Positions 1 to 64,000 of a stretch of 64,000 bases of DNA are shown one piece after another (the stretch's first letter is position 1; the number at the start of each line of letters is the position of its first letter). The notes under the pieces are model-generated. The model was not told the DNA's origin, did not search any database, and was given only the letters and a program-made list of their open reading frames with translations. Made by a program: the position numbers and the translations under genes. This stretch comes from Thermoanaerobaculia bacterium (GTDB lineage Bacteria > Acidobacteriota > Thermoanaerobaculia > Thermoanaerobaculales > Sulfomarinibacteraceae), in assembly GCA_027061805.1 (NCBI GenBank), contig JAMOWA010000068.1, positions 62,001-126,000 of the forward strand. The letters are read 5' to 3'.

Positions 1-87
1 CATCCCATGCCACACCGCCAGGACGGCTGCGGCCATGGTCACCACGTGCAGGAACCGGCGTCTCCTCACAGCGCCACCGCGGACCAT
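1..87 (-). CDS. N-terminus of an exported protein, cut by window edge
   Basis: From an ATG at 87 the minus strand reads a basic N-terminus with an RRRRFL run, then an alanine/valine-rich hydrophobic stretch, and stays open to base 1. This looks like a Tat-type or Sec signal peptide of a protein whose body lies outside the window. It starts 84 bases after the Crp/Fnr gene, so the two may be co-transcribed. A GTG at 69 is an alternative start. With only 29 codons visible, no function can be given. Confidence 0.4.
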   Translation of the reverse strand, partial: MVRGGAVRRRRFLHVVTMAAAVLAVWHGM

Positions 88-170
88 CGTGTGCAGGAAG
101 ACCCCTGTTGTCAATGGAATGACCTGCTCAAACGAACGAGCGTGGAGGCGGCCCCGCCTGGCGGGACCCT

Positions 171-860
171 TCACTCCACGGGGCCGACGGCCAGCTGGCG
201 GAGGCGGTCCGGGGTCAGCACCACGATCCGGTGCCCCTCGGCGCGGATCACGCCGTCCTCCTCCAGGCGCCTCATGGTCCTGGAGAGCACCTCGGGGGCG
301 GTGCCGCACTGGGCCGCCACCAGGTTGCGGGCCTCGGGGATCTCCACCACGTCGCCGGCCTCCAGCTCCCGGTCCCCGGCCCGGGCCAGGAGGAACACCG
401 CCAGCCGTTCCTCCACGCGGCGCTGGGTCAGCAGCTCCAGCTTCGCGGCCAGGTGGCGGGCCCACAGCGAGACGGAGCGGACCATGCCCAGCGCCAGCTC
501 GGGTTCCTCCCGGAGCAGGGCGAGCAACACCTCCCGGGACCACGACCACACCACCGAGGGCTCCAGCGCCACGGCCGTGGCCGGGTAGGTCCCGTCACCG
601 AAGACGGCGGCCTCGGCGAAGGTCTGGCCGGGGTCCACCAGGTGCAGGAGCAGCTCACGCCCCCCCGGGGAGTACCGGACGAGCTTGATCCGGCCCTCGA
701 GGAGGGCCAGCACGGACTCGGCGGGGGTCCCCTCGGTGAAGAGCACCTCGGTGCGCGCCACGCTGCGCTCCCTCCCCGCGGCGATCACGCGCTCCTGCAG
801 CTCCCGGGGCAGGTGCCGGATGAGCGGCACCTGGCGCAGCGTCTCCCGTGCGTCGATCAT
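171..860 (-). CDS. Crp/Fnr-family transcriptional regulator
   Basis: A 229-residue protein with an N-terminal cyclic-nucleotide-binding-like beta barrel (about 10-125), a long dimer helix, and a C-terminal winged helix (about 150-220, around residues ARNLVAAQCGTAPEVLSRTM). That length and order match Crp/Fnr regulators. The N-terminus lacks the cysteine cluster of true Fnr, so a 4Fe-4S sensor is unlikely and the ligand is unknown. A minus-strand TATACT box at 868-873 lies 7 bases before the ATG, which would give an almost leaderless mRNA. The next gene downstream encodes an exported protein that could be a target. Confidence 0.9.
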   Translation of the reverse strand: MIDARETLRQVPLIRHLPRELQERVIAAGRERSVARTEVLFTEGTPAESVLALLEGRIKLVRYSPGGRELLLHLVDPGQTFAEAAVFGDGTYPATAVALEPSVVWSWSREVLLALLREEPELALGMVRSVSLWARHLAAKLELLTQRRVEERLAVFLLARAGDRELEAGDVVEIPEARNLVAAQCGTAPEVLSRTMRRLEEDGVIRAEGHRIVVLTPDRLRQLAVGPVE

Positions 861-867
861 CCCCCCG

Positions 868-873
868 AGTATA
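868..873 (-). promoter_or_regulatory. Candidate -10 box of the Crp/Fnr gene
   Basis: TATACT on the minus strand, 7 bases before the ATG at 860. No good -35 hexamer is visible at 16-18 bases. The position predicts transcription starting at or next to the start codon. Confidence 0.45.
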
Positions 874-896
874 GCCCGATTCGTTGCGTCCGGGTC

Positions 897-2579
897 TCAG
901 CGGTGGAGGGCGCCGTAATCCGCCGCGATGGGGTACCGGCGCCCGACACCGAAGGCCTTGGTGGTGATCCTGAGGCCGGGGGCGGCCTGGCGGCGCTTGT
1001 ACTCGTTGCGGTCGATGAGCCGGATCACCTCGCGGACCACCCCCTCGTCGAGGCCCTCCTCCACCATCTCCCGGAGCGAGGCGTTCCGCTCCACGTAGAG
1101 CTCGAGGATCCTGTCCAGCACGTCGTAGGGCGGCAGGGAATCCTGGTCTGTCTGGCCGGGACGGAGCTCCGCCGAGGGCGGCTTGGTGATGATGGTCTCC
1201 GGGATCACCTCGCGCTCCCGGTTCAGCCAGCGCGCCATCTTCCAGACCATGGTCTTGGGCACGTCGCTGATCACGGCGAGACCGCCGGACATGTCGCCGT
1301 AGAGTGTGCAGTAGCCCACCGCAAGCTCGGACTTGTTGCCCGTGGACAGCAGCAGCATCCCGAACTTGTTGGACAGCGCCATGAGCACGTTGCCCCGGAC
1401 CCTGGCCTGGATGTTCTCCTCCGTCACGTCGGGCTCCCGCCCCTCGAAGTGCTCCGCCATGGTGTCCAGGTAGCTCTGGAAGATCCCGTCGATGGGGATC
1501 ACCCGGTACCCGATGCCGAGGTTCCGGGCCAGCGCCTCGGCGTCGGTCAGGCTGGAAGCCGACGAGTAGCGGGTGGGCATGGCCACGCCCAGGACGTTCT
1601 CCGGGCCCAGGGCCTCCGCCGCGATGACCGCCGTGAGGGCCGAGTCGATGCCCCCGGAAAGCCCCAGCACCACCCGCCGGAAGCCGCACTTGGCGGTGTA
1701 GTCCCGGAGGCCCAGCACCAGGGCCCGCCAGGCCTCCTCCACGGGCCCCCTCGACACCGGCCGGAGGTGCCCCGGCTCGCCCGCGGCGCAGGAGCGCTGC
1801 CGGAGCGCCCCGTCCGGGATCTCGTGGACCAGGAGGTCCTCGGCGAAGTCCCGGGCCCGGGCCACCACCGTTCCCGTGGGGTCCAGCACCAGCGAGTGGC
1901 CGTCGAAGACGAGCTCGTCGTTGCCGCCCACCTGGTTGGCCACCACCATCCACCGGCGGTGCTTGGCGGCCTCGGCGGAGAGCATCTCCCGCCGCAGCCC
2001 GCCCTTGCCCACGGAGAAGGGGCTCGCCGAGACGTTCACCAGGAGCTGCGCCCCGGCCCCCACCAGCTCCCCGACGGGATCGCGCCGGTAGAGCCGCCGC
2101 GGCCAGAAGTCCGGGTCGTTCCAGGCGTCCTCGCAGACCGTGACGCCCAGCTTCAGCCCGTCCAGCACCAGCGGCTCCACCTCGCCACCGGGCTCGAAGT
2201 GGCGGGCCTCGTCGAAGACGTCGTAGGTGGGCAGCAGGCACTTGACGTACCGCCCCGCCACCCGGCCGCCCACGCAGAGGGCCGCGCCGTTGAAGAGCGG
2301 CTTGCCCGCCGGGGCGGGGTTGCGCTCCACGTACCCCGTCACGATGGCCGGACCGCCGTCGCTCAGGGCCGCCACCCGCTCCAGCTGCTCCAGGTTCGCC
2401 CGCACGAAGTCGTCCCGGTCCAGCAGGTCCCGCGGCGGGTAACCCACCGTGGCCAGCTCCGAGAAGACCACCAGGTCCGCTCCCCGCTCACCGGCACGGG
2501 CCACGGCGTCCCGCATCTTCTCCAGGTTCCCGTCGAAGGCCCCCACCGTGTAGTCCAGCTGGGCGATGGCAATTCGCAT
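897..2579 (-). CDS. nadE: Glutamine-dependent NAD+ synthetase
   Basis: A 560-residue two-domain enzyme that makes NAD+ from deamido-NAD+ with ATP and glutamine. The N-terminal nitrilase-like glutaminase domain carries the triad E41, K113 and C149 (context VTVCEDAW). The C-terminal synthetase domain carries the P-loop SGGIDSA at 308-314. Length fits glutamine-dependent NadE. The ATG at 2579 gives the family start; longer readings of the same frame run into repeat DNA. A minus-strand TATCCT box at 2599-2604 and a GGCGGGGAG ribosome site precede it. It is a single-gene unit between the Crp/Fnr gene and a repeat-filled gap. Confidence 0.96.
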   Translation of the reverse strand: MRIAIAQLDYTVGAFDGNLEKMRDAVARAGERGADLVVFSELATVGYPPRDLLDRDDFVRANLEQLERVAALSDGGPAIVTGYVERNPAPAGKPLFNGAALCVGGRVAGRYVKCLLPTYDVFDEARHFEPGGEVEPLVLDGLKLGVTVCEDAWNDPDFWPRRLYRRDPVGELVGAGAQLLVNVSASPFSVGKGGLRREMLSAEAAKHRRWMVVANQVGGNDELVFDGHSLVLDPTGTVVARARDFAEDLLVHEIPDGALRQRSCAAGEPGHLRPVSRGPVEEAWRALVLGLRDYTAKCGFRRVVLGLSGGIDSALTAVIAAEALGPENVLGVAMPTRYSSASSLTDAEALARNLGIGYRVIPIDGIFQSYLDTMAEHFEGREPDVTEENIQARVRGNVLMALSNKFGMLLLSTGNKSELAVGYCTLYGDMSGGLAVISDVPKTMVWKMARWLNREREVIPETIITKPPSAELRPGQTDQDSLPPYDVLDRILELYVERNASLREMVEEGLDEGVVREVIRLIDRNEYKRRQAAPGLRITTKAFGVGRRYPIAADYGALHR

Positions 2580-2642
2580 GGGCACGCTCCCCGCCTCAAG
2601 GATAGACCATGAGGGGGGGAGGACGTGAGGGCGGCTCCCGCC

Positions 2643-3227
2643 CAGCCGGGGAGCAGGGGCGCAGGGGAGAGGAGGTGCGACGGCCGCCTGGATCGTGAAA
2701 CGTGAAAGGTGAAACGTGAAACGAATGAGGGCGAAGGGGATGGTGCGACACCCGCTCCCCCACCCGTGCGACGCCCACCCTCCCGCCCGGATCGTGAAAC
2801 GTAAAACGTGAAACGTGAAACGAATGAGGGTGAAGGGGATGGTGCGACACCCGCTCCCCCACCCGTGCGCGGAGTGCAGCATGTGCGTTCGCCGAGGGGA
2901 AGCCGTCGCAGGGAGCGCCGCTCGAACGTCGCGGCCTCGTGCTTCCGGCGAGTGGAGGAGACGCCGTGCTCAGAGAGGGTGTCGCCCGGGTTCTGCGGGC
3001 ACACGATGCCGGCCTGGAGGCGGGCGCTCCCCGCGGGGGCGTTCTCTCTCCGGATGTCCGGTTGTGTTCCACGGCGTGTGGTCCTCGCGGGCCCGCACAG
3101 GATCGCGAAGGGGCGTCCTGACCTCCTCACGTCCTGACGCCCTCACGTCCTCACTCTCATTCGTTTCACGTCTCACCTTTCACGTTTCACGGACGGGCGG
3201 GTGGGCGGATGTCCCACACCCGCTTCC
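2643..3227. repeat. Composite intergenic repeat block, minus orientation, plus octamers
   Basis: About 590 bases without a supported gene. At 2643-2675 are a few CAGGGGAG-like octamers. Two heptamer arrays of CGTGAAA lie at 2692-2735 and 2794-2838, each followed by a GAAGGGG tract. Module B, containing GTCGCGGCCTCGTGC, is at about 2887-2960, and module C, containing GATGCCGGCCTGGAGG, at about 2995-3045. A plus-oriented TTTCACG array is at 3160-3190. Modules A-B-C here are the mirror of the C-B-A order at 7.7 and 12.4 kb. Confidence 0.8.
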
Positions 3228-4268
3228 CTACCCAACGCCCTCCACCGCGCCGGCGAGCTTCGCCAGGAGGGACGAGGTGGGTACCCCGGGCTCCAGGGGA
3301 TCGGCCCAGATGCCATCACCATCCGGAAGCGCCTCCCCTTCCACCCGCCACACCACCGGGACCACCGTGATCCGCCGGTGTGTGATGCTGTGCCGCACCG
3401 GATCCGCGGCCCGCCCGCCGTCCAGGGGCAGACCCGCCGCCGCGCGGGCCGCTGCCACCGGGTCCACGTCGGCGCCGAGACCGGTGGCCAGGGGCGGCAG
3501 CCACAGCCCGCGGAGCACGGCGCCCCCGGTCACGGGCCGCAGCAGCCAGCGCCCCGAGGGGGAGACCACCACCGCGGCGGCCCAGCGGTGCGCCTCCGGC
3601 CCGCGTGTCCTCCTTGGCGGGGGGATGGCCTCCTGCCGCCCGGAGGCGAGCGCGGCGCACTCCCCGGCGAACGGGCACGCCCCGCAGTCCGGCCCACGCG
3701 GCGTGCAGACGGTGGCGCCCAGCTCCATGAGAGCCTCGTTGACCACCGCGGGCGGCGCCTCCTCCATGAGCGCCTCCACCCACGTCCGGATGGCCCCGCT
3801 CGCCGCCGCCCGCCTCGGGTCCCCCTCCAGGCCAAGCACCCTGGCACCCACCCGCAGCACGTTGCCGTCCAGCACCGCCACCCGCTCCCCGAAGGCCAGG
3901 GAGGCCACCGCCGCCGCCGTGTACGGCCCGATGCCCGGCAGCTCCCGGAGCCCGGCCGCCGAGCCGGGCAGGCGGCCACCGCGCTCCACCACCTCCCGCG
4001 CCAGGCGGTGGAGCGACCGCGCGCGCCGGTAGTACCCGAGGCCGGACCAGGCCTCCAGCACCTCCTCCTCCCGGACCTGCGCCAGGGACCGCAGGTCCGG
4101 GAAGCGCCGGAGGAACTCCCGGAACCGCGGTACGACCCGGTCCACCCGGGTCTGCTGGAGCATCAGCTCGCTCACCAGCACCCCGTAGGGATCCCGCGAC
4201 CCGCCCCGCCAGGGCAGGTCCCTGGCGCTGGCGGCGAACCATCGTGCGAGGCGTTTCCCGGGCGACAC
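3228..4268 (-). CDS. mutY: A/G-specific adenine glycosylase MutY
   Basis: A 346-residue base-excision glycosylase that removes adenine opposite 8-oxoguanine. Visible are catalytic E34 in SELMLQQT, the helix-hairpin-helix LPGIGPYTA at 110-118, catalytic D134 in LDGNVLRV, and the 4Fe-4S ligands C188, C195, C198 and C204 with C-x6-C-x2-C-x5-C spacing. A C-terminal NUDIX-like 8-oxoG recognition domain follows. The GTG at 4268 gives the usual length; the much longer open frame upstream is only the shadow of other genes. No partner gene is adjacent. Confidence 0.95.
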   Translation of the reverse strand: MSPGKRLARWFAASARDLPWRGGSRDPYGVLVSELMLQQTRVDRVVPRFREFLRRFPDLRSLAQVREEEVLEAWSGLGYYRRARSLHRLAREVVERGGRLPGSAAGLRELPGIGPYTAAAVASLAFGERVAVLDGNVLRVGARVLGLEGDPRRAAASGAIRTWVEALMEEAPPAVVNEALMELGATVCTPRGPDCGACPFAGECAALASGRQEAIPPPRRTRGPEAHRWAAAVVVSPSGRWLLRPVTGGAVLRGLWLPPLATGLGADVDPVAAARAAAGLPLDGGRAADPVRHSITHRRITVVPVVWRVEGEALPDGDGIWADPLEPGVPTSSLLAKLAGAVEGVG

Positions 4269-4313
4269 GCCGCGATTGTAGCGGGCCGGCTCCCCTCCCC
4301 GGGCTCCAGGTAG

Positions 4314-4319
4314 TAGAAT
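4314..4319 (+). promoter_or_regulatory. Candidate -10 box of the mtaD-like gene
   Basis: TAGAAT about 64 bases before the GTG start at 4383, in the gap divergent from mutY. The -35 region is not recognisable. Confidence 0.3.
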
Positions 4320-4382
4320 GTGGGCTCGGGCGCGTCCCGGCGGGCCCCCGCCCGCCCGACCGGCGCCCGGAGGGAGACGGCC

Positions 4383-5705
4383 GTGATCGCAACCACATCG
4401 TGGGACCTGCTCGTCTACGGCGGCACCGTGCTCACCCTGGAGCCCGGCTGCCGTGCCATCACCAACGGCGCCGTGGCCATCGCCGACGGGCGCATCGCCG
4501 CCGTGGGCCCCGCCGAGGCGCTCCTGGACCAGGCCCCCACGGGGGAGGTGCTGGACGCCACCGGCTGCCTGGTGATGCCGGGCTTCGTGAACACCCATTC
4601 CCACCTGGCCATGACGCTGCTCCGGGGCCTCGCGGACGACCTGCCCCTCAAGGACTGGCTCGAGGGGCATATCTGGCCCGCCGAGCGCGAGCACATGAAC
4701 CGGGAGACCATCCGCGTGGGGACGCTCCTGGCGGCCGCCGAGCAGCTCCTGGCCGGGGTCACCACCACCACCGACATGTACTTCTTCGACGACGAGGTGG
4801 GGACGGTCCTGGCCGAGGTTGGGATGCGGGCCGTGGTGGCCGAGTCCCTCCTGGACTTCACCACGCCGCGCTGCTCGGGCCCCGACGAGATGCTCGAGCG
4901 CCAGCGGGAGCTCATCGAGATGTTCCGTGACCACCCGCTGATCACGCCGGCCGTGGCGCCCCACTCGCCCTACACCGTCTCTGCGGCCAACCTGGTGCGG
5001 GAGGCCGAGCTGGCCGACGAGATGGACGTGCCGCTCCACATCCACCTGGCGGAGACCCGCTGGGAGGTGGAGAAGCTGCTGGAGGAGAAGGGGGTCTCGC
5101 CCGTGGCCTACCTGGCGGACCTGGGCGTGCTGTCCGAGCGGACCGTGGCGGCCCACTGCGTCCACGTCTCCCCGGAGGACATCGGGATCCTGGGCGAGTT
5201 CGAGGTGGGGGTCTCCCACAACCCCGTGAGCAACCTGAAGCTGGCCTCGGGCGTGTCCCCCGTCCCCACCATGCTGGAGGCGGGCGTCACGGTGGCGCTG
5301 GGCACCGACGGAACCGCCTCCAACAACACCCTCGACGTGCTCCGCGACATGCAGGTCGCCGCGCTCCTCCACAAGGGCACCGGTGGCCAGCCCACGGTGC
5401 TCCCCGCCCGGCAGGCCGTGGAGATGGCCACGGTGGACGGCGCGAAGGTCCTGGGGCTGGACGGCAGGATCGGCAGGCTGTCGGAGGGCATGGAGGCCGA
5501 CCTGGTCTGCCTCGACCTCACCGGAGCCCATGCCACCCCGCTGTACGACCACGTCTCCCACCTGGCCTACGCCGCCCGATCCTCCGACGTGCGGCACGTG
5601 CTGGTGCGGGGCAAGGTACTGGTGAACAACGGGGAGCTCCAGACCATCGACCTGGAGGAGGTCCGCACGAAGGCCGCCGAGATCGCCGAAAAGATCGCGG
5701 GATGA
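4383..5705 (+). CDS. mtaD: 5-methylthioadenosine/S-adenosylhomocysteine deaminase-like amidohydrolase
   Basis: A 440-residue metal-dependent TIM-barrel deaminase of the MtaD/TrzN/ATZ group, expected to deaminate MTA or SAH in methionine salvage. Metal and substrate ligands are H72 and H74 in NTHSHL, H219/H221 in HIHLAET, H258 in AAHCVH, and D309 in GTDGTASNN, in normal order. The GTG start has GGAGGGAGA about 6 bases upstream; a longer frame start lacks such support. The neighbour upstream is divergent and the sigma gene downstream is 45 bases away. The exact substrate is inferred from motif similarity and length. Confidence 0.9.
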   Translation: MIATTSWDLLVYGGTVLTLEPGCRAITNGAVAIADGRIAAVGPAEALLDQAPTGEVLDATGCLVMPGFVNTHSHLAMTLLRGLADDLPLKDWLEGHIWPAEREHMNRETIRVGTLLAAAEQLLAGVTTTTDMYFFDDEVGTVLAEVGMRAVVAESLLDFTTPRCSGPDEMLERQRELIEMFRDHPLITPAVAPHSPYTVSAANLVREAELADEMDVPLHIHLAETRWEVEKLLEEKGVSPVAYLADLGVLSERTVAAHCVHVSPEDIGILGEFEVGVSHNPVSNLKLASGVSPVPTMLEAGVTVALGTDGTASNNTLDVLRDMQVAALLHKGTGGQPTVLPARQAVEMATVDGAKVLGLDGRIGRLSEGMEADLVCLDLTGAHATPLYDHVSHLAYAARSSDVRHVLVRGKVLVNNGELQTIDLEEVRTKAAEIAEKIAG

Positions 5706-5739
5706 AACCCGCCGGGGGAATATCCGTTCAGCCAGAACG

Positions 5740-5745
5740 TATGAT
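5740..5745 (+). promoter_or_regulatory. Candidate -10 box of the first ECF sigma operon
   Basis: TATGAT ends 5 bases before the GTG at 5751, predicting a leaderless or near-leaderless transcript. A GGGAAT at 5716-5721 lies at a plausible -35 distance and could be read by an ECF sigma factor. Confidence 0.4.
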
Positions 5746-5750
5746 TCCGC

Positions 5751-6380
5751 GTGAGCATGACCATGACCCTGCCGCAGAGTGAAGCCGCGAGCCTGCACCG
5801 GCTCTGGGTGGAGCGGGCCCAGGCCGGCGACGCCGAGGCCTGCGAGGAGCTCGCCCGGCACTGCCAGCGTCAGGCCTACCTCCTCGCCCTCCAGCTGACC
5901 GGAAACCGGGACGACGCCCTGGACCTCGCGCAGGACGCCATGATCCGCTTCTTCGGGGCCCTGTCGCGGTTCGACCGCAGGAGGCCCCTCCGGCCCTGGC
6001 TCTACCGCATCGTCCGCAACCTCTACAGGGACCGGCTGCGACGCCAGCGGCTGCGGCGCACCGAGCCGCTGGAGGCGGTGGCCCCCCTGGCCGTCGCCGA
6101 GGGGGGGAACCCGCAGCCCAGCCCGGAGGCCGTGGCCTCCCGCCACGAGCTGCAGCGCGTTGTCTGGGAGGAGGTCCAGAAGCTTCCTCCTCCCTTCCGG
6201 GAGATCGTCGTGCTCCGTGACTACCAGGACCTCGAGTACGCGGAGATCGCCCGCATCCTGCGGGTGCCCCGCGGTACCGTGATGTCCCGCCTGCACCGGG
6301 CCCGCCGCCGTCTCGCCGAGGCCGTCCGTGCCCGTGTGGCGTCGTCCGACGGCGCCGGGGAGGGCCAGGACCATGCGTGA
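5751..6380 (+). CDS. ECF-type RNA polymerase sigma factor
   Basis: A 209-residue sigma factor with region 2 (about 20-95; DDALDLAQDAMIRFF and RRPLRPWLYRIVRN) and region 4 (about 130-195; LPPPFREIVVLRDYQDLEY with an HTH and SRLHRARRRL). The GTG at 5751 follows a TATGAT box; in-frame ATGs at 5757 and 5763 are alternatives. Its stop overlaps the ATG of the zinc-finger anti-sigma gene, so the pair is translationally coupled. The signal it answers is unknown. Confidence 0.93.
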   Translation: MSMTMTLPQSEAASLHRLWVERAQAGDAEACEELARHCQRQAYLLALQLTGNRDDALDLAQDAMIRFFGALSRFDRRRPLRPWLYRIVRNLYRDRLRRQRLRRTEPLEAVAPLAVAEGGNPQPSPEAVASRHELQRVVWEEVQKLPPPFREIVVLRDYQDLEYAEIARILRVPRGTVMSRLHRARRRLAEAVRARVASSDGAGEGQDHA

Positions 6381-6812
6381 GCGCTGCCCCACCGGCCTCG
6401 AGGAGCGTCTCCTCACGGCGTACCTGGACGGTGAGCTCACCCAGGGCGGGATGCAGAAGGTGGAGGTCCACGTGGAGGCCTGTGCACACTGCCGGTCCCT
6501 CCTCGAGGACCTCTCCAGGATCCGGGAGGCCACCATGAACACGAGCTTCGCGACGCCACCCGACAACCAGTGGAACGAGCTGCCCCGGACCCCGGCGAGC
6601 GGCACCTTCCGCCGGCTGGGCTGGTGGCTGGTGATCCCCTGGCTGGTCCTCGTGATCGCCTGGGGACTGTGGGAGGCCTGGAAGGGCTCCGCCGGGGTCC
6701 TCGAGCGGGTCCTCGTCTTCGGCGGGATCGGCGGCGTGGTCCTGCTCTTCCTGTCCGTGCTGCTGGACCGGTTGCGGGATGCCGCCACCGATCGGTACCG
6801 GGAGGTGAACAG

Positions 6813-6816
<4 letters not shown>
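6373..6816 (+). CDS. Membrane anti-sigma factor with zinc-finger domain
   Basis: A 147-residue protein with an N-terminal zf-HC2 domain (YLDGEL, then H-x3-C-x2-C in VHVEACAHC at about 33-40) followed by two predicted transmembrane helices (about 80-101 and 110-130). It should hold the adjacent ECF sigma factor inactive at the membrane. The start overlaps the sigma stop by 8 bases. The short loop between the helices leaves little room for a periplasmic sensor, so sensing may be in the membrane or by a partner. Confidence 0.88.
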
Positions 6817-7136
<320 letters not shown>

Positions 7137-7194
7137 GCCGACGTCTCCGGTCCCGCGGACACCCGCCGGTCTCCCCATCGGCCACCGTCTGCGC

Positions 7195-7200
7195 TATCCT
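7195..7200 (+). promoter_or_regulatory. Candidate -10 box of the SCP2-like gene
   Basis: TATCCT 31 bases before the ATG at 7232. A GGGAGGGG ribosome site lies between them, so this gene, unlike several neighbours, has a normal leader. Confidence 0.35.
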
Positions 7201-7231
7201 GAGCGGAGAAGGCTGGCAACGGGAGGGGTGC

Positions 7232-7660
7232 ATGGCTGTGGAGATCTTCACCGACGAGTGGGCTCACGAGTGGTGCAGCAAGATCAACGGCAACGCCGCC
7301 TACGCCGACGCGGCGAGGCGGTGGGAGGGCGCCATCGTCCTCCAGATGTCCGCCGATGCGGACTGGGGCATCCCGGAGGACCGGTCGGTGATCGCCGACC
7401 TGTGGCACGGCGAGTGTCGGGGGGCGAAGGCCGCCACCGAGGACGACCTGGACGAGGCTCCCTACATCATCGCCGCCACGCCCGACACCTGGAACAAGGT
7501 GCTGTCCGGCGACCTCGACCCCATCGTGGCGCTCATGGGCGGCAAGCTCAAGCTCGCCCGGGGCAAGCTCTTCAGGCTGCTCCCCTTCACCAGGGCCGCC
7601 AAGGAGATGGTCGAATCCGCCAGGGCCGTGGACACCTCCTTCCCCGACGGCTGGCAGTAG
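7232..7660 (+). CDS. SCP2 sterol-carrier-type protein
   Basis: A 142-residue single-domain protein resembling the SCP2 lipid-binding fold: an N-terminal helix (FTDEWAHEWCSKIN), beta strands with WEGAIVLQM, and the C-terminal segment DPIVALMGGKLKLARGKL that closes the lipid tunnel. In bacteria such proteins bind hydrophobic ligands, but the ligand here is unknown. The ATG has GGGAGGGG 5-6 bases upstream. It is single and convergent with the wax-ester synthase gene across a repeat block, so a shared lipid role is only suggestive. Confidence 0.85.
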   Translation: MAVEIFTDEWAHEWCSKINGNAAYADAARRWEGAIVLQMSADADWGIPEDRSVIADLWHGECRGAKAATEDDLDEAPYIIAATPDTWNKVLSGDLDPIVALMGGKLKLARGKLFRLLPFTRAAKEMVESARAVDTSFPDGWQ

Positions 7661-7997
7661 GCAGCGGAACGCGACCCGGGGGGGACCACAACCTCTCGGC
7701 GCGTGGCGCAGGAACGCCCCCACGGGGAGCCCCGGCCTCCAGGCCGGCATCGTGCCCCCCCAGAACCCGGGAGACACCCTCCCGCCGAGCCACCTCGCCT
7801 CCACTCACCCAAAGCACGAGGCCGCGACTTTCGAGCGGCGCTCCCCCCACGACCTCCCCTCGGCAAACGCAAATGCGGCCCTACCCGCACGGGCGGATGG
7901 CCAAGTGCCATACGGGCGGGTGGCCGGCCGCCGCACATTCCCTTCGCCCTCATTCGTTTCACGTTTCACGTTTCACGACCCGACCGGCCGGCGCTCC
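7661..7997. repeat. Composite intergenic repeat, plus orientation (C-B-A)
   Basis: The gap between two convergent genes is filled by one full composite element: module C (GGCCTCCAGGCCGGCATCGT) at about 7711-7765, module B (GCACGAGGCCGCGACTTTCG) at about 7811-7880, and a TTTCACG array at about 7956-7977 with GC-rich flanks. No gene is seen. Confidence 0.85.
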
Positions 7998-9356
7998 CTA
8001 CCCCTCCCGCTTCTCGATCTCCTCCAGCAGGAGGTCGAGCTCGCCGTGGACGTGCTGGACCAGCGTGTCGGGATCCGGCACCAGGGCGGCGTCCACCGCC
8101 ACGCCCACCCGGACCTCGCCCGCGTAGCTGAAGATACTCACGCCCAGCCCCAGGCGGGCGGACTGCGGCACCCAGAACATCATGTTGCGGAGCTTGCAGC
8201 CGGCGAGATAGAGGTGCTTCCGCGGTCCGGGCACGTTGGTCATCACCAGGGTGGCCTTGCTTCCGAAAAAGTCCACGCCCAGGGCAAGCAGCTCCGGCCT
8301 GGCGATGCCCAGGAGCTGCAGCACACTGAACACCACGCCGGCCTCGGGCGACCTCTTGAGGCGATTCATCCGCCGGCGGACCGTGGCCAGGCGCTTCAGC
8401 GGATCGTTCAGTCCCACAGGCAGCGCCACGAACACCAGGCCAAAACGGTTCCCGAGCTCCCCCAGCTCCTCCTCGGGCCTGAGGTTCACGGGCAGTACCG
8501 CGTGGATGTCCTCGCCCTCCACACGGTCCCCCCTGCCGATGAGATACCGCCGCATGGCCCCCGTGGCCACCGCCAGGAGCACATCATTGACCGTTGCCCC
8601 CGCGATCTTCCCGATCCGCTTCACCTCGTCGAGGGAAACTGGCCCGGACCAGGCCGCCTTCTTGGTGATGGTGATCCGTCCCTTGAAGGCGGTCTTCGGG
8701 TCGGCAGGCCGCTGGACGAGCCGGGCCAGCACGCTGACGGCACCGGCTCCGCTCTGCACGAGCTCCGCGAGCTTCTCCGGGTTGACGAACGCCTCGCGGC
8801 CCTGGTTGACGAGCGCCGCAGGCAGGCTCCGCGCCCCGCCCGGCGAGGCCTTCCCCTTCTTGCGCACCACCGGCGGCGCCTCGGGCTCCTCGTCCGTGAG
8901 CGTGAACAGCAGCCGGACCAGCGCGATCCCGTCGCCGATGCAGTGGTGCAGCCGGATGATGATGGCGGTCCCCTCGCCGTAATCCTCCACCACGTGGATC
9001 TGCCACAGCGGCCGTGAGCGATCCAGCGGCGTGCTCATGAGGTCGCTCACAAGGTCCTGGAGTGCCTTCTGGTCCTGGGGTGCGGCAAGGGCCACCTTCC
9101 GCAGGTGGTACCGCAGCGTGAAGTGCTCGTCCTCCACCCACCTCGGCTTGCCGAGGGGCAGCACCGCCTCCAGCACCTTCTGGCGGAACCGATCGTGGAT
9201 CATGAGCCGGTCCTCGATGATCTCCTTGAGCCGGGCGAGCTCCACGCGCCCGTCCAGGACCATCAGCGCGGTGATGGTCATGAGGTTCGTGGAGTCCTCC
9301 ATCCGCAGCCATGCGCTGTCCACATTGTCCATGAGGACGCCATCCCGCCTGAACAT
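7998..9356 (-). CDS. Wax ester synthase/diacylglycerol acyltransferase
   Basis: A 452-residue acyltransferase of the WS/DGAT family, which moves acyl-CoA groups onto fatty alcohols or diacylglycerol to form storage lipid. The catalytic HHxxxDG motif is at 137-143 (HHCIGDG). A conserved N-terminal SAWLRMED block and the later VNDVLL and GPRKHLYLAG segments fit the family, as does length. ATG 9356, GTG 9362 and TTG 9365 are all possible; AAGGTGAGG lies just upstream. It is divergent from the phasin gene, suggesting a shared storage-inclusion role. Confidence 0.93.
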   Translation of the reverse strand: MFRRDGVLMDNVDSAWLRMEDSTNLMTITALMVLDGRVELARLKEIIEDRLMIHDRFRQKVLEAVLPLGKPRWVEDEHFTLRYHLRKVALAAPQDQKALQDLVSDLMSTPLDRSRPLWQIHVVEDYGEGTAIIIRLHHCIGDGIALVRLLFTLTDEEPEAPPVVRKKGKASPGGARSLPAALVNQGREAFVNPEKLAELVQSGAGAVSVLARLVQRPADPKTAFKGRITITKKAAWSGPVSLDEVKRIGKIAGATVNDVLLAVATGAMRRYLIGRGDRVEGEDIHAVLPVNLRPEEELGELGNRFGLVFVALPVGLNDPLKRLATVRRRMNRLKRSPEAGVVFSVLQLLGIARPELLALGVDFFGSKATLVMTNVPGPRKHLYLAGCKLRNMMFWVPQSARLGLGVSIFSYAGEVRVGVAVDAALVPDPDTLVQHVHGELDLLLEEIEKREG

Positions 9357-9570
9357 GCTCACCAAACCTCACCTTCCCCGCATGGACCACGGACTCCTCT
9401 CGGCCCCTTCCGCTCGACCTGGAACGCATCCAGTGGGTGCTCCATGATACCAGGAGGCCTTCCGGTCGGTCCCTGCCGGCATTCTCCGGATTGCCACATC
9501 GCGGCATCACCCGTCGGACTATCAGGGATCAGACTTGCAACCTGTTGCTCTCCTGGGACAAAAATATTTG

Positions 9571-9645
9571 CCGCAATGCGGTATTCCGGGTTGACACCCT
9601 TGCCGCAGTGCGTTATGTTCTTCTCGTGGATGCCGCAGAGCGGCA
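9571..9645 (+). promoter_or_regulatory. Three phased operator palindromes at the phasin promoter
   Basis: Three related palindromes: CCGCAATGCGG at 9571-9581, CCGCAGTGCGT at 9603-9613 and TGCCGCAGAGCGGCA at 9631-9645. Their centres, 9576, 9608 and 9638, are 32 and 30 bases apart, about three helical turns. The middle one lies inside the -35/-10 spacer, so a bound protein should repress. The arrangement recalls PhaR-type autoregulation of phasin genes, but no phaR gene is in the window. Confidence 0.7.
9591..9619 (+). promoter_or_regulatory. Strong sigma-70-type phasin promoter
   Basis: TTGACA at 9591-9596, a 17-base spacer, and TATGTT at 9614-9619. This is the best consensus promoter in the window and contains the middle operator. 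Confidence 0.75.
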
Positions 9646-9679
9646 AGCAACAACGCAACGGAGCACAGGGGAGGTCACC

Positions 9680-10150
9680 ATGGCTGCGAAGAAAGTTTCC
9701 AGGACGAACGTCAAGAGAATCCAGAACGATGTGATGGAGTCGGCCCACAAGGTGTGGCTGGCCGGGCTCGGCGCGCTGGCCACCGGCCAGGAAAAGGGCG
9801 GCGAGCTGTTCGAGGAGCTGGTGAGAAAGGGCGCCGCGCTGGAGAGCGCGGGCAAGGAGCAGGTGGAGAAGGCCAGGGAAACCGCGCTGGGCACCGTCAC
9901 CGGCGTGAAGGCCGTGGCGGAGAGCTACTGGGAGACCTTCGAGAAGAAGATCGACGAGCGCCTGACCGGCGTGATCCACACCCTGGGCGTGCCCACCAAG
10001 GACGAGATCGAGGCCCTCACCAGGAAGGTGGAGGAGCTGACCAGGACCATCGAGAAGCTCCAGAAGAAGGACACCCCGGCCCGCAAGCCCGCCGCCAAGA
10101 GGCCTGCGACCGCAACCAGGAAGACCGGTGCCAAGAAAACCACCAAGTGA
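9680..10150 (+). CDS. Phasin, polyhydroxyalkanoate granule-associated protein
   Basis: A 156-residue protein of the PhaF/PhaI type. The N-terminal ESAHKVWLAGLGALATGQEKG block and the following amphipathic helices (to about 130, with a coiled-coil stretch VEELTRTIEKLQ) are typical of granule surface proteins. The C-terminus is a short lysine/alanine/threonine-rich tail like the DNA-binding tail of PhaF. The ATG has GGGGAGG upstream. It has a strong promoter with three operators and a clear terminator, so it is a single, regulated transcript. It could instead coat wax-ester or triacylglycerol droplets, given the divergent acyltransferase. Confidence 0.92.
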   Translation: MAAKKVSRTNVKRIQNDVMESAHKVWLAGLGALATGQEKGGELFEELVRKGAALESAGKEQVEKARETALGTVTGVKAVAESYWETFEKKIDERLTGVIHTLGVPTKDEIEALTRKVEELTRTIEKLQKKDTPARKPAAKRPATATRKTGAKKTTK

Positions 10151-10184
10151 CCTCTGACGCCGGCAACGGCGTGATGGAAACCAC

Positions 10185-10211
10185 GGGGCGCCCTCGGGCG
10201 CCCCTATTTTT
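10185..10211 (+). terminator. Rho-independent terminator of the phasin gene
   Basis: GGGGCGCCC at 10185-10193 pairs with GGGCGCCCC at 10196-10204, followed by TATTTTT. Confidence 0.9.
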
Positions 10212-10244
10212 CGCTCCCCACAGCCGGGGGCAATCCCTTCTCCC

Positions 10245-10372
10245 ATCATCCCGAGCGGAGTGACACGCAGTCCCTCCTCCCTCTGTCATCCCGAGCGGAG
10301 CAGCCGCAGCCCCCTACCTGTCATCCCGAGCGAAGGCCCGCAGGGCCGGAGTCGAGGGATCTCCCGAACGAA
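10245..10372. repeat. TCATCCCGAGC-type repeats, three copies
   Basis: TCATCCCGAGCGGAG at about 10246-10260 and 10285-10300, then a fuller copy at 10319-10364 ending in GAGGGATCTC. The same element recurs as an inverted pair at 22.19-22.33 kb. Confidence 0.75.
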
Positions 10373-10810
10373 GCCGCCACCTCCATTTCCGAACGCCCTC
10401 CACGGGAGGGTGGGTGTCGCACGGCCGGAGGTTCGGGCGCCGCACACCCCCTTCGCCCTCTTTCGTTTCACCTTTCACGTTTCACGTCTCACGATCCGAC
10501 CGGGCGGCGCTCCCCCCACGACCTCCCCTCGGCGAACGCGAATGCGGCCCTCCCTGCACGGGCGGCCTGGGGGCGCGCCCTGAAGGACGCGCCTACACTT
10601 TCAGATCCAGCGACCCAGCCCCGTCCAAATCCCAGCAATCCTCAGAATCCGTGGTTGCCAGTCCCGGGTGGGAGGGTGGGTGTCGCACGGGCGGAGGGCC
10701 GGTCGTCCCACATCCCCTTCGCCCTCTTTCGTTTCACCTTTCACCTTTCACGTTTCACGACCCGGTCGGGCGGGGGCATCGCACCTCGTACGGCCGGGCG
10801 GGCGCCGCAC
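10373..10810. repeat. Composite repeat fragments and two heptamer arrays
   Basis: TTTCAC(G/C) arrays at about 10467-10490 and 10728-10760, a module B fragment at about 10510-10570, and GC-rich GGGCGG linkers. The intervening stretch 10570-10660 holds no recognised feature. No gene is supported. Confidence 0.75.
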
Positions 10811-10814
10811 CCCC

Positions 10815-10961
10815 TCTCCCCTGCACCCTTGCTCCCCTGTTCCCCTGCTCCTCTGCTCCCCTGCTCCCCTGTTCCCCTGCTCCCCTGCACCCTTGCTCCC
10901 CTGTTCCCCTGCTCCCCTGCTCCCCTGCTCCCCTGCTCCCCTGCTCCCCTGCTCCCCCTCT
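10815..10961. repeat. CTCCCCTG octamer tandem array
   Basis: About 18 near-perfect copies of an 8-base unit, with variants such as TTCCCCTG and CACCCTTG. It ends just before the GTACAAT at about 10964-10970. Short seeds of the same octamer occur near 2643, 22360, 46050, 46810 and 58430. Confidence 0.9.
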
Positions 10962-11033
10962 CGCGTACAATGGTCCTCGGCATTTTCGCCCGGACGTGTA
11001 ACCGCCGGGCGTCCCGGACACCAGGGAGGAGCA

Positions 11034-11591
11034 GTGGACGACCTCTCGCCCGACCAGAAGCGCCTGGTCACCCTGATGGTCGGCTACCAGAAGGGGAACA
11101 TGGACGACTTCGCCGTGCTTTACGCGGAGCTCGAGCAGCCGTTGCGCCGCTACCTCTGGACCTTCGTCCGCGACACCGCGACCGTGGACGACCTCCTCCA
11201 GACCACCTTCCTCCAGGTCCACCGCGCCCGCCACACCTACACGCCGCCCCGGCCTGTCAGGCCCTGGCTCTATGCCATCACCCGGCACACCGCTCTCATG
11301 CACCTGCGCTCGAGGCGGCGCCGGAAGGAATACCTGGCTGACGAGGACCTCCCCGAGGTTCCCGTTCCGCCCGAGGTGGAGCGGCTCGGCGACCGGCTCA
11401 TGGTGCGGAAGCTTCTCCTGGAGCTTCCGCGGTCGGACCGCGAGATCCTGACACTCCACCACCTCATGGGGCTCAGCTTTGCCGAGGTTGCCAGCGTGGT
11501 GGGCATCTCGGCCGGGGCTGCCAAGGTGCGGGCCCACAGGGCCATCAGGTCCCTCCGTGAGAGGCTTGCGTCCGAAGGAGCCGAACGATGA
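11034..11591 (+). CDS. ECF-type RNA polymerase sigma factor (second)
   Basis: A 185-residue sigma factor. Region 2 includes LEQPLRRYLWTFVRDTATVDDLLQTTFL and RPVRPWLYAITRHTAL; region 4 includes LPRSDREILTLHHLMGLSFAEVASVV and AKVRAHRAIRSLRE. The GTG start at 11034 is preceded by GGGAGGA at 11024-11030; the longer frame upstream is repeat DNA. The stop overlaps the next start (ATGA). An NrsF-type partner suggests control by a membrane anti-sigma factor. Confidence 0.93.
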   Translation: MDDLSPDQKRLVTLMVGYQKGNMDDFAVLYAELEQPLRRYLWTFVRDTATVDDLLQTTFLQVHRARHTYTPPRPVRPWLYAITRHTALMHLRSRRRRKEYLADEDLPEVPVPPEVERLGDRLMVRKLLLELPRSDREILTLHHLMGLSFAEVASVVGISAGAAKVRAHRAIRSLRERLASEGAER

Positions 11592-12253
11592 CCGGACATC
11601 CGCTTCCCGAGGCTCTCCGGAAGGCCGTGGAGGCCGATTCCCGCCCGGTCCGGGCGCTCCCGGCCCTGTGGCGGAGAATCCTGGCCATCGTCATCGCGGC
11701 CGTGGCGCTGCTGGCCGCCGTGGTGGTCACCCACACCCTGCGGCCGGACCTCGAGACCCTCTCCATCTGGCTTGGCTGGGGCGCCACCATCGTGGAGATC
11801 ATCGTGGGCATCTCCCTCATCGGGCTGGCCCTGCGCGAATCCGTCCCCGGACAGGCCATCCCACGTCCGGCCGTCGCCATCGCCGTCGCCACCGGTCTCG
11901 TGGTCAACTTCCTTGTGGCCATCGCCACCTGGGTGGGCACGAAAGGCAGCGGCATGACGGGCATGCCCGGCTGCGGTGTCATCTGCATGCGCACGGGGAT
12001 CTGGATTGCCATCCCCGCCGTGCTCGTCACGCTCATCCTCGTCCTGCGCGCCCTGCCCCTGCGCCCCTGCGTGGTCGGCCTTCTGGGCGGCGCCGGCGCC
12101 GGGCTCATGGCCGACGGTATCAACCACCTCCTGTGCCCTCTCTCCGACCTCCGCCATGTGCTCGTGTGGCACACCGGAGCCATCCTCTGCCTCATGGCAG
12201 CCGGCTGGCTCGCCGGGAAGACCTGGGAGATCCTCCGGTCGAGGAGGGGCTGA
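11588..12253 (+). CDS. NrsF/DUF1109-type membrane anti-sigma factor
   Basis: A 221-residue integral membrane protein with about six transmembrane helices (roughly 29-48, 58-78, 89-110, 134-153, 155-175, 190-210) and a short cytosolic N-terminus. Length, topology and position after an ECF sigma gene match the NrsF/DUF1109 family. Cysteines in GMPGCGVICMRTG (about 127-133) and NHLLCPL could be a redox or metal sensing site, as proposed for family members. The start overlaps the sigma stop by 4 bases. Confidence 0.85.
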   Translation: MTGHPLPEALRKAVEADSRPVRALPALWRRILAIVIAAVALLAAVVVTHTLRPDLETLSIWLGWGATIVEIIVGISLIGLALRESVPGQAIPRPAVAIAVATGLVVNFLVAIATWVGTKGSGMTGMPGCGVICMRTGIWIAIPAVLVTLILVLRALPLRPCVVGLLGGAGAGLMADGINHLLCPLSDLRHVLVWHTGAILCLMAAGWLAGKTWEILRSRRG

Positions 12254-12590
12254 GGGAGCACGGGGCCGGTTTCCTCCCGGCGAGCCACCTCTCCTCCGCT
12301 CGCCCCATGCACGAGGCCGCGACTTTCGAGCGGCGCTCCTTGTCACGACTCTCCCTCGGTGAACGCGAGAACCGCCCCCCTTGAACACAACCAGGCATCC
12401 GAAGAGAGCACGCGCCCACAGGGAGCGCCGGCCTCCAGGCCGGCATCGTGCGCTACACAGAACCCGGGCGACGTACTCTCTGAGCACGACGTCTCCTCCG
12501 CTCGCCCCATGCACGAGGCCGCGACTTTCGAGCGGCGCTCCCTGCCACGACCTTCCCTCGGCGAACGCGAATACGGCCCTCCCTGCACGG
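12254..12590. repeat. Composite repeat modules B and C-B
   Basis: A module B copy at about 12295-12365, then module C at about 12410-12470 and a second module B at about 12500-12580, all in plus orientation. No gene is supported. Confidence 0.8.
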
Positions 12591-12999
12591 GCGGAGGTCC
12601 GGGCGTCGCACCTCCCCTTGCCCTCCTTCGTTTCACGTTTCACGTTTCACGTTTCACGACTCGGGCGGGCGGGCGTCGCACGGGCGGAGGTCCGGGCGTC
12701 GCACGGGCGGAGGTCCGGGCGTCGCACCTCCCCTTCGCCCTCTTTCGTTTCACGTTTCACGTTTCACGTTTCACGACCCGGGCGGGCGGGCGTCGCACGG
12801 GCGGAGGTCCGGGCGTCGCACCTCCCCTTGCCCTCCTTCGTTTCACCTTTCACGTTTCACGTTTCACGACCCGGGCGGGCGGGCGTCGCACGGGCGGAGG
12901 TCCGGGCGTCGCACCTCCCCTTCGCCCTCTTTCGTTTCACGTTTCACGTTTCACGTTTCACGTTTCACGACCCGGGCGGGCGGGGGCATCACACCTCGC
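12591..12999. repeat. Four tandem heptamer-array units
   Basis: TTTCACG arrays at 12631-12658 (4 copies), 12748-12775 (4), 12841-12868 (4, one variant) and 12935-12969 (5). The arrays start 117, 93 and 94 bases apart and are joined by nearly identical linkers with GGGCGGAGGTCCGGGCGTCGC. The first linker carries this phrase twice, which explains the longer spacing. Confidence 0.92.
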
Positions 13000-13046
13000 A
13001 CGGGCGAGCGAGCGTCGCCCCCCCAGGCCTCTCTCCCCCACCCCCC

Positions 13047-13075
13047 TTGTCAATCCGTGCGTCGTTCGCAATAAT
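13047..13075 (+). promoter_or_regulatory. Sigma-70-type promoter for a leaderless gene
   Basis: TTGTCA at 13047-13052, a 17-base spacer and AATAAT at 13070-13075, then 7 bases to the ATG at 13083. Confidence 0.6.
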
Positions 13076-13082
13076 CATTTCG

Positions 13083-13895
13083 ATGTCGCGAGAGCACCCA
13101 CACCTTTCAAGGATGGTTGAGTTATGGGTCCGCCGGAATGAGCCCGCGGGCCGGATTCCCCGGCATGCACTCCGGCTCGCCGAGAAGGTGGCCGGCAATC
13201 CGGACTCGGTTCCAGCAGAGCTGGCCCTGGCCTGGACCATCGTCAACGACGTCTACACGACGCTCGAGTGGGAGATCCCTGCCTCCCCCCGCCTCGCCCG
13301 CTGCCGGAGCGCCGCGGTCTCCGTGGCCCAGAGCGCGGGCATGGTGGTGGACGAGGTCCTCCGGCACCTGGACACCGAGAACGGCGATGTCATGCTGTTG
13401 GGCGACCTCGGCCTTGCGCTCTCTCTCTTCGGCCGGCCCGACGTCTTCCCCGCCCGGGGCGCCATCCTGGTACGTCTTGGTCAGGACGAGAAGGAGCCCG
13501 TGTCAGCCGGCGGGATTCCAGCCTCGCAGGGCGTCCGCTGGGCCGAGAGCGGCCGTCTCCGTGAAGTCTTCACCGAGACCTCGATCCCCGGCAGGCTCCG
13601 GGAGAGGCAGGTCTTCCTGCCGGACGCGGGCCTGATCACCGCCCTCACCGCATCCTCGGCGGCTGATGGGGACCGCCTCACCGGAATCCTCTTCTGCTTC
13701 GCCGCCCACCTCACCACCCGCTCGGGTCACTGGGACTCGGCTGGCTCCACCGCCCGGAACCTGGGCTCCGTGGACCGCCTCGCCGCCGCCGCCTGGCGCT
13801 GGGGCCTCCAGCCAGATCCCAGCCTCGGCAGTCCATTCCTGCTCAGGCTCCGCGCCCTGACCAGGAAGCTCGTCGGGGCCAGTCAGAAGGCCTGA
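13083..13895 (+). CDS. Hypothetical protein
   Basis: A 270-residue protein that I do not recognise. It begins with a helical segment (HLSRMVELWVRR, then ALAWTIVNDVYTTLEW), has no signal peptide or membrane helix, and ends in a basic helix (LRLRALTRKLVG). The middle (about 95-215) is mixed alpha/beta. A good promoter places transcription at the ATG, and codon composition matches the neighbours, so it is probably expressed. Its 3' end faces the C25 peptidase gene across a shared hairpin. Confidence 0.65.
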   Translation: MSREHPHLSRMVELWVRRNEPAGRIPRHALRLAEKVAGNPDSVPAELALAWTIVNDVYTTLEWEIPASPRLARCRSAAVSVAQSAGMVVDEVLRHLDTENGDVMLLGDLGLALSLFGRPDVFPARGAILVRLGQDEKEPVSAGGIPASQGVRWAESGRLREVFTETSIPGRLRERQVFLPDAGLITALTASSAADGDRLTGILFCFAAHLTTRSGHWDSAGSTARNLGSVDRLAAAAWRWGLQPDPSLGSPFLLRLRALTRKLVGASQKA

Positions 13896-13914
13896 GTCTG
13901 CCCCTCCCTCCAGA

Positions 13915-13940
13915 GAAATACCCCGCCACGGAAGGCGGGG
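13915..13940. terminator. Bidirectional hairpin between convergent genes
   Basis: CCCCGCC at 13921-13927 pairs with GGCGGGG at 13934-13940 around a 6-base loop. On the minus strand the stem is followed by TATTTCT, so it best serves the C25 peptidase operon. Confidence 0.6.
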
Positions 13941-13971
13941 CATCATCATCGAGGTCGGGCCTCTCCAGAGG

Positions 13972-16900
13972 TTACCGCTTCAGTCGCATGGACGGATCGC
14001 CGAAGAACACCCAGCTCGAGCGTACATAGGGATCCGTGATGGCGGCCTTGGCCGCCACGATGGCATCGCCCACCCGGGAATTCGCGTCACCAAACAGACC
14101 CTCGTACAGGACCTCGTTGAGCCTCGCCTGACCCTCGGGATCCGTCAGGGCGCTGGAAGCCCACACGGCCACGGCACCACCATCCGGCTCCAGCAGAAGG
14201 GCCTCTGCGAGGCTCTGCTGCTGCACGTCGTGGAAAAGTCCGTTCAGGCAATTCATGGCCAGCACCACCGGGAGCCGATCGGCATTGGTCATGTTCTCGA
14301 CGTCGGAGATCTCGAGCACTCCATGATTGGTCCAGATGGTCTGGGATCCGTGTCCCTGATAGTTGATGATCAGGCGGCCAGTCGTGAATGCCTCGAGGAT
14401 CTCCTGGCGTGCAGTCTCCTCGCCCATCCTGCCAATGAGAACGTTCTCGGTCTCCACGTCTGCCGGAACCAGCGAGGCAAGTTCGTCGATGGCTTTCTCG
14501 AAGCTGAACTCCTCGCCATCCTGGTCGGCCACCAGCATGATCCGATCAGCCCAACCCGCGCCATCCGCGGCATCGTAGGCAATGATCTTCTCCACGGCCA
14601 CGAGCGCCGCTGCCGGCGTCCTCGCTGGAATCCTCCCGATGGCGAGCGTGCTGCTGGCACTCCCGTCCACCTCGCCGAACCAGTCGTCGCTGGCAGTCTT
14701 GAGCAGCATGGTCGCCTGGATGTGGGTCGGAACGAAGTCCGACACACCCATCCCGAGATGATCCCGCGGGTCGAAGCTCGCATCTCCCAGCAGGACAACA
14801 TAGCGTGGTGCCACTTCCCACCTTCCGGTTGCCTGCGTGAGGAATGAGCGAATGGCCTCGGGAGACTTCTCGCCAAAGCTGAATTCGTCGTACACATCCT
14901 CCAGGGAGACCACCGCCACGGTCAGTCCGTCCATACGACGATGGCCAGCCAACAACTCCGCCGCCTCGAGGAAGACAGGGTGCGAGATGATCACAAGGTC
15001 GGCACGGTTCCTTTCCCCATGCCATGCGGACGGCTGGTTCACCATGATGTCCACAGGCTGCTCGATCCGTTTCTCCGAGAAGGCGTAGAGGTCGGCATCT
15101 CGGTCGCCACCGGACCAGGTTCCCGGCACGACAACGCGGTACCCGGTCTCCGCGGGAGACTGCGCATCCAGAATCTCCCCGGGAACCTCCACCGGGCGAT
15201 CCGGGTCCGACACATCCATCACCGTGGGAACCTTCCCTTCGAAACCCAAGAGGTCGATGGAGGCATGGCGCTGAGCTGTGAGGGAAAGGGCGTCGTCCCG
15301 GACCACGAAGGCCCGCGGGTAGATCACGGAGACAGCATCCAGGACACTCACATCACCATCGCCCGCCCTGGAGGTGAGCCGCACGACATTGTCCGCGGGA
15401 GTCAGCCGGTCCGCCACGTCGAACACTGCCTCGGCAGCTTCGTTCCCCTCGAAGCTCATCTCCCCGACCACCCGGTCATTGAGCTCCACGAGCACGTCAT
15501 GGTCCCCATCGGTGATTCCCTGGAGAGAGACCCTGAGGCGAGGAGGAATCTCGTCGAATGAAGCCGCATCCATGTTGTCGAGATGCAATGTGGTCTCGAG
15601 AGACTCTGGCGACACCACCCCGGCGTAGAAGTTGTCACGATCTCCATTCTGAATCACGGAGGCCACATAGATGGAACGATCCCTCCGCTCCACTGTTGCC
15701 GGATAAACCGTCAGGAACCGCGTCGGCCTCTCACCGACAAATGGTGGCGTCATCCAGATTCGAAGGCCCGGCCGGTCGTCCACGGTCACCCAGTAGACAC
15801 GGGTATCCGTGGCAGGGGTATCCAGCCCGAGCCCGTAGAACTCGATGGCATCCTCCACGTCGAAGTACCCGTCGTCCATGCCGGTCACACGGATCGCCTG
15901 CTCGACTCCCTCGGCGAAGAGATGCAGGGTGGTGGGGTCGGGCCCCGGGTCGAAACCGGCGTTCGCAAGGTCTCCCCTCGTCACCCGGTACCACCCCTCG
16001 TGGTCCACCAGGATCTTCGCCCCGGCCTCGGCCGCCCTGAGCCACTGGGCTTCGACGGGGCCGGTCTCCCTGGAGGAGGCCACCCTCGGCCTCTCACCCG
16101 CCGCCGGACTGCGAAGCCCGGAGCCGAGCGCGGACAGCGTGGGGGATTCCGCGAACTTCATCCCCAGGCGCGCCACCAGGCGTGCCTCCTCGTCGGCAGA
16201 TGCGGGTCTGGCAGTGAACGGACCATGCCACCGGCTCGAACCATCCAGGTCGATCGCCTCGATCCAGTACCGCGCGGCGGACCGCAGGGTCGCGCGACGA
16301 TCGACAAAGGTGTAGGCCCTGCCGGAAGCCATCTCCACCGCGGGGCCGGCGAAGAGCGCCGAACCTGCCACCACGGAAGGGGTGATCAGAACACGGTTCC
16401 CGGAGGCATCCTCCCGGTAGATCCTGAAGCCCAGGTTGTTCACCTCGTACCCGGTCCGCCACATGATGATCGTCCCACTGTCCGTTCCGACCACATCCGC
16501 CGCGGCGAATCGCGCCAGCGAGGGCGTGTTGGGCGGCTGGATGCTCTCGGCACAGATGGACCAGCTGGTCAGAGAACTCAGAGCCCATCCAACAGCATCC
16601 AAGGAGGCAACACCCGGCTTGGTGCTTCCCGATCCCCTCAGGTCCGTGAGGTTCGTGTTCACGGAGGTATTCCACCGCAGGGTCTGGGCACTCCCGGGAG
16701 TCGGCGTGATCGGGTACAGCGAGGACACCACGTCGATGATGGCATCCCTGGAGTTGCTGGTGATGGAAAGCGAGATGCTGCTGCTCGTCGCGCGCGTCGA
16801 GGCCGAGCTCCTGCTGGGGCTGGTCTGGTTCACGTTGCCGAAGGCCACCGCCGAGGCCACCACCTGGGTGGAGGTGCTCAGGGTGACACTGACCGTGTTC

Positions 16901-17298
16901 GAACCCGTGGGAGGTGCCAGCAGGTCCCAGATCTCTGTCCTGCCCTGGGTTCCGTTGGAATCCTGGGAAACCCGGCGGGTCAGTGCATTTCCCCCGTAGC
17001 TCACCGAGGAAACCTGCACCGCCGGGATGCTGGTGGTGTTGCCCCGGAGCGAGAAGCAGACCACCAGGTACCGGTTGGTCAGGGTCGCATTGACCGTATG
17101 GCTCCAGGTGAAGGTGGTCGTACCGGAACTCGTGGTGGTGCTGATGTTCGCGGAATCGATCACGATGTCCGTCACATCGGCATGGACGGCACCTGCGACG
17201 AGGAACAGCACGCATCCGAAGGCAAGAACGCCCAGGAGCACACGTCGCCCACCAGAAGTCGTTGCCATCGTCATACTGTTTCGGGTTCCGTACATCAT
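13972..17298 (-). CDS. Secreted gingipain-type (C25) cysteine peptidase
   Basis: A 1108-residue exported protein. A signal peptide lies at about 10-41 (VLLGVLAFGCVLFLVAGAVHA). A threonine/serine-rich beta-sandwich region follows, then fibronectin-like segments, then a C25 peptidase domain over about the last 430 residues. The catalytic pair is H983 in YQGHGS and C1017 in AMNCLNG. No C-terminal sorting domain is visible. The ATG at 17298 has a perfect AAGGAGG ribosome site. It overlaps the S26-like gene by 4 bases and ends the RiPP-like operon, so it may process the secreted peptide; being a general surface protease is the alternative. Confidence 0.88.
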   Translation of the reverse strand: MMYGTRNSMTMATTSGGRRVLLGVLAFGCVLFLVAGAVHADVTDIVIDSANISTTTSSGTTTFTWSHTVNATLTNRYLVVCFSLRGNTTSIPAVQVSSVSYGGNALTRRVSQDSNGTQGRTEIWDLLAPPTGSNTVSVTLSTSTQVVASAVAFGNVNQTSPSRSSASTRATSSSISLSITSNSRDAIIDVVSSLYPITPTPGSAQTLRWNTSVNTNLTDLRGSGSTKPGVASLDAVGWALSSLTSWSICAESIQPPNTPSLARFAAADVVGTDSGTIIMWRTGYEVNNLGFRIYREDASGNRVLITPSVVAGSALFAGPAVEMASGRAYTFVDRRATLRSAARYWIEAIDLDGSSRWHGPFTARPASADEEARLVARLGMKFAESPTLSALGSGLRSPAAGERPRVASSRETGPVEAQWLRAAEAGAKILVDHEGWYRVTRGDLANAGFDPGPDPTTLHLFAEGVEQAIRVTGMDDGYFDVEDAIEFYGLGLDTPATDTRVYWVTVDDRPGLRIWMTPPFVGERPTRFLTVYPATVERRDRSIYVASVIQNGDRDNFYAGVVSPESLETTLHLDNMDAASFDEIPPRLRVSLQGITDGDHDVLVELNDRVVGEMSFEGNEAAEAVFDVADRLTPADNVVRLTSRAGDGDVSVLDAVSVIYPRAFVVRDDALSLTAQRHASIDLLGFEGKVPTVMDVSDPDRPVEVPGEILDAQSPAETGYRVVVPGTWSGGDRDADLYAFSEKRIEQPVDIMVNQPSAWHGERNRADLVIISHPVFLEAAELLAGHRRMDGLTVAVVSLEDVYDEFSFGEKSPEAIRSFLTQATGRWEVAPRYVVLLGDASFDPRDHLGMGVSDFVPTHIQATMLLKTASDDWFGEVDGSASSTLAIGRIPARTPAAALVAVEKIIAYDAADGAGWADRIMLVADQDGEEFSFEKAIDELASLVPADVETENVLIGRMGEETARQEILEAFTTGRLIINYQGHGSQTIWTNHGVLEISDVENMTNADRLPVVLAMNCLNGLFHDVQQQSLAEALLLEPDGGAVAVWASSALTDPEGQARLNEVLYEGLFGDANSRVGDAIVAAKAAITDPYVRSSWVFFGDPSMRLKR

Positions 17299-17846
17299 CT
17301 CGAACCTCCTTGTGATCCCCTCGCATGAACGGGGTCCGGAGACCCGGCCCGCTCTCGCGCGGTTCCCGCAACTCTTCCAGCTCCTCTGGTGACCGCGGAC
17401 CACCGTGATAACCCGGCACGCACCAGGGCCAGCTGCCGCAACACGCCAAACGCCTGCCTTCTGAAAAGCAGCCGGAAAAATACTCCCGGGCCTCGCACCG
17501 GAAACCGCCGGCCTTCTCGCTCCACACATACCACCCGACCCAGAATCCGCCCCGATGGCTCCGGAGCGTCACACGCGGTCATGGAATCACCACGGAGCAG
17601 GAAGATCTCACCATCGACATCGGGCACCCGCACCACCCGGTGCGCACGGACACAGGTCTCTCCGGCCACCACCACATCTCCCCACCGGACCTGCGAGGCC
17701 TCGACGGGTTCGACCACCAGCGTGTCGCCGTCACGGATGGTCGGCCGCATGCTCGTTCCCGGAGCCCGGAATCGGACCGCAACCCCATCGCGCAACATGG
17801 CCGCACACACCGGCTCGAAGCGCAGGGTCGTGGTTTCTTCACCCAC
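17295..17846 (-). CDS. S24/S26-like peptidase (signal-peptidase fold)
   Basis: A 183-residue protein with the S24/S26 serine peptidase core. S32 in APGTSMRP is the expected nucleophile. The second strand has CVRAHRV (H69) where bacterial signal peptidase I would carry lysine; serine/histidine is also the arrangement of SipW/ER-type enzymes. No N-terminal membrane helix is seen, unlike LepB. The GTG start overlaps the kinase stop by 8 bases and the stop overlaps the C25 start by 4. The context suggests precursor-leader cleavage, though the substrate is unproven. Confidence 0.8.
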   Translation of the reverse strand: MGEETTTLRFEPVCAAMLRDGVAVRFRAPGTSMRPTIRDGDTLVVEPVEASQVRWGDVVVAGETCVRAHRVVRVPDVDGEIFLLRGDSMTACDAPEPSGRILGRVVCVEREGRRFPVRGPGVFFRLLFRRQAFGVLRQLALVRAGLSRWSAVTRGAGRVAGTARERAGSPDPVHARGSQGGSR

Positions 17847-18759
17847 GGTCCACCCTCTCCATCCAGGCCTCGATGCAGGCTATTGCCGTGGCATCCGGAA
17901 CGAAACCGAGCCTCCCGCAGGGAGCCTCGCTTGCTGCAGTACTCAGGGTGTCCATCGCGGTTTCCAGCGCCATGGCTTCGAAGAAGGGGAGAAACGCCCG
18001 CGCCATCAGCTCCGAGACGGCCTCCGGCCTGGCGAGAGACTCGATCTCGTTTCGCGGCGCGTGCCCGAGCACCAGTATCCCCGCCAGAGGAGCATCCTCC
18101 GCCACCGAGAACCCGGCCTCACCGTGCCATGGGGTTCCAAACATGCGAATCTCCCCGTCCACTTCCCGCAGCACGATCCTGTCGTCGCTCAGGACGGTGA
18201 CCCGCCTGCTTGACCACAACTTGGCCAGGGTGCTCTTCCCCGCTCCCGAGTGACCGCAGAAGAGCCATCCCCTCCCCTCGCCATCGATGATCCCACACGC
18301 ATGAAGCTCGCACCCGAGGCCCTGGCCGAGCCTGTTGACGACCAGGAGTTCATCGAGAGGGTACTCGAGAGGATCCACCGGTTCGCTTCCCACATAGGGT
18401 CCGTGCAGGATGATCTCGCCCTTCCGGAAGTCCCGGGTAACACGGAGTTCCTTGTAGGGGATCGGGCCCAGAACGGGGGAAGAGAACCTGAAAGTGTGTT
18501 CACCACTGTCCTCGTAGAGCCGCCATACCATCCCGGAATCGAAGAGAAGACGCCCTGAAGGCTCGAGGCCGAGGCGCTGCATTCGGACGTGCAGATCGAT
18601 CTCCGGATCAGGACAGGCTCCCACGAAGACCAAGCGCCTGCCATCGATACGAAGCGGAATCCCCACATCGGCCTGCACCCGGACGCCCACTCCGGCCACC
18701 TGGAAGGTGTACGCCCCGTCGGTACACTCTTCCCGGCAGACGGGAACCGATCGGCTCAC
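17839..18759 (-). CDS. HprK-related kinase of a RiPP-like cluster
   Basis: A 306-residue protein whose C-terminal half resembles the HPr kinase P-loop domain: Walker A at 169-177 (GHSGAGKST), a following SDDRIVL segment at 191-197 and HGEAGF downstream. The N-terminal half (beta-rich, 1-130) is not HprK-like. Homologues are found beside PqqD-type proteins and as kinases of lasso-peptide precursors. The GTG start has GAGGGG 6 bases upstream and lies 20 bases after the precursor gene. It could phosphorylate a serine in the peptide or act as an ATP-dependent assembly factor. Confidence 0.85.
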   Translation of the reverse strand: MSRSVPVCREECTDGAYTFQVAGVGVRVQADVGIPLRIDGRRLVFVGACPDPEIDLHVRMQRLGLEPSGRLLFDSGMVWRLYEDSGEHTFRFSSPVLGPIPYKELRVTRDFRKGEIILHGPYVGSEPVDPLEYPLDELLVVNRLGQGLGCELHACGIIDGEGRGWLFCGHSGAGKSTLAKLWSSRRVTVLSDDRIVLREVDGEIRMFGTPWHGEAGFSVAEDAPLAGILVLGHAPRNEIESLARPEAVSELMARAFLPFFEAMALETAMDTLSTAASEAPCGRLGFVPDATAIACIEAWMERVDRG

Positions 18760-18779
18760 GGCAAACCCCTCGTCCCCCC

Positions 18780-18962
18780 TTACGAGGCCAAGGAGGAACA
18801 GGCAACAGGCGAATTGCAGTTACTCTGTAGGGGACCCGTCGATCCGGAGACCTTGCAGTTCCCGAGAACCGCCTCCTCGGGCCGCAGCCTGACCTCACGA
18901 ACCAGCGGCCTGTGGTAGGTTTTCCGGGACGTCCCATTGATGTCGCGTTTCTGGTGAGCCAT
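18780..18962 (-). CDS. Candidate RiPP precursor peptide
   Basis: A 60-residue peptide. The leader (1-34) contains YHRPLVREVRLRPEEAVLG, like the leader-then-EEAVLG pattern of PqqD/radical-SAM precursors. The short C-terminal core has cysteines at 36, 49 and 55 and is rich in Ser, Asn and Gly. The ATG at 18962 has GGAGA about 9 bases upstream; in-frame starts at 18971 and 19010 are less well placed. It sits between the radical SAM gene and the kinase gene, 20 bases before the latter. No mature product is known. Confidence 0.75.
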   Translation of the reverse strand: MAHQKRDINGTSRKTYHRPLVREVRLRPEEAVLGNCKVSGSTGPLQSNCNSPVACSSLAS

Positions 18963-19235
18963 CAGTCTCATCTCCCTCTGGCCAGAAGTACCTGATCTCG
19001 ACAATCCCAAAAACGTGAACGTGGCCTCTCAGTGCAACGGCCACGATCGTCCGTGCCGCCAACCCTCGGCGATGGGTGTTCGACAACCTTCGATCACAGT
19101 GTAACCCGGCGCCGATTCCATTTCACTCAAGTATACGCTCATTTCAGGAAAATGTGGAGTCCCATGGTGTTCTCGCAGCTCATGCCTGCGTTCCAGGCGG
19201 GGTTCCCGACACCTCCCCGGCCTTGTCTCGAGACC
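18963..19235 (-). promoter_or_regulatory. Leader region before the precursor gene
   Basis: A 273-base gap between the radical SAM stop and the precursor ATG. A minus-strand TATACT at 19130-19135 could start a separate precursor transcript with a leader of about 160 bases. That would allow the peptide to be made in excess over its enzymes. No clear -35 or riboswitch is recognised. Confidence 0.4.
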
Positions 19236-20444
19236 TCAGCAATTGAAGGGCAATCGCCGGCCAACATCCCGGAGGCGCCCGGCGTCCGCCACCATCTTTC
19301 CGAAACGTTTGCCCCCCTCGCAGTACTCGCAGTCGCCGTGCCGGGGCACCTCGATGCCGAGAACACGGGCCCTCAGGTGCGCCACGTGGCAGAGGAAATC
19401 CACCGGCTCCTCCGGATCGCCCATCTCCATCTCGCCGTAGGCAGGACACATGCCGCAGAGGGACTTGATGTGGCAGCGGGTGCACTTCGTCTCGCGGGTG
19501 ACCCTGCGTTCCACCACCCCGCCAAGGAACCGCTCCCACCCCTCCCGAAACGACCCCTCCCGGAGGTCGTAGAGGTCCCCGGGGGCGTTGCTGAAGTTGC
19601 AGAGGCCGAGCCGGCCGCAGGGATCGATGGAGAACGAGTTGACGGCGCCGCCGCAATGGTAGAGGCAGTCCTCCCGGCCCGGTGGCTGGGGCGGACCGTT
19701 GAAATGCTCGCAGAAGGACTGCCAGGCATCGGCCCGCTTCCGGTCCAGGACATCCAGCTCGACCACCTCCACGGGCTCGAGTCGTGTGGCGAGCGGCCCG
19801 CGTGATCCGTCGAGCCGGGGATTGATCATGGCGTCGAACCTGAACTCGACGCCGAGATCCCGTGCGAAGCGCTGCATGTCCCAGAGCTCGTGAACGTTCT
19901 CCCGGAGCACCACCGTCTTCAGCTTGAGGGGCAGGCCCCGCGTCATCAGGCGCTCGATCGCCCCCCGGACCCGGGCGAACGAGCCCGGGGCCCGCGTCAG
20001 CCGCTCGTGGGTCTCGCGGGTGTGCCCGTAGAGTGTGATCTCGATGGCGAAAGGACGCCACTCCGCGAGCTCATCCGCGATGGGTTCCGTGATTCCGGAG
20101 CCATTGGTGAACATCGTGATCAGGAAGCCCTTCCCCCTGGCATGCCGGTAGATCTCCATGAAGTCCGGGCGCACGAAGATCTCGCCCCCGGTGAACAGTA
20201 GCCAGAGCGTTCCCGCCTCCGCGATCTCGTCCAGGATCCTCCGGTGCTCCTCGAGGCTCAGCTCGCACTTCCTCACGGCATCATCGGCGGGAAGATTGCT
20301 GTAGCAGTGGAGGCAGGAGAAGTTGCACCGGCGGGTCACCTCGATGGTCCCCGTGATGGGCCGGCGATTCCACGGCGTGACCTGTCCGTGGACCCTGGTG
20401 CTGAACTCGGTGTAGCTCTCCTTCTCCATGGCTCTCGAGGACAT
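19236..20444 (-). CDS. Radical SAM/SPASM peptide maturase
   Basis: A 402-residue radical SAM enzyme. The SAM-cluster motif is C40-x3-C44-x2-C47 (CNFSCLHC), with the GGE motif at 86-88. The SPASM domain carries cysteines at 260, 264, 276, 282, 321, 324, 330, 333 and 352, enough for two auxiliary 4Fe-4S clusters. C372, C375 and C402 are extra. Such enzymes make thioether or C-C crosslinks in peptides. The ATG lies 2 bases after the PqqD stop, so the pair should work together on the downstream precursor. Confidence 0.93.
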   Translation of the reverse strand: MSSRAMEKESYTEFSTRVHGQVTPWNRRPITGTIEVTRRCNFSCLHCYSNLPADDAVRKCELSLEEHRRILDEIAEAGTLWLLFTGGEIFVRPDFMEIYRHARGKGFLITMFTNGSGITEPIADELAEWRPFAIEITLYGHTRETHERLTRAPGSFARVRGAIERLMTRGLPLKLKTVVLRENVHELWDMQRFARDLGVEFRFDAMINPRLDGSRGPLATRLEPVEVVELDVLDRKRADAWQSFCEHFNGPPQPPGREDCLYHCGGAVNSFSIDPCGRLGLCNFSNAPGDLYDLREGSFREGWERFLGGVVERRVTRETKCTRCHIKSLCGMCPAYGEMEMGDPEEPVDFLCHVAHLRARVLGIEVPRHGDCEYCEGGKRFGKMVADAGRLRDVGRRLPFNC

Positions 20445-20446
20445 GC

Positions 20447-20740
20447 TCAGTCCCCGGCGATCTCGACGACCCCGTTCTCCCGGAGGCTCTCGAGAAACTC
20501 CACGGCGTCACGGAACGCCGGTTCCTCGTCAACCTCGAATCCCGTCACCACTGCTGCCACGATCTCCTCGAGCGTGTTCCCGCGGACAACCCCCTCCCAG
20601 ATCACGGCACCCACCTCGTTCAGCGTGAATATCGAGTCGAGCTCGGCCACACCACTCCGGACCGGGACAAGGATCATCTCCCCCCCGATCTCACGGGCCA
20701 CGTACTCGCCTCGGGGCCTGAAGACTGTCGATGGGTCCAT
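20447..20740 (-). CDS. PqqD-family peptide chaperone (RRE)
   Basis: A 97-residue RiPP recognition element. The order of a beta hairpin (ILVPVRSGVAELDSIFTLNEVG), AVIWEGVVRGNTLEEIVAAVV helices and a C-terminal helix with ENGVVEI matches PqqD. It should bind the leader and present the precursor to the radical SAM protein. The ATG at 20740 has AAGGAAGG upstream; a longer in-frame start at 20797 lacks support. It is the first gene of the minus-strand cluster and is divergent from the nucleotidyltransferase. Confidence 0.9.
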   Translation of the reverse strand: MDPSTVFRPRGEYVAREIGGEMILVPVRSGVAELDSIFTLNEVGAVIWEGVVRGNTLEEIVAAVVTGFEVDEEPAFRDAVEFLESLRENGVVEIAGD

Positions 20741-20861
20741 CTCATCCTTCCTTTCCCGGCCGTTGCCACCATCCTGAGAACCACACTCAGGATCCACTTC
20801 CAGTCTAGCACCTCTGCCCTCACCCGGGAACAGATCCGGGCCGGCATGATTGGGTGTCCTC

Positions 20862-20867
20862 TACAAT
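20862..20867 (+). promoter_or_regulatory. Candidate -10 box, leaderless nucleotidyltransferase gene
   Basis: TACAAT ends 6 bases before the ATG at 20874. No -35 match is seen. Confidence 0.5.
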
Positions 20868-20873
20868 CGGGAC

Positions 20874-21995
20874 ATGCCCGTGTCAACCTCCTCAATTCCC
20901 GGGACACCCCTCCGGTTCGCCGGGCTCGATGACCCCACCGTCGCAAGAATGGCCTCGGCTGCTGCCGGGGACCCCACAGCCATCGGATCCCTGGCCTCGG
21001 AGCCAGAGCGCGCCGGGCTCGCCGTCCTCCACCGCCTCGCACCCCTGCTGCTGGTGATCGGCCACCAGCATGGTCTCGAGCCCCCCACGGCCTGGAGCGA
21101 TATCGCCCGCACGACCGCCGTGATGCGGCTCATGCTGGAGGACGGCCTCCGGGAGCTGGGCGCCGTTCTCGGCGATGCCGGGATCCCCTGGCTGCCGCTG
21201 AAGGGCATGGGGCCCGTGGCCCGCCTCTACCCCCAGCCCGAGTGCCGGCCCACGACCGACATCGACGTTCTCATTCCGGAAACAGAGTTCACACGAGCCC
21301 GCGCCCTTCTGAGAACAACGGGATGGGAGGACATGAACACCGGTATCGCCTTCGAGGACTTCCTGCTCCGCGAGGGCTACAACTGGCAGGCCCGGAACCG
21401 GAGGGGGATCATGCTCGAGCTCCACTTCCGGCTGTGGGGGTCCGTGGATCCTGCGCTGGCCACAACCCTCATGGAGCGTGCGGCTCCGGCGCCCGAGCTC
21501 GGGGCGACGGCCCTGGTCTCCGGCCCGGTGGAAACCCACGTCATGGCAGCCGCCCACCTCTGGAACTCACCCAGGCCGGTGGCGCTGCTCAACTTCCTCG
21601 ACCTGGAGCTGCTGGCACGGGCCGCCGGGGGCCCCGGGTTCGTCGAGGGCGTCGCCTCCCTCGCCCGGCGGCACGACCTCCAGCTCTTCGTCGGCCTCGC
21701 CGCCGCCGTGGCCAACCAGCTCTGGGAGAACCAGTACAACGAGGCAATCGCCGCAACGCTCCTCGGTGACCTCCGCCCCGCCGAGCGGCTCGCCGTGGCC
21801 CGGGCCCGGAGGCGCTCGCCGCTCGAGTTATCCCTGGGCACTCTGGTCCTGGCACGGCTCCTCTCCGGCAGGAGGAGCCGCAGCGGCTGGCGCGCCCCGT
21901 TCCGCCAGCTCTGGCCGCATCCCGCCATCTGCGCGAAGAACCCTGGCAAAGGGCCCATCGCCGCCATCAGGAGGGCCCTGACCAGTGGGAGGTAG
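20874..21995 (+). CDS. Nucleotidyltransferase of the RiPP-associated type
   Basis: A 373-residue protein resembling the uncharacterised nucleotidyltransferase family PF14907. The signature LKGMGPVARLYP at 109-120 and RPTTDIDVLI at 125-134 supply the metal-binding acids D129 and D131. A helical C-terminus follows, ending in a basic stretch. Members often lie beside HprK-like and PqqD genes. It is divergent from that operon, so it may tailor the peptide or the machinery by nucleotidyl transfer. The start follows a TACAAT box by 6 bases. Confidence 0.82.
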   Translation: MPVSTSSIPGTPLRFAGLDDPTVARMASAAAGDPTAIGSLASEPERAGLAVLHRLAPLLLVIGHQHGLEPPTAWSDIARTTAVMRLMLEDGLRELGAVLGDAGIPWLPLKGMGPVARLYPQPECRPTTDIDVLIPETEFTRARALLRTTGWEDMNTGIAFEDFLLREGYNWQARNRRGIMLELHFRLWGSVDPALATTLMERAAPAPELGATALVSGPVETHVMAAAHLWNSPRPVALLNFLDLELLARAAGGPGFVEGVASLARRHDLQLFVGLAAAVANQLWENQYNEAIAATLLGDLRPAERLAVARARRRSPLELSLGTLVLARLLSGRRSRSGWRAPFRQLWPHPAICAKNPGKGPIAAIRRALTSGR

Positions 21996-22494
21996 GGGTT
22001 TGTTCCAAACCTCCGAAGCCAAGCTTCCCTGAAACCTGGTGCTACACCCTGGGTGATCGATCTCTCCTCCGCTCGCCCCATGCACAAGGCCGCGACTTTC
22101 GAGCGGAGCTCCCTGCCACCACCTCCCCCCGGCAAGCACGGACATCCCGCTTCCAATCTGTCATCCCGACCGACCGAACCAATACTCCGTTGTCATCCCG
22201 ACCGAGCGAGCGGAGCGAGCGAGTGGAGGGATCTCCCCCACCTCTGGAGGGCCTCCGGGGCTCGATAGCGCCGGCTTCGTGCGGGAGATCCCTCGACTCC
22301 GGCCCTCCGGGCCTCCGCTCGGGATGACAGGGGTTGGACGACCTCGGGATCTCCCCTTCTCCCCTGCTCCCCTGTCCCGCACGGGCGGGAGGGCGGCCGT
22401 CGCACCTCGCACGGGAGGGTGGGTGGGTGTCGCACGGGTGGGAGGCCGGGCATCGCACATCTCCTTCGCCCTCTTTCGTTTCACGTTTCACGTT
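21996..22494. repeat. Repeat block with inverted TCATCCCGAGC pair
   Basis: About 500 bases without a gene, between convergent nucleotidyltransferase genes. It has a module B copy at 22065-22140, a forward TGTCATCCCGA copy at 22191-22235, its inverted partner at 22282-22329, a few octamers near 22360, and a TTTCACG array at about 22477-22505. The pair could fold as a long hairpin and block read-through. Confidence 0.8.
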
Positions 22495-22827
22495 TCACGT
22501 TTCACGACCCGGGCGGGCGGGGGCCGCCCTCACCTCCTGCCTTCCCTGCTTCCTCACTCTCTCCAGCTCGAACTCCGGCTGTTCCGGGAAGACGGTCGTC
22601 CTGGGAACGGGCACCACAGGAAGCCGCTCCACCCGGAGCATCTCCAGATCCAGGAGCCGTCGCGCGCCAGCCACCGGCTCGGCCCTCCGGAGGGCCACCA
22701 GGTCCAGGTCCATGGTGGTTCTCGGAATCCCGCAGGCCGCCATTGCCAATCCCCCGATCACGGCCCAGGGATGACTCCTCTCGTCCAGGAATCCACCCAC
22801 AAGATCGAGCACCGCCGCGAAATCCAT
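22495..22827 (-). pseudogene. Truncated nucleotidyltransferase (AbiEii-like) fragment
   Basis: A 110-codon frame. The first 45 residues are a good minimal nucleotidyltransferase start (AVIGGLAMAACGIPRTTMDLDLV). After that the sequence no longer follows the family and the frame runs straight into the GC-rich edge of a heptamer array, where it stops. It probably lost its C-terminal half through a frameshift or repeat insertion. No partner gene is obvious. Confidence 0.55.
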
Positions 22828-22975
22828 CACACCTCCACACCCAGGACACCCCCAAAACCTGCGGCCGGTACGCCGCACCAGCCCTCTCCCCCTCACCGTG
22901 GTGCACATCCCGGGATCTGAAGAGAGCACACACCCACAGGGAACACCGGCCTCGCCTTCATGATACAATGTCATT

Positions 22976-23227
22976 GTGAACACGAAGGATGGCGACGTTT
23001 TCGTGAGTGGTGCCAGCCTGCGCGAGCGGGCGGCGGCACTGGCGCGCTACGAGGCATGGGACCGGGCCCATCGTGAATCCCTGGACCCCGCCGGGGCCAT
23101 CGCAGCCGTGGCCTCCCTGTACCGCCTGCTTCCCGAGCCGTCCCGGACCCGGGACGACGACCCCGAGTTCCAGGGTGTACGCCGGATGCTCGACGCCCTG
23201 GCCCTTCTCGGCCGTTCCCGTGGCTGA
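22976..23227 (+). CDS. Small protein paired with a nucleotidyltransferase
   Basis: An 83-residue helical, acidic protein with no recognised family (RYEAWDRAHRESLDPAGAIAAVASLYRLLP). A TACAAT box ends 6 bases before the GTG, another leaderless-type start. Its stop overlaps the nucleotidyltransferase start by 8 bases, as in two-gene toxin-antitoxin modules. An antitoxin role is inferred from layout only. Confidence 0.65.
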   Translation: MNTKDGDVFVSGASLRERAAALARYEAWDRAHRESLDPAGAIAAVASLYRLLPEPSRTRDDDPEFQGVRRMLDALALLGRSRG

Positions 23228-23975
23228 GCTCGAGGCCGTACTGGCCGACCTCGCCCGGCGCCTCGAGGAGGCCGGAATCGGGTACATGGTGATCGGCGGC
23301 CTTGCCAACGCCGTGTGGGGTTCCCCTCGCAGCACCATCGACATCGACTGTACCGTCCTGCTCGATCCAGCTCGTGTCGGCGGTCTCCTGGAGACCCTCG
23401 GTCCCGAATACCTTTCCAGGACGGACGATCCCGAGGCCTTCGTCAGACGGACGCGGGTGCTTCCGTTGCGCCACCGCGACGGTGTACAGATCGACCTCAT
23501 CTTCGCGATGTTGCCCTTCGAGGAGGAGGCGGTCGGCCGTGCGGTGGAGGTGAAGGTCAGGGGGTTCCCCGTGCGATTCTGCAGCCCCGAGGACCTCGTC
23601 CTCCACAAGATCGTGTCGGACCGGGAACGCGACCGGCAGGACGTGGAGGACATCCTCCGCCGGCGCAGGTCGAGCCTCGACCGCTCCTATCTCGACCCCC
23701 GGATCGAGGGACTGGCGAACCTCCTGGCCCGGATTGTTCAGGAGGGTTCGCAGCGAGCGGCACGAGGCGCCGTTGCCGGTGGTGTTCTCGCAAGGCGAGG
23801 AAACGAAGGCGTGCCTGCGGCACGTGGAGCGACCGGGTCGAGACAACGCCGCCAGGAATGGTGGATCGCGCCGCACAGCCGAAGCAGCATGAATGGTCCG
23901 GGCTGGGACCTGACTGGTGAACCCGCACCACCTCTCAGCCTCGAAGAATCCCACCACGATGCCGGAACGGCATGA
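23220..23975 (+). CDS. Nucleotidyltransferase, possible toxin of a TA pair
   Basis: A 251-residue frame. Residues 1-175 fit an AbiEii/DUF6036-like nucleotidyltransferase: MVIGGLANAVWGSPRSTIDIDCTV holds the GG and DxD signatures (about 20-43), and FCSPEDLVLHKIVSDRERDRQDVEDI is the conserved later block. The last 60 or so residues look like read-through sequence rather than a domain. The GTG start overlaps the small upstream gene. It may be the toxin of a type II or type IV-like pair, but this is inferred. Confidence 0.75.
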   Translation: MAELEAVLADLARRLEEAGIGYMVIGGLANAVWGSPRSTIDIDCTVLLDPARVGGLLETLGPEYLSRTDDPEAFVRRTRVLPLRHRDGVQIDLIFAMLPFEEEAVGRAVEVKVRGFPVRFCSPEDLVLHKIVSDRERDRQDVEDILRRRRSSLDRSYLDPRIEGLANLLARIVQEGSQRAARGAVAGGVLARRGNEGVPAARGATGSRQRRQEWWIAPHSRSSMNGPGWDLTGEPAPPLSLEESHHDAGTA

Positions 23976-24045
23976 CCTACACCTTCACCTTCACCTTCCC
24001 GGTGTTCATGCCCCTGACGGGAAACCGGTGTCCGCCATCGCCCAG

Positions 24046-25008
24046 CTACTTCGGGTTCACAGCTTCCTCGACGGATATTCTCCGCACATTGCCGTAGTAG
24101 TACGTGCCATCCGCACGGATCATGAGGGGCCGAAAGCTCAGGATACCCGGCTCGGAGTACATTCTGGGATACCGGGCGTCGATCGGGACGATATAGGCGC
24201 AGCGGGGGTCCCTGTCGGCTGGAGCCGATGGGCGCCAGGCGGCAATCCAGGTCCATTCTCCATCGGCAGAGAGATACTGGATCCCGTAGAGATAGCGTTC
24301 CGGGGAAGCCTCCGCAACCGGAACCGACGCCATGCAGAGCTTGACGGAGTAGTCTTCGAGGTACGAGGACGAATCGCCCTTCCACGCAAGCCCGATGGTA
24401 TGCCCCGTCAGCATGGGCTGTTCGGGGGGTGCATTCCGAGAGTCGTCGATTTCCGGGGTGACGGTGAACTCTGTCTCACCCCCGGCAACGAGTGGGAAAG
24501 CACCAGTTCCTGTCTTCCAGACCACGGGCCAGTCGTCATCCTTGAGATAGACACTGAAACGCCTCTCACCAACAACCGTCAGCCTGAATGTGCCCGAGGG
24601 TCGAAGGTCGCGAATGGGATCGATGACGATGATGTACTTCCGGTCAACGCAACCTCCATCACCGACGTAACGGGCACTCTTGACCTCCAGGAAGCTCGAG
24701 GTGATCTCCAACGAATGGGTTCCCGCAGGACCGTCGACTTCTTCCAGAACGAAACTCACCTTTCGTTCACTACAACTACCCGTGGCCAGGAGGTACAGAC
24801 GATCCCGGGGGCCGACGGCACGGGGAAGTGGCCCTATCCAGCAGGGTGTGATCCTGACACACGCTTCCGACACGCCGACCGGGGACAAGGCCGCCATCAT
24901 GACGGCGAGACCGATGACCCGGACCACCGGGACACACCGGTGTCGTGCTCCAGGCACTCTTCTCAAGAAGGCGATGCCCTGGCAACCTCCACGTCCCGCA
25001 CATCCCAT
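24046..25008 (-). CDS. Secreted hypothetical protein
   Basis: A 320-residue protein with a long N-terminus and a signal-type hydrophobic stretch at about 32-48 (VIGLAVMMAALSPVGVSEA). The rest is soluble and beta-rich, with scattered cysteines (C50, C56 and others) that could form disulfides after export. No family is recognised. The ATG at 25008 is supported by GGAGG 6 bases upstream and a minus-strand TAGAAT at 25023-25028. The gene below it on the opposite strand is convergent. Confidence 0.65.
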   Translation of the reverse strand: MGCAGRGGCQGIAFLRRVPGARHRCVPVVRVIGLAVMMAALSPVGVSEACVRITPCWIGPLPRAVGPRDRLYLLATGSCSERKVSFVLEEVDGPAGTHSLEITSSFLEVKSARYVGDGGCVDRKYIIVIDPIRDLRPSGTFRLTVVGERRFSVYLKDDDWPVVWKTGTGAFPLVAGGETEFTVTPEIDDSRNAPPEQPMLTGHTIGLAWKGDSSSYLEDYSVKLCMASVPVAEASPERYLYGIQYLSADGEWTWIAAWRPSAPADRDPRCAYIVPIDARYPRMYSEPGILSFRPLMIRADGTYYYGNVRRISVEEAVNPK

Positions 25009-25221
25009 GTGGTCCTCCGGACCATTCTACCAGGGCGTACCTGTTGCCCTCCCCCCATCGTGCCTCAAGGAAAATCGGGGTGCAGCTCCACCGCCCGTCC
25101 GATGCTCACTCTCTGCAGCCGGTCCTCGGCGGCCCCGTCTTCGGCCTGCCCGGCATCCGGGCGGGAGGGCTGATCGGCTCCATCCCCATCGCCACCGCGG
25201 GCGCCGCCCCCTGCGGGCCGC

Positions 25222-25950
25222 TCAGCCGCAGTCCGGCGGGCCCTGGACGCAGTAGGTCGTCCCGTTGAACTCCATGCATCCCCGGTCCACCATCCGGTAC
25301 TCGAATCGGTCGCTGCCCCCGCCGCTGTAGCTGAAGGAGATGGTCCCCCCCGACGGCTGGCCCTGGATCGACCATCGCCCGCTGGCCCCACCCTGGCTGG
25401 CGGCGCCCCACGCCATGTCCTGGCCCGAATGGGAGTAGGAGGACTCCCGGTTCAGGAAGAAACGCCCGTCGGGGCAGAGCGTCAGCCTCCGCTCCGTGGA
25501 GCCCTGGTAGGAGTAGTAGTTCCCGGCCATCTGCCGCATCAGTGCGGGGTCGCCCGGTCCGGGGTCGGCGGCCCCGCCCCCGTCCGCCGCCCCGGCGGAG
25601 TTCCTGGAGTAGTCCATCACCCCGTCCGCCTCGCTGAGGTCGATGTCGAGCCGGACCTTCGTGTCCACCACGGTCACCGGCCGCTCGACCTTCCCGCAGA
25701 CCACCACGTACTCGCCGGGAGGAACGTTCTTGAACTTGTAGTGGCCGAGGAGGTTCGTGGTGTCGGTGGCGACCGGCGTGCCGGTCGCCCTGTCGCGCAG
25801 CACCACCTGGATCCGGGCCGCGGGCGTGGCCGGATCCAGCCCGACGTACCCGGACACGCTGGGAGCTTTCTTCTTCCGTGCCATGACCGGCGCCGCAGCG
25901 AGGCACAGCACGACGGCAAACGCGACGAACGTCCGTGACCGGCTCACCAT
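25222..25950 (-). CDS. Secreted protein with carboxypeptidase-regulatory-like domain
   Basis: A 242-residue exported protein. A signal peptide (SRSRTFVAFAVVLCLAAAPVMA) is followed by a KKK patch and a beta-sandwich domain of the carboxypeptidase-regulatory type (about 30-105; NLLGHYKFKNVPPGEYVV). A short Gly/Ala linker leads to a C-terminal beta domain with paired cysteines (about 225-240). The start is uncertain: ATG 25950 or GTG 25947, both after GGAGG. A TACCAT box at 25976-25981 overlaps the longer frame start at 25977, making that one unlikely. Confidence 0.7.
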   Translation of the reverse strand: MVSRSRTFVAFAVVLCLAAAPVMARKKKAPSVSGYVGLDPATPAARIQVVLRDRATGTPVATDTTNLLGHYKFKNVPPGEYVVVCGKVERPVTVVDTKVRLDIDLSEADGVMDYSRNSAGAADGGGAADPGPGDPALMRQMAGNYYSYQGSTERRLTLCPDGRFFLNRESSYSHSGQDMAWGAASQGGASGRWSIQGQPSGGTISFSYSGGGSDRFEYRMVDRGCMEFNGTTYCVQGPPDCG

Positions 25951-26001
25951 ATCCTCCATTGGTGATGTTTGCGCCATGGTAGCGCCGTGCCCGCGCCGGC
26001 G

Positions 26002-27066
26002 TCAAACCGTTCCGGTGCTCCCGGCACCGGGGCACGGCACACCGATCTGGGGCCCCGGCTCGTCCACTCCCGGGAGCATCGCATCGAGTCTGTCGAGTGT
26101 TCTCGCCATCTCCTGGTCTTCCACCCGCCGGCGAACGCCCCGCATCACCCAGCCCGTCACGGTCACCGGGTGCTTGCCAAGAACCTGCGCCATGTCCTTG
26201 ACCCGGATCCCCCACCTCTCAACACCCAGCATGGCCACGAGCTCCCGTGCCCTCGAGAGGCGCTCGCCGCGCCCACGACCCTGCAGCTCCTCCACCCCCA
26301 CCCCGATCGCTCCGGCAACCCGCGCCACGAACTCTTCCGCCCCGATCACCGGCCGTTCCCTCTGGGCCCGCGCGGCCGCTTCTTTCCGCCTGGATCTCCC
26401 GGAATCCTCCGGATCCTCCAGGTCCCCGCGGGAAGGCCGCCCCAGGCGCCACCATGGCAGCCGCCCGGGATCCTCTCCGGTCCACGCCTCCTCTCGCGCC
26501 CCGCGCAGCATCCTCGTGTATGCCCCCCGCGCCGCCCTCCGGCTCTCTCCGAAGAGTCGCAGCACCTCGTCCACGTCCACGATCGGCTTCTTCCTCAGTC
26601 CGAGCACGTCCCGGTGCCCGCTCCACCGGTACCGCGCCGGATCGTCCACGAGCCCGGCTACCACCGGGTTGAGGTGGATGTACGCCACCAGCCGGTCCAG
26701 GTATCGCTGATCCCGGACAAGCTTCGCCCGGTACCGCCCCTGCCACAACGGCCCGTACACCCGGGCCGACCTGTTCACCGAGCGCGCGGTCCGCCACTGC
26801 AGCGTCTTGATCGTCCTACCCAGCGGCACCACCCCCGTCCCCACCGCCAGATGGTAGTGGTTCGGCAACAGCGCCCACGCAAACACCGTCACCCCGTCCC
26901 GCTCCACCACCTCCCGCAACAACTGCACGAACTCCGCAGCCCTCCCGTCCTCCTCGAAGACCCTCTCCCCCCGTGCCAGCCGGTTGTACACGTGAAACAC
27001 CGCCCCATCGAAATGAATCCTCTGCGCCCGCGGCATCGCCATCGCCGCCTGCCAGCACCTTAACAT
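26002..27066 (-). mobile_element. REP-associated tyrosine transposase (RAYT)
   Basis: A 354-codon frame encoding a Y1 transposase of the IS200-like RAYT group. Present are FHVYNR near the N-terminus, the HUH metal motif in LLPNHYHLAV (about 67-76), the block YGPLWQGRYRAKLV, and the tyrosine region YIHLNPVVAGLVDDPARYRWSGH (about 128-150). A long basic linker leads to a C-terminal helix-turn-helix like that of DnaA (about 300-335). The true start may be the Met at residue 9 or 11. Such enzymes are thought to spread REP sequences, relevant to the repeats in this window. Confidence 0.9.
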
Positions 27067-27172
27067 TACTTTCTTATACCTAGCGCTTTACGAGTACGAG
27101 CCCCTTTAACTTGGTGACGCCAACGCTGTGCTGTGTTCCTGAGCGCCATCTATGGGGTAGCATCTTTCCTTT

Positions 27173-28672
27173 CTATTCATTGTCCAACAGGCCTTGGATA
27201 CCTCTAAGCCATATTTCAATCTTCTTTGGCACAGTCATGTCAGGGTTCTTAATGTCAAACTCACTCCACAAAAATCCCTGAAGGTCTGCGGGTAATTTAG
27301 AGTTCTTGTCCTTCAACAAAAGGACATCTTGACCGCGTGATTTGAAAAACCCAAACTCAAGAGCTACATTTGGATTTGAAAATAAGCGTACCTCGTCCTT
27401 CTTTAATCTATCCACAACAGGTTCTGATACGTACACCGCTATACCATACTTTGCTGACAGCATGTTAATAATCAAATTGTCCCACAACCTATCGGAGTAT
27501 ATCCTATCGGCGTCATCTACTCGTATGGCTCTGTAGCCCCAACGTTGGCACTCTGCTTTGATTACCTCCGTCAGTTTCCGATATTCAATGTCTGTTTCAA
27601 ACGGCATCATCAGAAATACTGTCTTGTCAAAAGCCTGCTTATCCCAGATTTTCTCTAAAGTGGTATTGTAAACAGAAAAGGCCTCATGAATAGAACCATA
27701 GCGTTCCAAGAAGGCGCGCAATCTAGCGCTTGTTTGAAGTGCTTTATATCGTGTATTCCTATAATCACTATGGACAAGTCGATTTACAGAATACGCAATA
27801 TCTACTTCACCAGCCGCTTCGCACCGTTGAATACCTACTATAGCCGCCCTAGCAATGGATTCTAAAAATAGAGACTCTGAAAAATGCGGACGCACGCTCA
27901 TTATGGACTGCGGTATACCCTCAGGCGTTTTAGACAGTTCGAAAAGCCCCACAAGAACGTCATCTATTGTATCTCTATATCCTCCGACGACCGAATCAAT
28001 CATCATAAGATCTTCCAAAAGAAACAAACGATCTACAAGAAGCAGTGATGCGTTTGTATTAGATGATTCTATTTCATTCTCTATTAGACCTGCAATCTCT
28101 TGTAATAGCTTTGTATGTTCTGGAACATACTTTGCGAGCAGAAGGCCAAGAAATCCAAGTTGTGACAAAGACGTACATCCAACGCTCCTACGTTTAATCA
28201 GATAGTCGAATGCGAGATCGATTTCCGATTCAAACACCTTCCTCGAATACTGACAAAGGATTTTCACCGACCAAAGAGTGCTGAAATAGTCGCCTCCATG
28301 TAAATACGCTGTGAATACGGGTATAGATCCATCCTTCAATTGATGTTCAGCGATTCCGGAACGAAGCATGTCCTCTTGGGTTGACGCGTGTGGGCGAATT
28401 CGAGTGAGAGAATCCAATGCAAATGGATGGTTCGAATACCCATTGTCCGGATCTAACAACCATAGCATAGCCGACGATATACCATCAGCAAATACAGCCG
28501 GATCAAGTCTAGCTAATAGTTCTACTAGGTGGTGCGTCGCCGGCACGTCAACACTGACTGCACCATCAACATTACTGGTTCGGATAATACCATCAGGACC
28601 GGCCTCAAGCATCATAGACAACGCGAGCTGCTCAGCATGAGTGCGCAAGTTATGGAGTTCAGTATCCTTCAT
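27173..28672 (-). CDS. AT-rich TIR-like domain protein, probable defence gene
   Basis: A 499-residue protein in a segment far more AT-rich than its surroundings, so recently acquired. Residues about 350-480 form a TIR/nucleoside-deoxyribosyltransferase-like domain (VFLMMPF, DRLWDNLIINML, NPNVALEFGF, then LPADLQGF); E439 is the candidate catalytic glutamate. The N-terminal 340 residues are helical. One part (HQLKDGSIPVFTAYLHGGDY) recalls alpha/alpha-toroid repeats, but I cannot assign a family. It stands alone, near restriction-modification genes. It may cleave NAD+ on phage infection; this is inference. Confidence 0.7.
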   Translation of the reverse strand: MKDTELHNLRTHAEQLALSMMLEAGPDGIIRTSNVDGAVSVDVPATHHLVELLARLDPAVFADGISSAMLWLLDPDNGYSNHPFALDSLTRIRPHASTQEDMLRSGIAEHQLKDGSIPVFTAYLHGGDYFSTLWSVKILCQYSRKVFESEIDLAFDYLIKRRSVGCTSLSQLGFLGLLLAKYVPEHTKLLQEIAGLIENEIESSNTNASLLLVDRLFLLEDLMMIDSVVGGYRDTIDDVLVGLFELSKTPEGIPQSIMSVRPHFSESLFLESIARAAIVGIQRCEAAGEVDIAYSVNRLVHSDYRNTRYKALQTSARLRAFLERYGSIHEAFSVYNTTLEKIWDKQAFDKTVFLMMPFETDIEYRKLTEVIKAECQRWGYRAIRVDDADRIYSDRLWDNLIINMLSAKYGIAVYVSEPVVDRLKKDEVRLFSNPNVALEFGFFKSRGQDVLLLKDKNSKLPADLQGFLWSEFDIKNPDMTVPKKIEIWLRGIQGLLDNE

Positions 28673-28731
28673 TTACCCTAGTTCCTTTCTCCTATAAACA
28701 ATATCCTGATCGCAACTATACTAGTAAGTTC

Positions 28732-29103
28732 TCAGCTAACGTCAACCCGGCGTTCCCTATTAATGTCAAGCCACCGATTGGAGTTGTTGAGCCCTGTACT
28801 GGGGGGGCTGAGGTAGTCCAGCGCTTGGTGCGTTCGGCCCTGGTTGTACCACTCGATCCACTTGCGGATGACTTGGCCGGCCTCCTCGAAGGTCTCGAAG
28901 CGGTGTTGCCACACGCACTCCTCCTTTAAGCTCCGGAAGAACCGTTCGGCGAGACCGTTCTGCTCTGGCGTGTACGGGGTGATGTACTCCTGCTCTAAGG
29001 GGCGGGCTCCTGCAACTGAGGTTTCGTCCCTCAGGATGCTGAGCACCAGAGCAGATCGCCGCTTGGCCGTCCAACGCTTCTCGTCATCTGGTAGATCCGT
29101 CAT
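28732..29103 (-). pseudogene. Internally deleted IS3-family transposase remnant
   Basis: A 123-codon frame that begins like orfA (TAKRRSALVLSILRDETSVA) and, after a short junction near residue 30-35, continues as the end of orfB (ITPYTPEQNGLAERFFRSLKEE, then WIEWYNQGRTHQALDYLSP). All of the HTH and most of the DDE core are missing. It cannot be active alone but could be moved in trans if its ends remain; I could not fix the terminal inverted repeats. Confidence 0.75.
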
Positions 29104-29399
29104 ATCTCGTTCCCTCCGGCTGGGCCGGCAGGGCCTGAGGACTTGTGGAAAGCTGGCCTCCAACTACCCTGCCTCCACCTTCCCACAGTCTTCGCAAGCC
29201 CGACAACGAGGCGTCTCTCCTCACCAGTCCACATGTATTATTGGTGGCCCAGCCCCAGAGGGGAGCAGGATACCCTTGCAGCTCGCAACCACGTTGAGGC
29301 GAAAGACATAGTGGTGGCATCAGACGACCTTCCAGGCCTCTCTGGCGGCGGCCATGGTTTCCTACAAACCAGGGTTGGTACACTGGCTCTGGGGAGAGG

Positions 29400-29918
29400 A
29401 TGAAGAATCTGGGCTCTGGGACGTCGAACTTGCCAAAGGTTACCACGAAGGCACCATCCTTCAAGGGTCGACGACCATCGTCGAGCCGGGCGAGCCTAGC
29501 AGCCAAAGGTAGCAGTAAGAAACGTGATACATCGTGCGAAGTCCTGCTGAGGCGGGCTCTTTGGCGGCGAGGGTTACGTTATCGGATCAACGTCGAGGAT
29601 CTGCCGGGGAAACCGGACATCGTCTTCCGCAGAGCGAAGGTGGTCGTGTTTGTCGATGGCGATTTCTGGCATGGCAAGGACTGGGAGGTGCGAGAGTCAC
29701 GGCTCCGGTCGGGATCCAACGCTGATTATTGGGTTGCGAAGATCAGCCGGAACAGAGAACGGGACGTCCGCAACACGGCGCTTCTCGAAGCGGAAGGATG
29801 GACCGTCCACCGGTTCTGGGAGACTGAGATCAAGGCGGATGTTGAGCTGGTAGCCGATAAGGTGGCTGCCAGCGTGACTCGGGGAAGGACCGGGAGGCAC
29901 GGCCCGGAGGTTTATTGA
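29400..29918 (+). CDS. vsr: Very-short-patch repair endonuclease
   Basis: A 172-residue Vsr-type endonuclease, which nicks at T:G mismatches made when 5-methylcytosine deaminates. Visible motifs are EVLLRRALWRRGLRYR, KPDIVF, VFVDGDFWHGKDW and NRERDVRNTALLEAEGWTVHRFWE, in Vsr order. About 45 extra residues precede the usual start, so translation may begin later. It lies 62 bases before a C5-methyltransferase, as expected for its role. Confidence 0.92.
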   Translation: MKNLGSGTSNLPKVTTKAPSFKGRRPSSSRASLAAKGSSKKRDTSCEVLLRRALWRRGLRYRINVEDLPGKPDIVFRRAKVVVFVDGDFWHGKDWEVRESRLRSGSNADYWVAKISRNRERDVRNTALLEAEGWTVHRFWETEIKADVELVADKVAASVTRGRTGRHGPEVY

Positions 29919-29953
29919 CAATATTGGCGGCAGGTGTAAAAATGGTGTAAAAT
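29915..29953 (+). promoter_or_regulatory. Methyltransferase promoter with direct repeats
   Basis: TTGACA at 29915-29920, then TAAAAA at 29937-29942 (16-base spacer). Two direct repeats GGTGTAAAA start at 29933 and 29944, 11 bases apart. The second contains another possible -10 (TAAAAT, 29948-29953). The layout could bind a regulator or the methyltransferase itself. Confidence 0.45.
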
Positions 29954-29980
29954 GAAAAAGGAAAGGGAACAAGACGTACG

Positions 29981-31270
29981 ATGTTGAACGTCATCAGCCT
30001 CTACACCGGCGCGGGCGGACTTGACCTAGGTTTTGAGGCGGCCGGATTTGAAGTGGCCGTCGCCGTCGAGATGGATTCGGAAGCGGTGGCGACGCTCCGC
30101 CAGAACCGTGACTGGCCGGTGATTGAACGTGACATCCATCAGGTGACCTCGCGCGAGATCCTAGAGACGGCTGGGCTTCGTGAGGGCGATGCCGATGTGC
30201 TGATAGGAGGTCCCCCTTGCCAACCCTTCTCCAAGGCAGGGTACTGGGCCAACGGGGATACGCTCCGCTTGGACGATCCCCGTGCCGGGACCATGGCCGC
30301 TTACCTTCGAGTCCTCCGCGATACTTTGCCTCGAACTTTCTTTCTGGAGAACGTTCCGGGGCTCACGTACCGCGGCAAGAGCGAGGGGATCGAGCTGATC
30401 CTGCGTACAATCGAGAAAATCAACGCCGAACGAGGTGTCTCCTACAACCTGCGCTACCGTCAGGTCAACGCAGCGTCGTTTGGGGTGCCCCAACTTCGTG
30501 AGCGGGTTATTGTCGTTGGCTCGAGAGAGGGTGTGTCATTCGAGTTTCCGCTCCCCACGCACGGTCCCGTCGAAGCTTCGGCAGACTTGGCCGCCGTCGA
30601 GCCCTTCATGACCGCGTGGGATGCTATCGGCGACCTTGAGGACGATGACGGCCCGGAGCTTCGGGTTCGTGGCAAGTGGGCCGACCTTCTCCCCACGATT
30701 CCCGAAGGGGAGAACTACCTTTGGCATACAGACCGTGGCGGTGGGTTGCCACTTTTTGGCTGGAGGCGCCGGTACTGGAGTTTCCTACTAAAGCTGGCCA
30801 AGGCGCGCCCGTCCTGGACTATCCAAGCTCAGCCTGGCCCTGCGGTCGGGCCGTTCCACTGGAAAAGCCGCCGCCTGTCCGCTCGTGAGCTGTGCCGCCT
30901 TCAAACCTTCCCAGACGATTATAGAATCGTTGGCAAGCTCTCTTCGGTTCAACGTCAGCTCGGCAATGCTGTCCCCGCGGCTCTCGCTGAGGTGATCGCC
31001 CGCAAGATCCGCGCCGATCTTCTTGGAGATCCTGTGGATCTCAGACCCACATTGATTCCAGCCCGGCGTGGCATCGCTCCGGCCCCCGAGCCGATCCTTC
31101 CCGTTCCCGACAAGTACCTTCACCTCGTAGGAGATCACGAACCTCACCCCGGTACGGGTAAGGGGTACGCTGCCAGGAAACGTCACGTGGTTCGTTTGGA
31201 CGCTTCCGACGAAGTCAGCGAGGGCCTCCCTTTCGTTTCTCCCGCCACTTCGAAAGCTTCTCAGGCTTGA
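29981..31270 (+). CDS. DNA (cytosine-5-)-methyltransferase
   Basis: A 429-residue C5-methyltransferase. Motif I is SLYTGAGGLDLGF at 6-18, motif IV GGPPCQPFS with catalytic C80, motif VI ENVPG at 123-127, motif VIII QLRERV, and motifs IX-X RELCRLQTFPDDY and QLGNAVPAALAEVIA. The C-terminal 70 residues are a Pro-rich extension. The target site cannot be read from sequence. Its 3' end overlaps the restriction gene tail to tail by 56 bases. Confidence 0.95.
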   Translation: MLNVISLYTGAGGLDLGFEAAGFEVAVAVEMDSEAVATLRQNRDWPVIERDIHQVTSREILETAGLREGDADVLIGGPPCQPFSKAGYWANGDTLRLDDPRAGTMAAYLRVLRDTLPRTFFLENVPGLTYRGKSEGIELILRTIEKINAERGVSYNLRYRQVNAASFGVPQLRERVIVVGSREGVSFEFPLPTHGPVEASADLAAVEPFMTAWDAIGDLEDDDGPELRVRGKWADLLPTIPEGENYLWHTDRGGGLPLFGWRRRYWSFLLKLAKARPSWTIQAQPGPAVGPFHWKSRRLSARELCRLQTFPDDYRIVGKLSSVQRQLGNAVPAALAEVIARKIRADLLGDPVDLRPTLIPARRGIAPAPEPILPVPDKYLHLVGDHEPHPGTGKGYAARKRHVVRLDASDEVSEGLPFVSPATSKASQA

Positions 31271-31964
31271 CCGCCTGAGCCCTCCAATACGTGTTGAACT
31301 CCTCTTCTGAGGAGAAAGCCCCAGCTTCTCTCCGTAGCGCATCGATCTCTGACACCGCCGCGATATAGCAGCGTGTACCACTTGAGCGTTTTCTCGTCGC
31401 CACACGCCACTTCTCTACAACGATCAGCTCAACGTTCTTCGCAGTAGTTTCCACATAATCGTACAGAGCGATGAGGGCAAGGTGAGCCGCATAGCTTGAA
31501 TATGGCATCTCGATGTTAGCGACTTTGTCGTCGGGGTAGTGGAAGTACTCTGCATCGAAGGTTCCAATCGTGATCGAGTACGATGTCTTGTCACCCTTGG
31601 CGTTACGGCGAGCACATTTGATATCTACGGCGAACCGATTTGGAGAGATCAGGGGCCCGTTGAACGTGAAGTCAGGATAGGTTCGGTCACTTGAAGCCGG
31701 GATGCAAACAAGTTCATCCACCTGCAACAGCCGGCGCCTAAGGTAATGCTTGATGGAGATTTCCAACACCTTACCCACAACGGCCGCTTCACGAGGCAAC
31801 GGCTCAATACTGCCGTCGTTGAGGAGCAAACCCTTGACGTCGAACTCATATCCCACAACAAGGCCCCGCAGCAACTCTTTGAAACTCTCCACGGGCTGCT
31901 TTGGGTCATAGAACAATCCACCACGCTTCACAATGGACCTCCCAGGGGTCCCATCATAGACCAC
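31215..31964 (-). CDS. EcoRV-family type II restriction endonuclease
   Basis: A 249-residue enzyme close in length to EcoRV (245). The active site TYPDF...AVDIK gives D98, D114 and K116; the 16-residue spacing between the acids equals that of EcoRV D74, D90, K92. Also shared are GYEFDVKG at the start, PYSSYAAHLALIALYDYV in the middle, and EKW...SSEEEFNTYWR at the end. The recognition-loop region (RKRSSGTRCY) differs, so the target may not be GATATC. The GTG start at 31964 is the only good one. It pairs with the convergent C5-methyltransferase. Confidence 0.85.
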   Translation of the reverse strand: MVYDGTPGRSIVKRGGLFYDPKQPVESFKELLRGLVVGYEFDVKGLLLNDGSIEPLPREAAVVGKVLEISIKHYLRRRLLQVDELVCIPASSDRTYPDFTFNGPLISPNRFAVDIKCARRNAKGDKTSYSITIGTFDAEYFHYPDDKVANIEMPYSSYAAHLALIALYDYVETTAKNVELIVVEKWRVATRKRSSGTRCYIAAVSEIDALRREAGAFSSEEEFNTYWRAQAVKPEKLSKWREKRKGGPR

Positions 31965-32336
31965 ACCACACGGCCTTGGCTGGTTCCTCTAACCCGCTAG
32001 CGAAACATCATCGTCCGGGAATGAGCGGTTGCCAGATAACCTCTGTGGGTTGTGAGGGGATCCACCGTTTACCGCAGACCGCATGAAGGACTGCATGTCA
32101 GGTACCACACCCACACAACGTGGTCCAGAAACCACCACTTCCCAATCCGCCCGCAGAAGCTGGACCCGGGGGGCCGGGGAAGGTCGTCGCGAGGCGTTCC
32201 GGCGGGGTCCAGATGTGGCGATGAAGATGAAGGCGTGGCGGGTAGGGCCTGGTACTCGCTACCTTCAGGTCACCTGAACACCCCTGTCGAAGGAAATCGT
32301 GCTCCCTTGGACACCGCCTCCGCTCAACAGAGCCGA
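31965..32336. other. Gap of about 370 bases with no gene
   Basis: No supported reading frame. A stretch at about 32165-32205 (GGGGAAGGTCGTCGCGAGGCG) is similar to part of the left arm of the palindrome that follows and looks like a degenerate copy. Confidence 0.5.
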
Positions 32337-32515
32337 GCCCGGCGGGCGGGGAGGGGTTCGTCGCGAGCGCCGCGAGACGGTGCGGGATCTGGCGTTTGTC
32401 GCCGCCCGAACGAATGAGGCGTAGCAGCGCTACGCCGCAGTGAGAGAGGGCAAGAAAACGCCGGAGACCGTGCCGAATCGCGGGGCGCAGCAGAAGCCAT
32501 CCCCGCCCGCCGGGC
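32337..32515. repeat. Nested 179-base palindromic element
   Basis: Outer arms GCCCGGCGGGCGGGGA at 32337-32352 and its exact complement at 32500-32515. An inner imperfect arm pair lies at 32371-32397 and about 32453-32479 (about 20 of 27 matching). A central perfect hairpin GGCGTAGC-AGC-GCTACGCC is at 32418-32436. It directly follows the last gene of the large minus-strand operon and marks its border with the defence segment. Confidence 0.8.
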
Positions 32516-32519
32516 GCTC

Positions 32520-32972
32520 CTAGTTGCCCTCCAAAATCACATCATCGTACTCCGTCTCGAAGAAGAGCTTGTGCTTGAGCTCCTCCTTGGCGAGGCCCTT
32601 GAAGAGCTCCCGGAGTCCGGGGTCGGAGGTGGCCCGGGCCAGGTCCACGTAGAGGTCGTGGGCGCGCTGCTCGGCCTTCATGGCGAAGAGGAGGGCCTCC
32701 TGGTAGTCCATGTTGGGGTGGGGCTTCACGTCCACCAGGTGGTCGGAGATCTTCAGGTTCTGGACCTCGCCGGCGGCGAAGCCGGAGAGGTCGCCGGCCT
32801 TGACCTGCTCGAGCCTGGCCTTGTGCCCCAGCTCCATCTGGGCCAGCTCGAGGAAGGTCTTCTCCAGGCCGGGGCGCTTCACCTTGCCCGCGATGTCCAT
32901 GTACATGTCGTGGGCTTCCATCTCCTTGCCGATGGCGAAGTCGAGGATCTCTTCGATGGAGTCGAACTGCAT
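32520..32972 (-). CDS. Ferritin-like (rubrerythrin-type) di-iron protein
   Basis: A 150-residue four-helix protein. Two ExxH-type pairs are visible: KEMEAHDMYM with ELAQMELGHKARL, and KAEQRAHDLYVDLA with GLAKEELKHKLFFETEYDD, the pattern of ferritin-like di-iron sites. No rubredoxin domain follows. It may scavenge peroxide or store iron for the many Fe-S subunits of the operon. The ATG has AGAAGGAGG 5 bases upstream and lies 11 bases after the GltD-like gene. Confidence 0.88.
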   Translation of the reverse strand: MQFDSIEEILDFAIGKEMEAHDMYMDIAGKVKRPGLEKTFLELAQMELGHKARLEQVKAGDLSGFAAGEVQNLKISDHLVDVKPHPNMDYQEALLFAMKAEQRAHDLYVDLARATSDPGLRELFKGLAKEELKHKLFFETEYDDVILEGN

Positions 32973-32983
32973 GGTGCCTCCTT

Positions 32984-34795
32984 CTAGCGGACGGTGATGA
33001 CGGGGATCTCCGGCTCCGTCTCCTCCCGCTCGGGAAGGATACCAAGGAATCGCTGGATTCCCTCCACCGCGCGGAGGCCGTCGGCGATGGCCGAGATGGC
33101 GTCGGCGGTGTCGTTGACCAGGTCGCCGCCGGCGAAGATGCCCCGGTGGCCCGTCATGCCGTTGTGGTCCACGGTGATCCAGCCCTTGGCGTCGGCCACC
33201 TTCTCGGCGATGTCGGGCGGCATCCAGCTGTGGTCCGCGCTCTGGCCGATGGCCACGATCACGCGGTCCACCACCATGTGGTGCTCCACGCCCTCGATGA
33301 GCTTGGGCCGGGGCCGGCCGCGGTCGGAGGGCACCATCTCGGCGGGGCCCCACACGAAGTCGAGCCGGCCGTCGTCGGTGCGCTCCACGCGGAGGGGGAT
33401 GGCCTGGGGGATGATCTCCACGCCCTCGGCCTCGGCGTCCTCGATCTCCTCGTCGTCGGCGGGCATGTCCACGATGCGGCGCCGGTAGGCGATGGTCACC
33501 TCGGCCCCCAGGCGGCGGGAGACCCGCGCGGCGTCGATGGCCACGTTGCCGCCGCCCACCACCACGACCCGCTCGCCCACCTCCACCTCCCTGCCGATGT
33601 TCTTGTCGCGGAGGAGGTCCAGGGCGTAGACCACGCCGGGCAGGTCCTCGCCCTCGGCGCCGAGGCGGTAGGGCTTCATGAGGCCGGTGCCGATGAAGAC
33701 GGCGTCGTTCTCCTCGAGCATGCGGCGGAGCTCGTCGCCCTCCACCCTGTGGTTGGTGACGATCTTCACGCCGGCGTCCTCGAGAAGCTTGATCTGCTTC
33801 TCCAGGGAGGGCATGGGGAAGCGGTACTTGGGGATGCCGAAGAAGGTGGCGCCGCCCAGCTGGGGCAGGGCCTCGTGGATGGTCACCTCGAAGCCCCGGA
33901 TGGCCAGGTAGTAGGCCACGGTGATGCCCGAGGGGCCGCCGCCGATGACGGCGATCTTCCGGCCCTCGCCCACCCGCTCCACGTCCACGTCCAGGACGGA
34001 CTTGAGGTCGTCGAAGCGCTCGGTCACGTAGCGCTTGAGCCAGCGGATGGCCAGGGGGTCGCCGTTGACGCCGATGGAGCAGACGCTCTCGCAGCGCCGG
34101 GTGCAGACCTTGCCGCACATCTCGGGCATGGAGTTGTTGTCGTAGATGACGTTGAGGGCGCGCACGTCGTCCCCGTCGCGGATGGCCGCGATGTAGTCGG
34201 GGATGTGCATGTGGGCGGGGCAGGCGGCCACGCAGAGGCCGCACTCCACGCAGCGGGCGGCCTCGCGGCGGGCCTCCTCCTCGGTGTAGCCCACCACCAC
34301 CTCGGCCCAGGTGTGGATGCGCTCCTCGGGGTCCAGGTGGCCCATGGGGACCCGCTCGTGGTCCACGATGTCGAAGCCCTCGTCCTTGCGCCAGCCCAGC
34401 TCGGCGCCGTCCCAGGGCTTCTCGTCCACGCCGGGGGTGTAGCGGAAGGCGTCGCCGTCGTGGTCCACCCAGACGTACTCGTTGGACATGGCCAGGGAGC
34501 CCGAGGGGCAGACGTCCACGCAGAGGGCGCACCAGCAGCAGCGGCCGTAGTCCACCTTCGGCCGCAGGCCCGAGTCCCCCTTGGTGGGCTCGTCCACGGG
34601 CACCATGTCGATGGCCACGTTCTGGCAGATCTCCGCGCAGGTGCCGCAGCCGATGCAGGTCTCCCGGTCGTTGATGTGCCAGCCGCGGTAGCGGGGCGCG
34701 CCGGGGCGGACCCCGGGCTCGTCGGGGACGGTGAAGGGCTTGGAGAACGCCTGCATCCAGGCGGAGAAGGGCGCGAGGGTGTTCTTGAGGCTCAT
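32984..34795 (-). CDS. Fusion of 2[4Fe-4S] ferredoxin and GltD-like flavoprotein
   Basis: A 603-residue protein. Residues 40-100 form a NuoI-like double cluster domain: C47, C50, C53, C57 and C86, C89, C92, C96. From about 175 on it is a glutamate-synthase-small-subunit-type NAD(P)H oxidoreductase with its own cluster cysteines (RCVECGLCVAACP, CGKVCTRRCESVC), an FAD site (VIGGGPSG) and an NADPH site (VVVGGGNVAIDAA). It likely links NAD(P)H to the NuoB/D module, replacing NuoI and the NuoEFG dehydrogenase. No GltB glutamate synthase is near. Confidence 0.9.
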   Translation of the reverse strand: MSLKNTLAPFSAWMQAFSKPFTVPDEPGVRPGAPRYRGWHINDRETCIGCGTCAEICQNVAIDMVPVDEPTKGDSGLRPKVDYGRCCWCALCVDVCPSGSLAMSNEYVWVDHDGDAFRYTPGVDEKPWDGAELGWRKDEGFDIVDHERVPMGHLDPEERIHTWAEVVVGYTEEEARREAARCVECGLCVAACPAHMHIPDYIAAIRDGDDVRALNVIYDNNSMPEMCGKVCTRRCESVCSIGVNGDPLAIRWLKRYVTERFDDLKSVLDVDVERVGEGRKIAVIGGGPSGITVAYYLAIRGFEVTIHEALPQLGGATFFGIPKYRFPMPSLEKQIKLLEDAGVKIVTNHRVEGDELRRMLEENDAVFIGTGLMKPYRLGAEGEDLPGVVYALDLLRDKNIGREVEVGERVVVVGGGNVAIDAARVSRRLGAEVTIAYRRRIVDMPADDEEIEDAEAEGVEIIPQAIPLRVERTDDGRLDFVWGPAEMVPSDRGRPRPKLIEGVEHHMVVDRVIVAIGQSADHSWMPPDIAEKVADAKGWITVDHNGMTGHRGIFAGGDLVNDTADAISAIADGLRAVEGIQRFLGILPEREETEPEIPVITVR

Positions 34796-34802
34796 CTCCC
34801 AC

Positions 34803-35933
34803 CTACCTCTCGATCTCGGGGGGACAGGTCTGCAGGGACACCATCAGCGGGGAGAGGTCCGCGATGTTGGTGCCGGGGATCAGCCGCTCCAGGAGGGACA
34901 CGCCGTGCACGTAGGAGGGCCCCCGCACGTGGACCCGGCGCATCTTGTCGGAGCCGTCGGTGACCACGTAGTAGCCCATCTCGCCGCGGCTGGCCTCGGC
35001 GCGGACGTAGGTCTGGCCGGGCGGGATGGTCCAGGTGAGCATGTTGGGCAGCTTGGCGCAGTAGGGGCCCTCGGTGGGCATGCGCCTGAGGATCTGCCGG
35101 ATGAGGTCCACGGACTGGGCGATCTCCTGGCGGCGGATCCACGCGCGGGCGTAGATGTCCGAGCCCGTGGTGGTGACCACCTCGAAGTCCAGCTCGGGAT
35201 ACTTGAGGTAGGGGAAGTCCTTCCGGGTGTCGCGGGGGATGCCCATGGCGCGGACCACGGGGCCGCTGATGCCCATCTCGTCCGCCCACTCCTCGGGGAC
35301 CACGCCCACGCCGATGGCACGCTTGCGGAAGACCGAGGAGTCGAAGATGGCGTTGTCGATGACCGGGAGCTTGGCCTCGATCTTTGCGAGCACCTCGGTC
35401 TCCATGCGCTCGGCGAAGCCCTCGGGCAGGTCACGGCGCACGCCGCCGAAGACGGTGTACATGTGGTAGACGCGGGCACCGGTGAGCTCCTCGAAGCGGT
35501 CCAGCACGTAGTCGCGGAGGGTGTAGGTCCAGTTGGGGACCACGCCGAGGCCCATGCTGCCCACGTGGCCGCCCAGGACCTGGAGCATGGCCGCGAGCCG
35601 CGACATCTCGAGCACGAGCGTCCGGATCCAGAGGGCCTTCTCCGGCACCTCGCGGTCCAGGCCGGAGAGCTCCTCCAGGGCCGCCGCCAGGAGGTACTCG
35701 TTGGTGTCGGGCTCGGGCACGCAGATCCGGCAGACGATGGGGAAGGACTGGATGAACTTCCGCCGCTCCATGAGCTTCTCGAAGGCCCGGTGGAGGTAGC
35801 CCACGTGGGTGATGCCCTGGGTGAGGGTGTCCCCCTCCAGCCAGGCCTGCACGGACATGTTGCCGGTGATGCCCGGGTGCTGTGGGCCGAACCACAGCTG
35901 CACGCGGCGCCTGAGGGTCTCAGTCGTCGTCAT
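34803..35933 (-). CDS. NuoD/hydrogenase-large-subunit-like subunit
   Basis: A 376-residue homologue of NuoD and group-4 hydrogenase large subunits. At the position of the N-terminal NiFe ligands it has C68-x2-C71 (VCRIC); at the C-terminal ligand pair it has C370 but E373 (CPPE). Thus three of four NiFe cysteines remain, so a normal NiFe site is doubtful. Other NuoD blocks (FGPQHPGI, GGHVGSMGLG, DPxxR-like turns) are present. The ATG at 35933 overlaps the NuoC stop by 14 bases. It probably forms the membrane-arm contact with NuoB. Confidence 0.88.
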   Translation of the reverse strand: MTTTETLRRRVQLWFGPQHPGITGNMSVQAWLEGDTLTQGITHVGYLHRAFEKLMERRKFIQSFPIVCRICVPEPDTNEYLLAAALEELSGLDREVPEKALWIRTLVLEMSRLAAMLQVLGGHVGSMGLGVVPNWTYTLRDYVLDRFEELTGARVYHMYTVFGGVRRDLPEGFAERMETEVLAKIEAKLPVIDNAIFDSSVFRKRAIGVGVVPEEWADEMGISGPVVRAMGIPRDTRKDFPYLKYPELDFEVVTTTGSDIYARAWIRRQEIAQSVDLIRQILRRMPTEGPYCAKLPNMLTWTIPPGQTYVRAEASRGEMGYYVVTDGSDKMRRVHVRGPSYVHGVSLLERLIPGTNIADLSPLMVSLQTCPPEIER

Positions 35934-36465
35934 GGAGGTACCCCCTCTCGCCGAAGACCTTCCCCACGTACACCCGCGGGTCCACGTGCTCCCGGCCGGG
36001 CCGCGAGGGGTGGTGGGCGTGCATGTAGGCCACGGTGTCGAAGTCGCGGCGCATGGGCGGGAGGTCGTCCCACCCCTCCAGGATGAAGGGCACACCCTGC
36101 CGGGGGCTGCCCGGGAAGTGGATGCCGAACATCTCGTTGATCTCCTGCTCGTAGGTCACCGCCTGGGGCCACAGCTCGTGGACGGACTCCATGGTGGCCT
36201 CCTCCCGGGGGATCCGGGTGCACACCATGAGGGAGCGATGGCCGTGGGGGTCGGTGAGGAGGTAGGTGAGCTGGAACTCGCCGTCCTCCAGCCAGTCCAC
36301 CACGGAGAGGTGGTTGAGCTGCACGAAGGGGGTGTGGAGCTTCATCCAGGTGAGCAGCGGGACCACGGTGCCCGGGGCCACCCCGATCTGGGCGAGGTCG
36401 GCCCGCTGCTCGTGCTCCCACTCCACGGAAAAGCGCGCGCGGATGTCGTCGATGATGGTCTTCAT
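35920..36465 (-). CDS. NuoC-like (30 kDa) subunit
   Basis: A 181-residue protein with the complex I 30-kDa signature: LSVVDWLEDGEFQLTYLL, then TYEQEINEMFGIHFPGSP (about 104-121), where NuoC normally has ERExxDMFGIxFxGHP. It helps anchor the peripheral arm. The gene lies 5 bases after the NuoB stop and overlaps NuoD. Confidence 0.9.
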   Translation of the reverse strand: MKTIIDDIRARFSVEWEHEQRADLAQIGVAPGTVVPLLTWMKLHTPFVQLNHLSVVDWLEDGEFQLTYLLTDPHGHRSLMVCTRIPREEATMESVHELWPQAVTYEQEINEMFGIHFPGSPRQGVPFILEGWDDLPPMRRDFDTVAYMHAHHPSRPGREHVDPRVYVGKVFGERGYLHDDD

Positions 36466-36470
36466 GGTCC

Positions 36471-37118
36471 CTACCAGTTGTAGTCCGGGAGATTCCAGTC
36501 GGTGATGAGCTTCTTCTGGTTGGCCTTGTACCAGTCCAGGTTCTCCAGGTAGTGGTGCCAGCCGTTGGCCTCGCCCTTCTTGACGCGCTCCATGAGGTAC
36601 TTGAAGCCCTCGATGAGCGCCTCGGGACGGGGCATGCAGCCGGCGATGTAGACGTCCACCGGCAGGTAGAGGTCCAGCCGGTTGATGGTGTTGTAGGAGT
36701 CCCAGTACATGCCGCCGTTGATGGTGCAGGAGCCCAGGCCCACGATCCACTTGGGCGAGGGCATCTGCTCGTAGGCCCGGATCACCCTCTTGAGCGACTT
36801 GGTGGCCAGGTAGCCGGACACGATGAGCACGTTGGACTGCCGGGGGGTGGGCCGCATGGCCATGCCGAAGCGCTCCATGTCGAAGCGCGCGGTGGTGAGC
36901 GGCCTGAGCTCGATGGCGCCGCAGCCGGTGCCGTAGGCCATCACCCACAGGGACTGGGCGCGGAACCAGTTCTTGATGGTGGCCAGCGCCTCCTTGAGGG
37001 CGGGCGCCTTGGGGAGCTCCTCCTCCCCCAGGAAGCAGCCCTCGCCCAGGGGGGCGTGGGGGCGGGATCCCTCGGGGGGCGCCGCCACCGGCAGGACGGG
37101 AAGCTTTCTCTTCTCCAT
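36471..37118 (-). CDS. NuoB-like subunit with an altered N2 cluster site
   Basis: A 215-residue homologue of NuoB. Where NuoB has tandem cysteines (ACCAIE) this protein has C66-G67 (GCGAIE); C131 (GSC) and C161 (GCMP) are kept. RFDMERFGMAMRPTPRQSNVLIVSG is strongly conserved, so the fold is not in doubt. The N2-type 4Fe-4S cluster would have only three of four cysteines. The ATG has AGGAGG upstream. A long N-terminus (1-45) is unusual. Confidence 0.9.
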   Translation of the reverse strand: MEKRKLPVLPVAAPPEGSRPHAPLGEGCFLGEEELPKAPALKEALATIKNWFRAQSLWVMAYGTGCGAIELRPLTTARFDMERFGMAMRPTPRQSNVLIVSGYLATKSLKRVIRAYEQMPSPKWIVGLGSCTINGGMYWDSYNTINRLDLYLPVDVYIAGCMPRPEALIEGFKYLMERVKKGEANGWHHYLENLDWYKANQKKLITDWNLPDYNW

Positions 37119-37126
37119 GCGGCCTC

Positions 37127-38041
37127 CTAGCGGTTGAGCATCACGAGCAGCACGCCCGCGACGCCGGCGACCGTGGGCCAGCCCAGGAAGAAACGGATCG
37201 CCTGCTCGGTCCGGAATCGCGGGAACACGGCGCCCACGAAGACGGACCAGAAGTAGATGAGGAAGGTCTTGACGAAGGCCTCGGGGAGGCTGGTGGCCCC
37301 GCCCAGGAACAGGTCCATGTACAGCACCATCTTGGCCACGGCGAAGGTGGCCCGGCCCACCATGAGCAGGGAGAGGAACTGGGAGTTGAACTCGGTGGGC
37401 GGCCCCACCGGGATCTCCTGGGGCGCCCCCACGATGTTGAAGGGGGCGTACATGTTCATGCCCAGGAAGGCCAGGAAGGCGGCCACGGCGGCCAGCGGGT
37501 TCTGAATCAGGTTCCAGTGCAGCCACCCGCCCTGCTGGGCCGCCACGATCTCGTGGATGGAGAAGGAGCCCGTCTGGGCCACCAGGGCCACCACGGCCAG
37601 GGCGAAGGGCAGCTCGTAGGCCGTCATCTGGGACAGCCCGCGGGAGATGCCGATGGGCGAGTGGGGGTGCCCCGCCTCCGCGGCGCCCAGGGCCATGCCC
37701 AGGGAGCCGAAGAACATGAAGTACATGGCCATGAGGAGGTCCCCGGAGAAGGAGAAGTTCTCGAGCGCCGGAACGCCCACCACCACCGGGATCAGGAGAT
37801 ACAGCCCGATCCCGCCGCCCGCCCGGAAGATGGGGGCGATGAAGGACATGACGCCGTGGTGGGTGGCGGTCCTCAGGGAGAGGTTCTTCCCCAGGTCGAG
37901 GTAGGGCTGCCACACGGGCGGCCCGATCCGCCCCTGGATGCGCGCCATCACCTTGCGGATGATGCCGCCGATGGCCAGCCCGTAGGCCAGCGCACCGAGG
38001 ACGCCGACGAGGGACCACAGGATCTTTGGAAGAAGTGGCAT
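37127..38041 (-). CDS. NuoH/MbhM-like membrane subunit
   Basis: A 304-residue membrane protein with about eight transmembrane helices. The family loops are present: MARIQGRIGPPVWQPYLDLGKN (about 33-54), FGSLGMALGAAEAGHPHSP, and FNIVGAPQEIPVGPPTEFNSQ (about 205-225), which line the quinone- or gate-side channel in complex I and its relatives. It connects the redox arm to the antiporter subunits. The start lies 9 bases after the fused antiporter gene. Confidence 0.93.
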   Translation of the reverse strand: MPLLPKILWSLVGVLGALAYGLAIGGIIRKVMARIQGRIGPPVWQPYLDLGKNLSLRTATHHGVMSFIAPIFRAGGGIGLYLLIPVVVGVPALENFSFSGDLLMAMYFMFFGSLGMALGAAEAGHPHSPIGISRGLSQMTAYELPFALAVVALVAQTGSFSIHEIVAAQQGGWLHWNLIQNPLAAVAAFLAFLGMNMYAPFNIVGAPQEIPVGPPTEFNSQFLSLLMVGRATFAVAKMVLYMDLFLGGATSLPEAFVKTFLIYFWSVFVGAVFPRFRTEQAIRFFLGWPTVAGVAGVLLVMLNR

Positions 38042-38050
38042 GTCGCCTCC

Positions 38051-41000
38051 CTAACCGGCCAGGCCGAGCCCGGCGAGCACCAGGATGAAGAGCATGGCGT
38101 AGAGCATGTAGGTCTGGGCGTCGCCCGTGTAGATCCGCCGGCCCGCCTCGCCCAGGGCCCCGGTCACCTCGCCCACGCCCTTCCAGAAGGCGGTGGCGGC
38201 GCTCCGCAGGATGGGCGCGAAGGCCCGCTCGTAGGGCTTGAAGAAGGCCCAGGCGTAGTGGAGCTCCTCTGGCGGCGGCGGCACCTCGGCGGCGTAGACG
38301 ATGTCCAGCTGCCGGATCTTCTTCGACCGCGGCCCGGCGAAGAGCAGGAAGGCCAGCAGCACCACGAAGAGCACCGCCACCAGGGTCATGATGGCCACGG
38401 CGTTGAAGTAGCCGAAGGAGGTGGTCAGGGTGAGCGCTCCCTCGAGCTCGAGGCCCGCGGCCCCGAAGGTGGCCCCCACCAGACGCTGGAGCGGGTCGAG
38501 CAGGGCCTGGGGCCACACGGAGAGCACCATGATCCCCGCCATGAGGAGGACCTGGGCCGCGAGCAGGGCCGGGGGCGCCTCGCGGAGCTCCCGGTGCTCG
38601 GGCTTGAGCTGGCCCAGGAAGATGGAGTGGATCAGGCGGAAGCAGTAGAGGAAGGCGATCACCGAGGCGAACATGAGCGCCGCCGTGAGCAGGAGCCAGC
38701 CCCGCTCCATCAGGGCCTCATACAGCAGCCACTTGCCGGCGAAGCCCGACAGCGGCGGCACGCCCGACAGCGCGATGATTCCGATGAGCACCGAGACGAA
38801 GGAGACGGGCATCCGCGTGATCAGCCCGCCCATGTCGGCGAAGCGCCGGGTCCCCGTCCGGTACACCACGCCGGCCACCGCCAGGAAGAGCAGGCCCTTG
38901 AAGAGCAGGTGGTTGACCACGTGCCACAGGCCGGCGGTCCAGCCCAGGGGGCTCATGATGGCGAGCGCCGCCACGATGTAGCCCACCTGGCCCACCGAGG
39001 AGTAGGCCAGGAGGCGCTTGGCGTCCTCCTGGAAGACGGCCAGCAGGGTCATGCCGAAGGCGGTGAGGCCGCCCACCCAGGCCAGCACGTGCACCGGCTC
39101 CAGGGCGCCCGCCACCGTGTGCAGGGAGGGCGCCGCGATCCGCGCCGCCACCACGGCCAGCCCGAAGATGGGGATCTTGGAGATGACGCCCGAGAGGAAG
39201 GGCGTGAAGAGGTCCGGCGACTCGGCGTAGGCGTCCGGCGCCCAGATGTGGACACCCAGGGAGGCCACCTTCACGGCGAAGCCCGCCGCCACCAGGGTCC
39301 ACGCGGCCAGGGCCGCTCCACCGCCAAGCTGCACGAGCCCCCCGATGGCGTCCACGCCCGCCCCCTCGGCCACCATGAGCCCGCCGAGGATGAGGAAGCC
39401 CGCCGCGCCGGAGAACAGCATGTAGAGGAAGCCCGGGCGGGTGCCCTTCCGGCCCTGGCTCACCAGCAGGTAGCTGGACCAGGTCATGAGCTCCCAGCCC
39501 ACGAAGAAGCCCAGCAGCGAGGGGGAGGTGATGAGGCCCAGGATGGAACCCACCAGGATCAGGAAGAGCCCCCAGAAGCTCCGGCGCTCCACGGGGAGGC
39601 CCAGGCCCGCCAGCGAGATCACCAGCGCGCCGCCCAGGGTCACCACCACGAAGAAGCCCTGCACGTTCCACAGGGGGCACCCACCTCCGGAGAGGAACAT
39701 CCGGACGAGGATCCAGGCCGTGGCGGCCAGCGAGACCGCCGCGCCCGCCTTCACCGGGATGGCACGGACCAGGAGCAGCACCAGCCCCACGAGGCCCAGC
39801 AGGAGGGCCGGGCTGGCGGGGCCGCCCCAGATGCCCGCGGTCATGCGGACGCCCAGCGCGAGGGCCGTCCCCGCGAAGAGGAGGATCCCCGCCACCTCGG
39901 CGAAGGCGGCCCGGCCCGCGCCCCGGCTGCCCTCGCCCGCGGGCTCGAGGATGTGGCGGTACCACCCGAAGTAGTAGACCAGCTCGAGCAGGGAGCCCAC
40001 GAGCAGCGGCACGATCCATGGCCAGGCGTCGCTGCGGGCCAGGCCCACCAGCGCCTGCCACTTGCCCCAGAAGCCGGGGAAGGGCGGCATGCCCACCATG
40101 GCCAGGATGAGCGCCCCCAGGGAGACCCGGAGGGCCACGGAGTCGGGGAAGGCCCCCCGCCAGTCCTCCAGCCGCTCGCCCCCGTGGAGGCCAGCCAGCC
40201 AGAGGAGCCCCGCCTTGGCCAGGGTGTGGTTCAGCAGCAGCAGTGCCATGGCCGACATGAGCACCACCTCGCCCCGCACGAAGGGGAGCAGGAAGACCAG
40301 CAGGCCGAGCTGGGCGGAGGAGGAGTAGCCCAGCATGCGCCGGACCCGGGTCTGGCGGATGGCCAGGAGGTTGGCCACCACGAAGGTGACCATGCCCACG
40401 GTGGAGACGGCCAGGGCCCAGGCGTCGCCACGGTAGAGCGACAGCACCTTGAAGAAGGTGAAGAGCACGGCGTTGACGGTGGTGCCCACCAGCAGGGCCA
40501 TCACCCCCGGCTCCCCGCCGTCGTAGATGTCGATGGCCGGCCCGTTGAGCGGGAAGAGCTTGAGCTCGGCCATGAGGCCCACCAGCAGGAGCAGGAGCAC
40601 CGTCCCCACGCCCGCCACGGCCACGGCGGGCAGCCGCCCGGCCATGTCGTCCAGGTTGAGGGTGCCGGTCAGCTTGTAGAGGAAGGCCACCCCCAGCAGG
40701 ATGAAGATGGAGGCCACCGAGCCCAGGGCCATGTACTTGAAGCCGGACTCCAGGCTCTCACGCTCCCGGCCGAAGGAGAGGATGGCGTAGGTGCCGATCC
40801 CGGTGATCTCCAGGAACACGAAGGTGTTGAAGAGGTCGCGGGTCATGATGAGGCCCACGGCGCCCACCACCAGCACCAGCTGGATCACCAGCGACTTCAC
40901 GGTGGGGACCTGCTCGTGGTGTGCCAGGTACAGCGCGGCCACCAGGGCGGTGGTGAAGGCCAGCGCCGCGAGCGCGGCCTCCAGGGGCCCGAAGAAGAGG

Positions 41001-41215
41001 TTGATGCCCAGGGGGGGCGGCCAGCCGCCCGTGATGATGCGCGCCGGCTGGGCGCCCGCTGCGAGCGCCGCCAGCCAGCGGAAGGACACCAGCATCCCGA
41101 AGGCCAGGGTGAGCAGGTGGACGGTGCGCGAGACCCCGCGCCCCAGCCGGTCCACCACCGGCAGGAGGAAGGCCACGCCCAGGGACACGGCGATGAGCAG
41201 GATGGGGTTCACCAC
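38051..41215 (-). CDS. Fused double antiporter subunit (two MrpD/NuoL/M-like modules)
   Basis: A 1054-residue polytopic protein made of two proton_antipo_M-type modules. The first (about 1-470) has the lysine helix block LMAELKLFPLNGPAIDIYDG and GMPPFPGFWGKWQAL. The second (about 510-1000) has AAGFAVKVASLGVHIWAPDAYAESP and GVPPLSGFAGKWLLYEAL. Each repeats the GKW signature. Separate MbxH and MbxH' subunits in related complexes appear to be joined here. The extra C-terminal part ends in two further helices. It should carry Na+/H+ or H+ pumping. Confidence 0.9.
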   Translation of the reverse strand: MVNPILLIAVSLGVAFLLPVVDRLGRGVSRTVHLLTLAFGMLVSFRWLAALAAGAQPARIITGGWPPPLGINLFFGPLEAALAALAFTTALVAALYLAHHEQVPTVKSLVIQLVLVVGAVGLIMTRDLFNTFVFLEITGIGTYAILSFGRERESLESGFKYMALGSVASIFILLGVAFLYKLTGTLNLDDMAGRLPAVAVAGVGTVLLLLLVGLMAELKLFPLNGPAIDIYDGGEPGVMALLVGTTVNAVLFTFFKVLSLYRGDAWALAVSTVGMVTFVVANLLAIRQTRVRRMLGYSSSAQLGLLVFLLPFVRGEVVLMSAMALLLLNHTLAKAGLLWLAGLHGGERLEDWRGAFPDSVALRVSLGALILAMVGMPPFPGFWGKWQALVGLARSDAWPWIVPLLVGSLLELVYYFGWYRHILEPAGEGSRGAGRAAFAEVAGILLFAGTALALGVRMTAGIWGGPASPALLLGLVGLVLLLVRAIPVKAGAAVSLAATAWILVRMFLSGGGCPLWNVQGFFVVVTLGGALVISLAGLGLPVERRSFWGLFLILVGSILGLITSPSLLGFFVGWELMTWSSYLLVSQGRKGTRPGFLYMLFSGAAGFLILGGLMVAEGAGVDAIGGLVQLGGGAALAAWTLVAAGFAVKVASLGVHIWAPDAYAESPDLFTPFLSGVISKIPIFGLAVVAARIAAPSLHTVAGALEPVHVLAWVGGLTAFGMTLLAVFQEDAKRLLAYSSVGQVGYIVAALAIMSPLGWTAGLWHVVNHLLFKGLLFLAVAGVVYRTGTRRFADMGGLITRMPVSFVSVLIGIIALSGVPPLSGFAGKWLLYEALMERGWLLLTAALMFASVIAFLYCFRLIHSIFLGQLKPEHRELREAPPALLAAQVLLMAGIMVLSVWPQALLDPLQRLVGATFGAAGLELEGALTLTTSFGYFNAVAIMTLVAVLFVVLLAFLLFAGPRSKKIRQLDIVYAAEVPPPPEELHYAWAFFKPYERAFAPILRSAATAFWKGVGEVTGALGEAGRRIYTGDAQTYMLYAMLFILVLAGLGLAG

Positions 41216-41592
41216 TTGAGCCTCCCGAACTGCCGCACGTCCAGCGTGCCGCCCACGGCGTAGAGCCGGATCACGTAGGCCAGCATGAGCGCCGTGACCC
41301 CCACCCCGATGACGATGGCGGTGAGCACCAGCGCCTGGGGCACGGGATCCACGACCCTCGCGGCGTTCACCGCCAGGGCGGCCCTGTCACTGAACATGGA
41401 GGGGTCGTCCACGATGGGCGCCGTGCGGCCCGGGAGCCATCCCAGGGACACGATCAGCAGGTTCACCCCGGTGTCGGCGATGGAGAAGCCCAGGACGATC
41501 TTGAGGAGATTCCGCCTGGTGAGCACCGCCACGAAGCCGATGACGATGAGCCCGATGGCGGTCCCCACGTAGAGCTCGTTGCCGGCCATCAT
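41209..41592 (-). CDS. MrpC/NuoK-like subunit
   Basis: A 127-residue membrane protein with three transmembrane helices. It matches MrpC/NuoK: TAIGLIVIGFVAVLTRRNLLKIVLGFSIADTGVNLLIVSLG followed by VDPVPQALVLTAIVIGVGVTALMLAYVIR. The ATG overlaps the MrpB stop (ATGA) and its end overlaps the fused antiporter start by 7 bases. MrpC and NuoK are homologous ion-path subunits. Confidence 0.9.
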   Translation of the reverse strand: MMAGNELYVGTAIGLIVIGFVAVLTRRNLLKIVLGFSIADTGVNLLIVSLGWLPGRTAPIVDDPSMFSDRAALAVNAARVVDPVPQALVLTAIVIGVGVTALMLAYVIRLYAVGGTLDVRQFGRLKW

Positions 41593-42290
41593 TGGTGCAC
41601 CTCCTCGTCGGCGGCGTGCATCATGACGTCGAGCAGTGTGGCGAGCTCCGAGCCCACCTTGAGACCCACGAAGGTGTAGATCACGGGGATGACGCCCGCC
41701 GAGAACAGCTGGTTCCAGGTGCCCAGGGGAAGGATGCCCCGGTTGGCCAGGAAGGACCCGCCGGCCCACAGGCCGGCGAGGCCGGCCGCCACGAAGCCCA
41801 GGCCAGAGAGCGACTCGGTCCACGACAGGAAGCCGTGGGGCAGGGGGTGGTCCTTGTTGGCCAGCAGCAGGAGCAGGACCCCCGAGGCCACCACGGCACC
41901 CCCCTGGAAGCCCCCGCCGGGGGTCAGGTGGCCGTGGACGAAGATGTAGGTGCCGAAGAGCACGATGGGGGCGAACAGCAGGCGGGCCCCCGTCCTGACG
42001 ATCTCGCTGGCCCTGCGCGGCTCGTGGACCTCGAGACCCGTGCGGCGGCGGAGCACGAAGGCGGCCCCGCTCACCGACAGGAAGAGCACCGTGACCTCGC
42101 CCAGGGTGTCGAAGCCCCGGTAGTTCACCACCACGGAGGTGACGAGGTTGGCGCCCCGGTTGTCCTGGACCCCGTGCTCGGCGTAGTGCTGCGCCACCAC
42201 GCCGAGCCCCGAGGGCATGGCGATGGGCGCGAGCTGCCACAGCAGGATGGCCAGGGTGGCCAGGGCCACCACTGCGACGATCTGTTTCAT
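41589..42290 (-). CDS. MrpB-like (MbhE/MbhF-type) subunit
   Basis: A 233-residue membrane protein. The C-terminal MnhB domain contains FVHGHLTPGGGFQGGAVVASG, the family hallmark. The N-terminal part (NRGANLVTSVVVNYRGFDTLGEVTVLF) matches the MbhE-type segment normally at the end of MrpA. The two appear fused. It overlaps its neighbours at both ends by 4 bases. Confidence 0.9.
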   Translation of the reverse strand: MKQIVAVVALATLAILLWQLAPIAMPSGLGVVAQHYAEHGVQDNRGANLVTSVVVNYRGFDTLGEVTVLFLSVSGAAFVLRRRTGLEVHEPRRASEIVRTGARLLFAPIVLFGTYIFVHGHLTPGGGFQGGAVVASGVLLLLLANKDHPLPHGFLSWTESLSGLGFVAAGLAGLWAGGSFLANRGILPLGTWNQLFSAGVIPVIYTFVGLKVGSELATLLDVMMHAADEEVHQ

Positions 42291-42553
42291 GGCTCCTCCC
42301 TCTCCACCTCTTCGGTGCGGCGCACGGCGATGAGGAAGATCACGGTGGTGATGCCCGCGCCGATGGCGGCCTCCGTCATGGCCACGTCGGGCGCCGACAG
42401 CCTGAGGAACAGGTAGGAGACCGCCAGCGAGACCACGCCGGCGAACACCACGGCGGCCAGGAGGTTCCTGTGGAGCACGGCCCCCAGGGCCGCCACGAGG
42501 ATCACCGCGCAGATGAGGAGATCCTCCAGGTTGAACAGGGTCACGATATCCAT
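42287..42553 (-). CDS. DUF4040/MbhD-like subunit
   Basis: An 88-residue, three-helix membrane protein. It corresponds to the DUF4040 segment of MrpA or to MbhD (VVFAGVVSLAVSYLFLRLSAPDVAMTEAAIGAGI). As a separate gene it shows the Mbh/Mbx style of splitting MrpA. It starts 1 base after the MrpG stop. Confidence 0.88.
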   Translation of the reverse strand: MDIVTLFNLEDLLICAVILVAALGAVLHRNLLAAVVFAGVVSLAVSYLFLRLSAPDVAMTEAAIGAGITTVIFLIAVRRTEEVEREEP

Positions 42554-42554
42554 G

Positions 42555-42896
42555 TCAGGCCTCCCCGTGTTCCTGCAGGGCTTCGGGGTACTCGTCCCGC
42601 ACGGTGACGTCGGCCAGGGGCACGCCGGAGCGGTAGGCCGCGCGGGCCAGGGCGTGGGACGAGATGGGGTTGGTCACGAGCACGAAGAGCGCGATGAGCG
42701 CCAGCTTGACGAGCCAGGCGGGCTGGAGGATCCCGAGCCCCAGGAGGGTCAGGAGGTTCCCCAGCGTGGTGGCCTTGGTCCCCGCCTGCATCCGGTTGTA
42801 CAGGTCCGGCATGCGGACGATCCCCAGGGCGCCCAGGAAGAGGAACGCCGTTCCCAGCAGCGTGACGGCCGCGCCGATGATCTGTTGGGCGCCCAT
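42555..42896 (-). CDS. MrpG-like subunit
   Basis: A 113-residue membrane protein with three helices and the MrpG signature LGALGIVRMPDLYNRMQAGTKATTLG at about 22-47, then TNPISSHALARAAYRSG. It starts 1 base after the MrpF stop. Confidence 0.92.
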   Translation of the reverse strand: MGAQQIIGAAVTLLGTAFLFLGALGIVRMPDLYNRMQAGTKATTLGNLLTLLGLGILQPAWLVKLALIALFVLVTNPISSHALARAAYRSGVPLADVTVRDEYPEALQEHGEA

Positions 42897-42897
42897 C

Positions 42898-43158
42898 TCA
42901 CACCCCCTTGTCCGCGTAGCGGGCCAGGGAGGTGACGCCGAGGAACGACAGGATGCCGTAGACCAGGGCCACGTCCAGGTAGATCATGCGGCCCGAGTAG
43001 AGGGCGTATCCCGCCATCATGGGCATGATGATGAGGCTCAGGACGTCCATGGCCACCGCGCGGCTCGCCGCACCAGGTCCCATGAGAAGGCGGTAGACCG
43101 CGAGCAGGGCCGCGCCCGCCGCCAGCGACAGCGCTAGGTCGAGGAGCAGGTCAACCAA
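42898..43158 (-). CDS. MrpF-like subunit
   Basis: An 86-residue, three-helix MrpF protein (YRLLMGPGAASRAVAMDVLSL, then YLDVALVYGILSFLGVTSLARY). It overlaps the MrpE stop by 8 bases. Confidence 0.92.
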   Translation of the reverse strand: MVDLLLDLALSLAAGAALLAVYRLLMGPGAASRAVAMDVLSLIIMPMMAGYALYSGRMIYLDVALVYGILSFLGVTSLARYADKGV

Positions 43159-43651
43159 AGATCACCTCCAGGTACTTCTCGAAGCCCGACACGATCTCGC
43201 GGGTGGCCTCGTCGATGTTCTCCGACTGCACGTCCACCCAGTGGATGCACAGCTCGTCGTCGCAGATGTCCACGGTGAGCGTGCCCGGGGTCAGGGTGAT
43301 GGAGTTGGCCAGCACCGTGCGGCCCACGGGGCTCGTGAGGCGGGTCCTCACCCGGACGATCCCGGGGTTGATGGGCAGGCTGGGGCTCAGGACCCTCCGG
43401 GCCACGTCCAGGTTCGAGCGCACGATGGCCCAGGCCAGGTAGGGGACGTAGGCCAGCGCGTACAGGAACCGCCTCGGGTGGAAGATCCGGAAGGTGGCCG
43501 TGGAGAACGGCTCCCCCCCGGCCACGATGGCCACGAGGATCGCCGCCACGAGGCCCACACCCAGCTCCTGGGGGTCGGTGCTCCCGGTGAAGGCGATCCA
43601 GAGCAGCCAGAGCGGACCGATGGCGATGAGGATCGGGATCAGACGTGCCAT
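43151..43651 (-). CDS. MrpE-like subunit
   Basis: A 166-residue MrpE protein: two N-terminal transmembrane helices, then a soluble part with SPSLPINPGIVRVRTRLTSPVGRTVLANSITLTPGTLTVD, the conserved MrpE block (about 88-128). The ATG at 43651 has GAGGAG upstream. It directly follows the ArsR-type regulator, so the operon begins there. Confidence 0.92.
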   Translation of the reverse strand: MARLIPILIAIGPLWLLWIAFTGSTDPQELGVGLVAAILVAIVAGGEPFSTATFRIFHPRRFLYALAYVPYLAWAIVRSNLDVARRVLSPSLPINPGIVRVRTRLTSPVGRTVLANSITLTPGTLTVDICDDELCIHWVDVQSENIDEATREIVSGFEKYLEVIFG

Positions 43652-43661
43652 GGATGACTCC

Positions 43662-44021
43662 TCAGGTCCGGCCATGCCACCGCTGCCGGTGGCGGACGGC
43701 GACAGCAAACAGGTAGTCCATCACCTCGAGGGTGACGGGATCTGCAATCTCATAGTACACCCGGGAGCCCACGCGCTCCCTGGTGACCAGGTGGGCGTCC
43801 AGGAGGTGCTTGAGCTGCTGGGAGACGTTGGACTGCTTCTCGCCCGTGGCCTCCACGAGCTCCCGGACGCAGGCCCGGCCGGAGGCCAGGCGGCAGAGGA
43901 TCTTCAGGCGGAGGTGGTTGGAGAAGTGGGCCACGAACTCCCGGAGCCCCACGCAGTCGGCGGAGGTGACCGTGAGGGCACGGTCCCCGTGGGGCACGGA
44001 GGGGGGCGCTCCATTCATCAC
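43662..44021 (-). CDS. ArsR-family regulator at the head of the Mrp/Mbx operon
   Basis: A 119-residue winged-helix regulator (HLRLKILCRLASGRACVRELVEATGEKQSNVSQQLKHLLDAHLVTRERVGSRVYYEI). The alpha-3 metal site ELCVCDL of ArsR is RACVREL here, with one cysteine, so classical arsenite sensing is unlikely; other cysteines could give redox or sulfur sensing. A TATTAT box ends 6 bases before the GTG at 44021 (ATG at 44018 is the alternative). It should control itself and the complex downstream, as SurR controls related hydrogenase operons in Thermococcales. Confidence 0.88.
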   Translation of the reverse strand: MMNGAPPSVPHGDRALTVTSADCVGLREFVAHFSNHLRLKILCRLASGRACVRELVEATGEKQSNVSQQLKHLLDAHLVTRERVGSRVYYEIADPVTLEVMDYLFAVAVRHRQRWHGRT

Positions 44022-44027
44022 TAAATG

Positions 44028-44056
44028 ATAATATACTTGTGAAGCGATTCACGCAA
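44028..44056 (-). promoter_or_regulatory. Promoter with operator palindrome for the Mrp/Mbx operon
   Basis: Minus-strand -35 TTGCGT (44051-44056), 17-base spacer, -10 TATTAT (44028-44033). The palindrome GTGAAGCGATTCAC (44039-44052; arms GTGAA/TTCAC) fills the spacer, a typical repressor position. A second imperfect one, ATCA-N5-TGAT, lies at 44017-44029. Confidence 0.65.
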
Positions 44057-44261
44057 CCCCGATCTCAGGACATTTCACCGCCACGCTTCGGACACGACAG
44101 CACATCCGATTGACCACAAGGAGGATACAGGATTCCAGGACGATATACATGAAAAACGGTCTCACGTGACAACCCGGAAACGTTCGCACGAATGTTCGAA
44201 GATGAAACAGACGATCCCTGAGAAAACCGTGCCCGCTCCGGCGTCCTCTCTGGAGAACCCG

Positions 44262-44699
44262 TCATTCCACGTCCACCACCTCTCCGTTCAGCTCGACCCG
44301 GATCTGGAGCTCCGCGGAGGCCCTGAGCATCTCGGAGACCGAGCAGAACTTCTCCTCGGAGAGCCTCACCGCCCGGAGCAGCCTCTTCGGCTTCAGCTCC
44401 GCCCCGCGGGCGCGGTACACCACCTGGATCGTGGTGAAGACCCTGGGGTGCTCGGCCCTCCGGAACCCCTCCACCTCCACCTCGAGGTCCTCGAGCGGCT
44501 GCCGCATCTTCTCGAGGATGGCCACCACGTCCACGCCGGTGCACCCCGCCAGCGACACGAGCATGAGCTCCATGGGCGAGGCCGCCGCACCGTCCTCGCG
44601 GTGGGGGTTGTCCAGGACCAGCGAGAATCCGCTCCCCGTGGTGGCCACGAACCGGTGTCCCTCCACCCAGCGCACGCGGGTCTTCAGGCTGTCGGTCAT
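44262..44699 (-). CDS. OsmC/Ohr-family protein
   Basis: A 145-residue OsmC-fold protein. SPMELMLVSLAGCTGVDVVAILEKMRQ carries the first redox cysteine (C71, counted from the ATG) and SEEKFCSVSEMLR the second (about C125), the pair that reduces organic peroxides in this family. The ATG at 44699 has GGGAGG upstream. The 240 bases before the ArsR gene are otherwise empty. Confidence 0.92.
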   Translation of the reverse strand: MTDSLKTRVRWVEGHRFVATTGSGFSLVLDNPHREDGAAASPMELMLVSLAGCTGVDVVAILEKMRQPLEDLEVEVEGFRRAEHPRVFTTIQVVYRARGAELKPKRLLRAVRLSEEKFCSVSEMLRASAELQIRVELNGEVVDVE

Positions 44700-44751
44700 G
44701 CGCACCTCCCTTGCGAGGCTCCATGGTAGCCCAGCGGCATCCCCCACGGGG

Positions 44752-44757
44752 TACCAT
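44752..44757 (+). promoter_or_regulatory. Candidate -10 box of the Dus gene
   Basis: TACCAT ends 7 bases before the ATG at 44765, again a leaderless or very short leader arrangement, though GGAGA lies between and could serve as a weak ribosome site. Confidence 0.4.
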
Positions 44758-44764
44758 GTGGAGA

Positions 44765-45742
44765 ATGGCACGCATCGGCTCGCTCCCCGTCGACCCGCCC
44801 CTGGTCCTGGCCCCCATGGCCGGGATCACGGACTCCCCCTTCCGGAGGGTGATCCGGGAGCTCGGGGGCTGCGGCCTGGTGACCATGGAGTTCATCTCCT
44901 CCGAGGCCGTGGTGCGCGACGTGCCGGCCGAGCTTGCCAAGCTGCCCTTCCATCCGGAGGAGCGGCCCATCGCCATCCAGGTCTACGGCTCGCGGCCCGG
45001 GGCCATGGCCGAGGCGGCCGCCCGGGCCCAGGCCACGGGCGCCGACGTGGTGGACCTCAACATGGGCTGTCCCGCCAACAAGATCCTCAAGGGCTGCGCC
45101 GGCGCCGCGCTCATGGGCGACCTGAAGCTCGCCCGTGAGATCGTCCGGGCGGTCCGCCGGGCGGTGACGGTGCCGCTCACGGTGAAGTTCCGGGCCGGCC
45201 TTCGCAAGGACGAGCTCAACTACCTGGAGCTCGGCCGGATCTGCCAGGGCGAGGGGGCCGACGCCGTCACGCTCCACCCCCGCACCGCACGGCAGCAGTA
45301 CTCGGGCACGGCCGACTGGTCGCTCATCGCCCGGCTGAAGGAGTCCCTGACCATCCCCGTCATCGGCAACGGCGACGTCCGCACGCCCGGGGACGCCCTG
45401 GCCATGTTCCGCGAGACCGGCTGCGATATGGTCATGATCGGCCGCGCCGTGCTGACCGACCCCTGGATCTTCCGAAAGACCGCGGACCTCCTGGCCACCG
45501 GGAGCTGGACCGAGCCCACCCTCGCGGAGCGCCTGGACGTGATCCGGCGGCACTTCGCCATCCTCGAAGCCGAGCTCGAGGGCCGCGAGCTCCTCCACAA
45601 GCTCAAGGTCTTCACCGGCAAGTACACCCACGGCCTCCCCGGCGGCAGGAAGCTCCGCGGACGCCTCACCGAGGTCAGGGACCCGCAGGAGCTCCTGGCG
45701 GCCGTGGAGGCCTTCCTGGGGGAGCTGGAGGGGAGGGGCTGA
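44765..45742 (+). CDS. dusB: tRNA-dihydrouridine synthase
   Basis: A 325-residue FMN TIM-barrel enzyme that reduces uridine in tRNA D-loops. Hallmarks are LAPMAGITDSPFRR at 15-28, DLNMGCPANKILKGCAGAALM with the catalytic cysteine (about C109), TLHPRTARQQYSG, and PVIGNGDV then MIGRA for FMN phosphate. The DusB assignment rests on general similarity. ATG 44765 is chosen over a longer frame start because of its length fit and nearby promoter. Confidence 0.93.
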   Translation: MARIGSLPVDPPLVLAPMAGITDSPFRRVIRELGGCGLVTMEFISSEAVVRDVPAELAKLPFHPEERPIAIQVYGSRPGAMAEAAARAQATGADVVDLNMGCPANKILKGCAGAALMGDLKLAREIVRAVRRAVTVPLTVKFRAGLRKDELNYLELGRICQGEGADAVTLHPRTARQQYSGTADWSLIARLKESLTIPVIGNGDVRTPGDALAMFRETGCDMVMIGRAVLTDPWIFRKTADLLATGSWTEPTLAERLDVIRRHFAILEAELEGRELLHKLKVFTGKYTHGLPGGRKLRGRLTEVRDPQELLAAVEAFLGELEGRG

Positions 45743-46175
45743 GCCCCCGCCCGCCCGGGAGGATGAACCATGGATTCCACAGGATATGTATGTTGGATTA
45801 CTAAGGGGAACGAAACGCACCAGACCGAGCCGCCAGGACTCCGATGGCCAGTCATCGGTGCAAGAACGCCCGGGCAATCTTGAGATTGCCAGTCGTCTGT
45901 GTCGGGATGCTTTCCTTCGCCTTCGTACGTTCGATTTCGAGCCGGGCCGCAAGGCATGACCTTCAGAGAGTTTTTCAATTGGCCAAGGTGAAACGAAAGA
46001 GGGAAAAGGGGTTGCGGGGCGATCTCGTTCCACCTGAGGGAGAAGGAGCAGGGGTGCGGAGGAGCAGGGGAGAGGGGTGCTGCGAGCGGTGACGGTCCTC
46101 GGGAACGAGAACGCGGAGGCGCAAAGATTCCAGGACGCGGAGCCCCCACCCAGCCGGGACGAGACAACTCTTCGC
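45743..46175. other. Gap of about 430 bases with dispersed repeats
   Basis: No gene is supported. It holds a copy of an element with ATGACCTTCAGAGAGTTTTT at about 45956-45975 (a relative lies at about 58662), an AACCATGGATTCCACAGGAT stretch near 45766, one heptamer fragment at about 45980-46000 and reversed octamers near 46045-46075. Confidence 0.6.
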
Positions 46176-46655
46176 TCACTGCGGCCCGTTGTCCGGGTCT
46201 GGCGTCCTGTTCTTCCTCCGCTTCACCAGGTACCCGGCGAGGAGCGTGGTCAGGAGGGCCACCGCGGCCCCCGTGAGGGCGTCGGCCGCCACGTCGGCCC
46301 AGTCGATGGCGGTGAGGCGGCTCGCCCGGGGTGCCTCCAGCGGATTGCAGGCCAGGATCGCACGGGCCCATTCCCCGGCGGCTTTCCGCGTCCACTCGAG
46401 GTCCTCCTTCGGGCCGTAGCAGTACAGGAACAGGACCTTTCCCGAGACCAGCACCAGCGTGCTGGTCACCGCCACCCCGTGGACTTCACTCCCCCCGCCC
46501 GTTGACACGGTCTCCCGGAAGAACATGGAGTAGCCGAGCAGGTTCTCGGACTCCTCGTGGGGCTCGAGGGGCACGACATCCGAGACCTCCAGCTCCAGGT
46601 CGGCGCCAAACTCCTCCCGGAGCCCCCGGCCCGTGTCACGGAGCATCCCGTCCAC
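46176..46655 (-). CDS. Hypothetical protein with C-terminal membrane anchor, maybe truncated
   Basis: A 159-residue frame: a soluble alpha/beta part (GYSMFFRETVSTGGGSEVHG, then LVLVSGKVLFLYCYGPKEDLEWTR) and one C-terminal transmembrane helix (about 128-146) followed by a KRRKNR stop-transfer. I do not recognise the family. The GTG start at 46655 lies at the edge of a hexamer repeat array, so the original N-terminus may have been lost. Confidence 0.55.
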   Translation of the reverse strand: MDGMLRDTGRGLREEFGADLELEVSDVVPLEPHEESENLLGYSMFFRETVSTGGGSEVHGVAVTSTLVLVSGKVLFLYCYGPKEDLEWTRKAAGEWARAILACNPLEAPRASRLTAIDWADVAADALTGAAVALLTTLLAGYLVKRRKNRTPDPDNGPQ

Positions 46656-46665
46656 CCGGAGAAGC

Positions 46666-46798
46666 GTCCGTGTCCGTGACCGTGTCCGCGACCGTGACCG
46701 TGTCCCTGTCCCTGTCCGTGACCGTGTCCCTGTCCCTGTCCCTGTCCGTGACCGTGTCCCTGTCCCTGTCCGTGACCCCGACCCTGTCCCCGACAGTG
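46666..46798. repeat. GTGTCC/GTGACC-type hexamer array
   Basis: About 22 units of a 6-base repeat alternating GTGTCC, CTGTCC, GTGACC and relatives. It touches the start of the upstream-facing hypothetical gene. A second array of the same kind is at 58229-58351. Confidence 0.85.
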
Positions 46799-46925
46799 CC
46801 CGGCCCCCCCGCTCCCCTGCTCCCCCGCTCCCCTGCGAGCGAACGCCGCACCGGCCAACCCCACCCCCTCCTTCGTTTCACGTTTCACGTTTCCCGTTTC
46901 ACGAATGGGCGGGCGGGGGCGGCGG
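46799..46925. repeat. Octamer seeds and heptamer array
   Basis: A few GCTCCCCTG units at about 46808-46840 and a TTTC(A/C)CG array at about 46876-46902, followed by GGGCGGGCGGGGGCGG. Confidence 0.75.
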
Positions 46926-47402
46926 CTACATCGGATACAACCCCTCGTCCCGGGTGGGCTCCCCCATGACGCCGGCGCCGTCCTCGCCGAGCTCCTCCTC
47001 CAGGGCGTCGCCCAGCTCCTCCTCCACGCGCTCGGGGTCCTCGCCGGCCTCGAGGCGGCGGATCATCTCCTCCATGGCGGGGGTCACGGGCTCGCCCGCG
47101 ATCTCGGCCATCCTGCGCACGGCCCGGGCCATCTGGCGGGGGTCGTTCTCGTCCATCCCCTCCATCTCGGCGGCGAGCTTCATGAGCTCGCGCTCCACGC
47201 GGGGATCGTCCAGGTCGGGCCCCTGGCCACCTCCCTCGTCCGCGGTCTTCCGGCTCGCCGAGACCCCGAAGCGGGAGGGCACCCGCTTCAGGTCCGTGGC
47301 GCCGCACTTCGGGCACGTGGGGATCTTCCCGGGGTCGACCTTCCGCGAGAGAAAGCTGTAGATCACGTTGCAGGACGGACACAGGAACTCGTAGATGGGC
47401 AT
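46926..47402 (-). CDS. FmdB-type zinc-ribbon protein
   Basis: A 158-residue protein. The N-terminal zinc ribbon MPIYEFLCPSCNVIYSFL plus PTCPKCGA is the FmdB/CxxC regulatory signature. An acidic helical C-terminus (about 80-155) is longer than usual. The ATG at 47402 has GGGAGG 8 bases upstream; a GTG six bases earlier is less well placed. Function in this family is loosely defined. Confidence 0.85.
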   Translation of the reverse strand: MPIYEFLCPSCNVIYSFLSRKVDPGKIPTCPKCGATDLKRVPSRFGVSASRKTADEGGGQGPDLDDPRVERELMKLAAEMEGMDENDPRQMARAVRRMAEIAGEPVTPAMEEMIRRLEAGEDPERVEEELGDALEEELGEDGAGVMGEPTRDEGLYPM

Positions 47403-47447
47403 GTCCACAACCTCCCGGTCACATGATGCCGCAGGACGGGCGCCCCG

Positions 47448-48719
47448 TCACGCCCAGGCCTCCACGCGGTACCGCTCGAGGTCCGCCTCCTTCAGCCCGC
47501 CCTCCCGGATCCGCACGGCCAGGGTGACCGTCTCCCTGCCGAAGCGGCGGGCCACCTGGTGGGGCAGGGCGCAGGCCCGCTCCACGGCCCCGGTCTCCGT
47601 CAGGGGGATGGTGAGCACCGCCACCCCCGGGGCCCCCAGCAGCTTGGTGCGGACCAGCCGCTTCAGGTCGTCCAGCCCCTCCCCGGTCACCGCGGAGACC
47701 GGCAGGCCCGCCCGGAGCAGGCGCCGGGGGCGCCGCTCCCCCACCAGGTCCATCTTGTTCAGCACCACGACGACCCTGTCCGGCTCCACGCCCAGGCTCT
47801 CCAGGACCTCGTCCCCGACCCTCAGGTGCTCCTCCCACGAGGGGTGGGCGGCGTCCACCACGTGGAGCACCAGGTCGGCCTCGGCGGCCTCCTCCAGCGT
47901 GGAGCGGAAGGGCGCCACCAGGTCGTGGGGCAGCTTCCGGATGAAGCCCACCGTGTCCGTGAAGATGACCTTGACGCCGTCGCCCAGCACCGTGCGCCGC
48001 GCCCGCGGGTCGAGCGTGGCGAAGAGGCGGTCCTCCACCCGGACACGGGCCCGGGTCAGCCGGTGGAAGAGGGAGGACTTGCCCGCGTTGGTGTAGCCCA
48101 CCAGGGCCACGGTGGGCGCCGCGGTCCGGCGCTGCCGCCGGAGCCTCCTGCTGGACTCGATCTCGGCGAGCTTGCGCCTGAGCATGGCGATGCGGCGGGT
48201 CACCAGGCGGCGGTCGATCTCCAGCTGGGTCTCGCCCACGCCCCGCGTCCCGATGCCGCCGGCCTGCCGGGAGAGGTGGCCCCACCGCCGGGTGAGGCGC
48301 GGCAGGAGGTAGGTGAGCTGGGCCAGCTCCACCTGGGTCTGGGCCTCCCGGCTCCGGGCCCGCTGGGCGAAGATGTCCAGGATCACTCCCGCGCGGTCCA
48401 GCACCTTCACGTCCTCCGGCAGGGCCCGCTCCAGGTTCCGGGCCTGGGAGGCCGTGAGGTCCTCGTCGAAGACCACGGTCCGGGCGCCCGTCTCCCGGCA
48501 GGCCGTCTCGATCCGGCCGATGAAGCCCGAGCCCACGAGGGTGGCCGGGTCGGGGGTGCGCCGTTCCTGGAGCAGGCGCGCCACCACCTCGCCTCCGGCG
48601 GTGTCCACGAGGCGGCCCAGCTCGTCCAGATGGTCCTCCACCTCCGTACGGGTGGTCCCGCCGTGGGCCAGGCCCACCAGGACCGTGGCCTCGCGCTCCC
48701 GGGGCTCGCCGGAGTGCAT
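47448..48719 (-). CDS. hflX: GTPase HflX
   Basis: A 423-residue ribosome-associated GTPase that rescues or splits stalled ribosomes. The N-terminal HflX domain has DELGRLVDTAGGEVVARLLQ and VFDEDLTASQARNLE; a basic coiled coil with GETQLEIDRRLVTRRIAMLRR leads to the G domain: G1 GYTNAGKSSLF, G3 DTVGFI, G4 NKMD, G5-like SAVTGEG. ATG 48719 fits family length. It starts 5 bases after the aminomutase-like gene stop. Confidence 0.94.
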   Translation of the reverse strand: MHSGEPREREATVLVGLAHGGTTRTEVEDHLDELGRLVDTAGGEVVARLLQERRTPDPATLVGSGFIGRIETACRETGARTVVFDEDLTASQARNLERALPEDVKVLDRAGVILDIFAQRARSREAQTQVELAQLTYLLPRLTRRWGHLSRQAGGIGTRGVGETQLEIDRRLVTRRIAMLRRKLAEIESSRRLRRQRRTAAPTVALVGYTNAGKSSLFHRLTRARVRVEDRLFATLDPRARRTVLGDGVKVIFTDTVGFIRKLPHDLVAPFRSTLEEAAEADLVLHVVDAAHPSWEEHLRVGDEVLESLGVEPDRVVVVLNKMDLVGERRPRRLLRAGLPVSAVTGEGLDDLKRLVRTKLLGAPGVAVLTIPLTETGAVERACALPHQVARRFGRETVTLAVRIREGGLKEADLERYRVEAWA

Positions 48720-48724
48720 CACCG

Positions 48725-49948
48725 CTAGGGGAGGTCCTCCTGGTGCAGCTTCATGAGCACGCTCTCGCAGGCCGACAGGGTCTCCTCGATGTCCTTGGCG
48801 CCGTGGGCGTTGGACACGAAGGCGGGCGAGCAGGCCTGCTGGGGCAGGAGGACCCCCTCCTCCAGGAGCGCCCTGGCGAAGCGGTCGTAGGCCTCGCGGT
48901 CGGAGGCCTCCCAGGAGGCGCGGCCCGTGACGGGCTCGGGCCCCATGGACAGGGCGAAGATGGAGCCCAGCCGGTTCACGTGCATGGGGCGGCCGAAACG
49001 CTCGGCCAGGGCCAGGAGCCCGTCCACGAGCTGCGTGGTCCGCTCCTCCAGGCGCTCGTACACCGAGTCGTTCTTCAGGATCGAGAGCACGGCCTCGGCC
49101 GCCGCCAGGGAGACGGGGTGGGGCACGGGCAGCGGCCCCTCCTCCACCAGGGTCTCGCCCTCGAAGCCCTCGCGCACGGCGATGGCCCCGATGGGGAAGC
49201 CGGCGCCCAGCGCGCCGCCGTACACCGCCACGTCGGGAACCACGCCGCCCAGGGCCGCGGCGCCCCCGCGGGCCACACGGAAGCCCGTGATGCCCTCGTC
49301 CAGGACGAAGGCCACGCCCACCGTGCGGCAGATCTCGGCCAGGCGGGCCAGCGCCCCCTCCGGGGGCTCCACCACGCCGAAGCGGGAGAGGATCGGGTCC
49401 ACCACCAGGGCGCCCACCTTCGACGCGCCCGCGGCGACCGCCGCCTCGATCTTCTCCATGTTCCAGCCCGGCACCTCGCGCACGGGAGAGCTCTTGTGCC
49501 CCGGCGGGGTCTCCAGCCAGAGCTCGCTCCCCAGGCGGGGCGAGCCACCGTCCAGCACCAGCACGTAGGGACGCCCCGTCCGGTGGCGGATCCACCGGAG
49601 CACGAGGCGCAGGGCCTCCTCGTGGTTCCTCTGGAAGTACCAGGTCTCCGCCCAGGGCACGAAGCTCCCGAGCACCTGGACGAGCTCCACCTCCGCCGGC
49701 TGGTGGAACCCCCCGGGGACGGCGGCCGTCAGCACCTTCTTGACGGCGTCCAGGACGAACTGGTTGGCGTAGCCCACGATGGCGGCGCCACCGGCCCCCG
49801 TGTAGTCCACGAAGCCCATGTTGTCCACGTCGTAGATACGCGACCCCTGTGCCTTCTGCACCACCGGGTACTGGCCCAGACGCGCGCTCCATTCCGGGAG
49901 GCGCTCGGCCCGCTCCAACAGCTCTTCACGCCGTTGGCCCATGGCCAC
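48725..49948 (-). CDS. Glutamate-1-semialdehyde aminomutase-like protein lacking the PLP lysine
   Basis: A 407-residue class-III aminotransferase-fold protein. Where HemL has LGKIIGGGFPVGA, this protein has YGGALGAGFPIGA: the Schiff-base lysine is G245. The PLP phosphate block (normally SGTEATMSAIRLARG) reads RNHEEALRLVLRWI, and the GYHG block is gone. D217 and TGFRVARGG remain. It is therefore probably not a PLP enzyme and may act as a regulator or binding protein. It sits just before hflX on the same strand. Confidence 0.82.
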   Translation of the reverse strand: MAMGQRREELLERAERLPEWSARLGQYPVVQKAQGSRIYDVDNMGFVDYTGAGGAAIVGYANQFVLDAVKKVLTAAVPGGFHQPAEVELVQVLGSFVPWAETWYFQRNHEEALRLVLRWIRHRTGRPYVLVLDGGSPRLGSELWLETPPGHKSSPVREVPGWNMEKIEAAVAAGASKVGALVVDPILSRFGVVEPPEGALARLAEICRTVGVAFVLDEGITGFRVARGGAAALGGVVPDVAVYGGALGAGFPIGAIAVREGFEGETLVEEGPLPVPHPVSLAAAEAVLSILKNDSVYERLEERTTQLVDGLLALAERFGRPMHVNRLGSIFALSMGPEPVTGRASWEASDREAYDRFARALLEEGVLLPQQACSPAFVSNAHGAKDIEETLSACESVLMKLHQEDLP

Positions 49949-49963
49949 CTCCTCGCAGATCGT

Positions 49964-50170
49964 TCACAGTTCCTCCTCGGACTCCTCGCCATCGCCGTAG
50001 AAGAAGTAGTCGCGGCAGCGGGTCGAGCAGAACTCGTGCCCGTAGCCCGACACCGCACAGCGATGGCAGAAGAGACTACGACAGATGACGCACCCGTGCA
50101 ACGACCCCTCGGGCACCGGCTCGCGGCACACGGGACACCAGGTTTCGATGGCGTCTTCTGTCGCTTTCAT
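49964..50170 (-). CDS. Small cysteine-rich zinc-binding protein
   Basis: A 68-residue protein with cysteine pairs CPVC, CVIC, CHRC and a later C-x3-C (FCSTRC), enough for two zinc sites in a ribbon or RING-like fold; the tail is acidic. I do not recognise a family. A minus-strand TATACT at 50178-50183 ends 7 bases before the ATG, a leaderless-type start. It lies 15 bases before the aminomutase-like gene. Confidence 0.65.
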   Translation of the reverse strand: MKATEDAIETWCPVCREPVPEGSLHGCVICRSLFCHRCAVSGYGHEFCSTRCRDYFFYGDGEESEEEL

Positions 50171-50516
50171 ACGCGACAGTATACCTGAAGGGGCCCCGGA
50201 GCGTCCGGAGGATGGTCACATGCCAGGCGGACCGTACCACGGGGCCCACACCCGGGGTACCATGTGGAGAGACCTCCCGGAGCAGCCCGGAGATTCCATC
50301 TCCAGCGACCGTGCCGGAGGTCCTCTCCAGTCGGGAGGCAGACCGTGGATACGAACCGCACCGCCGCCGTCCGCCGCTCCGGGGGCCGGCCCCTCCCGGA
50401 ACGCGGGCGAGGGGGGCCACCCGGGCGTTCCGCCGTTCCCGCGCGGTCCGTCGCGCCCTCCGGACGGCGCTCCCCTTGACGCCGGGGAGGGCGTTTTGTA
50501 GAGTTCGGGTCCCTCT
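50171..50516. other. Gap of about 350 bases before the tRNA
   Basis: Holds the -10 box of the small zinc protein (minus strand) and, on the plus strand, a TTGACG at 50476-50481 followed by TTTTGTAGA at about 50493-50501, a possible tRNA promoter. A GTACCATGTGGAGA stretch at 50258-50271 resembles the region before the Dus gene. No gene is seen. Confidence 0.4.
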
Positions 50517-50591
50517 GGCGGTGTAGCTCAGAGGCAGAGCAGGGGTCTCATAAGCCCTGTGTCGGTGGTTCAAGTCCACCCACCGCCACCA
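50517..50591 (+). tRNA. tRNA with CAT anticodon (elongator Met or Ile2), CCA encoded
   Basis: A cloverleaf folds: acceptor GGCGGTG/CACCGCC, D stem GCTC/GAGC, anticodon stem GGGGT/GCCCT with loop CTCATAA, T stem GGTGG/CCACC with loop TTCAAGT, then discriminator A and CCA. G1-C72 pairs, so it is not an initiator. CAT reads Met unless C34 is lysidine, in which case it is Ile2; the CTCATAA loop and TTCAAGT loop resemble Ile2. The last A of CCA is the first base of the tilS start codon. Confidence 0.92.
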
Positions 50592-51907
50592 TGCCTTCGA
50601 TGTCACTGGATGCCTTCCCCCGGCACTTCGCAGAGACCTTTCCCGACCTGGTGGGCGCCCGCCTCGTGGTGGCCCTCTCCGGCGGCGCCGACTCCGTGGC
50701 GCTGCTCCACCTTCTCCGGGACCCGTCCCTCGCCCTCGACCTCCACGCGGTCCACGTGCACCACGGGGTCCGGGGGGAGGAGGCCGACGCCGACGCGGAG
50801 TTCTGCCGGGAGCTCGCCGCTGGCCTCGGGATCCCCTTCACGCTGGTCCGCCTGGCCCCGCCGGAGCGCCCGGTGGAGGGGCGGGAGGCCTCCTGGCGGC
50901 GGCTCCGCTACGGGTCGCTCCGGGAGGTGGCCCGCGAGGCGGGGGCCTCCGCGATCGCCACGGGCCACCACCGGGACGACGTGGCGGAGGGCGTCCTGGT
51001 GCAGCTGCTGCGCGGGGCGGGCCCCCGCGCCCTGGCCGGCATCGCCGCCCGCGCCCCCGGCGGGGTGATCCGTCCCCTGCTGCCCTGGGGCCGGGAGGAG
51101 ATCGCCGACTGGCTCCGGGCTCGCCACATCCCGTGGCGGGAGGACTCCTCCAACGCGAGCCCCGAGCACCTGCGCAACCTGGTCCGCCACCGGGCGCTCC
51201 CCGCGCTGGAGGCGGTCTCGCCGACCGTCCGGCGGCACCTGGTGGAGCTGGCGAACAGGCTGGCCGGCGACGAATCCTTCATGGCGGAGGAGCTCGCCCG
51301 CCGGGCCGCGTGGATCGACCCCTGGGACCCGGAGGGCGGCGTCCCGCTGGAGGCCCTGGCGGCCCTCCCGCCGGCCCTGCTGGGGAGGTGGCTCCACGCC
51401 CAGGTGGAGCGGGCCGGCCTCGGCCGCGCCACCCGGCGGCAGGTGGAGCTCCTGGAGGCGCTCGTGCGCCACGGAGACCCTGCGGCCGTCACCCTCGCGG
51501 GACGGTGGCGGCTCCGGCGGGCCCGTGGACGGCTGTGGCTCGAGCCTCCCCGGCCGTTCCCGGAGTACGAGCTGGCGCTCGAAGGACCCGGCCGCGTGGA
51601 GCTCCCCATCCCCGGCTGGAGCCTCCGCGTCGTGGAGGGCAGGGACGACCCCGCGGCCCGCTGGCGGCACACGGTACCCGCCCCGTCCCCCCTCGTGGTC
51701 CGGTCCCCCCGGCCGGGCGACAGGATCGGCCCCGCGGACGACCGGCGTCCACTGGCCCGCACCCTGGCCGGCCTCCTGCCGAGACACCTGAGAAAAGCAT
51801 GGCCAGCGGTGTGTTCCGGTGATAGAATCGTCTGTGTTCCAGGAGCATGGACCATGGTGCCGGCACCGGGAGAGTGCCGGGTGACAGTGGAGGTCAGGTA
51901 CCGATGA
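50591..51907 (+). CDS. tilS: tRNA(Ile)-lysidine synthase
   Basis: A 438-residue N-type ATP pyrophosphatase that converts C34 of tRNA-Ile(CAU) to lysidine. The P-loop SGGADS is at 30-35, HHGVRGEEADADAEF at about 57-71, then GHHRDDVAEGVLVQLLRG and the C-terminal TilS domain with RPGDRIGP. The ATG at 50591 shares its A with the tRNA CCA end; an ATG at 50600 is an alternative. The stop overlaps the next start (ATGA). Its likely substrate is the adjoining tRNA. Confidence 0.93.
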   Translation: MPSMSLDAFPRHFAETFPDLVGARLVVALSGGADSVALLHLLRDPSLALDLHAVHVHHGVRGEEADADAEFCRELAAGLGIPFTLVRLAPPERPVEGREASWRRLRYGSLREVAREAGASAIATGHHRDDVAEGVLVQLLRGAGPRALAGIAARAPGGVIRPLLPWGREEIADWLRARHIPWREDSSNASPEHLRNLVRHRALPALEAVSPTVRRHLVELANRLAGDESFMAEELARRAAWIDPWDPEGGVPLEALAALPPALLGRWLHAQVERAGLGRATRRQVELLEALVRHGDPAAVTLAGRWRLRRARGRLWLEPPRPFPEYELALEGPGRVELPIPGWSLRVVEGRDDPAARWRHTVPAPSPLVVRSPRPGDRIGPADDRRPLARTLAGLLPRHLRKAWPAVCSGDRIVCVPGAWTMVPAPGECRVTVEVRYR

Positions 51908-52425
51908 GCAGCATCCGCGTTCTGTACACCGCCGAGGAGATCGCCGCACGCGTCGCAGACGTGGGAAGCCGCATCACCTCCGACTACGAGGGGCGCGAGC
52001 TGGTGCTCGTCGGGATCCTCAAGGGTGCCGCCTTCCTGCTGGCGGACCTCGCCCGCCGGATCCAGTGTCCGCTCACCTACGAGTTCGTGGACGTGACCAC
52101 GAGCCGTGCGGACCGGGGCGAGGTGGTGAGCCTGACCTACGCCACCCACTTCGACGTGCATGGCAGGGACGTGCTGATCCTCAAGGACGTGTTTCACACG
52201 GGAGTGACCGAGAACTACCTGCTCACCCACCTCTCCCAGCAGAACCCCGCCAGCATGCAGATCGTTGCCCTGGTGGACAAGCCCCAGCTCCGGAGCGTGA
52301 ACCTCTCGGCCACGTACGCCGTGTTCTCCGAGGTCCCGGAGGGCTTCCTGGTGGGCTACGGGCTCGGCAGCGAGCGGGGCGAGTACGTCAACCGGCCGGA
52401 CCTCAGCCTGCTCCAGGAGGCGTGA
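51904..52425 (+). CDS. Hypoxanthine phosphoribosyltransferase-like protein with degraded active site
   Basis: A 173-residue type I PRTase. The fold markers VLVGILKGAAFLLADLARRI and LVDKP are clear. The PRPP loop, normally VEDIIDTGxT, reads LKDVFHTGVT: the first acid is K94 and the catalytic aspartate is H98. The SYG flap motif is missing, and the Mg2+ aspartate after GYG is lost (GYGLGSER). It probably lacks transferase activity and may keep only a structural or regulatory role, as Hpt partners TilS and FtsH in other bacteria. Confidence 0.85.
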   Translation: MSSIRVLYTAEEIAARVADVGSRITSDYEGRELVLVGILKGAAFLLADLARRIQCPLTYEFVDVTTSRADRGEVVSLTYATHFDVHGRDVLILKDVFHTGVTENYLLTHLSQQNPASMQIVALVDKPQLRSVNLSATYAVFSEVPEGFLVGYGLGSERGEYVNRPDLSLLQEA

Positions 52426-52498
52426 AGGGAACATTCCGGGGAGCACATCCGTTCTGGCATGCGCCCGTTGAACCACGGGCGCTGGAGGAAACAGGCGA

Positions 52499-54378
<1,880 letters not shown>

Positions 54379-54382
<4 letters not shown>

Positions 54383-55251
54383 ACACACCCACGACGGACA
54401 CCACGGGCTGGACAGGCCGCCAGGGGCGGCTCCCGGCTCCGTGGTCGGCCGGCCGGCCGTTCATCATGGGGATCGTCAACTGCACGCCGGACTCCTTCTC
54501 CGACGGGGGCCTCCACCTGGACACGGGCCCGGCCATCCGGCACGGCCTCGAGCTGCTGGAGGCGGGCGCCGCCATCGTGGACGTGGGCGGCGAGTCCACC
54601 CGGCCGGGTGCCAACCCGGTGCCCGCGCCCGAGGAGATCCGCCGGGTCGTCCCTGTGATCCAGGGTCTCCGCACCTGCCATCCCACGGCCCTCATCTCCG
54701 TGGACACCTCCAAGGCCGAGGTGGCGGAGGCGGCCCTCGCGGCCGGGGCCGACCTGGTGAACGACGTGACCGCCGCCTCGGACCCGGAGATGCTCGGCGT
54801 GGTCGCCGCCGCCAGTGCGGGCATCGTGCTCATGCACATGCGGGGCACCCCGCGGACCATGCAGTCGGACACGGTCTACACCCACGTGGTGGCCGAGGTC
54901 CACGGCCACCTCCACGAGCGGGCCACCGCGGCCATGGAGGCCGGGATCCCCCCAGATGCCGTCTGGCTGGACCCCGGCATCGGCTTCGGCAAGGACGACC
55001 CGGGCAACCTTGCCCTGCTGGCCGCCCTCCCCGACCTGGCGGCCCTGGGACATCCCGTGGTGGTGGGGCCCTCCCGGAAATCGTTCATCGGGCGGCTCAC
55101 CGGCGCGGAGGTCGGCGACCGGCTGCCGGGCACCCTTGCGGCGCTCGTCCCCGCGCTCGACTGCCCCCGGGCCGTGGTCCGGGTCCACGACGTGGCCGAG
55201 GTGGCCCGGTTCCTCACGGTGGCCACCGCCATCCGGGAGGCCACCGCATGA
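54379..55251 (+). CDS. folP: Dihydropteroate synthase
   Basis: A 290-residue folate enzyme that joins pABA to the pterin pyrophosphate. Signatures are [15 protein letters not shown] at 30-44, [12 protein letters not shown] at 67-78, the [12 protein letters not shown] strand, MHMRGTP, and SRKSFIGRL. The N-terminus has about 25 extra residues. The GTG overlaps the ftsH stop and the stop overlaps the cdaA ATG. Confidence 0.96.
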
Positions 55252-56054
55252 CCTGGCTGGTGGAGTTCCTCCGCGAGCTGACGCACCTCCAGGTGGGCAT
55301 CGCCGACCTGGCAGATATCGTCACGGTGGCCCTGCTGGTCTACCTGCTCCTGGTGCTGTTGCGCGGCACCCGGGCCATGCAGATGCTCTGGGGCATCCTG
55401 GCCATTGTCGTCCTCTACCTGGGAGCGTCGTACCTGGGCCTGGCCACGCTGTCGGCCATCCTGCGGGAGTTCCTGTTCTACCTGCCCTTTGCCATCATCG
55501 TGCTGTTCCAGCAGGAGATCCGGCGCATGCTGACCGCCTTCGGGGCCACCTCATGGCGCCATCTCTTCAGCTCCGGCGACGAGGGCCCCGTGTTCATCAA
55601 CGAGCTCTCCCTGGCCGCCGGGCGGCTGGCCTCCCAGCGCATCGGCGCCCTGATCGCCGTGGAACGACGGGATTCCCTGGAGGGGTGGGCGGACACGGGC
55701 ATCCGTCTGGACGCCCGCTTCTCCTACGACCTGCTGCTGAATATCTTCATTCCCGGCACACCCCTGCACGACGGTGCCGTGATCGTCCGGGGCGACCGCA
55801 TCCTGGCGGCCTCGTGCTTCCTGCCCATCACCACGCGGGCCGAGATCTCCAAGGAGCTGGGGACCCGGCACCGGGCGGCCATCGGCCTCAGCGAGGAGAC
55901 CGACGCGCTCTGCGTGGTGGTCTCCGAGGAGACCGGCACCATCTCGCTGGCCGTGGAGGGGCAACTGCTGCGGCCCCTGGACGAGACAACGCTCCGCAAC
56001 GCCCTGGCCGAGCACCTGTTCCAGCTGGGGGCCGGCCTGGAGGAGATGGAATGA
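55248..56054 (+). CDS. cdaA: Diadenylate cyclase CdaA
   Basis: A 268-residue membrane c-di-AMP synthase. Three N-terminal transmembrane helices (about 23-40, 46-65, 70-88) precede the DAC domain with GTPLHDGAVIV (DGA at 175-177) and GTRHRAAIGLSE (RHR at 207-209), the catalytic and ATP motifs. c-di-AMP controls osmotic and cell-wall balance. It is followed by its partners ybbR and glmM, the conserved module. Confidence 0.95.
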   Translation: MTWLVEFLRELTHLQVGIADLADIVTVALLVYLLLVLLRGTRAMQMLWGILAIVVLYLGASYLGLATLSAILREFLFYLPFAIIVLFQQEIRRMLTAFGATSWRHLFSSGDEGPVFINELSLAAGRLASQRIGALIAVERRDSLEGWADTGIRLDARFSYDLLLNIFIPGTPLHDGAVIVRGDRILAASCFLPITTRAEISKELGTRHRAAIGLSEETDALCVVVSEETGTISLAVEGQLLRPLDETTLRNALAEHLFQLGAGLEEME

Positions 56055-56740
56055 AGCGACGTCCCAGGCATCCCGGACTCTTCCTCTTCGCCCTGGTCGT
56101 GGCCTTCTTCCTGTGGTACGCGGTGGCGGGCCAGCGCCGGGAGCGCATCTCCGAGCGGCAGGTGGCCGTTCCCCTGACCCTCGTGAACATACCGCCCGAT
56201 CTGGTGATCACCAACAACGTGCCCGAGACCGTCTCGCTGCGGCTGCGCGGAGCGCTGAGCCGCATCCTCTCCGACGGCGACTCCATGCAGGTGGTGCTGG
56301 ACCTGGCGGGGGCCGAGCCGGGCACGCGGACCTTTCCCGTGAAGCCGGCCCAGATCAAGCTTCCACCCGACGTCTCGGTGGTGAGCATCGACCCGCCGGA
56401 GATCGAGCTGCACCTGGAACGCCTCCAGGTCCGGCAGGTCCCGGTCAGGCCGGTCATCGAGGGCGAGCCCGCCCCGGGCTTCCAGGTGACGGGCGTGCGG
56501 ACCGTGCCCTCCGCGCTGGCCGTCCAGGGGCCGGAGAGCCTCGTGGACGGGCTCGAGAGCGTGGAGACCACCCCCGTCCGGGTGGACGGCGCAACGGGCC
56601 CCGTGGAGGCCGCCGCCCAGACCCGCCTCCCCCACCCCCTGCTGCGCTCCCTGAGTGGAGTTCCGGTCCTGGTGGTGGTGGAGATCGGTCCTGCATCAAC
56701 CCCGGTCCCCACACCGGCCTCGCGCAGGAGGCGCCGCTGA
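56051..56740 (+). CDS. cdaR: YbbR-domain protein, CdaA regulator
   Basis: A 229-residue protein with one N-terminal transmembrane helix (about 10-26), then two YbbR-like beta domains (ISERQVAVPLTLVNIPPDLVI and VRQVPVRPVIEGEPAPGFQVTGV). CdaR homologues bind CdaA outside the membrane and tune its activity. The ATG overlaps the cdaA stop. Confidence 0.92.
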   Translation: MKRRPRHPGLFLFALVVAFFLWYAVAGQRRERISERQVAVPLTLVNIPPDLVITNNVPETVSLRLRGALSRILSDGDSMQVVLDLAGAEPGTRTFPVKPAQIKLPPDVSVVSIDPPEIELHLERLQVRQVPVRPVIEGEPAPGFQVTGVRTVPSALAVQGPESLVDGLESVETTPVRVDGATGPVEAAAQTRLPHPLLRSLSGVPVLVVVEIGPASTPVPTPASRRRRR

Positions 56741-56741
56741 C

Positions 56742-58067
56742 ATGCCCGATCTCTTCGGCACCGACGGCATCCGTGGACGGGCCTACGAGGCCCCCCTGGA
56801 CGAGGCCACCGTCCGCCGGCTCGGCGCCGCGCTGGCCGCGGAGCTCGGGGCGGCGGGGGGACCGCCGCTCCTGATGGCGGGCGACACGCGGGCCTCCACG
56901 CCGGACCTGGCCCGCTGGCTCGCCGGCGCCTTCCAGGCGGCGGGGGGCACCGTGGACTGGGCGGGCGTCCTGCCCACTCCCGCCGTCTCCCACCTGGTCC
57001 GCACGGGACACTGGATCGCCGGCGTGGTGATCTCCGCCTCCCACAACCCCGCCCCCGACAACGGCATCAAGGTGCTGGCGGCCAACGGAGAGAAGATTCC
57101 GGACTCCATGGAGGACCGCCTGGAGGCCAGGATGGTGACCGTGGAGCCGCTGGAGGGTCCACCCCTCCCCGAGCCCTCGGATGCCCTGGCGGGCCGGTAC
57201 CTGGAGCTGCTCCACGCCAGCCACGGGTGCGTGTGCCCCCTGGACGGGATGCACGTGGTGGTGGACTGCGCCCACGGCGCGGCCTCGGCGCTGGCCGCCC
57301 CGTTCCTCACCGACCTGGGCGCCAGGGTCACCATCGTCAACGCACGGCCCGACGGCGCCAACATCAACGAGGGCTGCGGGGCCACCGTGCCGGAGCACGT
57401 CGCCGAGGTGGTGGTCCGGAAGAAGGCCCACGCCGGGCTCGCGCTGGACGGCGACGCCGACCGGGCCGTCCTGGTGGACGAGACGGGCGCGGTTCTCGAC
57501 GGCGACGACATCCTCCTCGCCTGGGGCCGCCACCTGGCCGGGAGTGACCGGTTGCCCGGCCGGGCCGTGGTGGCCACCGTCATGAGCAACTTCGGTCTCG
57601 AGCGCGCCCTGGAGGGAGACGGCATCCGGGTGATCCGCTGCGCCGTGGGTGACCGTTCCGTCTGGGAGGCCATGCGCGCCTCCGGCGCCGCCCTGGGTGG
57701 CGAGCAGTCCGGGCACATCATCTGCGCCCACCACGGTGTCACCGGGGACGGGCTCCTGACGGGGACCCACCTTCTGGCCGTGGCCGCCGCCTCGGGGAGA
57801 CCCCTCTCGGAGCTCTCGGACCTCGTCCGGATGCCCCAGGTCCTGCTCAACGTCCCGGTCAGGGCCAAGCCCCCCTTCGAGGAGCGGCCGGCCATCCACG
57901 CCTGGGCCGAGGCCACCCGCAAGCGGCTCGAGGGCCGGGGCCGCCTCCTGCTCCGGTACTCGGGCACCGAACCCAAGGCCCGGGTCATGGTGGAGGGCGA
58001 CGACCCCGCCGAGATCGAGGCGCTGGCCCGCGAGGGCGCCGAGCTCATCGCCCGCGAGCTCGGCTAG
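56742..58067 (+). CDS. glmM: Phosphoglucosamine mutase
   Basis: A 441-residue enzyme that converts glucosamine-6-phosphate to glucosamine-1-phosphate for cell-wall precursors. FGTDGIRG at 5-12, phosphoserine loop ISASHNP with S100, metal loop DGDADR (about 240-245), sugar loop GGEQSGH and phosphate loop RYSGTEPKARVM are all present. It begins 1 base after ybbR. In other bacteria GlmM inhibits CdaA by direct binding. Confidence 0.97.
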   Translation: MPDLFGTDGIRGRAYEAPLDEATVRRLGAALAAELGAAGGPPLLMAGDTRASTPDLARWLAGAFQAAGGTVDWAGVLPTPAVSHLVRTGHWIAGVVISASHNPAPDNGIKVLAANGEKIPDSMEDRLEARMVTVEPLEGPPLPEPSDALAGRYLELLHASHGCVCPLDGMHVVVDCAHGAASALAAPFLTDLGARVTIVNARPDGANINEGCGATVPEHVAEVVVRKKAHAGLALDGDADRAVLVDETGAVLDGDDILLAWGRHLAGSDRLPGRAVVATVMSNFGLERALEGDGIRVIRCAVGDRSVWEAMRASGAALGGEQSGHIICAHHGVTGDGLLTGTHLLAVAAASGRPLSELSDLVRMPQVLLNVPVRAKPPFEERPAIHAWAEATRKRLEGRGRLLLRYSGTEPKARVMVEGDDPAEIEALAREGAELIARELG

Positions 58068-58228
58068 ACGGGAGCGTCCCACCCGCCCACCCGTTCGTGA
58101 AACGTGAAAGGTGAAACGAAAGAGGGTGAGGACGTTAGGACGTCAGGGGGTCAGGTGGCCCGCCCGCCGGCCCGGTGAAGAGGTGAAGGGTGAGGGAGTG
58201 AAGACGTCCCCCGCCCACCCAGGGGTTC
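58068..58228. repeat. Heptamer array and spacer
   Basis: A short CGTGAAA-type array at about 58095-58120 in minus orientation, followed by GC-rich spacer. No gene is seen. Confidence 0.7.
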
Positions 58229-58351
58229 GTGCCCGTGTCGGTGTCGGTGTCCGTGTCCCTGACCGAGGCCGTGTCCCTGACCGTGGCCGTGTCCGTGTCG
58301 GTGACCGTGACTGTGTCCGTGTCCGCGACAGTGCCCCTGTCCGTGTCCCCG
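58229..58351. repeat. Second GTGTCC-type hexamer array
   Basis: About 20 units of GTGTCC, GTGTCG, GTGACC and variants. In one frame it reads as a valine/serine repeat, but it has no coding features. Same kind as the array at 46666-46798. Confidence 0.85.
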
Positions 58352-58728
58352 CCTCCGGCGGCGGCAAACGGTGGCGGATGTCGGCGGCCGGGGGCGGCGG
58401 CGGCAGGCCGGGCCGGCCTCCTCCTCCCCCCTGCACCCCTGCTCCCCTGCTGCCCACCGGACTGGGCTGGTCCTTCGATTCACGTTTCCCGTTTCACGTG
58501 AGCCTGTTGCAAGAGTCCTGGATCGAGGTGGATTCCTGCGGCATCGGCCCCCACCCACCCAGGAAAAGGAACCACGGATTACATTACACGGATCTATCGG
58601 ATTAAGAAGACGATAGAGAAATCCCGGACATACGTCCGAATTCACGCCGGGCAGATGGGTATGACTTTCAGAGAGTTTTGCAGGTGGCTCACGTTTCACG
58701 AGGGCGGGCGGGGGACGTCCTCACGCCC
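58352..58728. repeat. Mixed repeat fragments
   Basis: Octamers at about 58430-58455, a heptamer pair at about 58479-58500, an AACCACGGATTACATTACAC stretch near 58569, the ATGACTTTCAGAGAGTTTTG element at about 58661-58680 shared with 45.96 kb, and TTTCACG at about 58695. No gene is seen. Confidence 0.65.
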
Positions 58729-59529
58729 TCACGCCCTTACCTCCTCCACCAGCTCCCGCGCCACCGTCTCCGGCGCCTCCAGCGGCAGGAGGTGCGCGCA
58801 GTCCGGGACCTCCACCAGGCGGGCGCCGGAGATCCCCTCCGCGGCCTCCCGGGCGAAGTCACGGAAACCGGGCATCTCCTTCTCGCCCACCAGCACCACC
58901 GTGGGCACGGCGATCTCCCCGAGACGGTCCGGGACCTTCCAGTCCCGCGCCACCCGGTCACGCTCCGTGGCCAGGTAGTCGGCGCCGGGGAAGTCCCGGA
59001 GGATCGCCGCGAGCTTCTCCCGGACCCCCGGCTTCGCCAGCGAGTGCGCGAAGAGCGGACTCGAGGCCCACGGCCCCTCCATGGCCGCCCGGATCCCCTC
59101 CGTGCGGGCCACCTTCGCCACGGCCTTCAGGTTCTCCATGAAGGCCGGCTCGAAGGGTCGGTCCGGCATCACCGGCGCCACCAGGCCCAGCCGCTCCACG
59201 CGCTCCGGCATGGTCACGGCCATCTCCAGCGCCACGCCGCCACCCAGCGAGAAGCCCACCACCGTGGCGGACCCCAGGCCCGCCGCATCCATCACCGCCG
59301 CCATGTCGGCGGCGTGGTGGCTCCAGTGGTAGCCGGAGGGCGGCATGGTGGACTTCCCATGGCCCCGCAGGTCCGGCCGCAGCACCCGGAACCCGGCCTC
59401 CACCAGTGCCGGGGCCACCTCGTCCCACACCCGGTGGTCCAGCGTGTGGCCGTGGAGCAGCAGCACCGCAGGCCCGCTCCCCTCGTCCTCATAGTGGATC
59501 CGCACGTCACCGTTCACGGCTTCCGGCAT
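58729..59529 (-). CDS. Alpha/beta-fold hydrolase
   Basis: A 266-residue hydrolase. The oxyanion segment LLLHGHTLDHRVW is at 23-35, the nucleophile elbow GFSLGG has S94, the acid lies near DKW/VGEKEMPG (about 215) and the histidine is in CAHLLPLE (about 244). It is close to 3-oxoadipate enol-lactonase-like or general esterase enzymes; the substrate is unknown. The ATG has GGGGAGG 5 bases upstream. It is a single gene between repeats. Confidence 0.9.
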   Translation of the reverse strand: MPEAVNGDVRIHYEDEGSGPAVLLLHGHTLDHRVWDEVAPALVEAGFRVLRPDLRGHGKSTMPPSGYHWSHHAADMAAVMDAAGLGSATVVGFSLGGGVALEMAVTMPERVERLGLVAPVMPDRPFEPAFMENLKAVAKVARTEGIRAAMEGPWASSPLFAHSLAKPGVREKLAAILRDFPGADYLATERDRVARDWKVPDRLGEIAVPTVVLVGEKEMPGFRDFAREAAEGISGARLVEVPDCAHLLPLEAPETVARELVEEVRA

Positions 59530-59667
59530 GGGCACCTCCCCGGTTGGCCGCAAGTGTAGCGGAGACGGGAGGTGGCGCGTGAATGGTGGCGAGGTGAAGC
59601 CCACCCGCCCGTACCTGGGAATGACACCTCTCCGGTCTCGACGTGGCATCCCACACGACGCTCACCC

Positions 59668-60996
59668 TCACCTCTTCACTCCCTTCCCGCCGGCTGGGGG
59701 CGGCAGCTCCCACCGGAAGCTGCGGGGTGGTGCATTCTCCGGCCATGGCCAGAGCTTCGCGCTGAGCTCCGGGGCGCCCGGCAGGAACAGCACGGCGCTG
59801 CCGTCGGGACCGTGCTCCAGCTCCAGGGAGCACTCGCAGTACAGCTGGGGGACCTCGAAGCCCGGAGGGAGGACCTCCGGGTAGCTACCCGTGGACCCTG
59901 CCTCGCGGATCAGGGCAAGGCCGGCACGGACCAGGTGGCGCCAGGCCATGGTCTCCTGCATCCGGCCGGCCAGGACGTGGGTGTTGAAGCCACCGAAGAC
60001 CTCCTCCGGAACCACCAGGTTGACGGGGAAGCTGTGGGACATGCGCCGGGGCGGGGCATCCGCCAGGTGGGCGTACGGGATCCCCATCACCTCGAGCCGT
60101 TGTATCCCCATGCGGTAGAGGTCGGCCACGAGGATCTCCCGCCAGGGAATCCCCAGCGCGGATCCCACCGTGACCGCCACCGTGCCCCACGCCGTGTCCG
60201 GTTCCAGTCCGCTCTCCTTCAGGCTGCCGGAATCCGGGTCGAGAAACGCGGCCGCCAGCATCGTGGTCTCCACGGCCAGGGCCTCCCGTCCCGCGGCGAT
60301 CAGGTCGCGACGGGGCAGCAGGGCCTCGATGGAGGCGGCCTCCTCCGGGCCCACACCCCCCCTCGCGGCCGCCTCGCCCACCAGCCCGAGAAGGAGTCTC
60401 TCCATGGCCACGCCTATCAGCGGACAGATGAGCTGCTTCTCGACTTCGAGCGAGCGTGCCAGGGTGGCCAGGGCGGTCATGTCCCCGAGGGCGGCCTGAG
60501 GGTCGCCCCCCTCCAGGTGGAGGCCCCCGGACACGGCCAGGAGACGGGCACACCGGAGCAGGTCGAGCAGGGGCGGGATCTCCGCATCGAGGGAGTACTC
60601 CAGACCCCAGTCCGAGCCGGGGCAGCGTGCGGCCCGGTGGAGGAGGTCCAGGACCTCCCGGTTGGCCTCCAGGCACTGCCGCGCCGCCTTCACCTCGGCC
60701 GCTGTCCAGGTGCCGGTGGAACGGGACCCCAGCGGCCTGACCGCGGCGTCAATGCACTCCCCCTCCACCAGGGCGGCGGCCGCGCGCAACCAGCGCGCGG
60801 CGTTGTCCTCCTGGGGCACCCCCGGCGGGTGCCCCAGGGACAGGTGGAGGTCCTCCACCGTGGCCTGGAAGTCCTCCCGCGCCGACTCCAGGCGGTGCCG
60901 GGCCACCAGGCGCCAGGCGAGCAGCCCGGCGAGCAGTGCCAGGACGAGCAGTCCCACGATCACGAAGACGGGGCGGTGGGCAGAACGGTCATTCAT
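59668..60996 (-). CDS. Membrane-anchored hypothetical protein of a sigma operon
   Basis: A 442-residue protein with one N-terminal transmembrane helix (about 10-30) and a long helical extracytoplasmic part. It contains WLRAAAALVEGE, LLDLLRCARLLAVSG and GGDPQAALGDMTALATLARSL, a pattern of helical hairpins seen in DUF-type sensor proteins of Acidobacteria-like genomes; I cannot name a family. The ATG at 60996 overlaps the previous stop (ATGA), placing it third in the sigma operon. It may sense or act at the envelope. Confidence 0.75.
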   Translation of the reverse strand: MNDRSAHRPVFVIVGLLVLALLAGLLAWRLVARHRLESAREDFQATVEDLHLSLGHPPGVPQEDNAARWLRAAAALVEGECIDAAVRPLGSRSTGTWTAAEVKAARQCLEANREVLDLLHRAARCPGSDWGLEYSLDAEIPPLLDLLRCARLLAVSGGLHLEGGDPQAALGDMTALATLARSLEVEKQLICPLIGVAMERLLLGLVGEAAARGGVGPEEAASIEALLPRRDLIAAGREALAVETTMLAAAFLDPDSGSLKESGLEPDTAWGTVAVTVGSALGIPWREILVADLYRMGIQRLEVMGIPYAHLADAPPRRMSHSFPVNLVVPEEVFGGFNTHVLAGRMQETMAWRHLVRAGLALIREAGSTGSYPEVLPPGFEVPQLYCECSLELEHGPDGSAVLFLPGAPELSAKLWPWPENAPPRSFRWELPPPAGGKGVKR

Positions 60997-61367
60997 GAGA
61001 CGTCTCCTTTCAGGATTGCCTCCACGAAGTGCCGCCTCGCGGTGGCGGAGGGCCGTGCGATCCTGCGGTGCACCAGGCCCGGGCAGCAGGCCAGCACGGG
61101 CTCTGTCTCGATCTGCCGGAGGGCTGCCGGCCGGGGCCTGGCGGGCTCCGCGGCCCGGGGCAGCGAGAGGCTGAGCCACAGGTGGCCGGCCAGCACCAGG
61201 GCCATGGCTGCGGCCCAGGCCCACCGGACCCGGGGATGACCCCACCGGCGTCCCTCGGGCGACGGGGCGGGAACGGCCGCCGTGGTCAGGATACGCATCC
61301 TGAGCCCCTCCGGGGGCTGCGGGGGCATGGCACCGGAGGGCAACGGGTTCCGTGGCGAGCTGTTCAT
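60993..61367 (-). CDS. Small single-pass membrane protein, putative anti-sigma factor
   Basis: A 124-residue protein with one transmembrane helix (about 47-68) between a Pro-rich cytosolic N-terminus and a basic C-terminal part with a CC pair (LACCPGLVHRR). It lacks the zf-HC2 motif. Its position directly after the sigma gene, with 4-base overlaps on both sides, suggests sigma control, but this is inferred. Confidence 0.7.
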   Translation of the reverse strand: MNSSPRNPLPSGAMPPQPPEGLRMRILTTAAVPAPSPEGRRWGHPRVRWAWAAAMALVLAGHLWLSLSLPRAAEPARPRPAALRQIETEPVLACCPGLVHRRIARPSATARRHFVEAILKGDVS

Positions 61368-61927
61368 CTGGAGACTCCCATCATGCGGCGGAGCCGGGCC
61401 AGGGCCAGGCGGTACCGGCTCGCCGCGGTGAAGGTGGGGACGCCGGTGACGTCGCCGATCTCCCGGTAGCTCAGGCCCTCGAAATGCCGGAGGTAGACCG
61501 CCTCCCGCAACTTCGGGGGGAGCTTCGCCAGCTGGGCTGCCGCCTGTCGGGCGGCGAAACGCGCCTCGGCGCCGGCTCCGGGATCCGCCACCAGCAGCGT
61601 GTCCACGTCGCGATGCTCGCGGCGCCCCCTCAGGGTCGAGACGGCAACGTTGTGGGTCATCCGGAGGAGGTAGGCCAGCGGACGGCGGACCCTCGCCAGT
61701 CCCTCCCCGGCCCGGGCCAGCCGGACGAAGACCTCCTGGACCACGTCCGCAGCGTCCTCGGCGGAGCCCGTCCGCCACAGCGCCAGGGCGTAGAGCCGGG
61801 CGGCGCAGGCGTCGTAGACCCCGGCCAGCGCCTCCACGTCGCCGGCGGCGAGCCGGGAGAAGGACGTGTCGAGCTCCGGAACCGCCTGCTCCATCCCCGT
61901 GCTGGTCGTGCTGATTCCTGCCTCCAT
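61364..61927 (-). CDS. ECF-type RNA polymerase sigma factor (third)
   Basis: A 187-residue sigma factor. Region 2: VYDACAARLYALALWRTGSAEDAADVVQEVFVRL, then RRPLAYLLRMTHNVAVSTL; region 4: LPPKLREAVYLRHFEGLSYREIGDVTGV and SRYRLALARLRRMM. The ATG at 61927 is chosen because the longer frame runs through repeat sequence and a CATACT box lies just upstream. It heads a three-gene unit. Confidence 0.92.
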   Translation of the reverse strand: MEAGISTTSTGMEQAVPELDTSFSRLAAGDVEALAGVYDACAARLYALALWRTGSAEDAADVVQEVFVRLARAGEGLARVRRPLAYLLRMTHNVAVSTLRGRREHRDVDTLLVADPGAGAEARFAARQAAAQLAKLPPKLREAVYLRHFEGLSYREIGDVTGVPTFTAASRYRLALARLRRMMGVSR

Positions 61928-62179
61928 CACCAGTATGACGCTCCGGGTCCCGACTCTTGTCACTCGTCCACGCCCGGCCTTCCCCCATCCGTTGGACTGC
62001 CCACCCATCGCGCCGTACCAGCGAGGGGCCGGCGATCTCCGGACCGGGGCGGGTGGGTGGGCGCTCACGGGTGGTCGGGAGGGTGTCACACCTCGCACGG
62101 GCGGGCTGCGCACCTCCCCTCATCCTCATTCGATTCGCGTCTCACGCTTCACGCTTCACGAACGACGGGGATCACGTCC
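61928..62179. repeat. Gap with heptamer-type repeat
   Basis: TTCACGC/TCTCACG variants of the heptamer at about 62138-62160 with GGGCGG-type flank at 62040-62105. It is a decayed copy. No gene is seen. Confidence 0.6.
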
Positions 62180-62902
62180 TCATCCACACGGCGGCAGGTC
62201 GGGCAGCTCCGGGAGCCGCTCCACCGTGTCCCACTCCAGGCGGACCAGCTCCAGCTCCACCCACCTGCCTCTGCCAGCCTCGGCACGGATGGACCGGGGC
62301 ACCGAGACCGTGTGCCGATCCAGCATGATCCGCCAGGCCGGTGGATCGCCCGGTCCCTCCACCTCCACCACGCGCCAGGGATCGGCGGCGAGACGGACCC
62401 TGAACCCGAAGCCGGGCCCCTCCACCTCCACCCAGGGTGCCTCCACCACGGTGACGCGATCCCCCGGCAGGGCCGGGAGCCGGCCACCCAGGAGCCGCGC
62501 CGCCTGGGGCAGGGGCAGACCACGGACGCCCAGGATGGCCGAGGCATCGGACACCTCGCTCCGGCATCCCTTCTTGAGATCGGCCAGCTCGGCCGCACCC
62601 GGCCCCCGCCAGGCCAGGATGCTCACGGGGCTCCCGAAGGGTTCCGAGACCGTCAGCCGTCCCGCATTCCCCAGGGTCAGCACGACGAGGCGCAGCCCCC
62701 CCGTCTTCGGCACCCGCATCCGGTAGAGCGCCGCCAGCCCTCCGGACAGCGGCCTGGCAAGCACCTCCAGACCGGCCTGGACGGGCTCCCCCCGGGACGG
62801 TTGCGCGGTGCGGCACCCCGGCAGGGCAACGAGCACGAGCAGGACGGCCGCGGCCACCATCGACCGGGCGGGCCGCTCGAGCCGCGGCGGATCAGGGGGC
62901 AT
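62180..62902 (-). CDS. Lipoprotein, outer-membrane assembly or DUF4292-like
   Basis: A 240-residue lipoprotein: a hydrophobic signal at about 15-29 ends in the lipobox LPGC with C30. The mature part is beta-rich and soluble (YRMRVPKTGGLRLVVLTLGNAGRLTVS, GLPLPQAARLLGGRLPAL), reminiscent of LolB/DUF4292-type lipid-binding lipoproteins. The start overlaps the TPR gene stop by 11 bases, so the two are coupled. The assignment is by general shape only. Confidence 0.75.
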   Translation of the reverse strand: MPPDPPRLERPARSMVAAAVLLVLVALPGCRTAQPSRGEPVQAGLEVLARPLSGGLAALYRMRVPKTGGLRLVVLTLGNAGRLTVSEPFGSPVSILAWRGPGAAELADLKKGCRSEVSDASAILGVRGLPLPQAARLLGGRLPALPGDRVTVVEAPWVEVEGPGFGFRVRLAADPWRVVEVEGPGDPPAWRIMLDRHTVSVPRSIRAEAGRGRWVELELVRLEWDTVERLPELPDLPPCG

Positions 62903-64000
62903 CCTTCAGACCGTCCAGAAGCTCCCGGACATGGTCGGGGTCCTCGCACCCCACGTCCAGGGCCCGCTCCAGGTAGCGTCTCGCGCCCTCCGTGTCGCCC
63001 CGGGCGGCCAGCACCTCGCCCAGGTGGGCCAGCACGGTGCCGCCGGTCTCCCCCGCCTGGAGCGCCCGGCGGAGCCAGTGCTCCGCCTCGTCCAGGCGCC
63101 CCATGCGGTAGTGGACCCAACCCAGGCTGTCCAGGAACGCACCCGAGTGGGGGCGCAGCTCCACGGCCCGGCCGATGAGCCGCAGGGCCTCCTCCAGGTT
63201 CGTCCCGGCATCCGCCCACATGTAGCCCAGGTAGTTGGCCGCATCGGCGTTGTCCGGGTCGACCCGGAGCAGGTGCTGGAAGGTCTCGACGCTCTCGTCG
63301 TCCCGTCCCAGCCGCTCCAGGGCCGCGGCCCGGGCGAACAGCAGACCGGGATCCTCCGGAAAGCGCTCGAGCGCCTCCCCGGTGGCCCGCACCACATCGT
63401 TCCACCGCTCGACGGTCTGCAGGACGTTCACCGCGAGCCGGACGGTCTCGAGGTCCGGCGACTCCAGCAGCGGCTTCAGGAGGGCCACGGCCCGGTCCTC
63501 CCCCCGCCGCAGCCGGAACTCCGCCTCGAAGGCGCGGGCGTCGTCCCGCGCCCTGCCCTCCAGGGATGGCTGGAGCCGGAGCATGGCCCCGACACCCTCC
63601 TCCCACTCCCCGGTCCTGCGGTAGGTCTCGGCGAGGATCCGGACGAGCTCCGATCCACCCTTCTGCGGTTCCGGGACCTCCTCCACCCAGTGCCGGGCGG
63701 CCCGTGGCCTTCCGGCCAGCAACTCCACCCGGGCCGCCGTCAGGGCACACCGCACCGCGTCCGCCGAACCCGGTTGCCGGCGGAGCTCCTTCCACACGTC
63801 GTCGATGGTCTCCCTGGCCTCATCGAAGCGCCCCGCCCGGGCCTGCACCCAGGCCAGGCTCAGGGCCACCACCGGGTCCCTGCGGTTCCTTCTCAGGAGG
63901 TCCTTCAGCCGTGCGGCCGCCTCGTCGTACCGGCCCATGGAGACCAGGACCATGGCCTCCATCCGGCGGGCCCGGGGGGATTCCGCGTCCACCGCGAGGG
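62892..64000 (-). CDS. Tetratricopeptide-repeat protein, cut by window edge
   Basis: A frame of at least 366 residues made of about nine TPR-type helical hairpins (for example LFARAAALERLGRDDESVETFQHLLRVDPDNADAANYLGYMW and HYRMGRLDEAEHWLRRALQ). A GTG at 63992 is in frame, but the frame stays open to the window end and the usual export signal is absent, so the protein probably starts beyond it. TPR proteins of this type with a following lipoprotein often work in envelope assembly. Confidence 0.85.
   Translation of the reverse strand, partial: LAVDAESPRARRMEAMVLVSMGRYDEAAARLKDLLRRNRRDPVVALSLAWVQARAGRFDEARETIDDVWKELRRQPGSADAVRCALTAARVELLAGRPRAARHWVEEVPEPQKGGSELVRILAETYRRTGEWEEGVGAMLRLQPSLEGRARDDARAFEAEFRLRRGEDRAVALLKPLLESPDLETVRLAVNVLQTVERWNDVVRATGEALERFPEDPGLLFARAAALERLGRDDESVETFQHLLRVDPDNADAANYLGYMWADAGTNLEEALRLIGRAVELRPHSGAFLDSLGWVHYRMGRLDEAEHWLRRALQAGETGGTVLAHLGEVLAARGDTEGARRYLERALDVGCEDPDHVRELLDGLKDAP

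Follow-up and report, generated by a model that had tools for sequence, protein, structure and literature searches.

A locus of seven genes at positions 13972 to 21995 of the window (the whole 64,000-nucleotide stretch of DNA analysed, from a Thermoanaerobaculia bacterium) is probably a biosynthetic operon for a RiPP of undescribed type, whose peptide would be crosslinked, phosphorylated on serine, and freed of its leader by a peptidase of the S26 or B2 type. The parts are known, the combination appears to be new, and the system falls within RiPP biosynthesis. The initial annotation could name no pathway that joins these parts, and no description of PqqD, HprK, radical SAM, and C25 proteins in combination was found in the literature searched, most subscription journals lying outside that search.

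Gene content and layout of the locus

All seven genes of the initial annotation are found where it placed them, through domain matches that include PF05402, PF04055, PF01364, and PF14907. Features are listed below by position in the window.

20850..21995, plus strand: NTP_transf_5 nucleotidyltransferase-like protein, PF14907, divergent from the PqqD gene
20447..20740, minus strand: PqqD-like stand-alone RiPP recognition element (RRE), 97 aa; a longer ORF begins at 20797
19236..20444, minus strand: radical SAM/SPASM peptide maturase, 402 aa, PF04055
19130..19158, minus strand: promoter-like site separating the gene of the radical SAM enzyme from that of the precursor; the match to the consensus is no more than weak, with 1 found against 0.4 expected
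18780..18971, minus strand: precursor peptide, 63 aa; an alternative start at 18962 gives 60 aa
17839..18759, minus strand: HprK-like kinase, 306 aa
17295..17846, minus strand: S26/S24-type peptidase, by S24/S26 domain match
13972..17298, minus strand: secreted C25 (gingipain/PorU-like) cysteine peptidase, 1108 aa, PF01364

The six genes on the minus strand, encoding PqqD, the radical SAM/SPASM enzyme, the precursor, the HprK-like kinase, the S26 peptidase, and the C25 peptidase, are an operon-like unit by their anatomy as read from the DNA. Two bases separate the PqqD and radical SAM genes, the HprK and S26 genes overlap by eight bases, and the sole larger gap in the unit lies ahead of the precursor gene. 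The start codon of the C25 gene shares an ATGA overlap with the stop codon of the S26 gene and has an AGGAGG ribosome site ahead of it, so the start previously given as 17529 is corrected to 17298. The likeliest start of the PqqD gene is 20740. The absence of a transporter and a lasso cyclase, also claimed previously, holds among the neighbouring ORFs scanned, none of which matches the cyclase model PF00733; no dedicated exporter was seen at the window locus.

The PqqD protein (PF05402, E 3e-15) has the lasso RREs 9x90, TbiB1, and TfuB1 as its best matches in PDB, and its best NCBIfam match is NF033536 (lasso_PqqD_Bac), under the cut-off. In the radical SAM protein (PF04055, E 3e-20), the CxxxCxxC cysteines C40, C44, and C47 and the SPASM cysteines C264, C282, C321, C324, C330, C333, and C352 are all invariant across 20 sequences. 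Its nearest solved relatives in PDB are SkfB, PqqE, and CteB, while its scores against curated maturase models are far under every cut-off. The NTP_transf_5 protein (PF14907, E 9e-32) is presumably of the enzyme kind annotated for PsmN.

The HprK-like protein matches HPr kinases in PDB by sequence, and its structure model (pLDDT 94) matches HprK/PEPCK folds. The catalytic set consists of H153, K175 (Walker A), D192, and D193, which are kept in 61/61, 61/61, 60/61, and 52/61 relatives, respectively. According to reviews, the lasso kinases PadeK and ThcoK phosphorylate a C-terminal Ser and depend on a His-Lys-Asp-Asp set, while PsmN, which carries a nucleotidyltransferase annotation, attaches hexoses to the phosphate (PMC9266682; PMC8498205). 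The target of another lasso kinase, BsfK, is an internal Ser (PMC10368454). The locus has both features expected of the lasso-type kinases specific for a C-terminal Ser, namely the His-Lys-Asp-Asp set in the enzyme and a C-terminal Ser in the putative substrate.

The precursor family and the spread of the module

The window precursor has a YxxP leader, a core with three Cys, and a C-terminal Ser (end ...KTYHRPLVREVRLRPEEAVLGNCKVSGSTGPLQSNCNSPVACSSLAS), and it has no match among NCBIfam or Pfam models. YxxP is a known motif of lasso leaders and their RREs (PMC12710340; PMC10368454); other classes use motifs akin to it (PMC12710340). Homologues were collected by a protein search in relatives, followed by a profile search of a wider set. 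The seed alignment comprises 22 sequences, the window's among them, and shows no variation at Y, P, L, E, C, K, C, C, or the terminal S; the Lys stands directly after the first Cys. The consensus reads YxxP....V.L.PEEAVLGxCK.....GP....C.....C....S-stop, and relatives usually contain two to three Cys. Codon differences between the window precursor and that of locus L051 fall mainly in third positions (8, 9, and 23 by codon position); this bias, with the homologues, rules out a spurious ORF. A lipobox at the first Cys is also ruled out, by an additional residue between Gly/Ala and Cys. What stands beside the modifying enzymes is a conserved precursor with leader and core, as in RiPP systems.

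The last residue is Ser in 65 of the 67 distinct complete precursor homologues, which are related to one another rather than independent samples; the remaining two end in Thr and Gln. Among the small ORFs of these loci in general, the proportion with a final Ser is 10.8%. The last Ser is nearly constant in a core that otherwise varies widely. Together with the catalytic set of the kinase, this supports the link to lasso-type kinases drawn in the initial annotation. In L079-L082 (neighbourhoods of 14-20 kb, with several radical SAM genes), precursors are Ser-tailed and HprK is not detectable, so that the tail Ser may serve otherwise there, or the kinase may sit elsewhere.

Variant clusters with two or three radical SAM proteins (one of about 650-730 aa), PqqD, and S26 occur at L079-L084, L112, L119, and L121-L123; the precursors found in them end in Ser, and HprK is often unseen nearby. 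Tandem pairs of precursors with differing cores occur at L102:11085-11462 and L086:10842-11480, one cluster each.

Precursor, PqqD, radical SAM, and HprK genes co-occur at 58 of the 66 loci compared, which span about a dozen phyla. The 66 loci are those with a precursor and a radical SAM gene; contig ends truncate a few of them. PqqD is present in 64, HprK in 60, S26 in 51, C25 in 28, and NTP_transf_5 in 24, where genes were called from simple ORFs and profiles and absences are approximate. By far the commonest layout is PqqD-rSAM-precursor-HprK(-S26), in that order. Chance clustering is ruled out because gene set and order are conserved across the 66 loci. These counts support the RiPP-like reading of the initial annotation and run against the scattering of the genes in relatives that it had named as grounds for giving that reading up. 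When 247 genomes of the phylum were searched, strong relatives of the radical SAM protein turned up in many families. A scan of named genomes finds the same module on contigs labelled Acidobacteria, Nitrospirae, Planctomycetes, Aerophobetes, Aminicenantes, Omnitrophota, Verrucomicrobia, Kiritimatiellia, Deltaproteobacteria, Nitrospinae, Chloroflexota, and others.

The S26 and C25 peptidases

The S26 protein resembles SEC11 and LexA/SpsB in PDB. The predicted catalytic residues Ser32, His69, and Asp87 are kept, with S32 in 55/57 relatives and H69 in 57/57. The catalytic Ser and His of SEC11/SipW-type S26 peptidases are present, while the N-terminal membrane helix of that type is lacking in both the alignment and the structure model, which is soluble with a long C-terminal helix. 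By the count used here, S26 was not found near the precursor in 15 of 66 loci. In L053, where S26 was not found, a Transglut_core3 protein (lasso-type B2) adjoins the radical SAM gene. The window genome (G000) has a second PqqD-HprK-rSAM cluster outside the window (G000:C68, ~7.9-10.5 kb; L179:5905-8542), in which no precursor was identified; it ends, in place of S26, with a protein above the cut-off of the lasso B2 model NF033537. B2 occurs only in L051-L053, L138, and this second cluster, the window locus itself having S26. The exchange is not strict, because L051 carries both. It thus seems that either type can occupy this one slot; this supports a role for S26 as leader peptidase, and [GA]-x-Cys in the precursor is a plausible site for its cut.

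The C25 protein (PF01364, E 7e-84) has a signal peptide by inspection and matches PorU (6za2) and RgpB (1cvr) in PDB. It shares with PorU and gingipain R the catalytic domain, part of the PorU N-terminal region, and the His/Cys dyad, of which His is kept in 28/29 relatives and Cys in 27/29. It differs in that the catalytic domain is last, with no domain beyond it and hence no C-terminal sorting domain. The score against the PorU model NF033707, 265.8 bits, is under the cut-off of 420, so by that model the protein does not qualify as the T9SS sortase PorU; SprA_N has no match in the window genome, nor in any control genome.

The 247 genomes of the phylum contain 150 C25 genes, and 35 of these have a radical SAM gene of this kind no more than 12 kb away. 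Twenty genomes were picked because they carry the module; in nine of them there is a single C25 gene. Eight of these have it beside the module; in the ninth, G096, the gene starts at base 1 of a contig whose other end holds the module, an arrangement that fits a circular replicon. The C25 gene follows S26 in some loci and precedes PqqD in others. In a tree of C25 domains, genes at the module do not form one clade, and at least seven label changes are forced. One row labelled "unlinked," L185 of G207, is on a short contig of 6 kb, and the module of that genome is truncated where a contig ends, so that this label is unsafe. On this tree, no one clade of C25 is reserved for the module; C25 proteases joined it repeatedly. 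A second wide family, L168-L178, has the order HprK-PqqD-rSAM-(precursor)-C25, with distinct, short precursors of the form YxxP...AGTC... that end in Ser, such as YEKPAVVYREKIEARAGTCSKADQLTCSSGAVS; these were picked for the Ser ending in one of two analyses and not in the other.

Some loci lacking C25 carry an ABC exporter of ~610 aa. Strict mutual exclusion of C25 and exporter was suggested, and the counts, seven loci with ABC only and one with both, are too few for it. In L060, L062-L066, and also L054, L095, and L099, the module adjoins NTP_transf_5 and exopolysaccharide export genes (Wzz/Wzc-type kinase, Poly_export, Wzy_C), and C25 is not beside it. A ThcOx-type nitroreductase follows C25 in L053:15321-19772 (by Pfam) and L076:3747-5255 (by similarity), with a HlyD-like protein further downstream in L053; these are possible additions for tailoring and export.

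Known systems, proposed pathway, and alternatives

In its leader, kinase, and tail the system resembles those of the phosphorylated lasso peptides paeninodin and pseudomycoidin; it is not a lasso system, because cyclase and ring acid are missing. Shared features are a PqqD-type RRE, the YxxP leader, an HprK-like kinase with the H-K-D-D set, the C-terminal Ser, a nucleotidyltransferase-type tailoring gene, and B2 in some related clusters. An asparagine-synthetase-like cyclase there contrasts with radical SAM/SPASM here, and B2 there with S26 here, while a Cys-containing core without a ring Asp/Glu, a C25 peptidase, and the lack of an ABC transporter set the window locus apart. With no Asp or Glu beyond PEEAVLG, the window precursor cannot close a lasso lactam ring; for this reason, and for want of a cyclase among the scanned neighbours, a lasso peptide was rejected. 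A lasso cluster with its cyclase elsewhere, the radical SAM enzyme being an extra tailoring step, is extremely unlikely. It would account for the lasso-like RRE and leader, the kinase, NTP_transf_5, and the B2 proteins of the paralogous cluster and L053, but not for a precursor without ring acid, scanned neighbours without a cyclase domain, or a core whose conserved features are Cys and the C-terminal Ser.

Sactipeptide and ranthipeptide systems (SkfB, CteB, StsB types) share the radical SAM/SPASM maturase and the Cys-containing core, and one of them has a discrete RRE (StsC), like the stand-alone PqqD here; the kinase, NTP_transf_5, S26, and C25 are not described there, as far as found. The annotated, uncharacterised SynChlorMet cassette (ScmA-F; TIGR04248-04251) also brings PqqD-like, HprK-like, and radical SAM/SPASM proteins together. 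The window proteins score 17.6 bits against 125 for ScmC, 14.8 against 100 for ScmD, and 72 against 400 for ScmE, all below curated cut-offs, by which the cassette is ruled out; no true cassette over the cut-off was found for comparison in ten genomes. Membership in this cassette is very unlikely. Kinases and PqqD proteins of some members do match ScmC and ScmD weakly, but at 15-36 bits against cut-offs of 100-125, and SynChlorMet has two radical SAM proteins where the window locus has one, with S26 and C25 added. GeoRSP and HPr-rel-A (TIGR04302/4303, TIGR04352) combine PqqD with radical SAM, or PqqD with HprK, in one system; window proteins fall below these cut-offs too, and the rest of the gene set is missing there.

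The pathway proposed here is predicted, in every chemical step, from family knowledge and conserved residues. The PqqD protein would capture the YxxP leader and present the precursor to the enzymes. The radical SAM/SPASM protein would then introduce one or more crosslinks into the Cys-containing core, most likely thioethers from the conserved Cys, and the HprK-like kinase would place a phosphate on the hydroxyl group of the C-terminal Ser, which is nearly invariant. NTP_transf_5, where present, may extend that phosphate with a further group, as PsmN does in pseudomycoidin. The anchor-free S26-type peptidase, or a lasso-type B2 in some loci, would cut off the leader near [GA]-x-Cys. The secreted C25 peptidase, where a locus has one (some four in ten do), would act with the product outside the cytoplasm. 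Crosslinking and export, as named in the initial annotation, are likewise putative roles. Several observations weigh against the pathway: the Ser-tailed precursors of L079-L082 with no HprK detected, the internal Ser targeted by BsfK, the lack of a dedicated exporter at the window locus, the loci in which S26 was not found, the two precursors ending in Thr and Gln, and C25 genes that are absent from over half of the loci and fall into more than one clade. A rather improbable elaboration is a surface-display RiPP, in which the phosphorylated (and glycosylated) Ser would be a handle for surface anchoring or release and the PorU-like C25 protein a dedicated peptidase/transpeptidase, with a polysaccharide route in the C25-free subclade linked to exopolysaccharide genes.

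Two alternatives concern the product and its protease. The peptide might give rise to a cofactor or signal, as with PQQ or mycofactocin, instead of a secreted product, C25 being a bystander. A core as conserved as the enzymes between the window and L051, the wide spread over phyla, the missing exporter at the window locus, and the PqqE-like enzyme suit this idea; we judge it quite unlikely in view of the repeated and strongly enriched recruitment of C25, a kinase and NTP_transf_5 of the lasso tailoring kind, ABC exporters in other loci, and no recurrent oxidoreductase partner. Alternatively, C25 could be an independent secreted protease or sortase that lies beside a RiPP operon by happenstance. 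That possibility, which we judge unlikely, gains from the 38 of 66 loci without C25, from the scatter of C25 over the tree, and from its being an ordinary secreted PorU-like protein. It has to contend with the ATGA overlap with the S26 gene, with the nine single-C25 genomes that all have the gene at the module locus (one across a contig end), and with the same link in two gene orders and in the second HprK-PqqD-rSAM family.

If the locus does make a crosslinked, Ser-phosphorylated RiPP, a widespread type is added, mostly from uncultured phyla, and radical SAM chemistry is joined with C-terminal Ser phosphorylation, known until now from lasso peptides. RRE, kinase, nucleotidyltransferase, and leader peptidase would then amount to a kit with exchangeable parts that does not depend on which enzyme forms the ring. 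The purpose of the C-terminal phosphorylation becomes testable because the tail Ser is almost invariant here. C25 peptidases would gain a likely role beyond periodontal virulence and type IX secretion.

Several features of the surrounding DNA may be recorded. Spurious ORFs with FTFHVSR repeats, alike on the two sides, flank the cluster at window positions 10260-13120 and 22040-22900 and point to a dispersed intergenic DNA repeat. An IS200-like transposase, a CAP12/Pycsar-type TIR effector-like protein, and a C-5 cytosine methylase stand in a row at 26002-31270, possibly a defence island. At 7998-12253 are found a wax ester synthase, a phasin, a sigma-70 family factor, and an NrsF-type anti-sigma factor.

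Follow-up and report, generated by a model that had tools for sequence, protein, structure and literature searches.

EcoRV is a textbook restriction enzyme, and its family, as sampled here, keeps one type of methyltransferase partner and one recognition loop outside the clade described below, apart from a partly changed loop in halovirus HGTV-1. At 29400-31964 of the window (the whole stretch of 64,000 nucleotides that was analysed), an EcoRV-family nuclease gene is found beside genes for a C5 cytosine methyltransferase and a Vsr endonuclease. This raises the question of which site the nuclease and the methyltransferase share, and how they came to be combined. A natural EcoRV homologue of changed specificity would let the acquisition of new sites by restriction enzymes be studied by direct comparison.

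Gene arrangement and genomic setting

The locus opens with an intact gene for a Vsr-family T:G mismatch endonuclease (29400-29918, + strand, 172 aa; PF03852, 83.4 bits, cut-off 27; TIGR00632, 122.4 bits, cut-off 97.85). It is followed by M, a C5 cytosine DNA methyltransferase (29981-31270, + strand, 429 aa; PF00145, 191.9 bits), and by R, a type II restriction endonuclease of the EcoRV family (31215-31964, - strand, 249 aa from a GTG start; PF09233). R and M are convergent and overlap by 56 bases; together with the Pfam and TIGR matches, this bears out an earlier note on this DNA, which had described an EcoRV-type nuclease convergent with a C5 enzyme and adjoined by Vsr. A sigma-70-like promoter (TTGACA, 17, AAAAAT) was found by consensus scan directly 5' of M (29915-29943, + strand); the scan gave three promoter-like sites between 29300 and 32100, with 0.6 expected, a count that says nothing on function.

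The GC content of the region from 26 to 32 kb is 53-59%, compared with 65-70% in its flanks (24-26 kb and 32-36 kb) and a maximum of 74% elsewhere in the window. Since an IS200-like transposase gene and a fragment of an integrase also lie in this low-GC region, it looks acquired. A protein of 499 aa whose C-terminus carries a TIR-like domain (27173-28672, - strand; PF10137 CAP12-PCTIR, 27.1 bits, cut-off 24.7) is probably the product of a further defence gene of the same island.

Fold and active site of R

R matched the Pfam family Endonuc-EcoRV (PF09233) with 85.1 bits (cut-off 25; E 6.7e-24) and, among PDB sequences, EcoRV chains (E 7.6e-13). All of the top 39 PDB matches of its predicted structure (pLDDT 70, pTM 0.71) were likewise EcoRV. 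Residues D98, D114 and K116 are invariant in an alignment of eight sequences and align with D74, D90 and K92 of EcoRV with the same spacing (16+2), just as the earlier note had read them. With E68 at the position of E45, all four catalytic residues of EcoRV (E45, D74, D90 and K92) are kept. The assigned GTG may not be the start codon of R, since a homologous fragment opens with MRFDPNRPVESFK; the true start may be a TTG near 31916 (residue 17).

Methyltransferase partners of EcoRV-family nucleases

A Dam-family adenine methyltransferase adjoins the nuclease in 13 of 16 distinct EcoRV-family loci (L002-L006, L010-L016 and L018), in agreement with the statement of the earlier note that EcoRV works with an adenine methyltransferase. 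Two loci, the window and L017, have a C5 methyltransferase. In halovirus HGTV-1 (L007) the genes lying up to about 4 kb to the left and right of the nuclease include no recognised methyltransferase, and three undescribed or nuclease neighbours gave no methyltransferase match against Pfam. The plasmid records of EcoRV-type systems included here were five of nine (all four from outside E. coli and one of the five from E. coli). In the tree of R, the window grouped with L017 (100/99); HGTV-1, whose branch is long, joined this pair next (99/98). An adenine methyltransferase elsewhere that protects the site of R would, according to the earlier note, have spoken against its reading. The D12 and N6_N4 families gave no match in the source genome, which is 96.85% complete, so that within these two Pfam families no Dam-type enzyme for protecting GATATC was found. 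No statement of an EcoRV-family nuclease paired with a C5 methyltransferase was found in the literature searched, which covered this pairing, relatives of Ecl136II and Eco53kI, and M.SacI; REBASE lay outside that search.

The same convergent order of R and M occurs on a contig of a Thermoanaerobaculaceae metagenome-assembled genome that was reached by two routes (L009/L017) and belongs, within the same order, to a different family and genus. Its R is 63-64% and its M 73% identical to the copies in the window. Judged by this recurrence of the convergent arrangement in a second genome of the order, R and M are a genuine pair. Truncated pieces of R were found in two genomes of the family to which the window belongs (78% identity over 59 residues and 63% over 57), and no match to M was found in the stretches fetched around them. 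The distribution of PF09233 is patchy: it was matched in 2 genomes among 59 near relatives and in 8 among 396 members of the phylum (the source genome being counted in both). A search of viral contigs with the single sequence of R yielded nothing, and an alignment-based search yielded only halovirus HGTV-1.

Nuclease partners of the M clade

Besides the source genome, 3 of 347 genomes of a phylum sample contained relatives of M (54-59% identity), and relatives at 52-67% identity were found on nine viral contigs; 80 M loci from viral contigs were kept, and neighbours were scored for 13 of them (L088-L100). The tree of M was built from 22 of 24 alignment rows (L021 and L085 omitted; the row of L094 trimmed to 430 residues) and placed M in a clade of 14 members, including the window and L017, with support of 100/100. 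Five of the 14 have a SacI-family nuclease (RE_SacI) beside M (L034, L090, L091, L092 and L095), two an MTaX1-type nuclease (L033 and L094) and two the EcoRV-type nuclease (window and L017). No nuclease was found beside M in the other five (L035, L088, L089, L093 and L096); in L035, L089 and L096, M lies at the edge of the available sequence. The tree did not resolve the branch order within the clade. RE_SacI (PF09566) had no match in the source genome, nor did a search of plasmids with the RE_SacI protein of L034 give one.

Reassortment is well supported, as members of this one M clade stand beside nucleases of three unrelated families and EcoRV-family nucleases are otherwise paired with Dam-family enzymes. 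It makes the M clade a clear case of partner exchange, with three nuclease families serving one modification module. The MTaX1-domain nucleases (L033, 4213-5442; L094, about 3829-5001) have a PD..ECK-like motif and lie beside M and Vsr; they form a third nuclease type, predicted to share the site of M.

Residues 230-296 of M (30668-30868, + strand), delimited as the target-recognition core by conservation among 13 close relatives, are 78-88% identical to these relatives whatever the nuclease, compared with 46-75% for the N-terminal half. As the core was also more conserved than the catalytic half in 9 of 10 more distant rows, at lower identity, this pattern supports one shared site without proving it.

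Changed recognition elements in R

Thirty-seven alignment columns were invariant in 13 adenine-paired members of the EcoRV family, and 14 of them differed in both C5-paired members. None of the 14 is catalytic; set beside the residue-by-residue list of EcoRV base contacts, eight of them belong to K38, the Q-loop and the R-loop (D36, K38, Q69, G182, N185, T186, N188 and G190). The position of K38, a lysine in 13/13 adenine-paired relatives, is occupied by A61 in the window (codon at 31782-31784, - strand, placed by alignment) and by serine in L017. The R-loop reads GSGNTxNIG in 13/13 adenine-paired members and SSGTRCYIA in both C5-paired ones (in R residues 194-202, 31359-31385, - strand, by alignment), T186 being replaced by an arginine, R198, in both. 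The nuclease of HGTV-1 (L007, 3962-4555) carries N185T but retains T186, N188 and G190. Its recognition loop is intermediate in these residues, and the enzyme perhaps serves host DNA degradation.

According to the review PMC4081073, the R- and Q-loops of EcoRV read the bases, the R-loop contacting in the major groove the pairs outside the two central ones, while K38 inserts into the minor groove and breaks the stacking of the central TA, a deformation that GC pairs at the centre are unlikely to permit. Loss of this lysine is thus consistent with a GC-centred site. The exchanges N185T and T186R exceed the needs of GAGCTC, because the outer pairs contacted by the R-loop are common to GATATC and GAGCTC; that R198 reads the central G is speculation. 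It is very likely that the site of R differs from GATATC.

Predicted site and alternative explanations

In PMC4725820, M.SacI is described as a C5 methyltransferase of GAGCTC; placing its methyl group on the inner cytosine is our interpretation of the product positions given there. As the M clade accompanies SacI-family nucleases and M.SacI methylates GAGCTC, this hexamer is the predicted site, M being tied to M.SacI through the RE_SacI neighbours of its clade and not by comparison with the sequence of M.SacI itself. That R and M share GAGCTC seems to us somewhat better than an even chance.

The explanation that we favour, and consider probable, is a reassorted type II restriction-modification module. 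An EcoRV-fold nuclease would have joined a C5 methyltransferase, with Vsr, from a clade that more often accompanies SacI-family nucleases; its usual adenine-methylating partner would have been lost and the C5 enzyme would protect instead. M would methylate the inner cytosine of GAGCTC, and a dimer of R, using the PD-(D/E)xK site of EcoRV, would cut the unmodified sequence in the middle (GAG^CTC), blunt ends being predicted from the geometry of EcoRV. Vsr would repair the T:G mismatches that arise from deamination of 5-methylcytosine. Enzymatic activity, the position of the cut and the part played by Vsr are inferred, as is the site. Of the two possibilities raised in the earlier note, a new specificity or a reassorted system, the second is well supported, given the three nuclease families. 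The first is supported relative to EcoRV, whose base-contacting loops are changed in R, but not as a new site, M pointing to the known GAGCTC.

Compared with the EcoRV system of E. coli plasmids (e.g. pLG13), R shares the fold, the catalytic residues, PF09233 and the predicted blunt cut in mid-site. The E. coli system has a Dam-family adenine methyltransferase, K38 and GSGNTTNIG, whereas the window has a C5 methyltransferase with Vsr, A61 and SSGTRCYIA. GATATC-specific systems of the EcoRV type are marked by K38, Q69, GSGNTxNIG and a Dam-family partner, none of which is present in the window. With the SacI system (GAGCTC, M.SacI) the locus shares the predicted site and a methyltransferase whose clade is most often found with SacI-family nucleases, but the SacI nuclease belongs to PF09566 and R, with its predicted blunt cut, to the EcoRV-fold family PF09233. 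SacI cuts GAGCT^C, while Ecl136II, Eco53kI and EcoICRI cut GAG^CTC. The latter three thus have the predicted site and cut position of R, a likeness by site and not by sequence; should they prove EcoRV-like, the system of the window would be of an already known kind.

Whether the module recognises a site other than GAGCTC, new or known, was weighed against several observations. The SacI association of M would then reflect common descent followed by drift of specificity, which we regard as unlikely, although the R-loop residues that read outer bases are altered beyond the needs of GAGCTC. Among hexamer palindromes, GTCGAC shows the strongest avoidance in the source genome (28 seen, 73.2 expected, ratio 0.38, in 357 kb) and a weaker one in three relatives taken together (103 seen against 121.3 expected); this avoidance could also come from the other C5 methyltransferase system of the same genome, and the 78-88% identity of the M core over 13 relatives and three nuclease families speaks against such drift. 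Avoidance of the site, tried as a means of finding it, lent no support to GAGCTC, which is found in the host as often as expected (463 occurrences against 464 over 357 kb; z rank 46 of 64), as would be the case if the system had arrived recently, were inactive or had a different site. Its absence from the island (26500-32500) is uninformative, as only 1.6 to 2.4 occurrences were expected. The C5-paired clade of R comprises two members only, which also counts against the favoured explanation. The Pfam name RE_SacI was dropped as sole proof of the site: two SacI-family nucleases (L062 and L063) lie beside adenine methyltransferases that are D12-like by motif reading of the sequence, so that the family name alone fixes neither site nor methyltransferase. 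The SacI family, too, would seem to have switched its methyltransferase type.

It is highly improbable that R cuts GATATC as EcoRV does, with the C5 enzyme protecting through the outer cytosine. GATATC does contain a cytosine, and fold and catalytic site are those of EcoRV; however, eight otherwise invariant recognition positions are altered in both C5-paired members, and the clade of M accompanies other nucleases. We also think it very unlikely that M and Vsr form a solitary or regulatory methylation unit with R as an unrelated or inactive neighbour. Such an arrangement would agree with the five of 14 M relatives beside which no nuclease was found and with the R remnants for which no accompanying M was found in two genomes of the window's own family, but two genomes of different families each have an intact R, with all catalytic residues, next to M.

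A further proposal, which we hold to be evenly balanced, is that the EcoRV scaffold, whose hexamer is TA-centred, was re-targeted in nature to one with a GC centre alongside the adoption of a GAGCTC C5 methyltransferase. The K38 wedge would have been lost and the R-loop rebuilt, so that indirect readout of a bent TA step gave way to direct readout, for which R198 is a candidate. If true, nature would here have made a change of specificity that PMC4081073 deems unlikely to result from changing individual contact residues.

Vsr and other T:G repair partners

A Vsr relative lies beside M in the window, L033, L094 and L096, the copy of L033 being 49% identical to that of the window. In E. coli Vsr, a structural zinc is bound by C66, H71, C73 and C117. 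Vsr of the window lacks these ligands, its cysteine positions being replaced in the alignment, as do its relatives encoded next to M in L033 and L094. L017 has an HhH-GPD glycosylase gene beside M in the place of Vsr (3296-4117, - strand). The T/G glycosylase of the Mig.MthI type pairs with M.MthTI. The L017 gene product, a putative glycosylase, resembles such repair partners by family and position only (PMC2714593), whereas the window has Vsr. Vsr and the HhH-GPD glycosylase, which are unrelated repair enzymes, thus seem, from gene neighbourhood, to be interchangeable partners of one C5 methyltransferase clade.

The source genome encodes one further C5 methyltransferase, on contig C59 (L085, C59:62000-75000; locus at 5957-12596). 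After it come an HhH-GPD glycosylase gene, whose product shares 38% identity with that of L017, a gene for a protein matching DrmE_C below threshold and one for a NERD/UvrD helicase; together they make up a DISARM-like system with its own candidate T:G repair enzyme.
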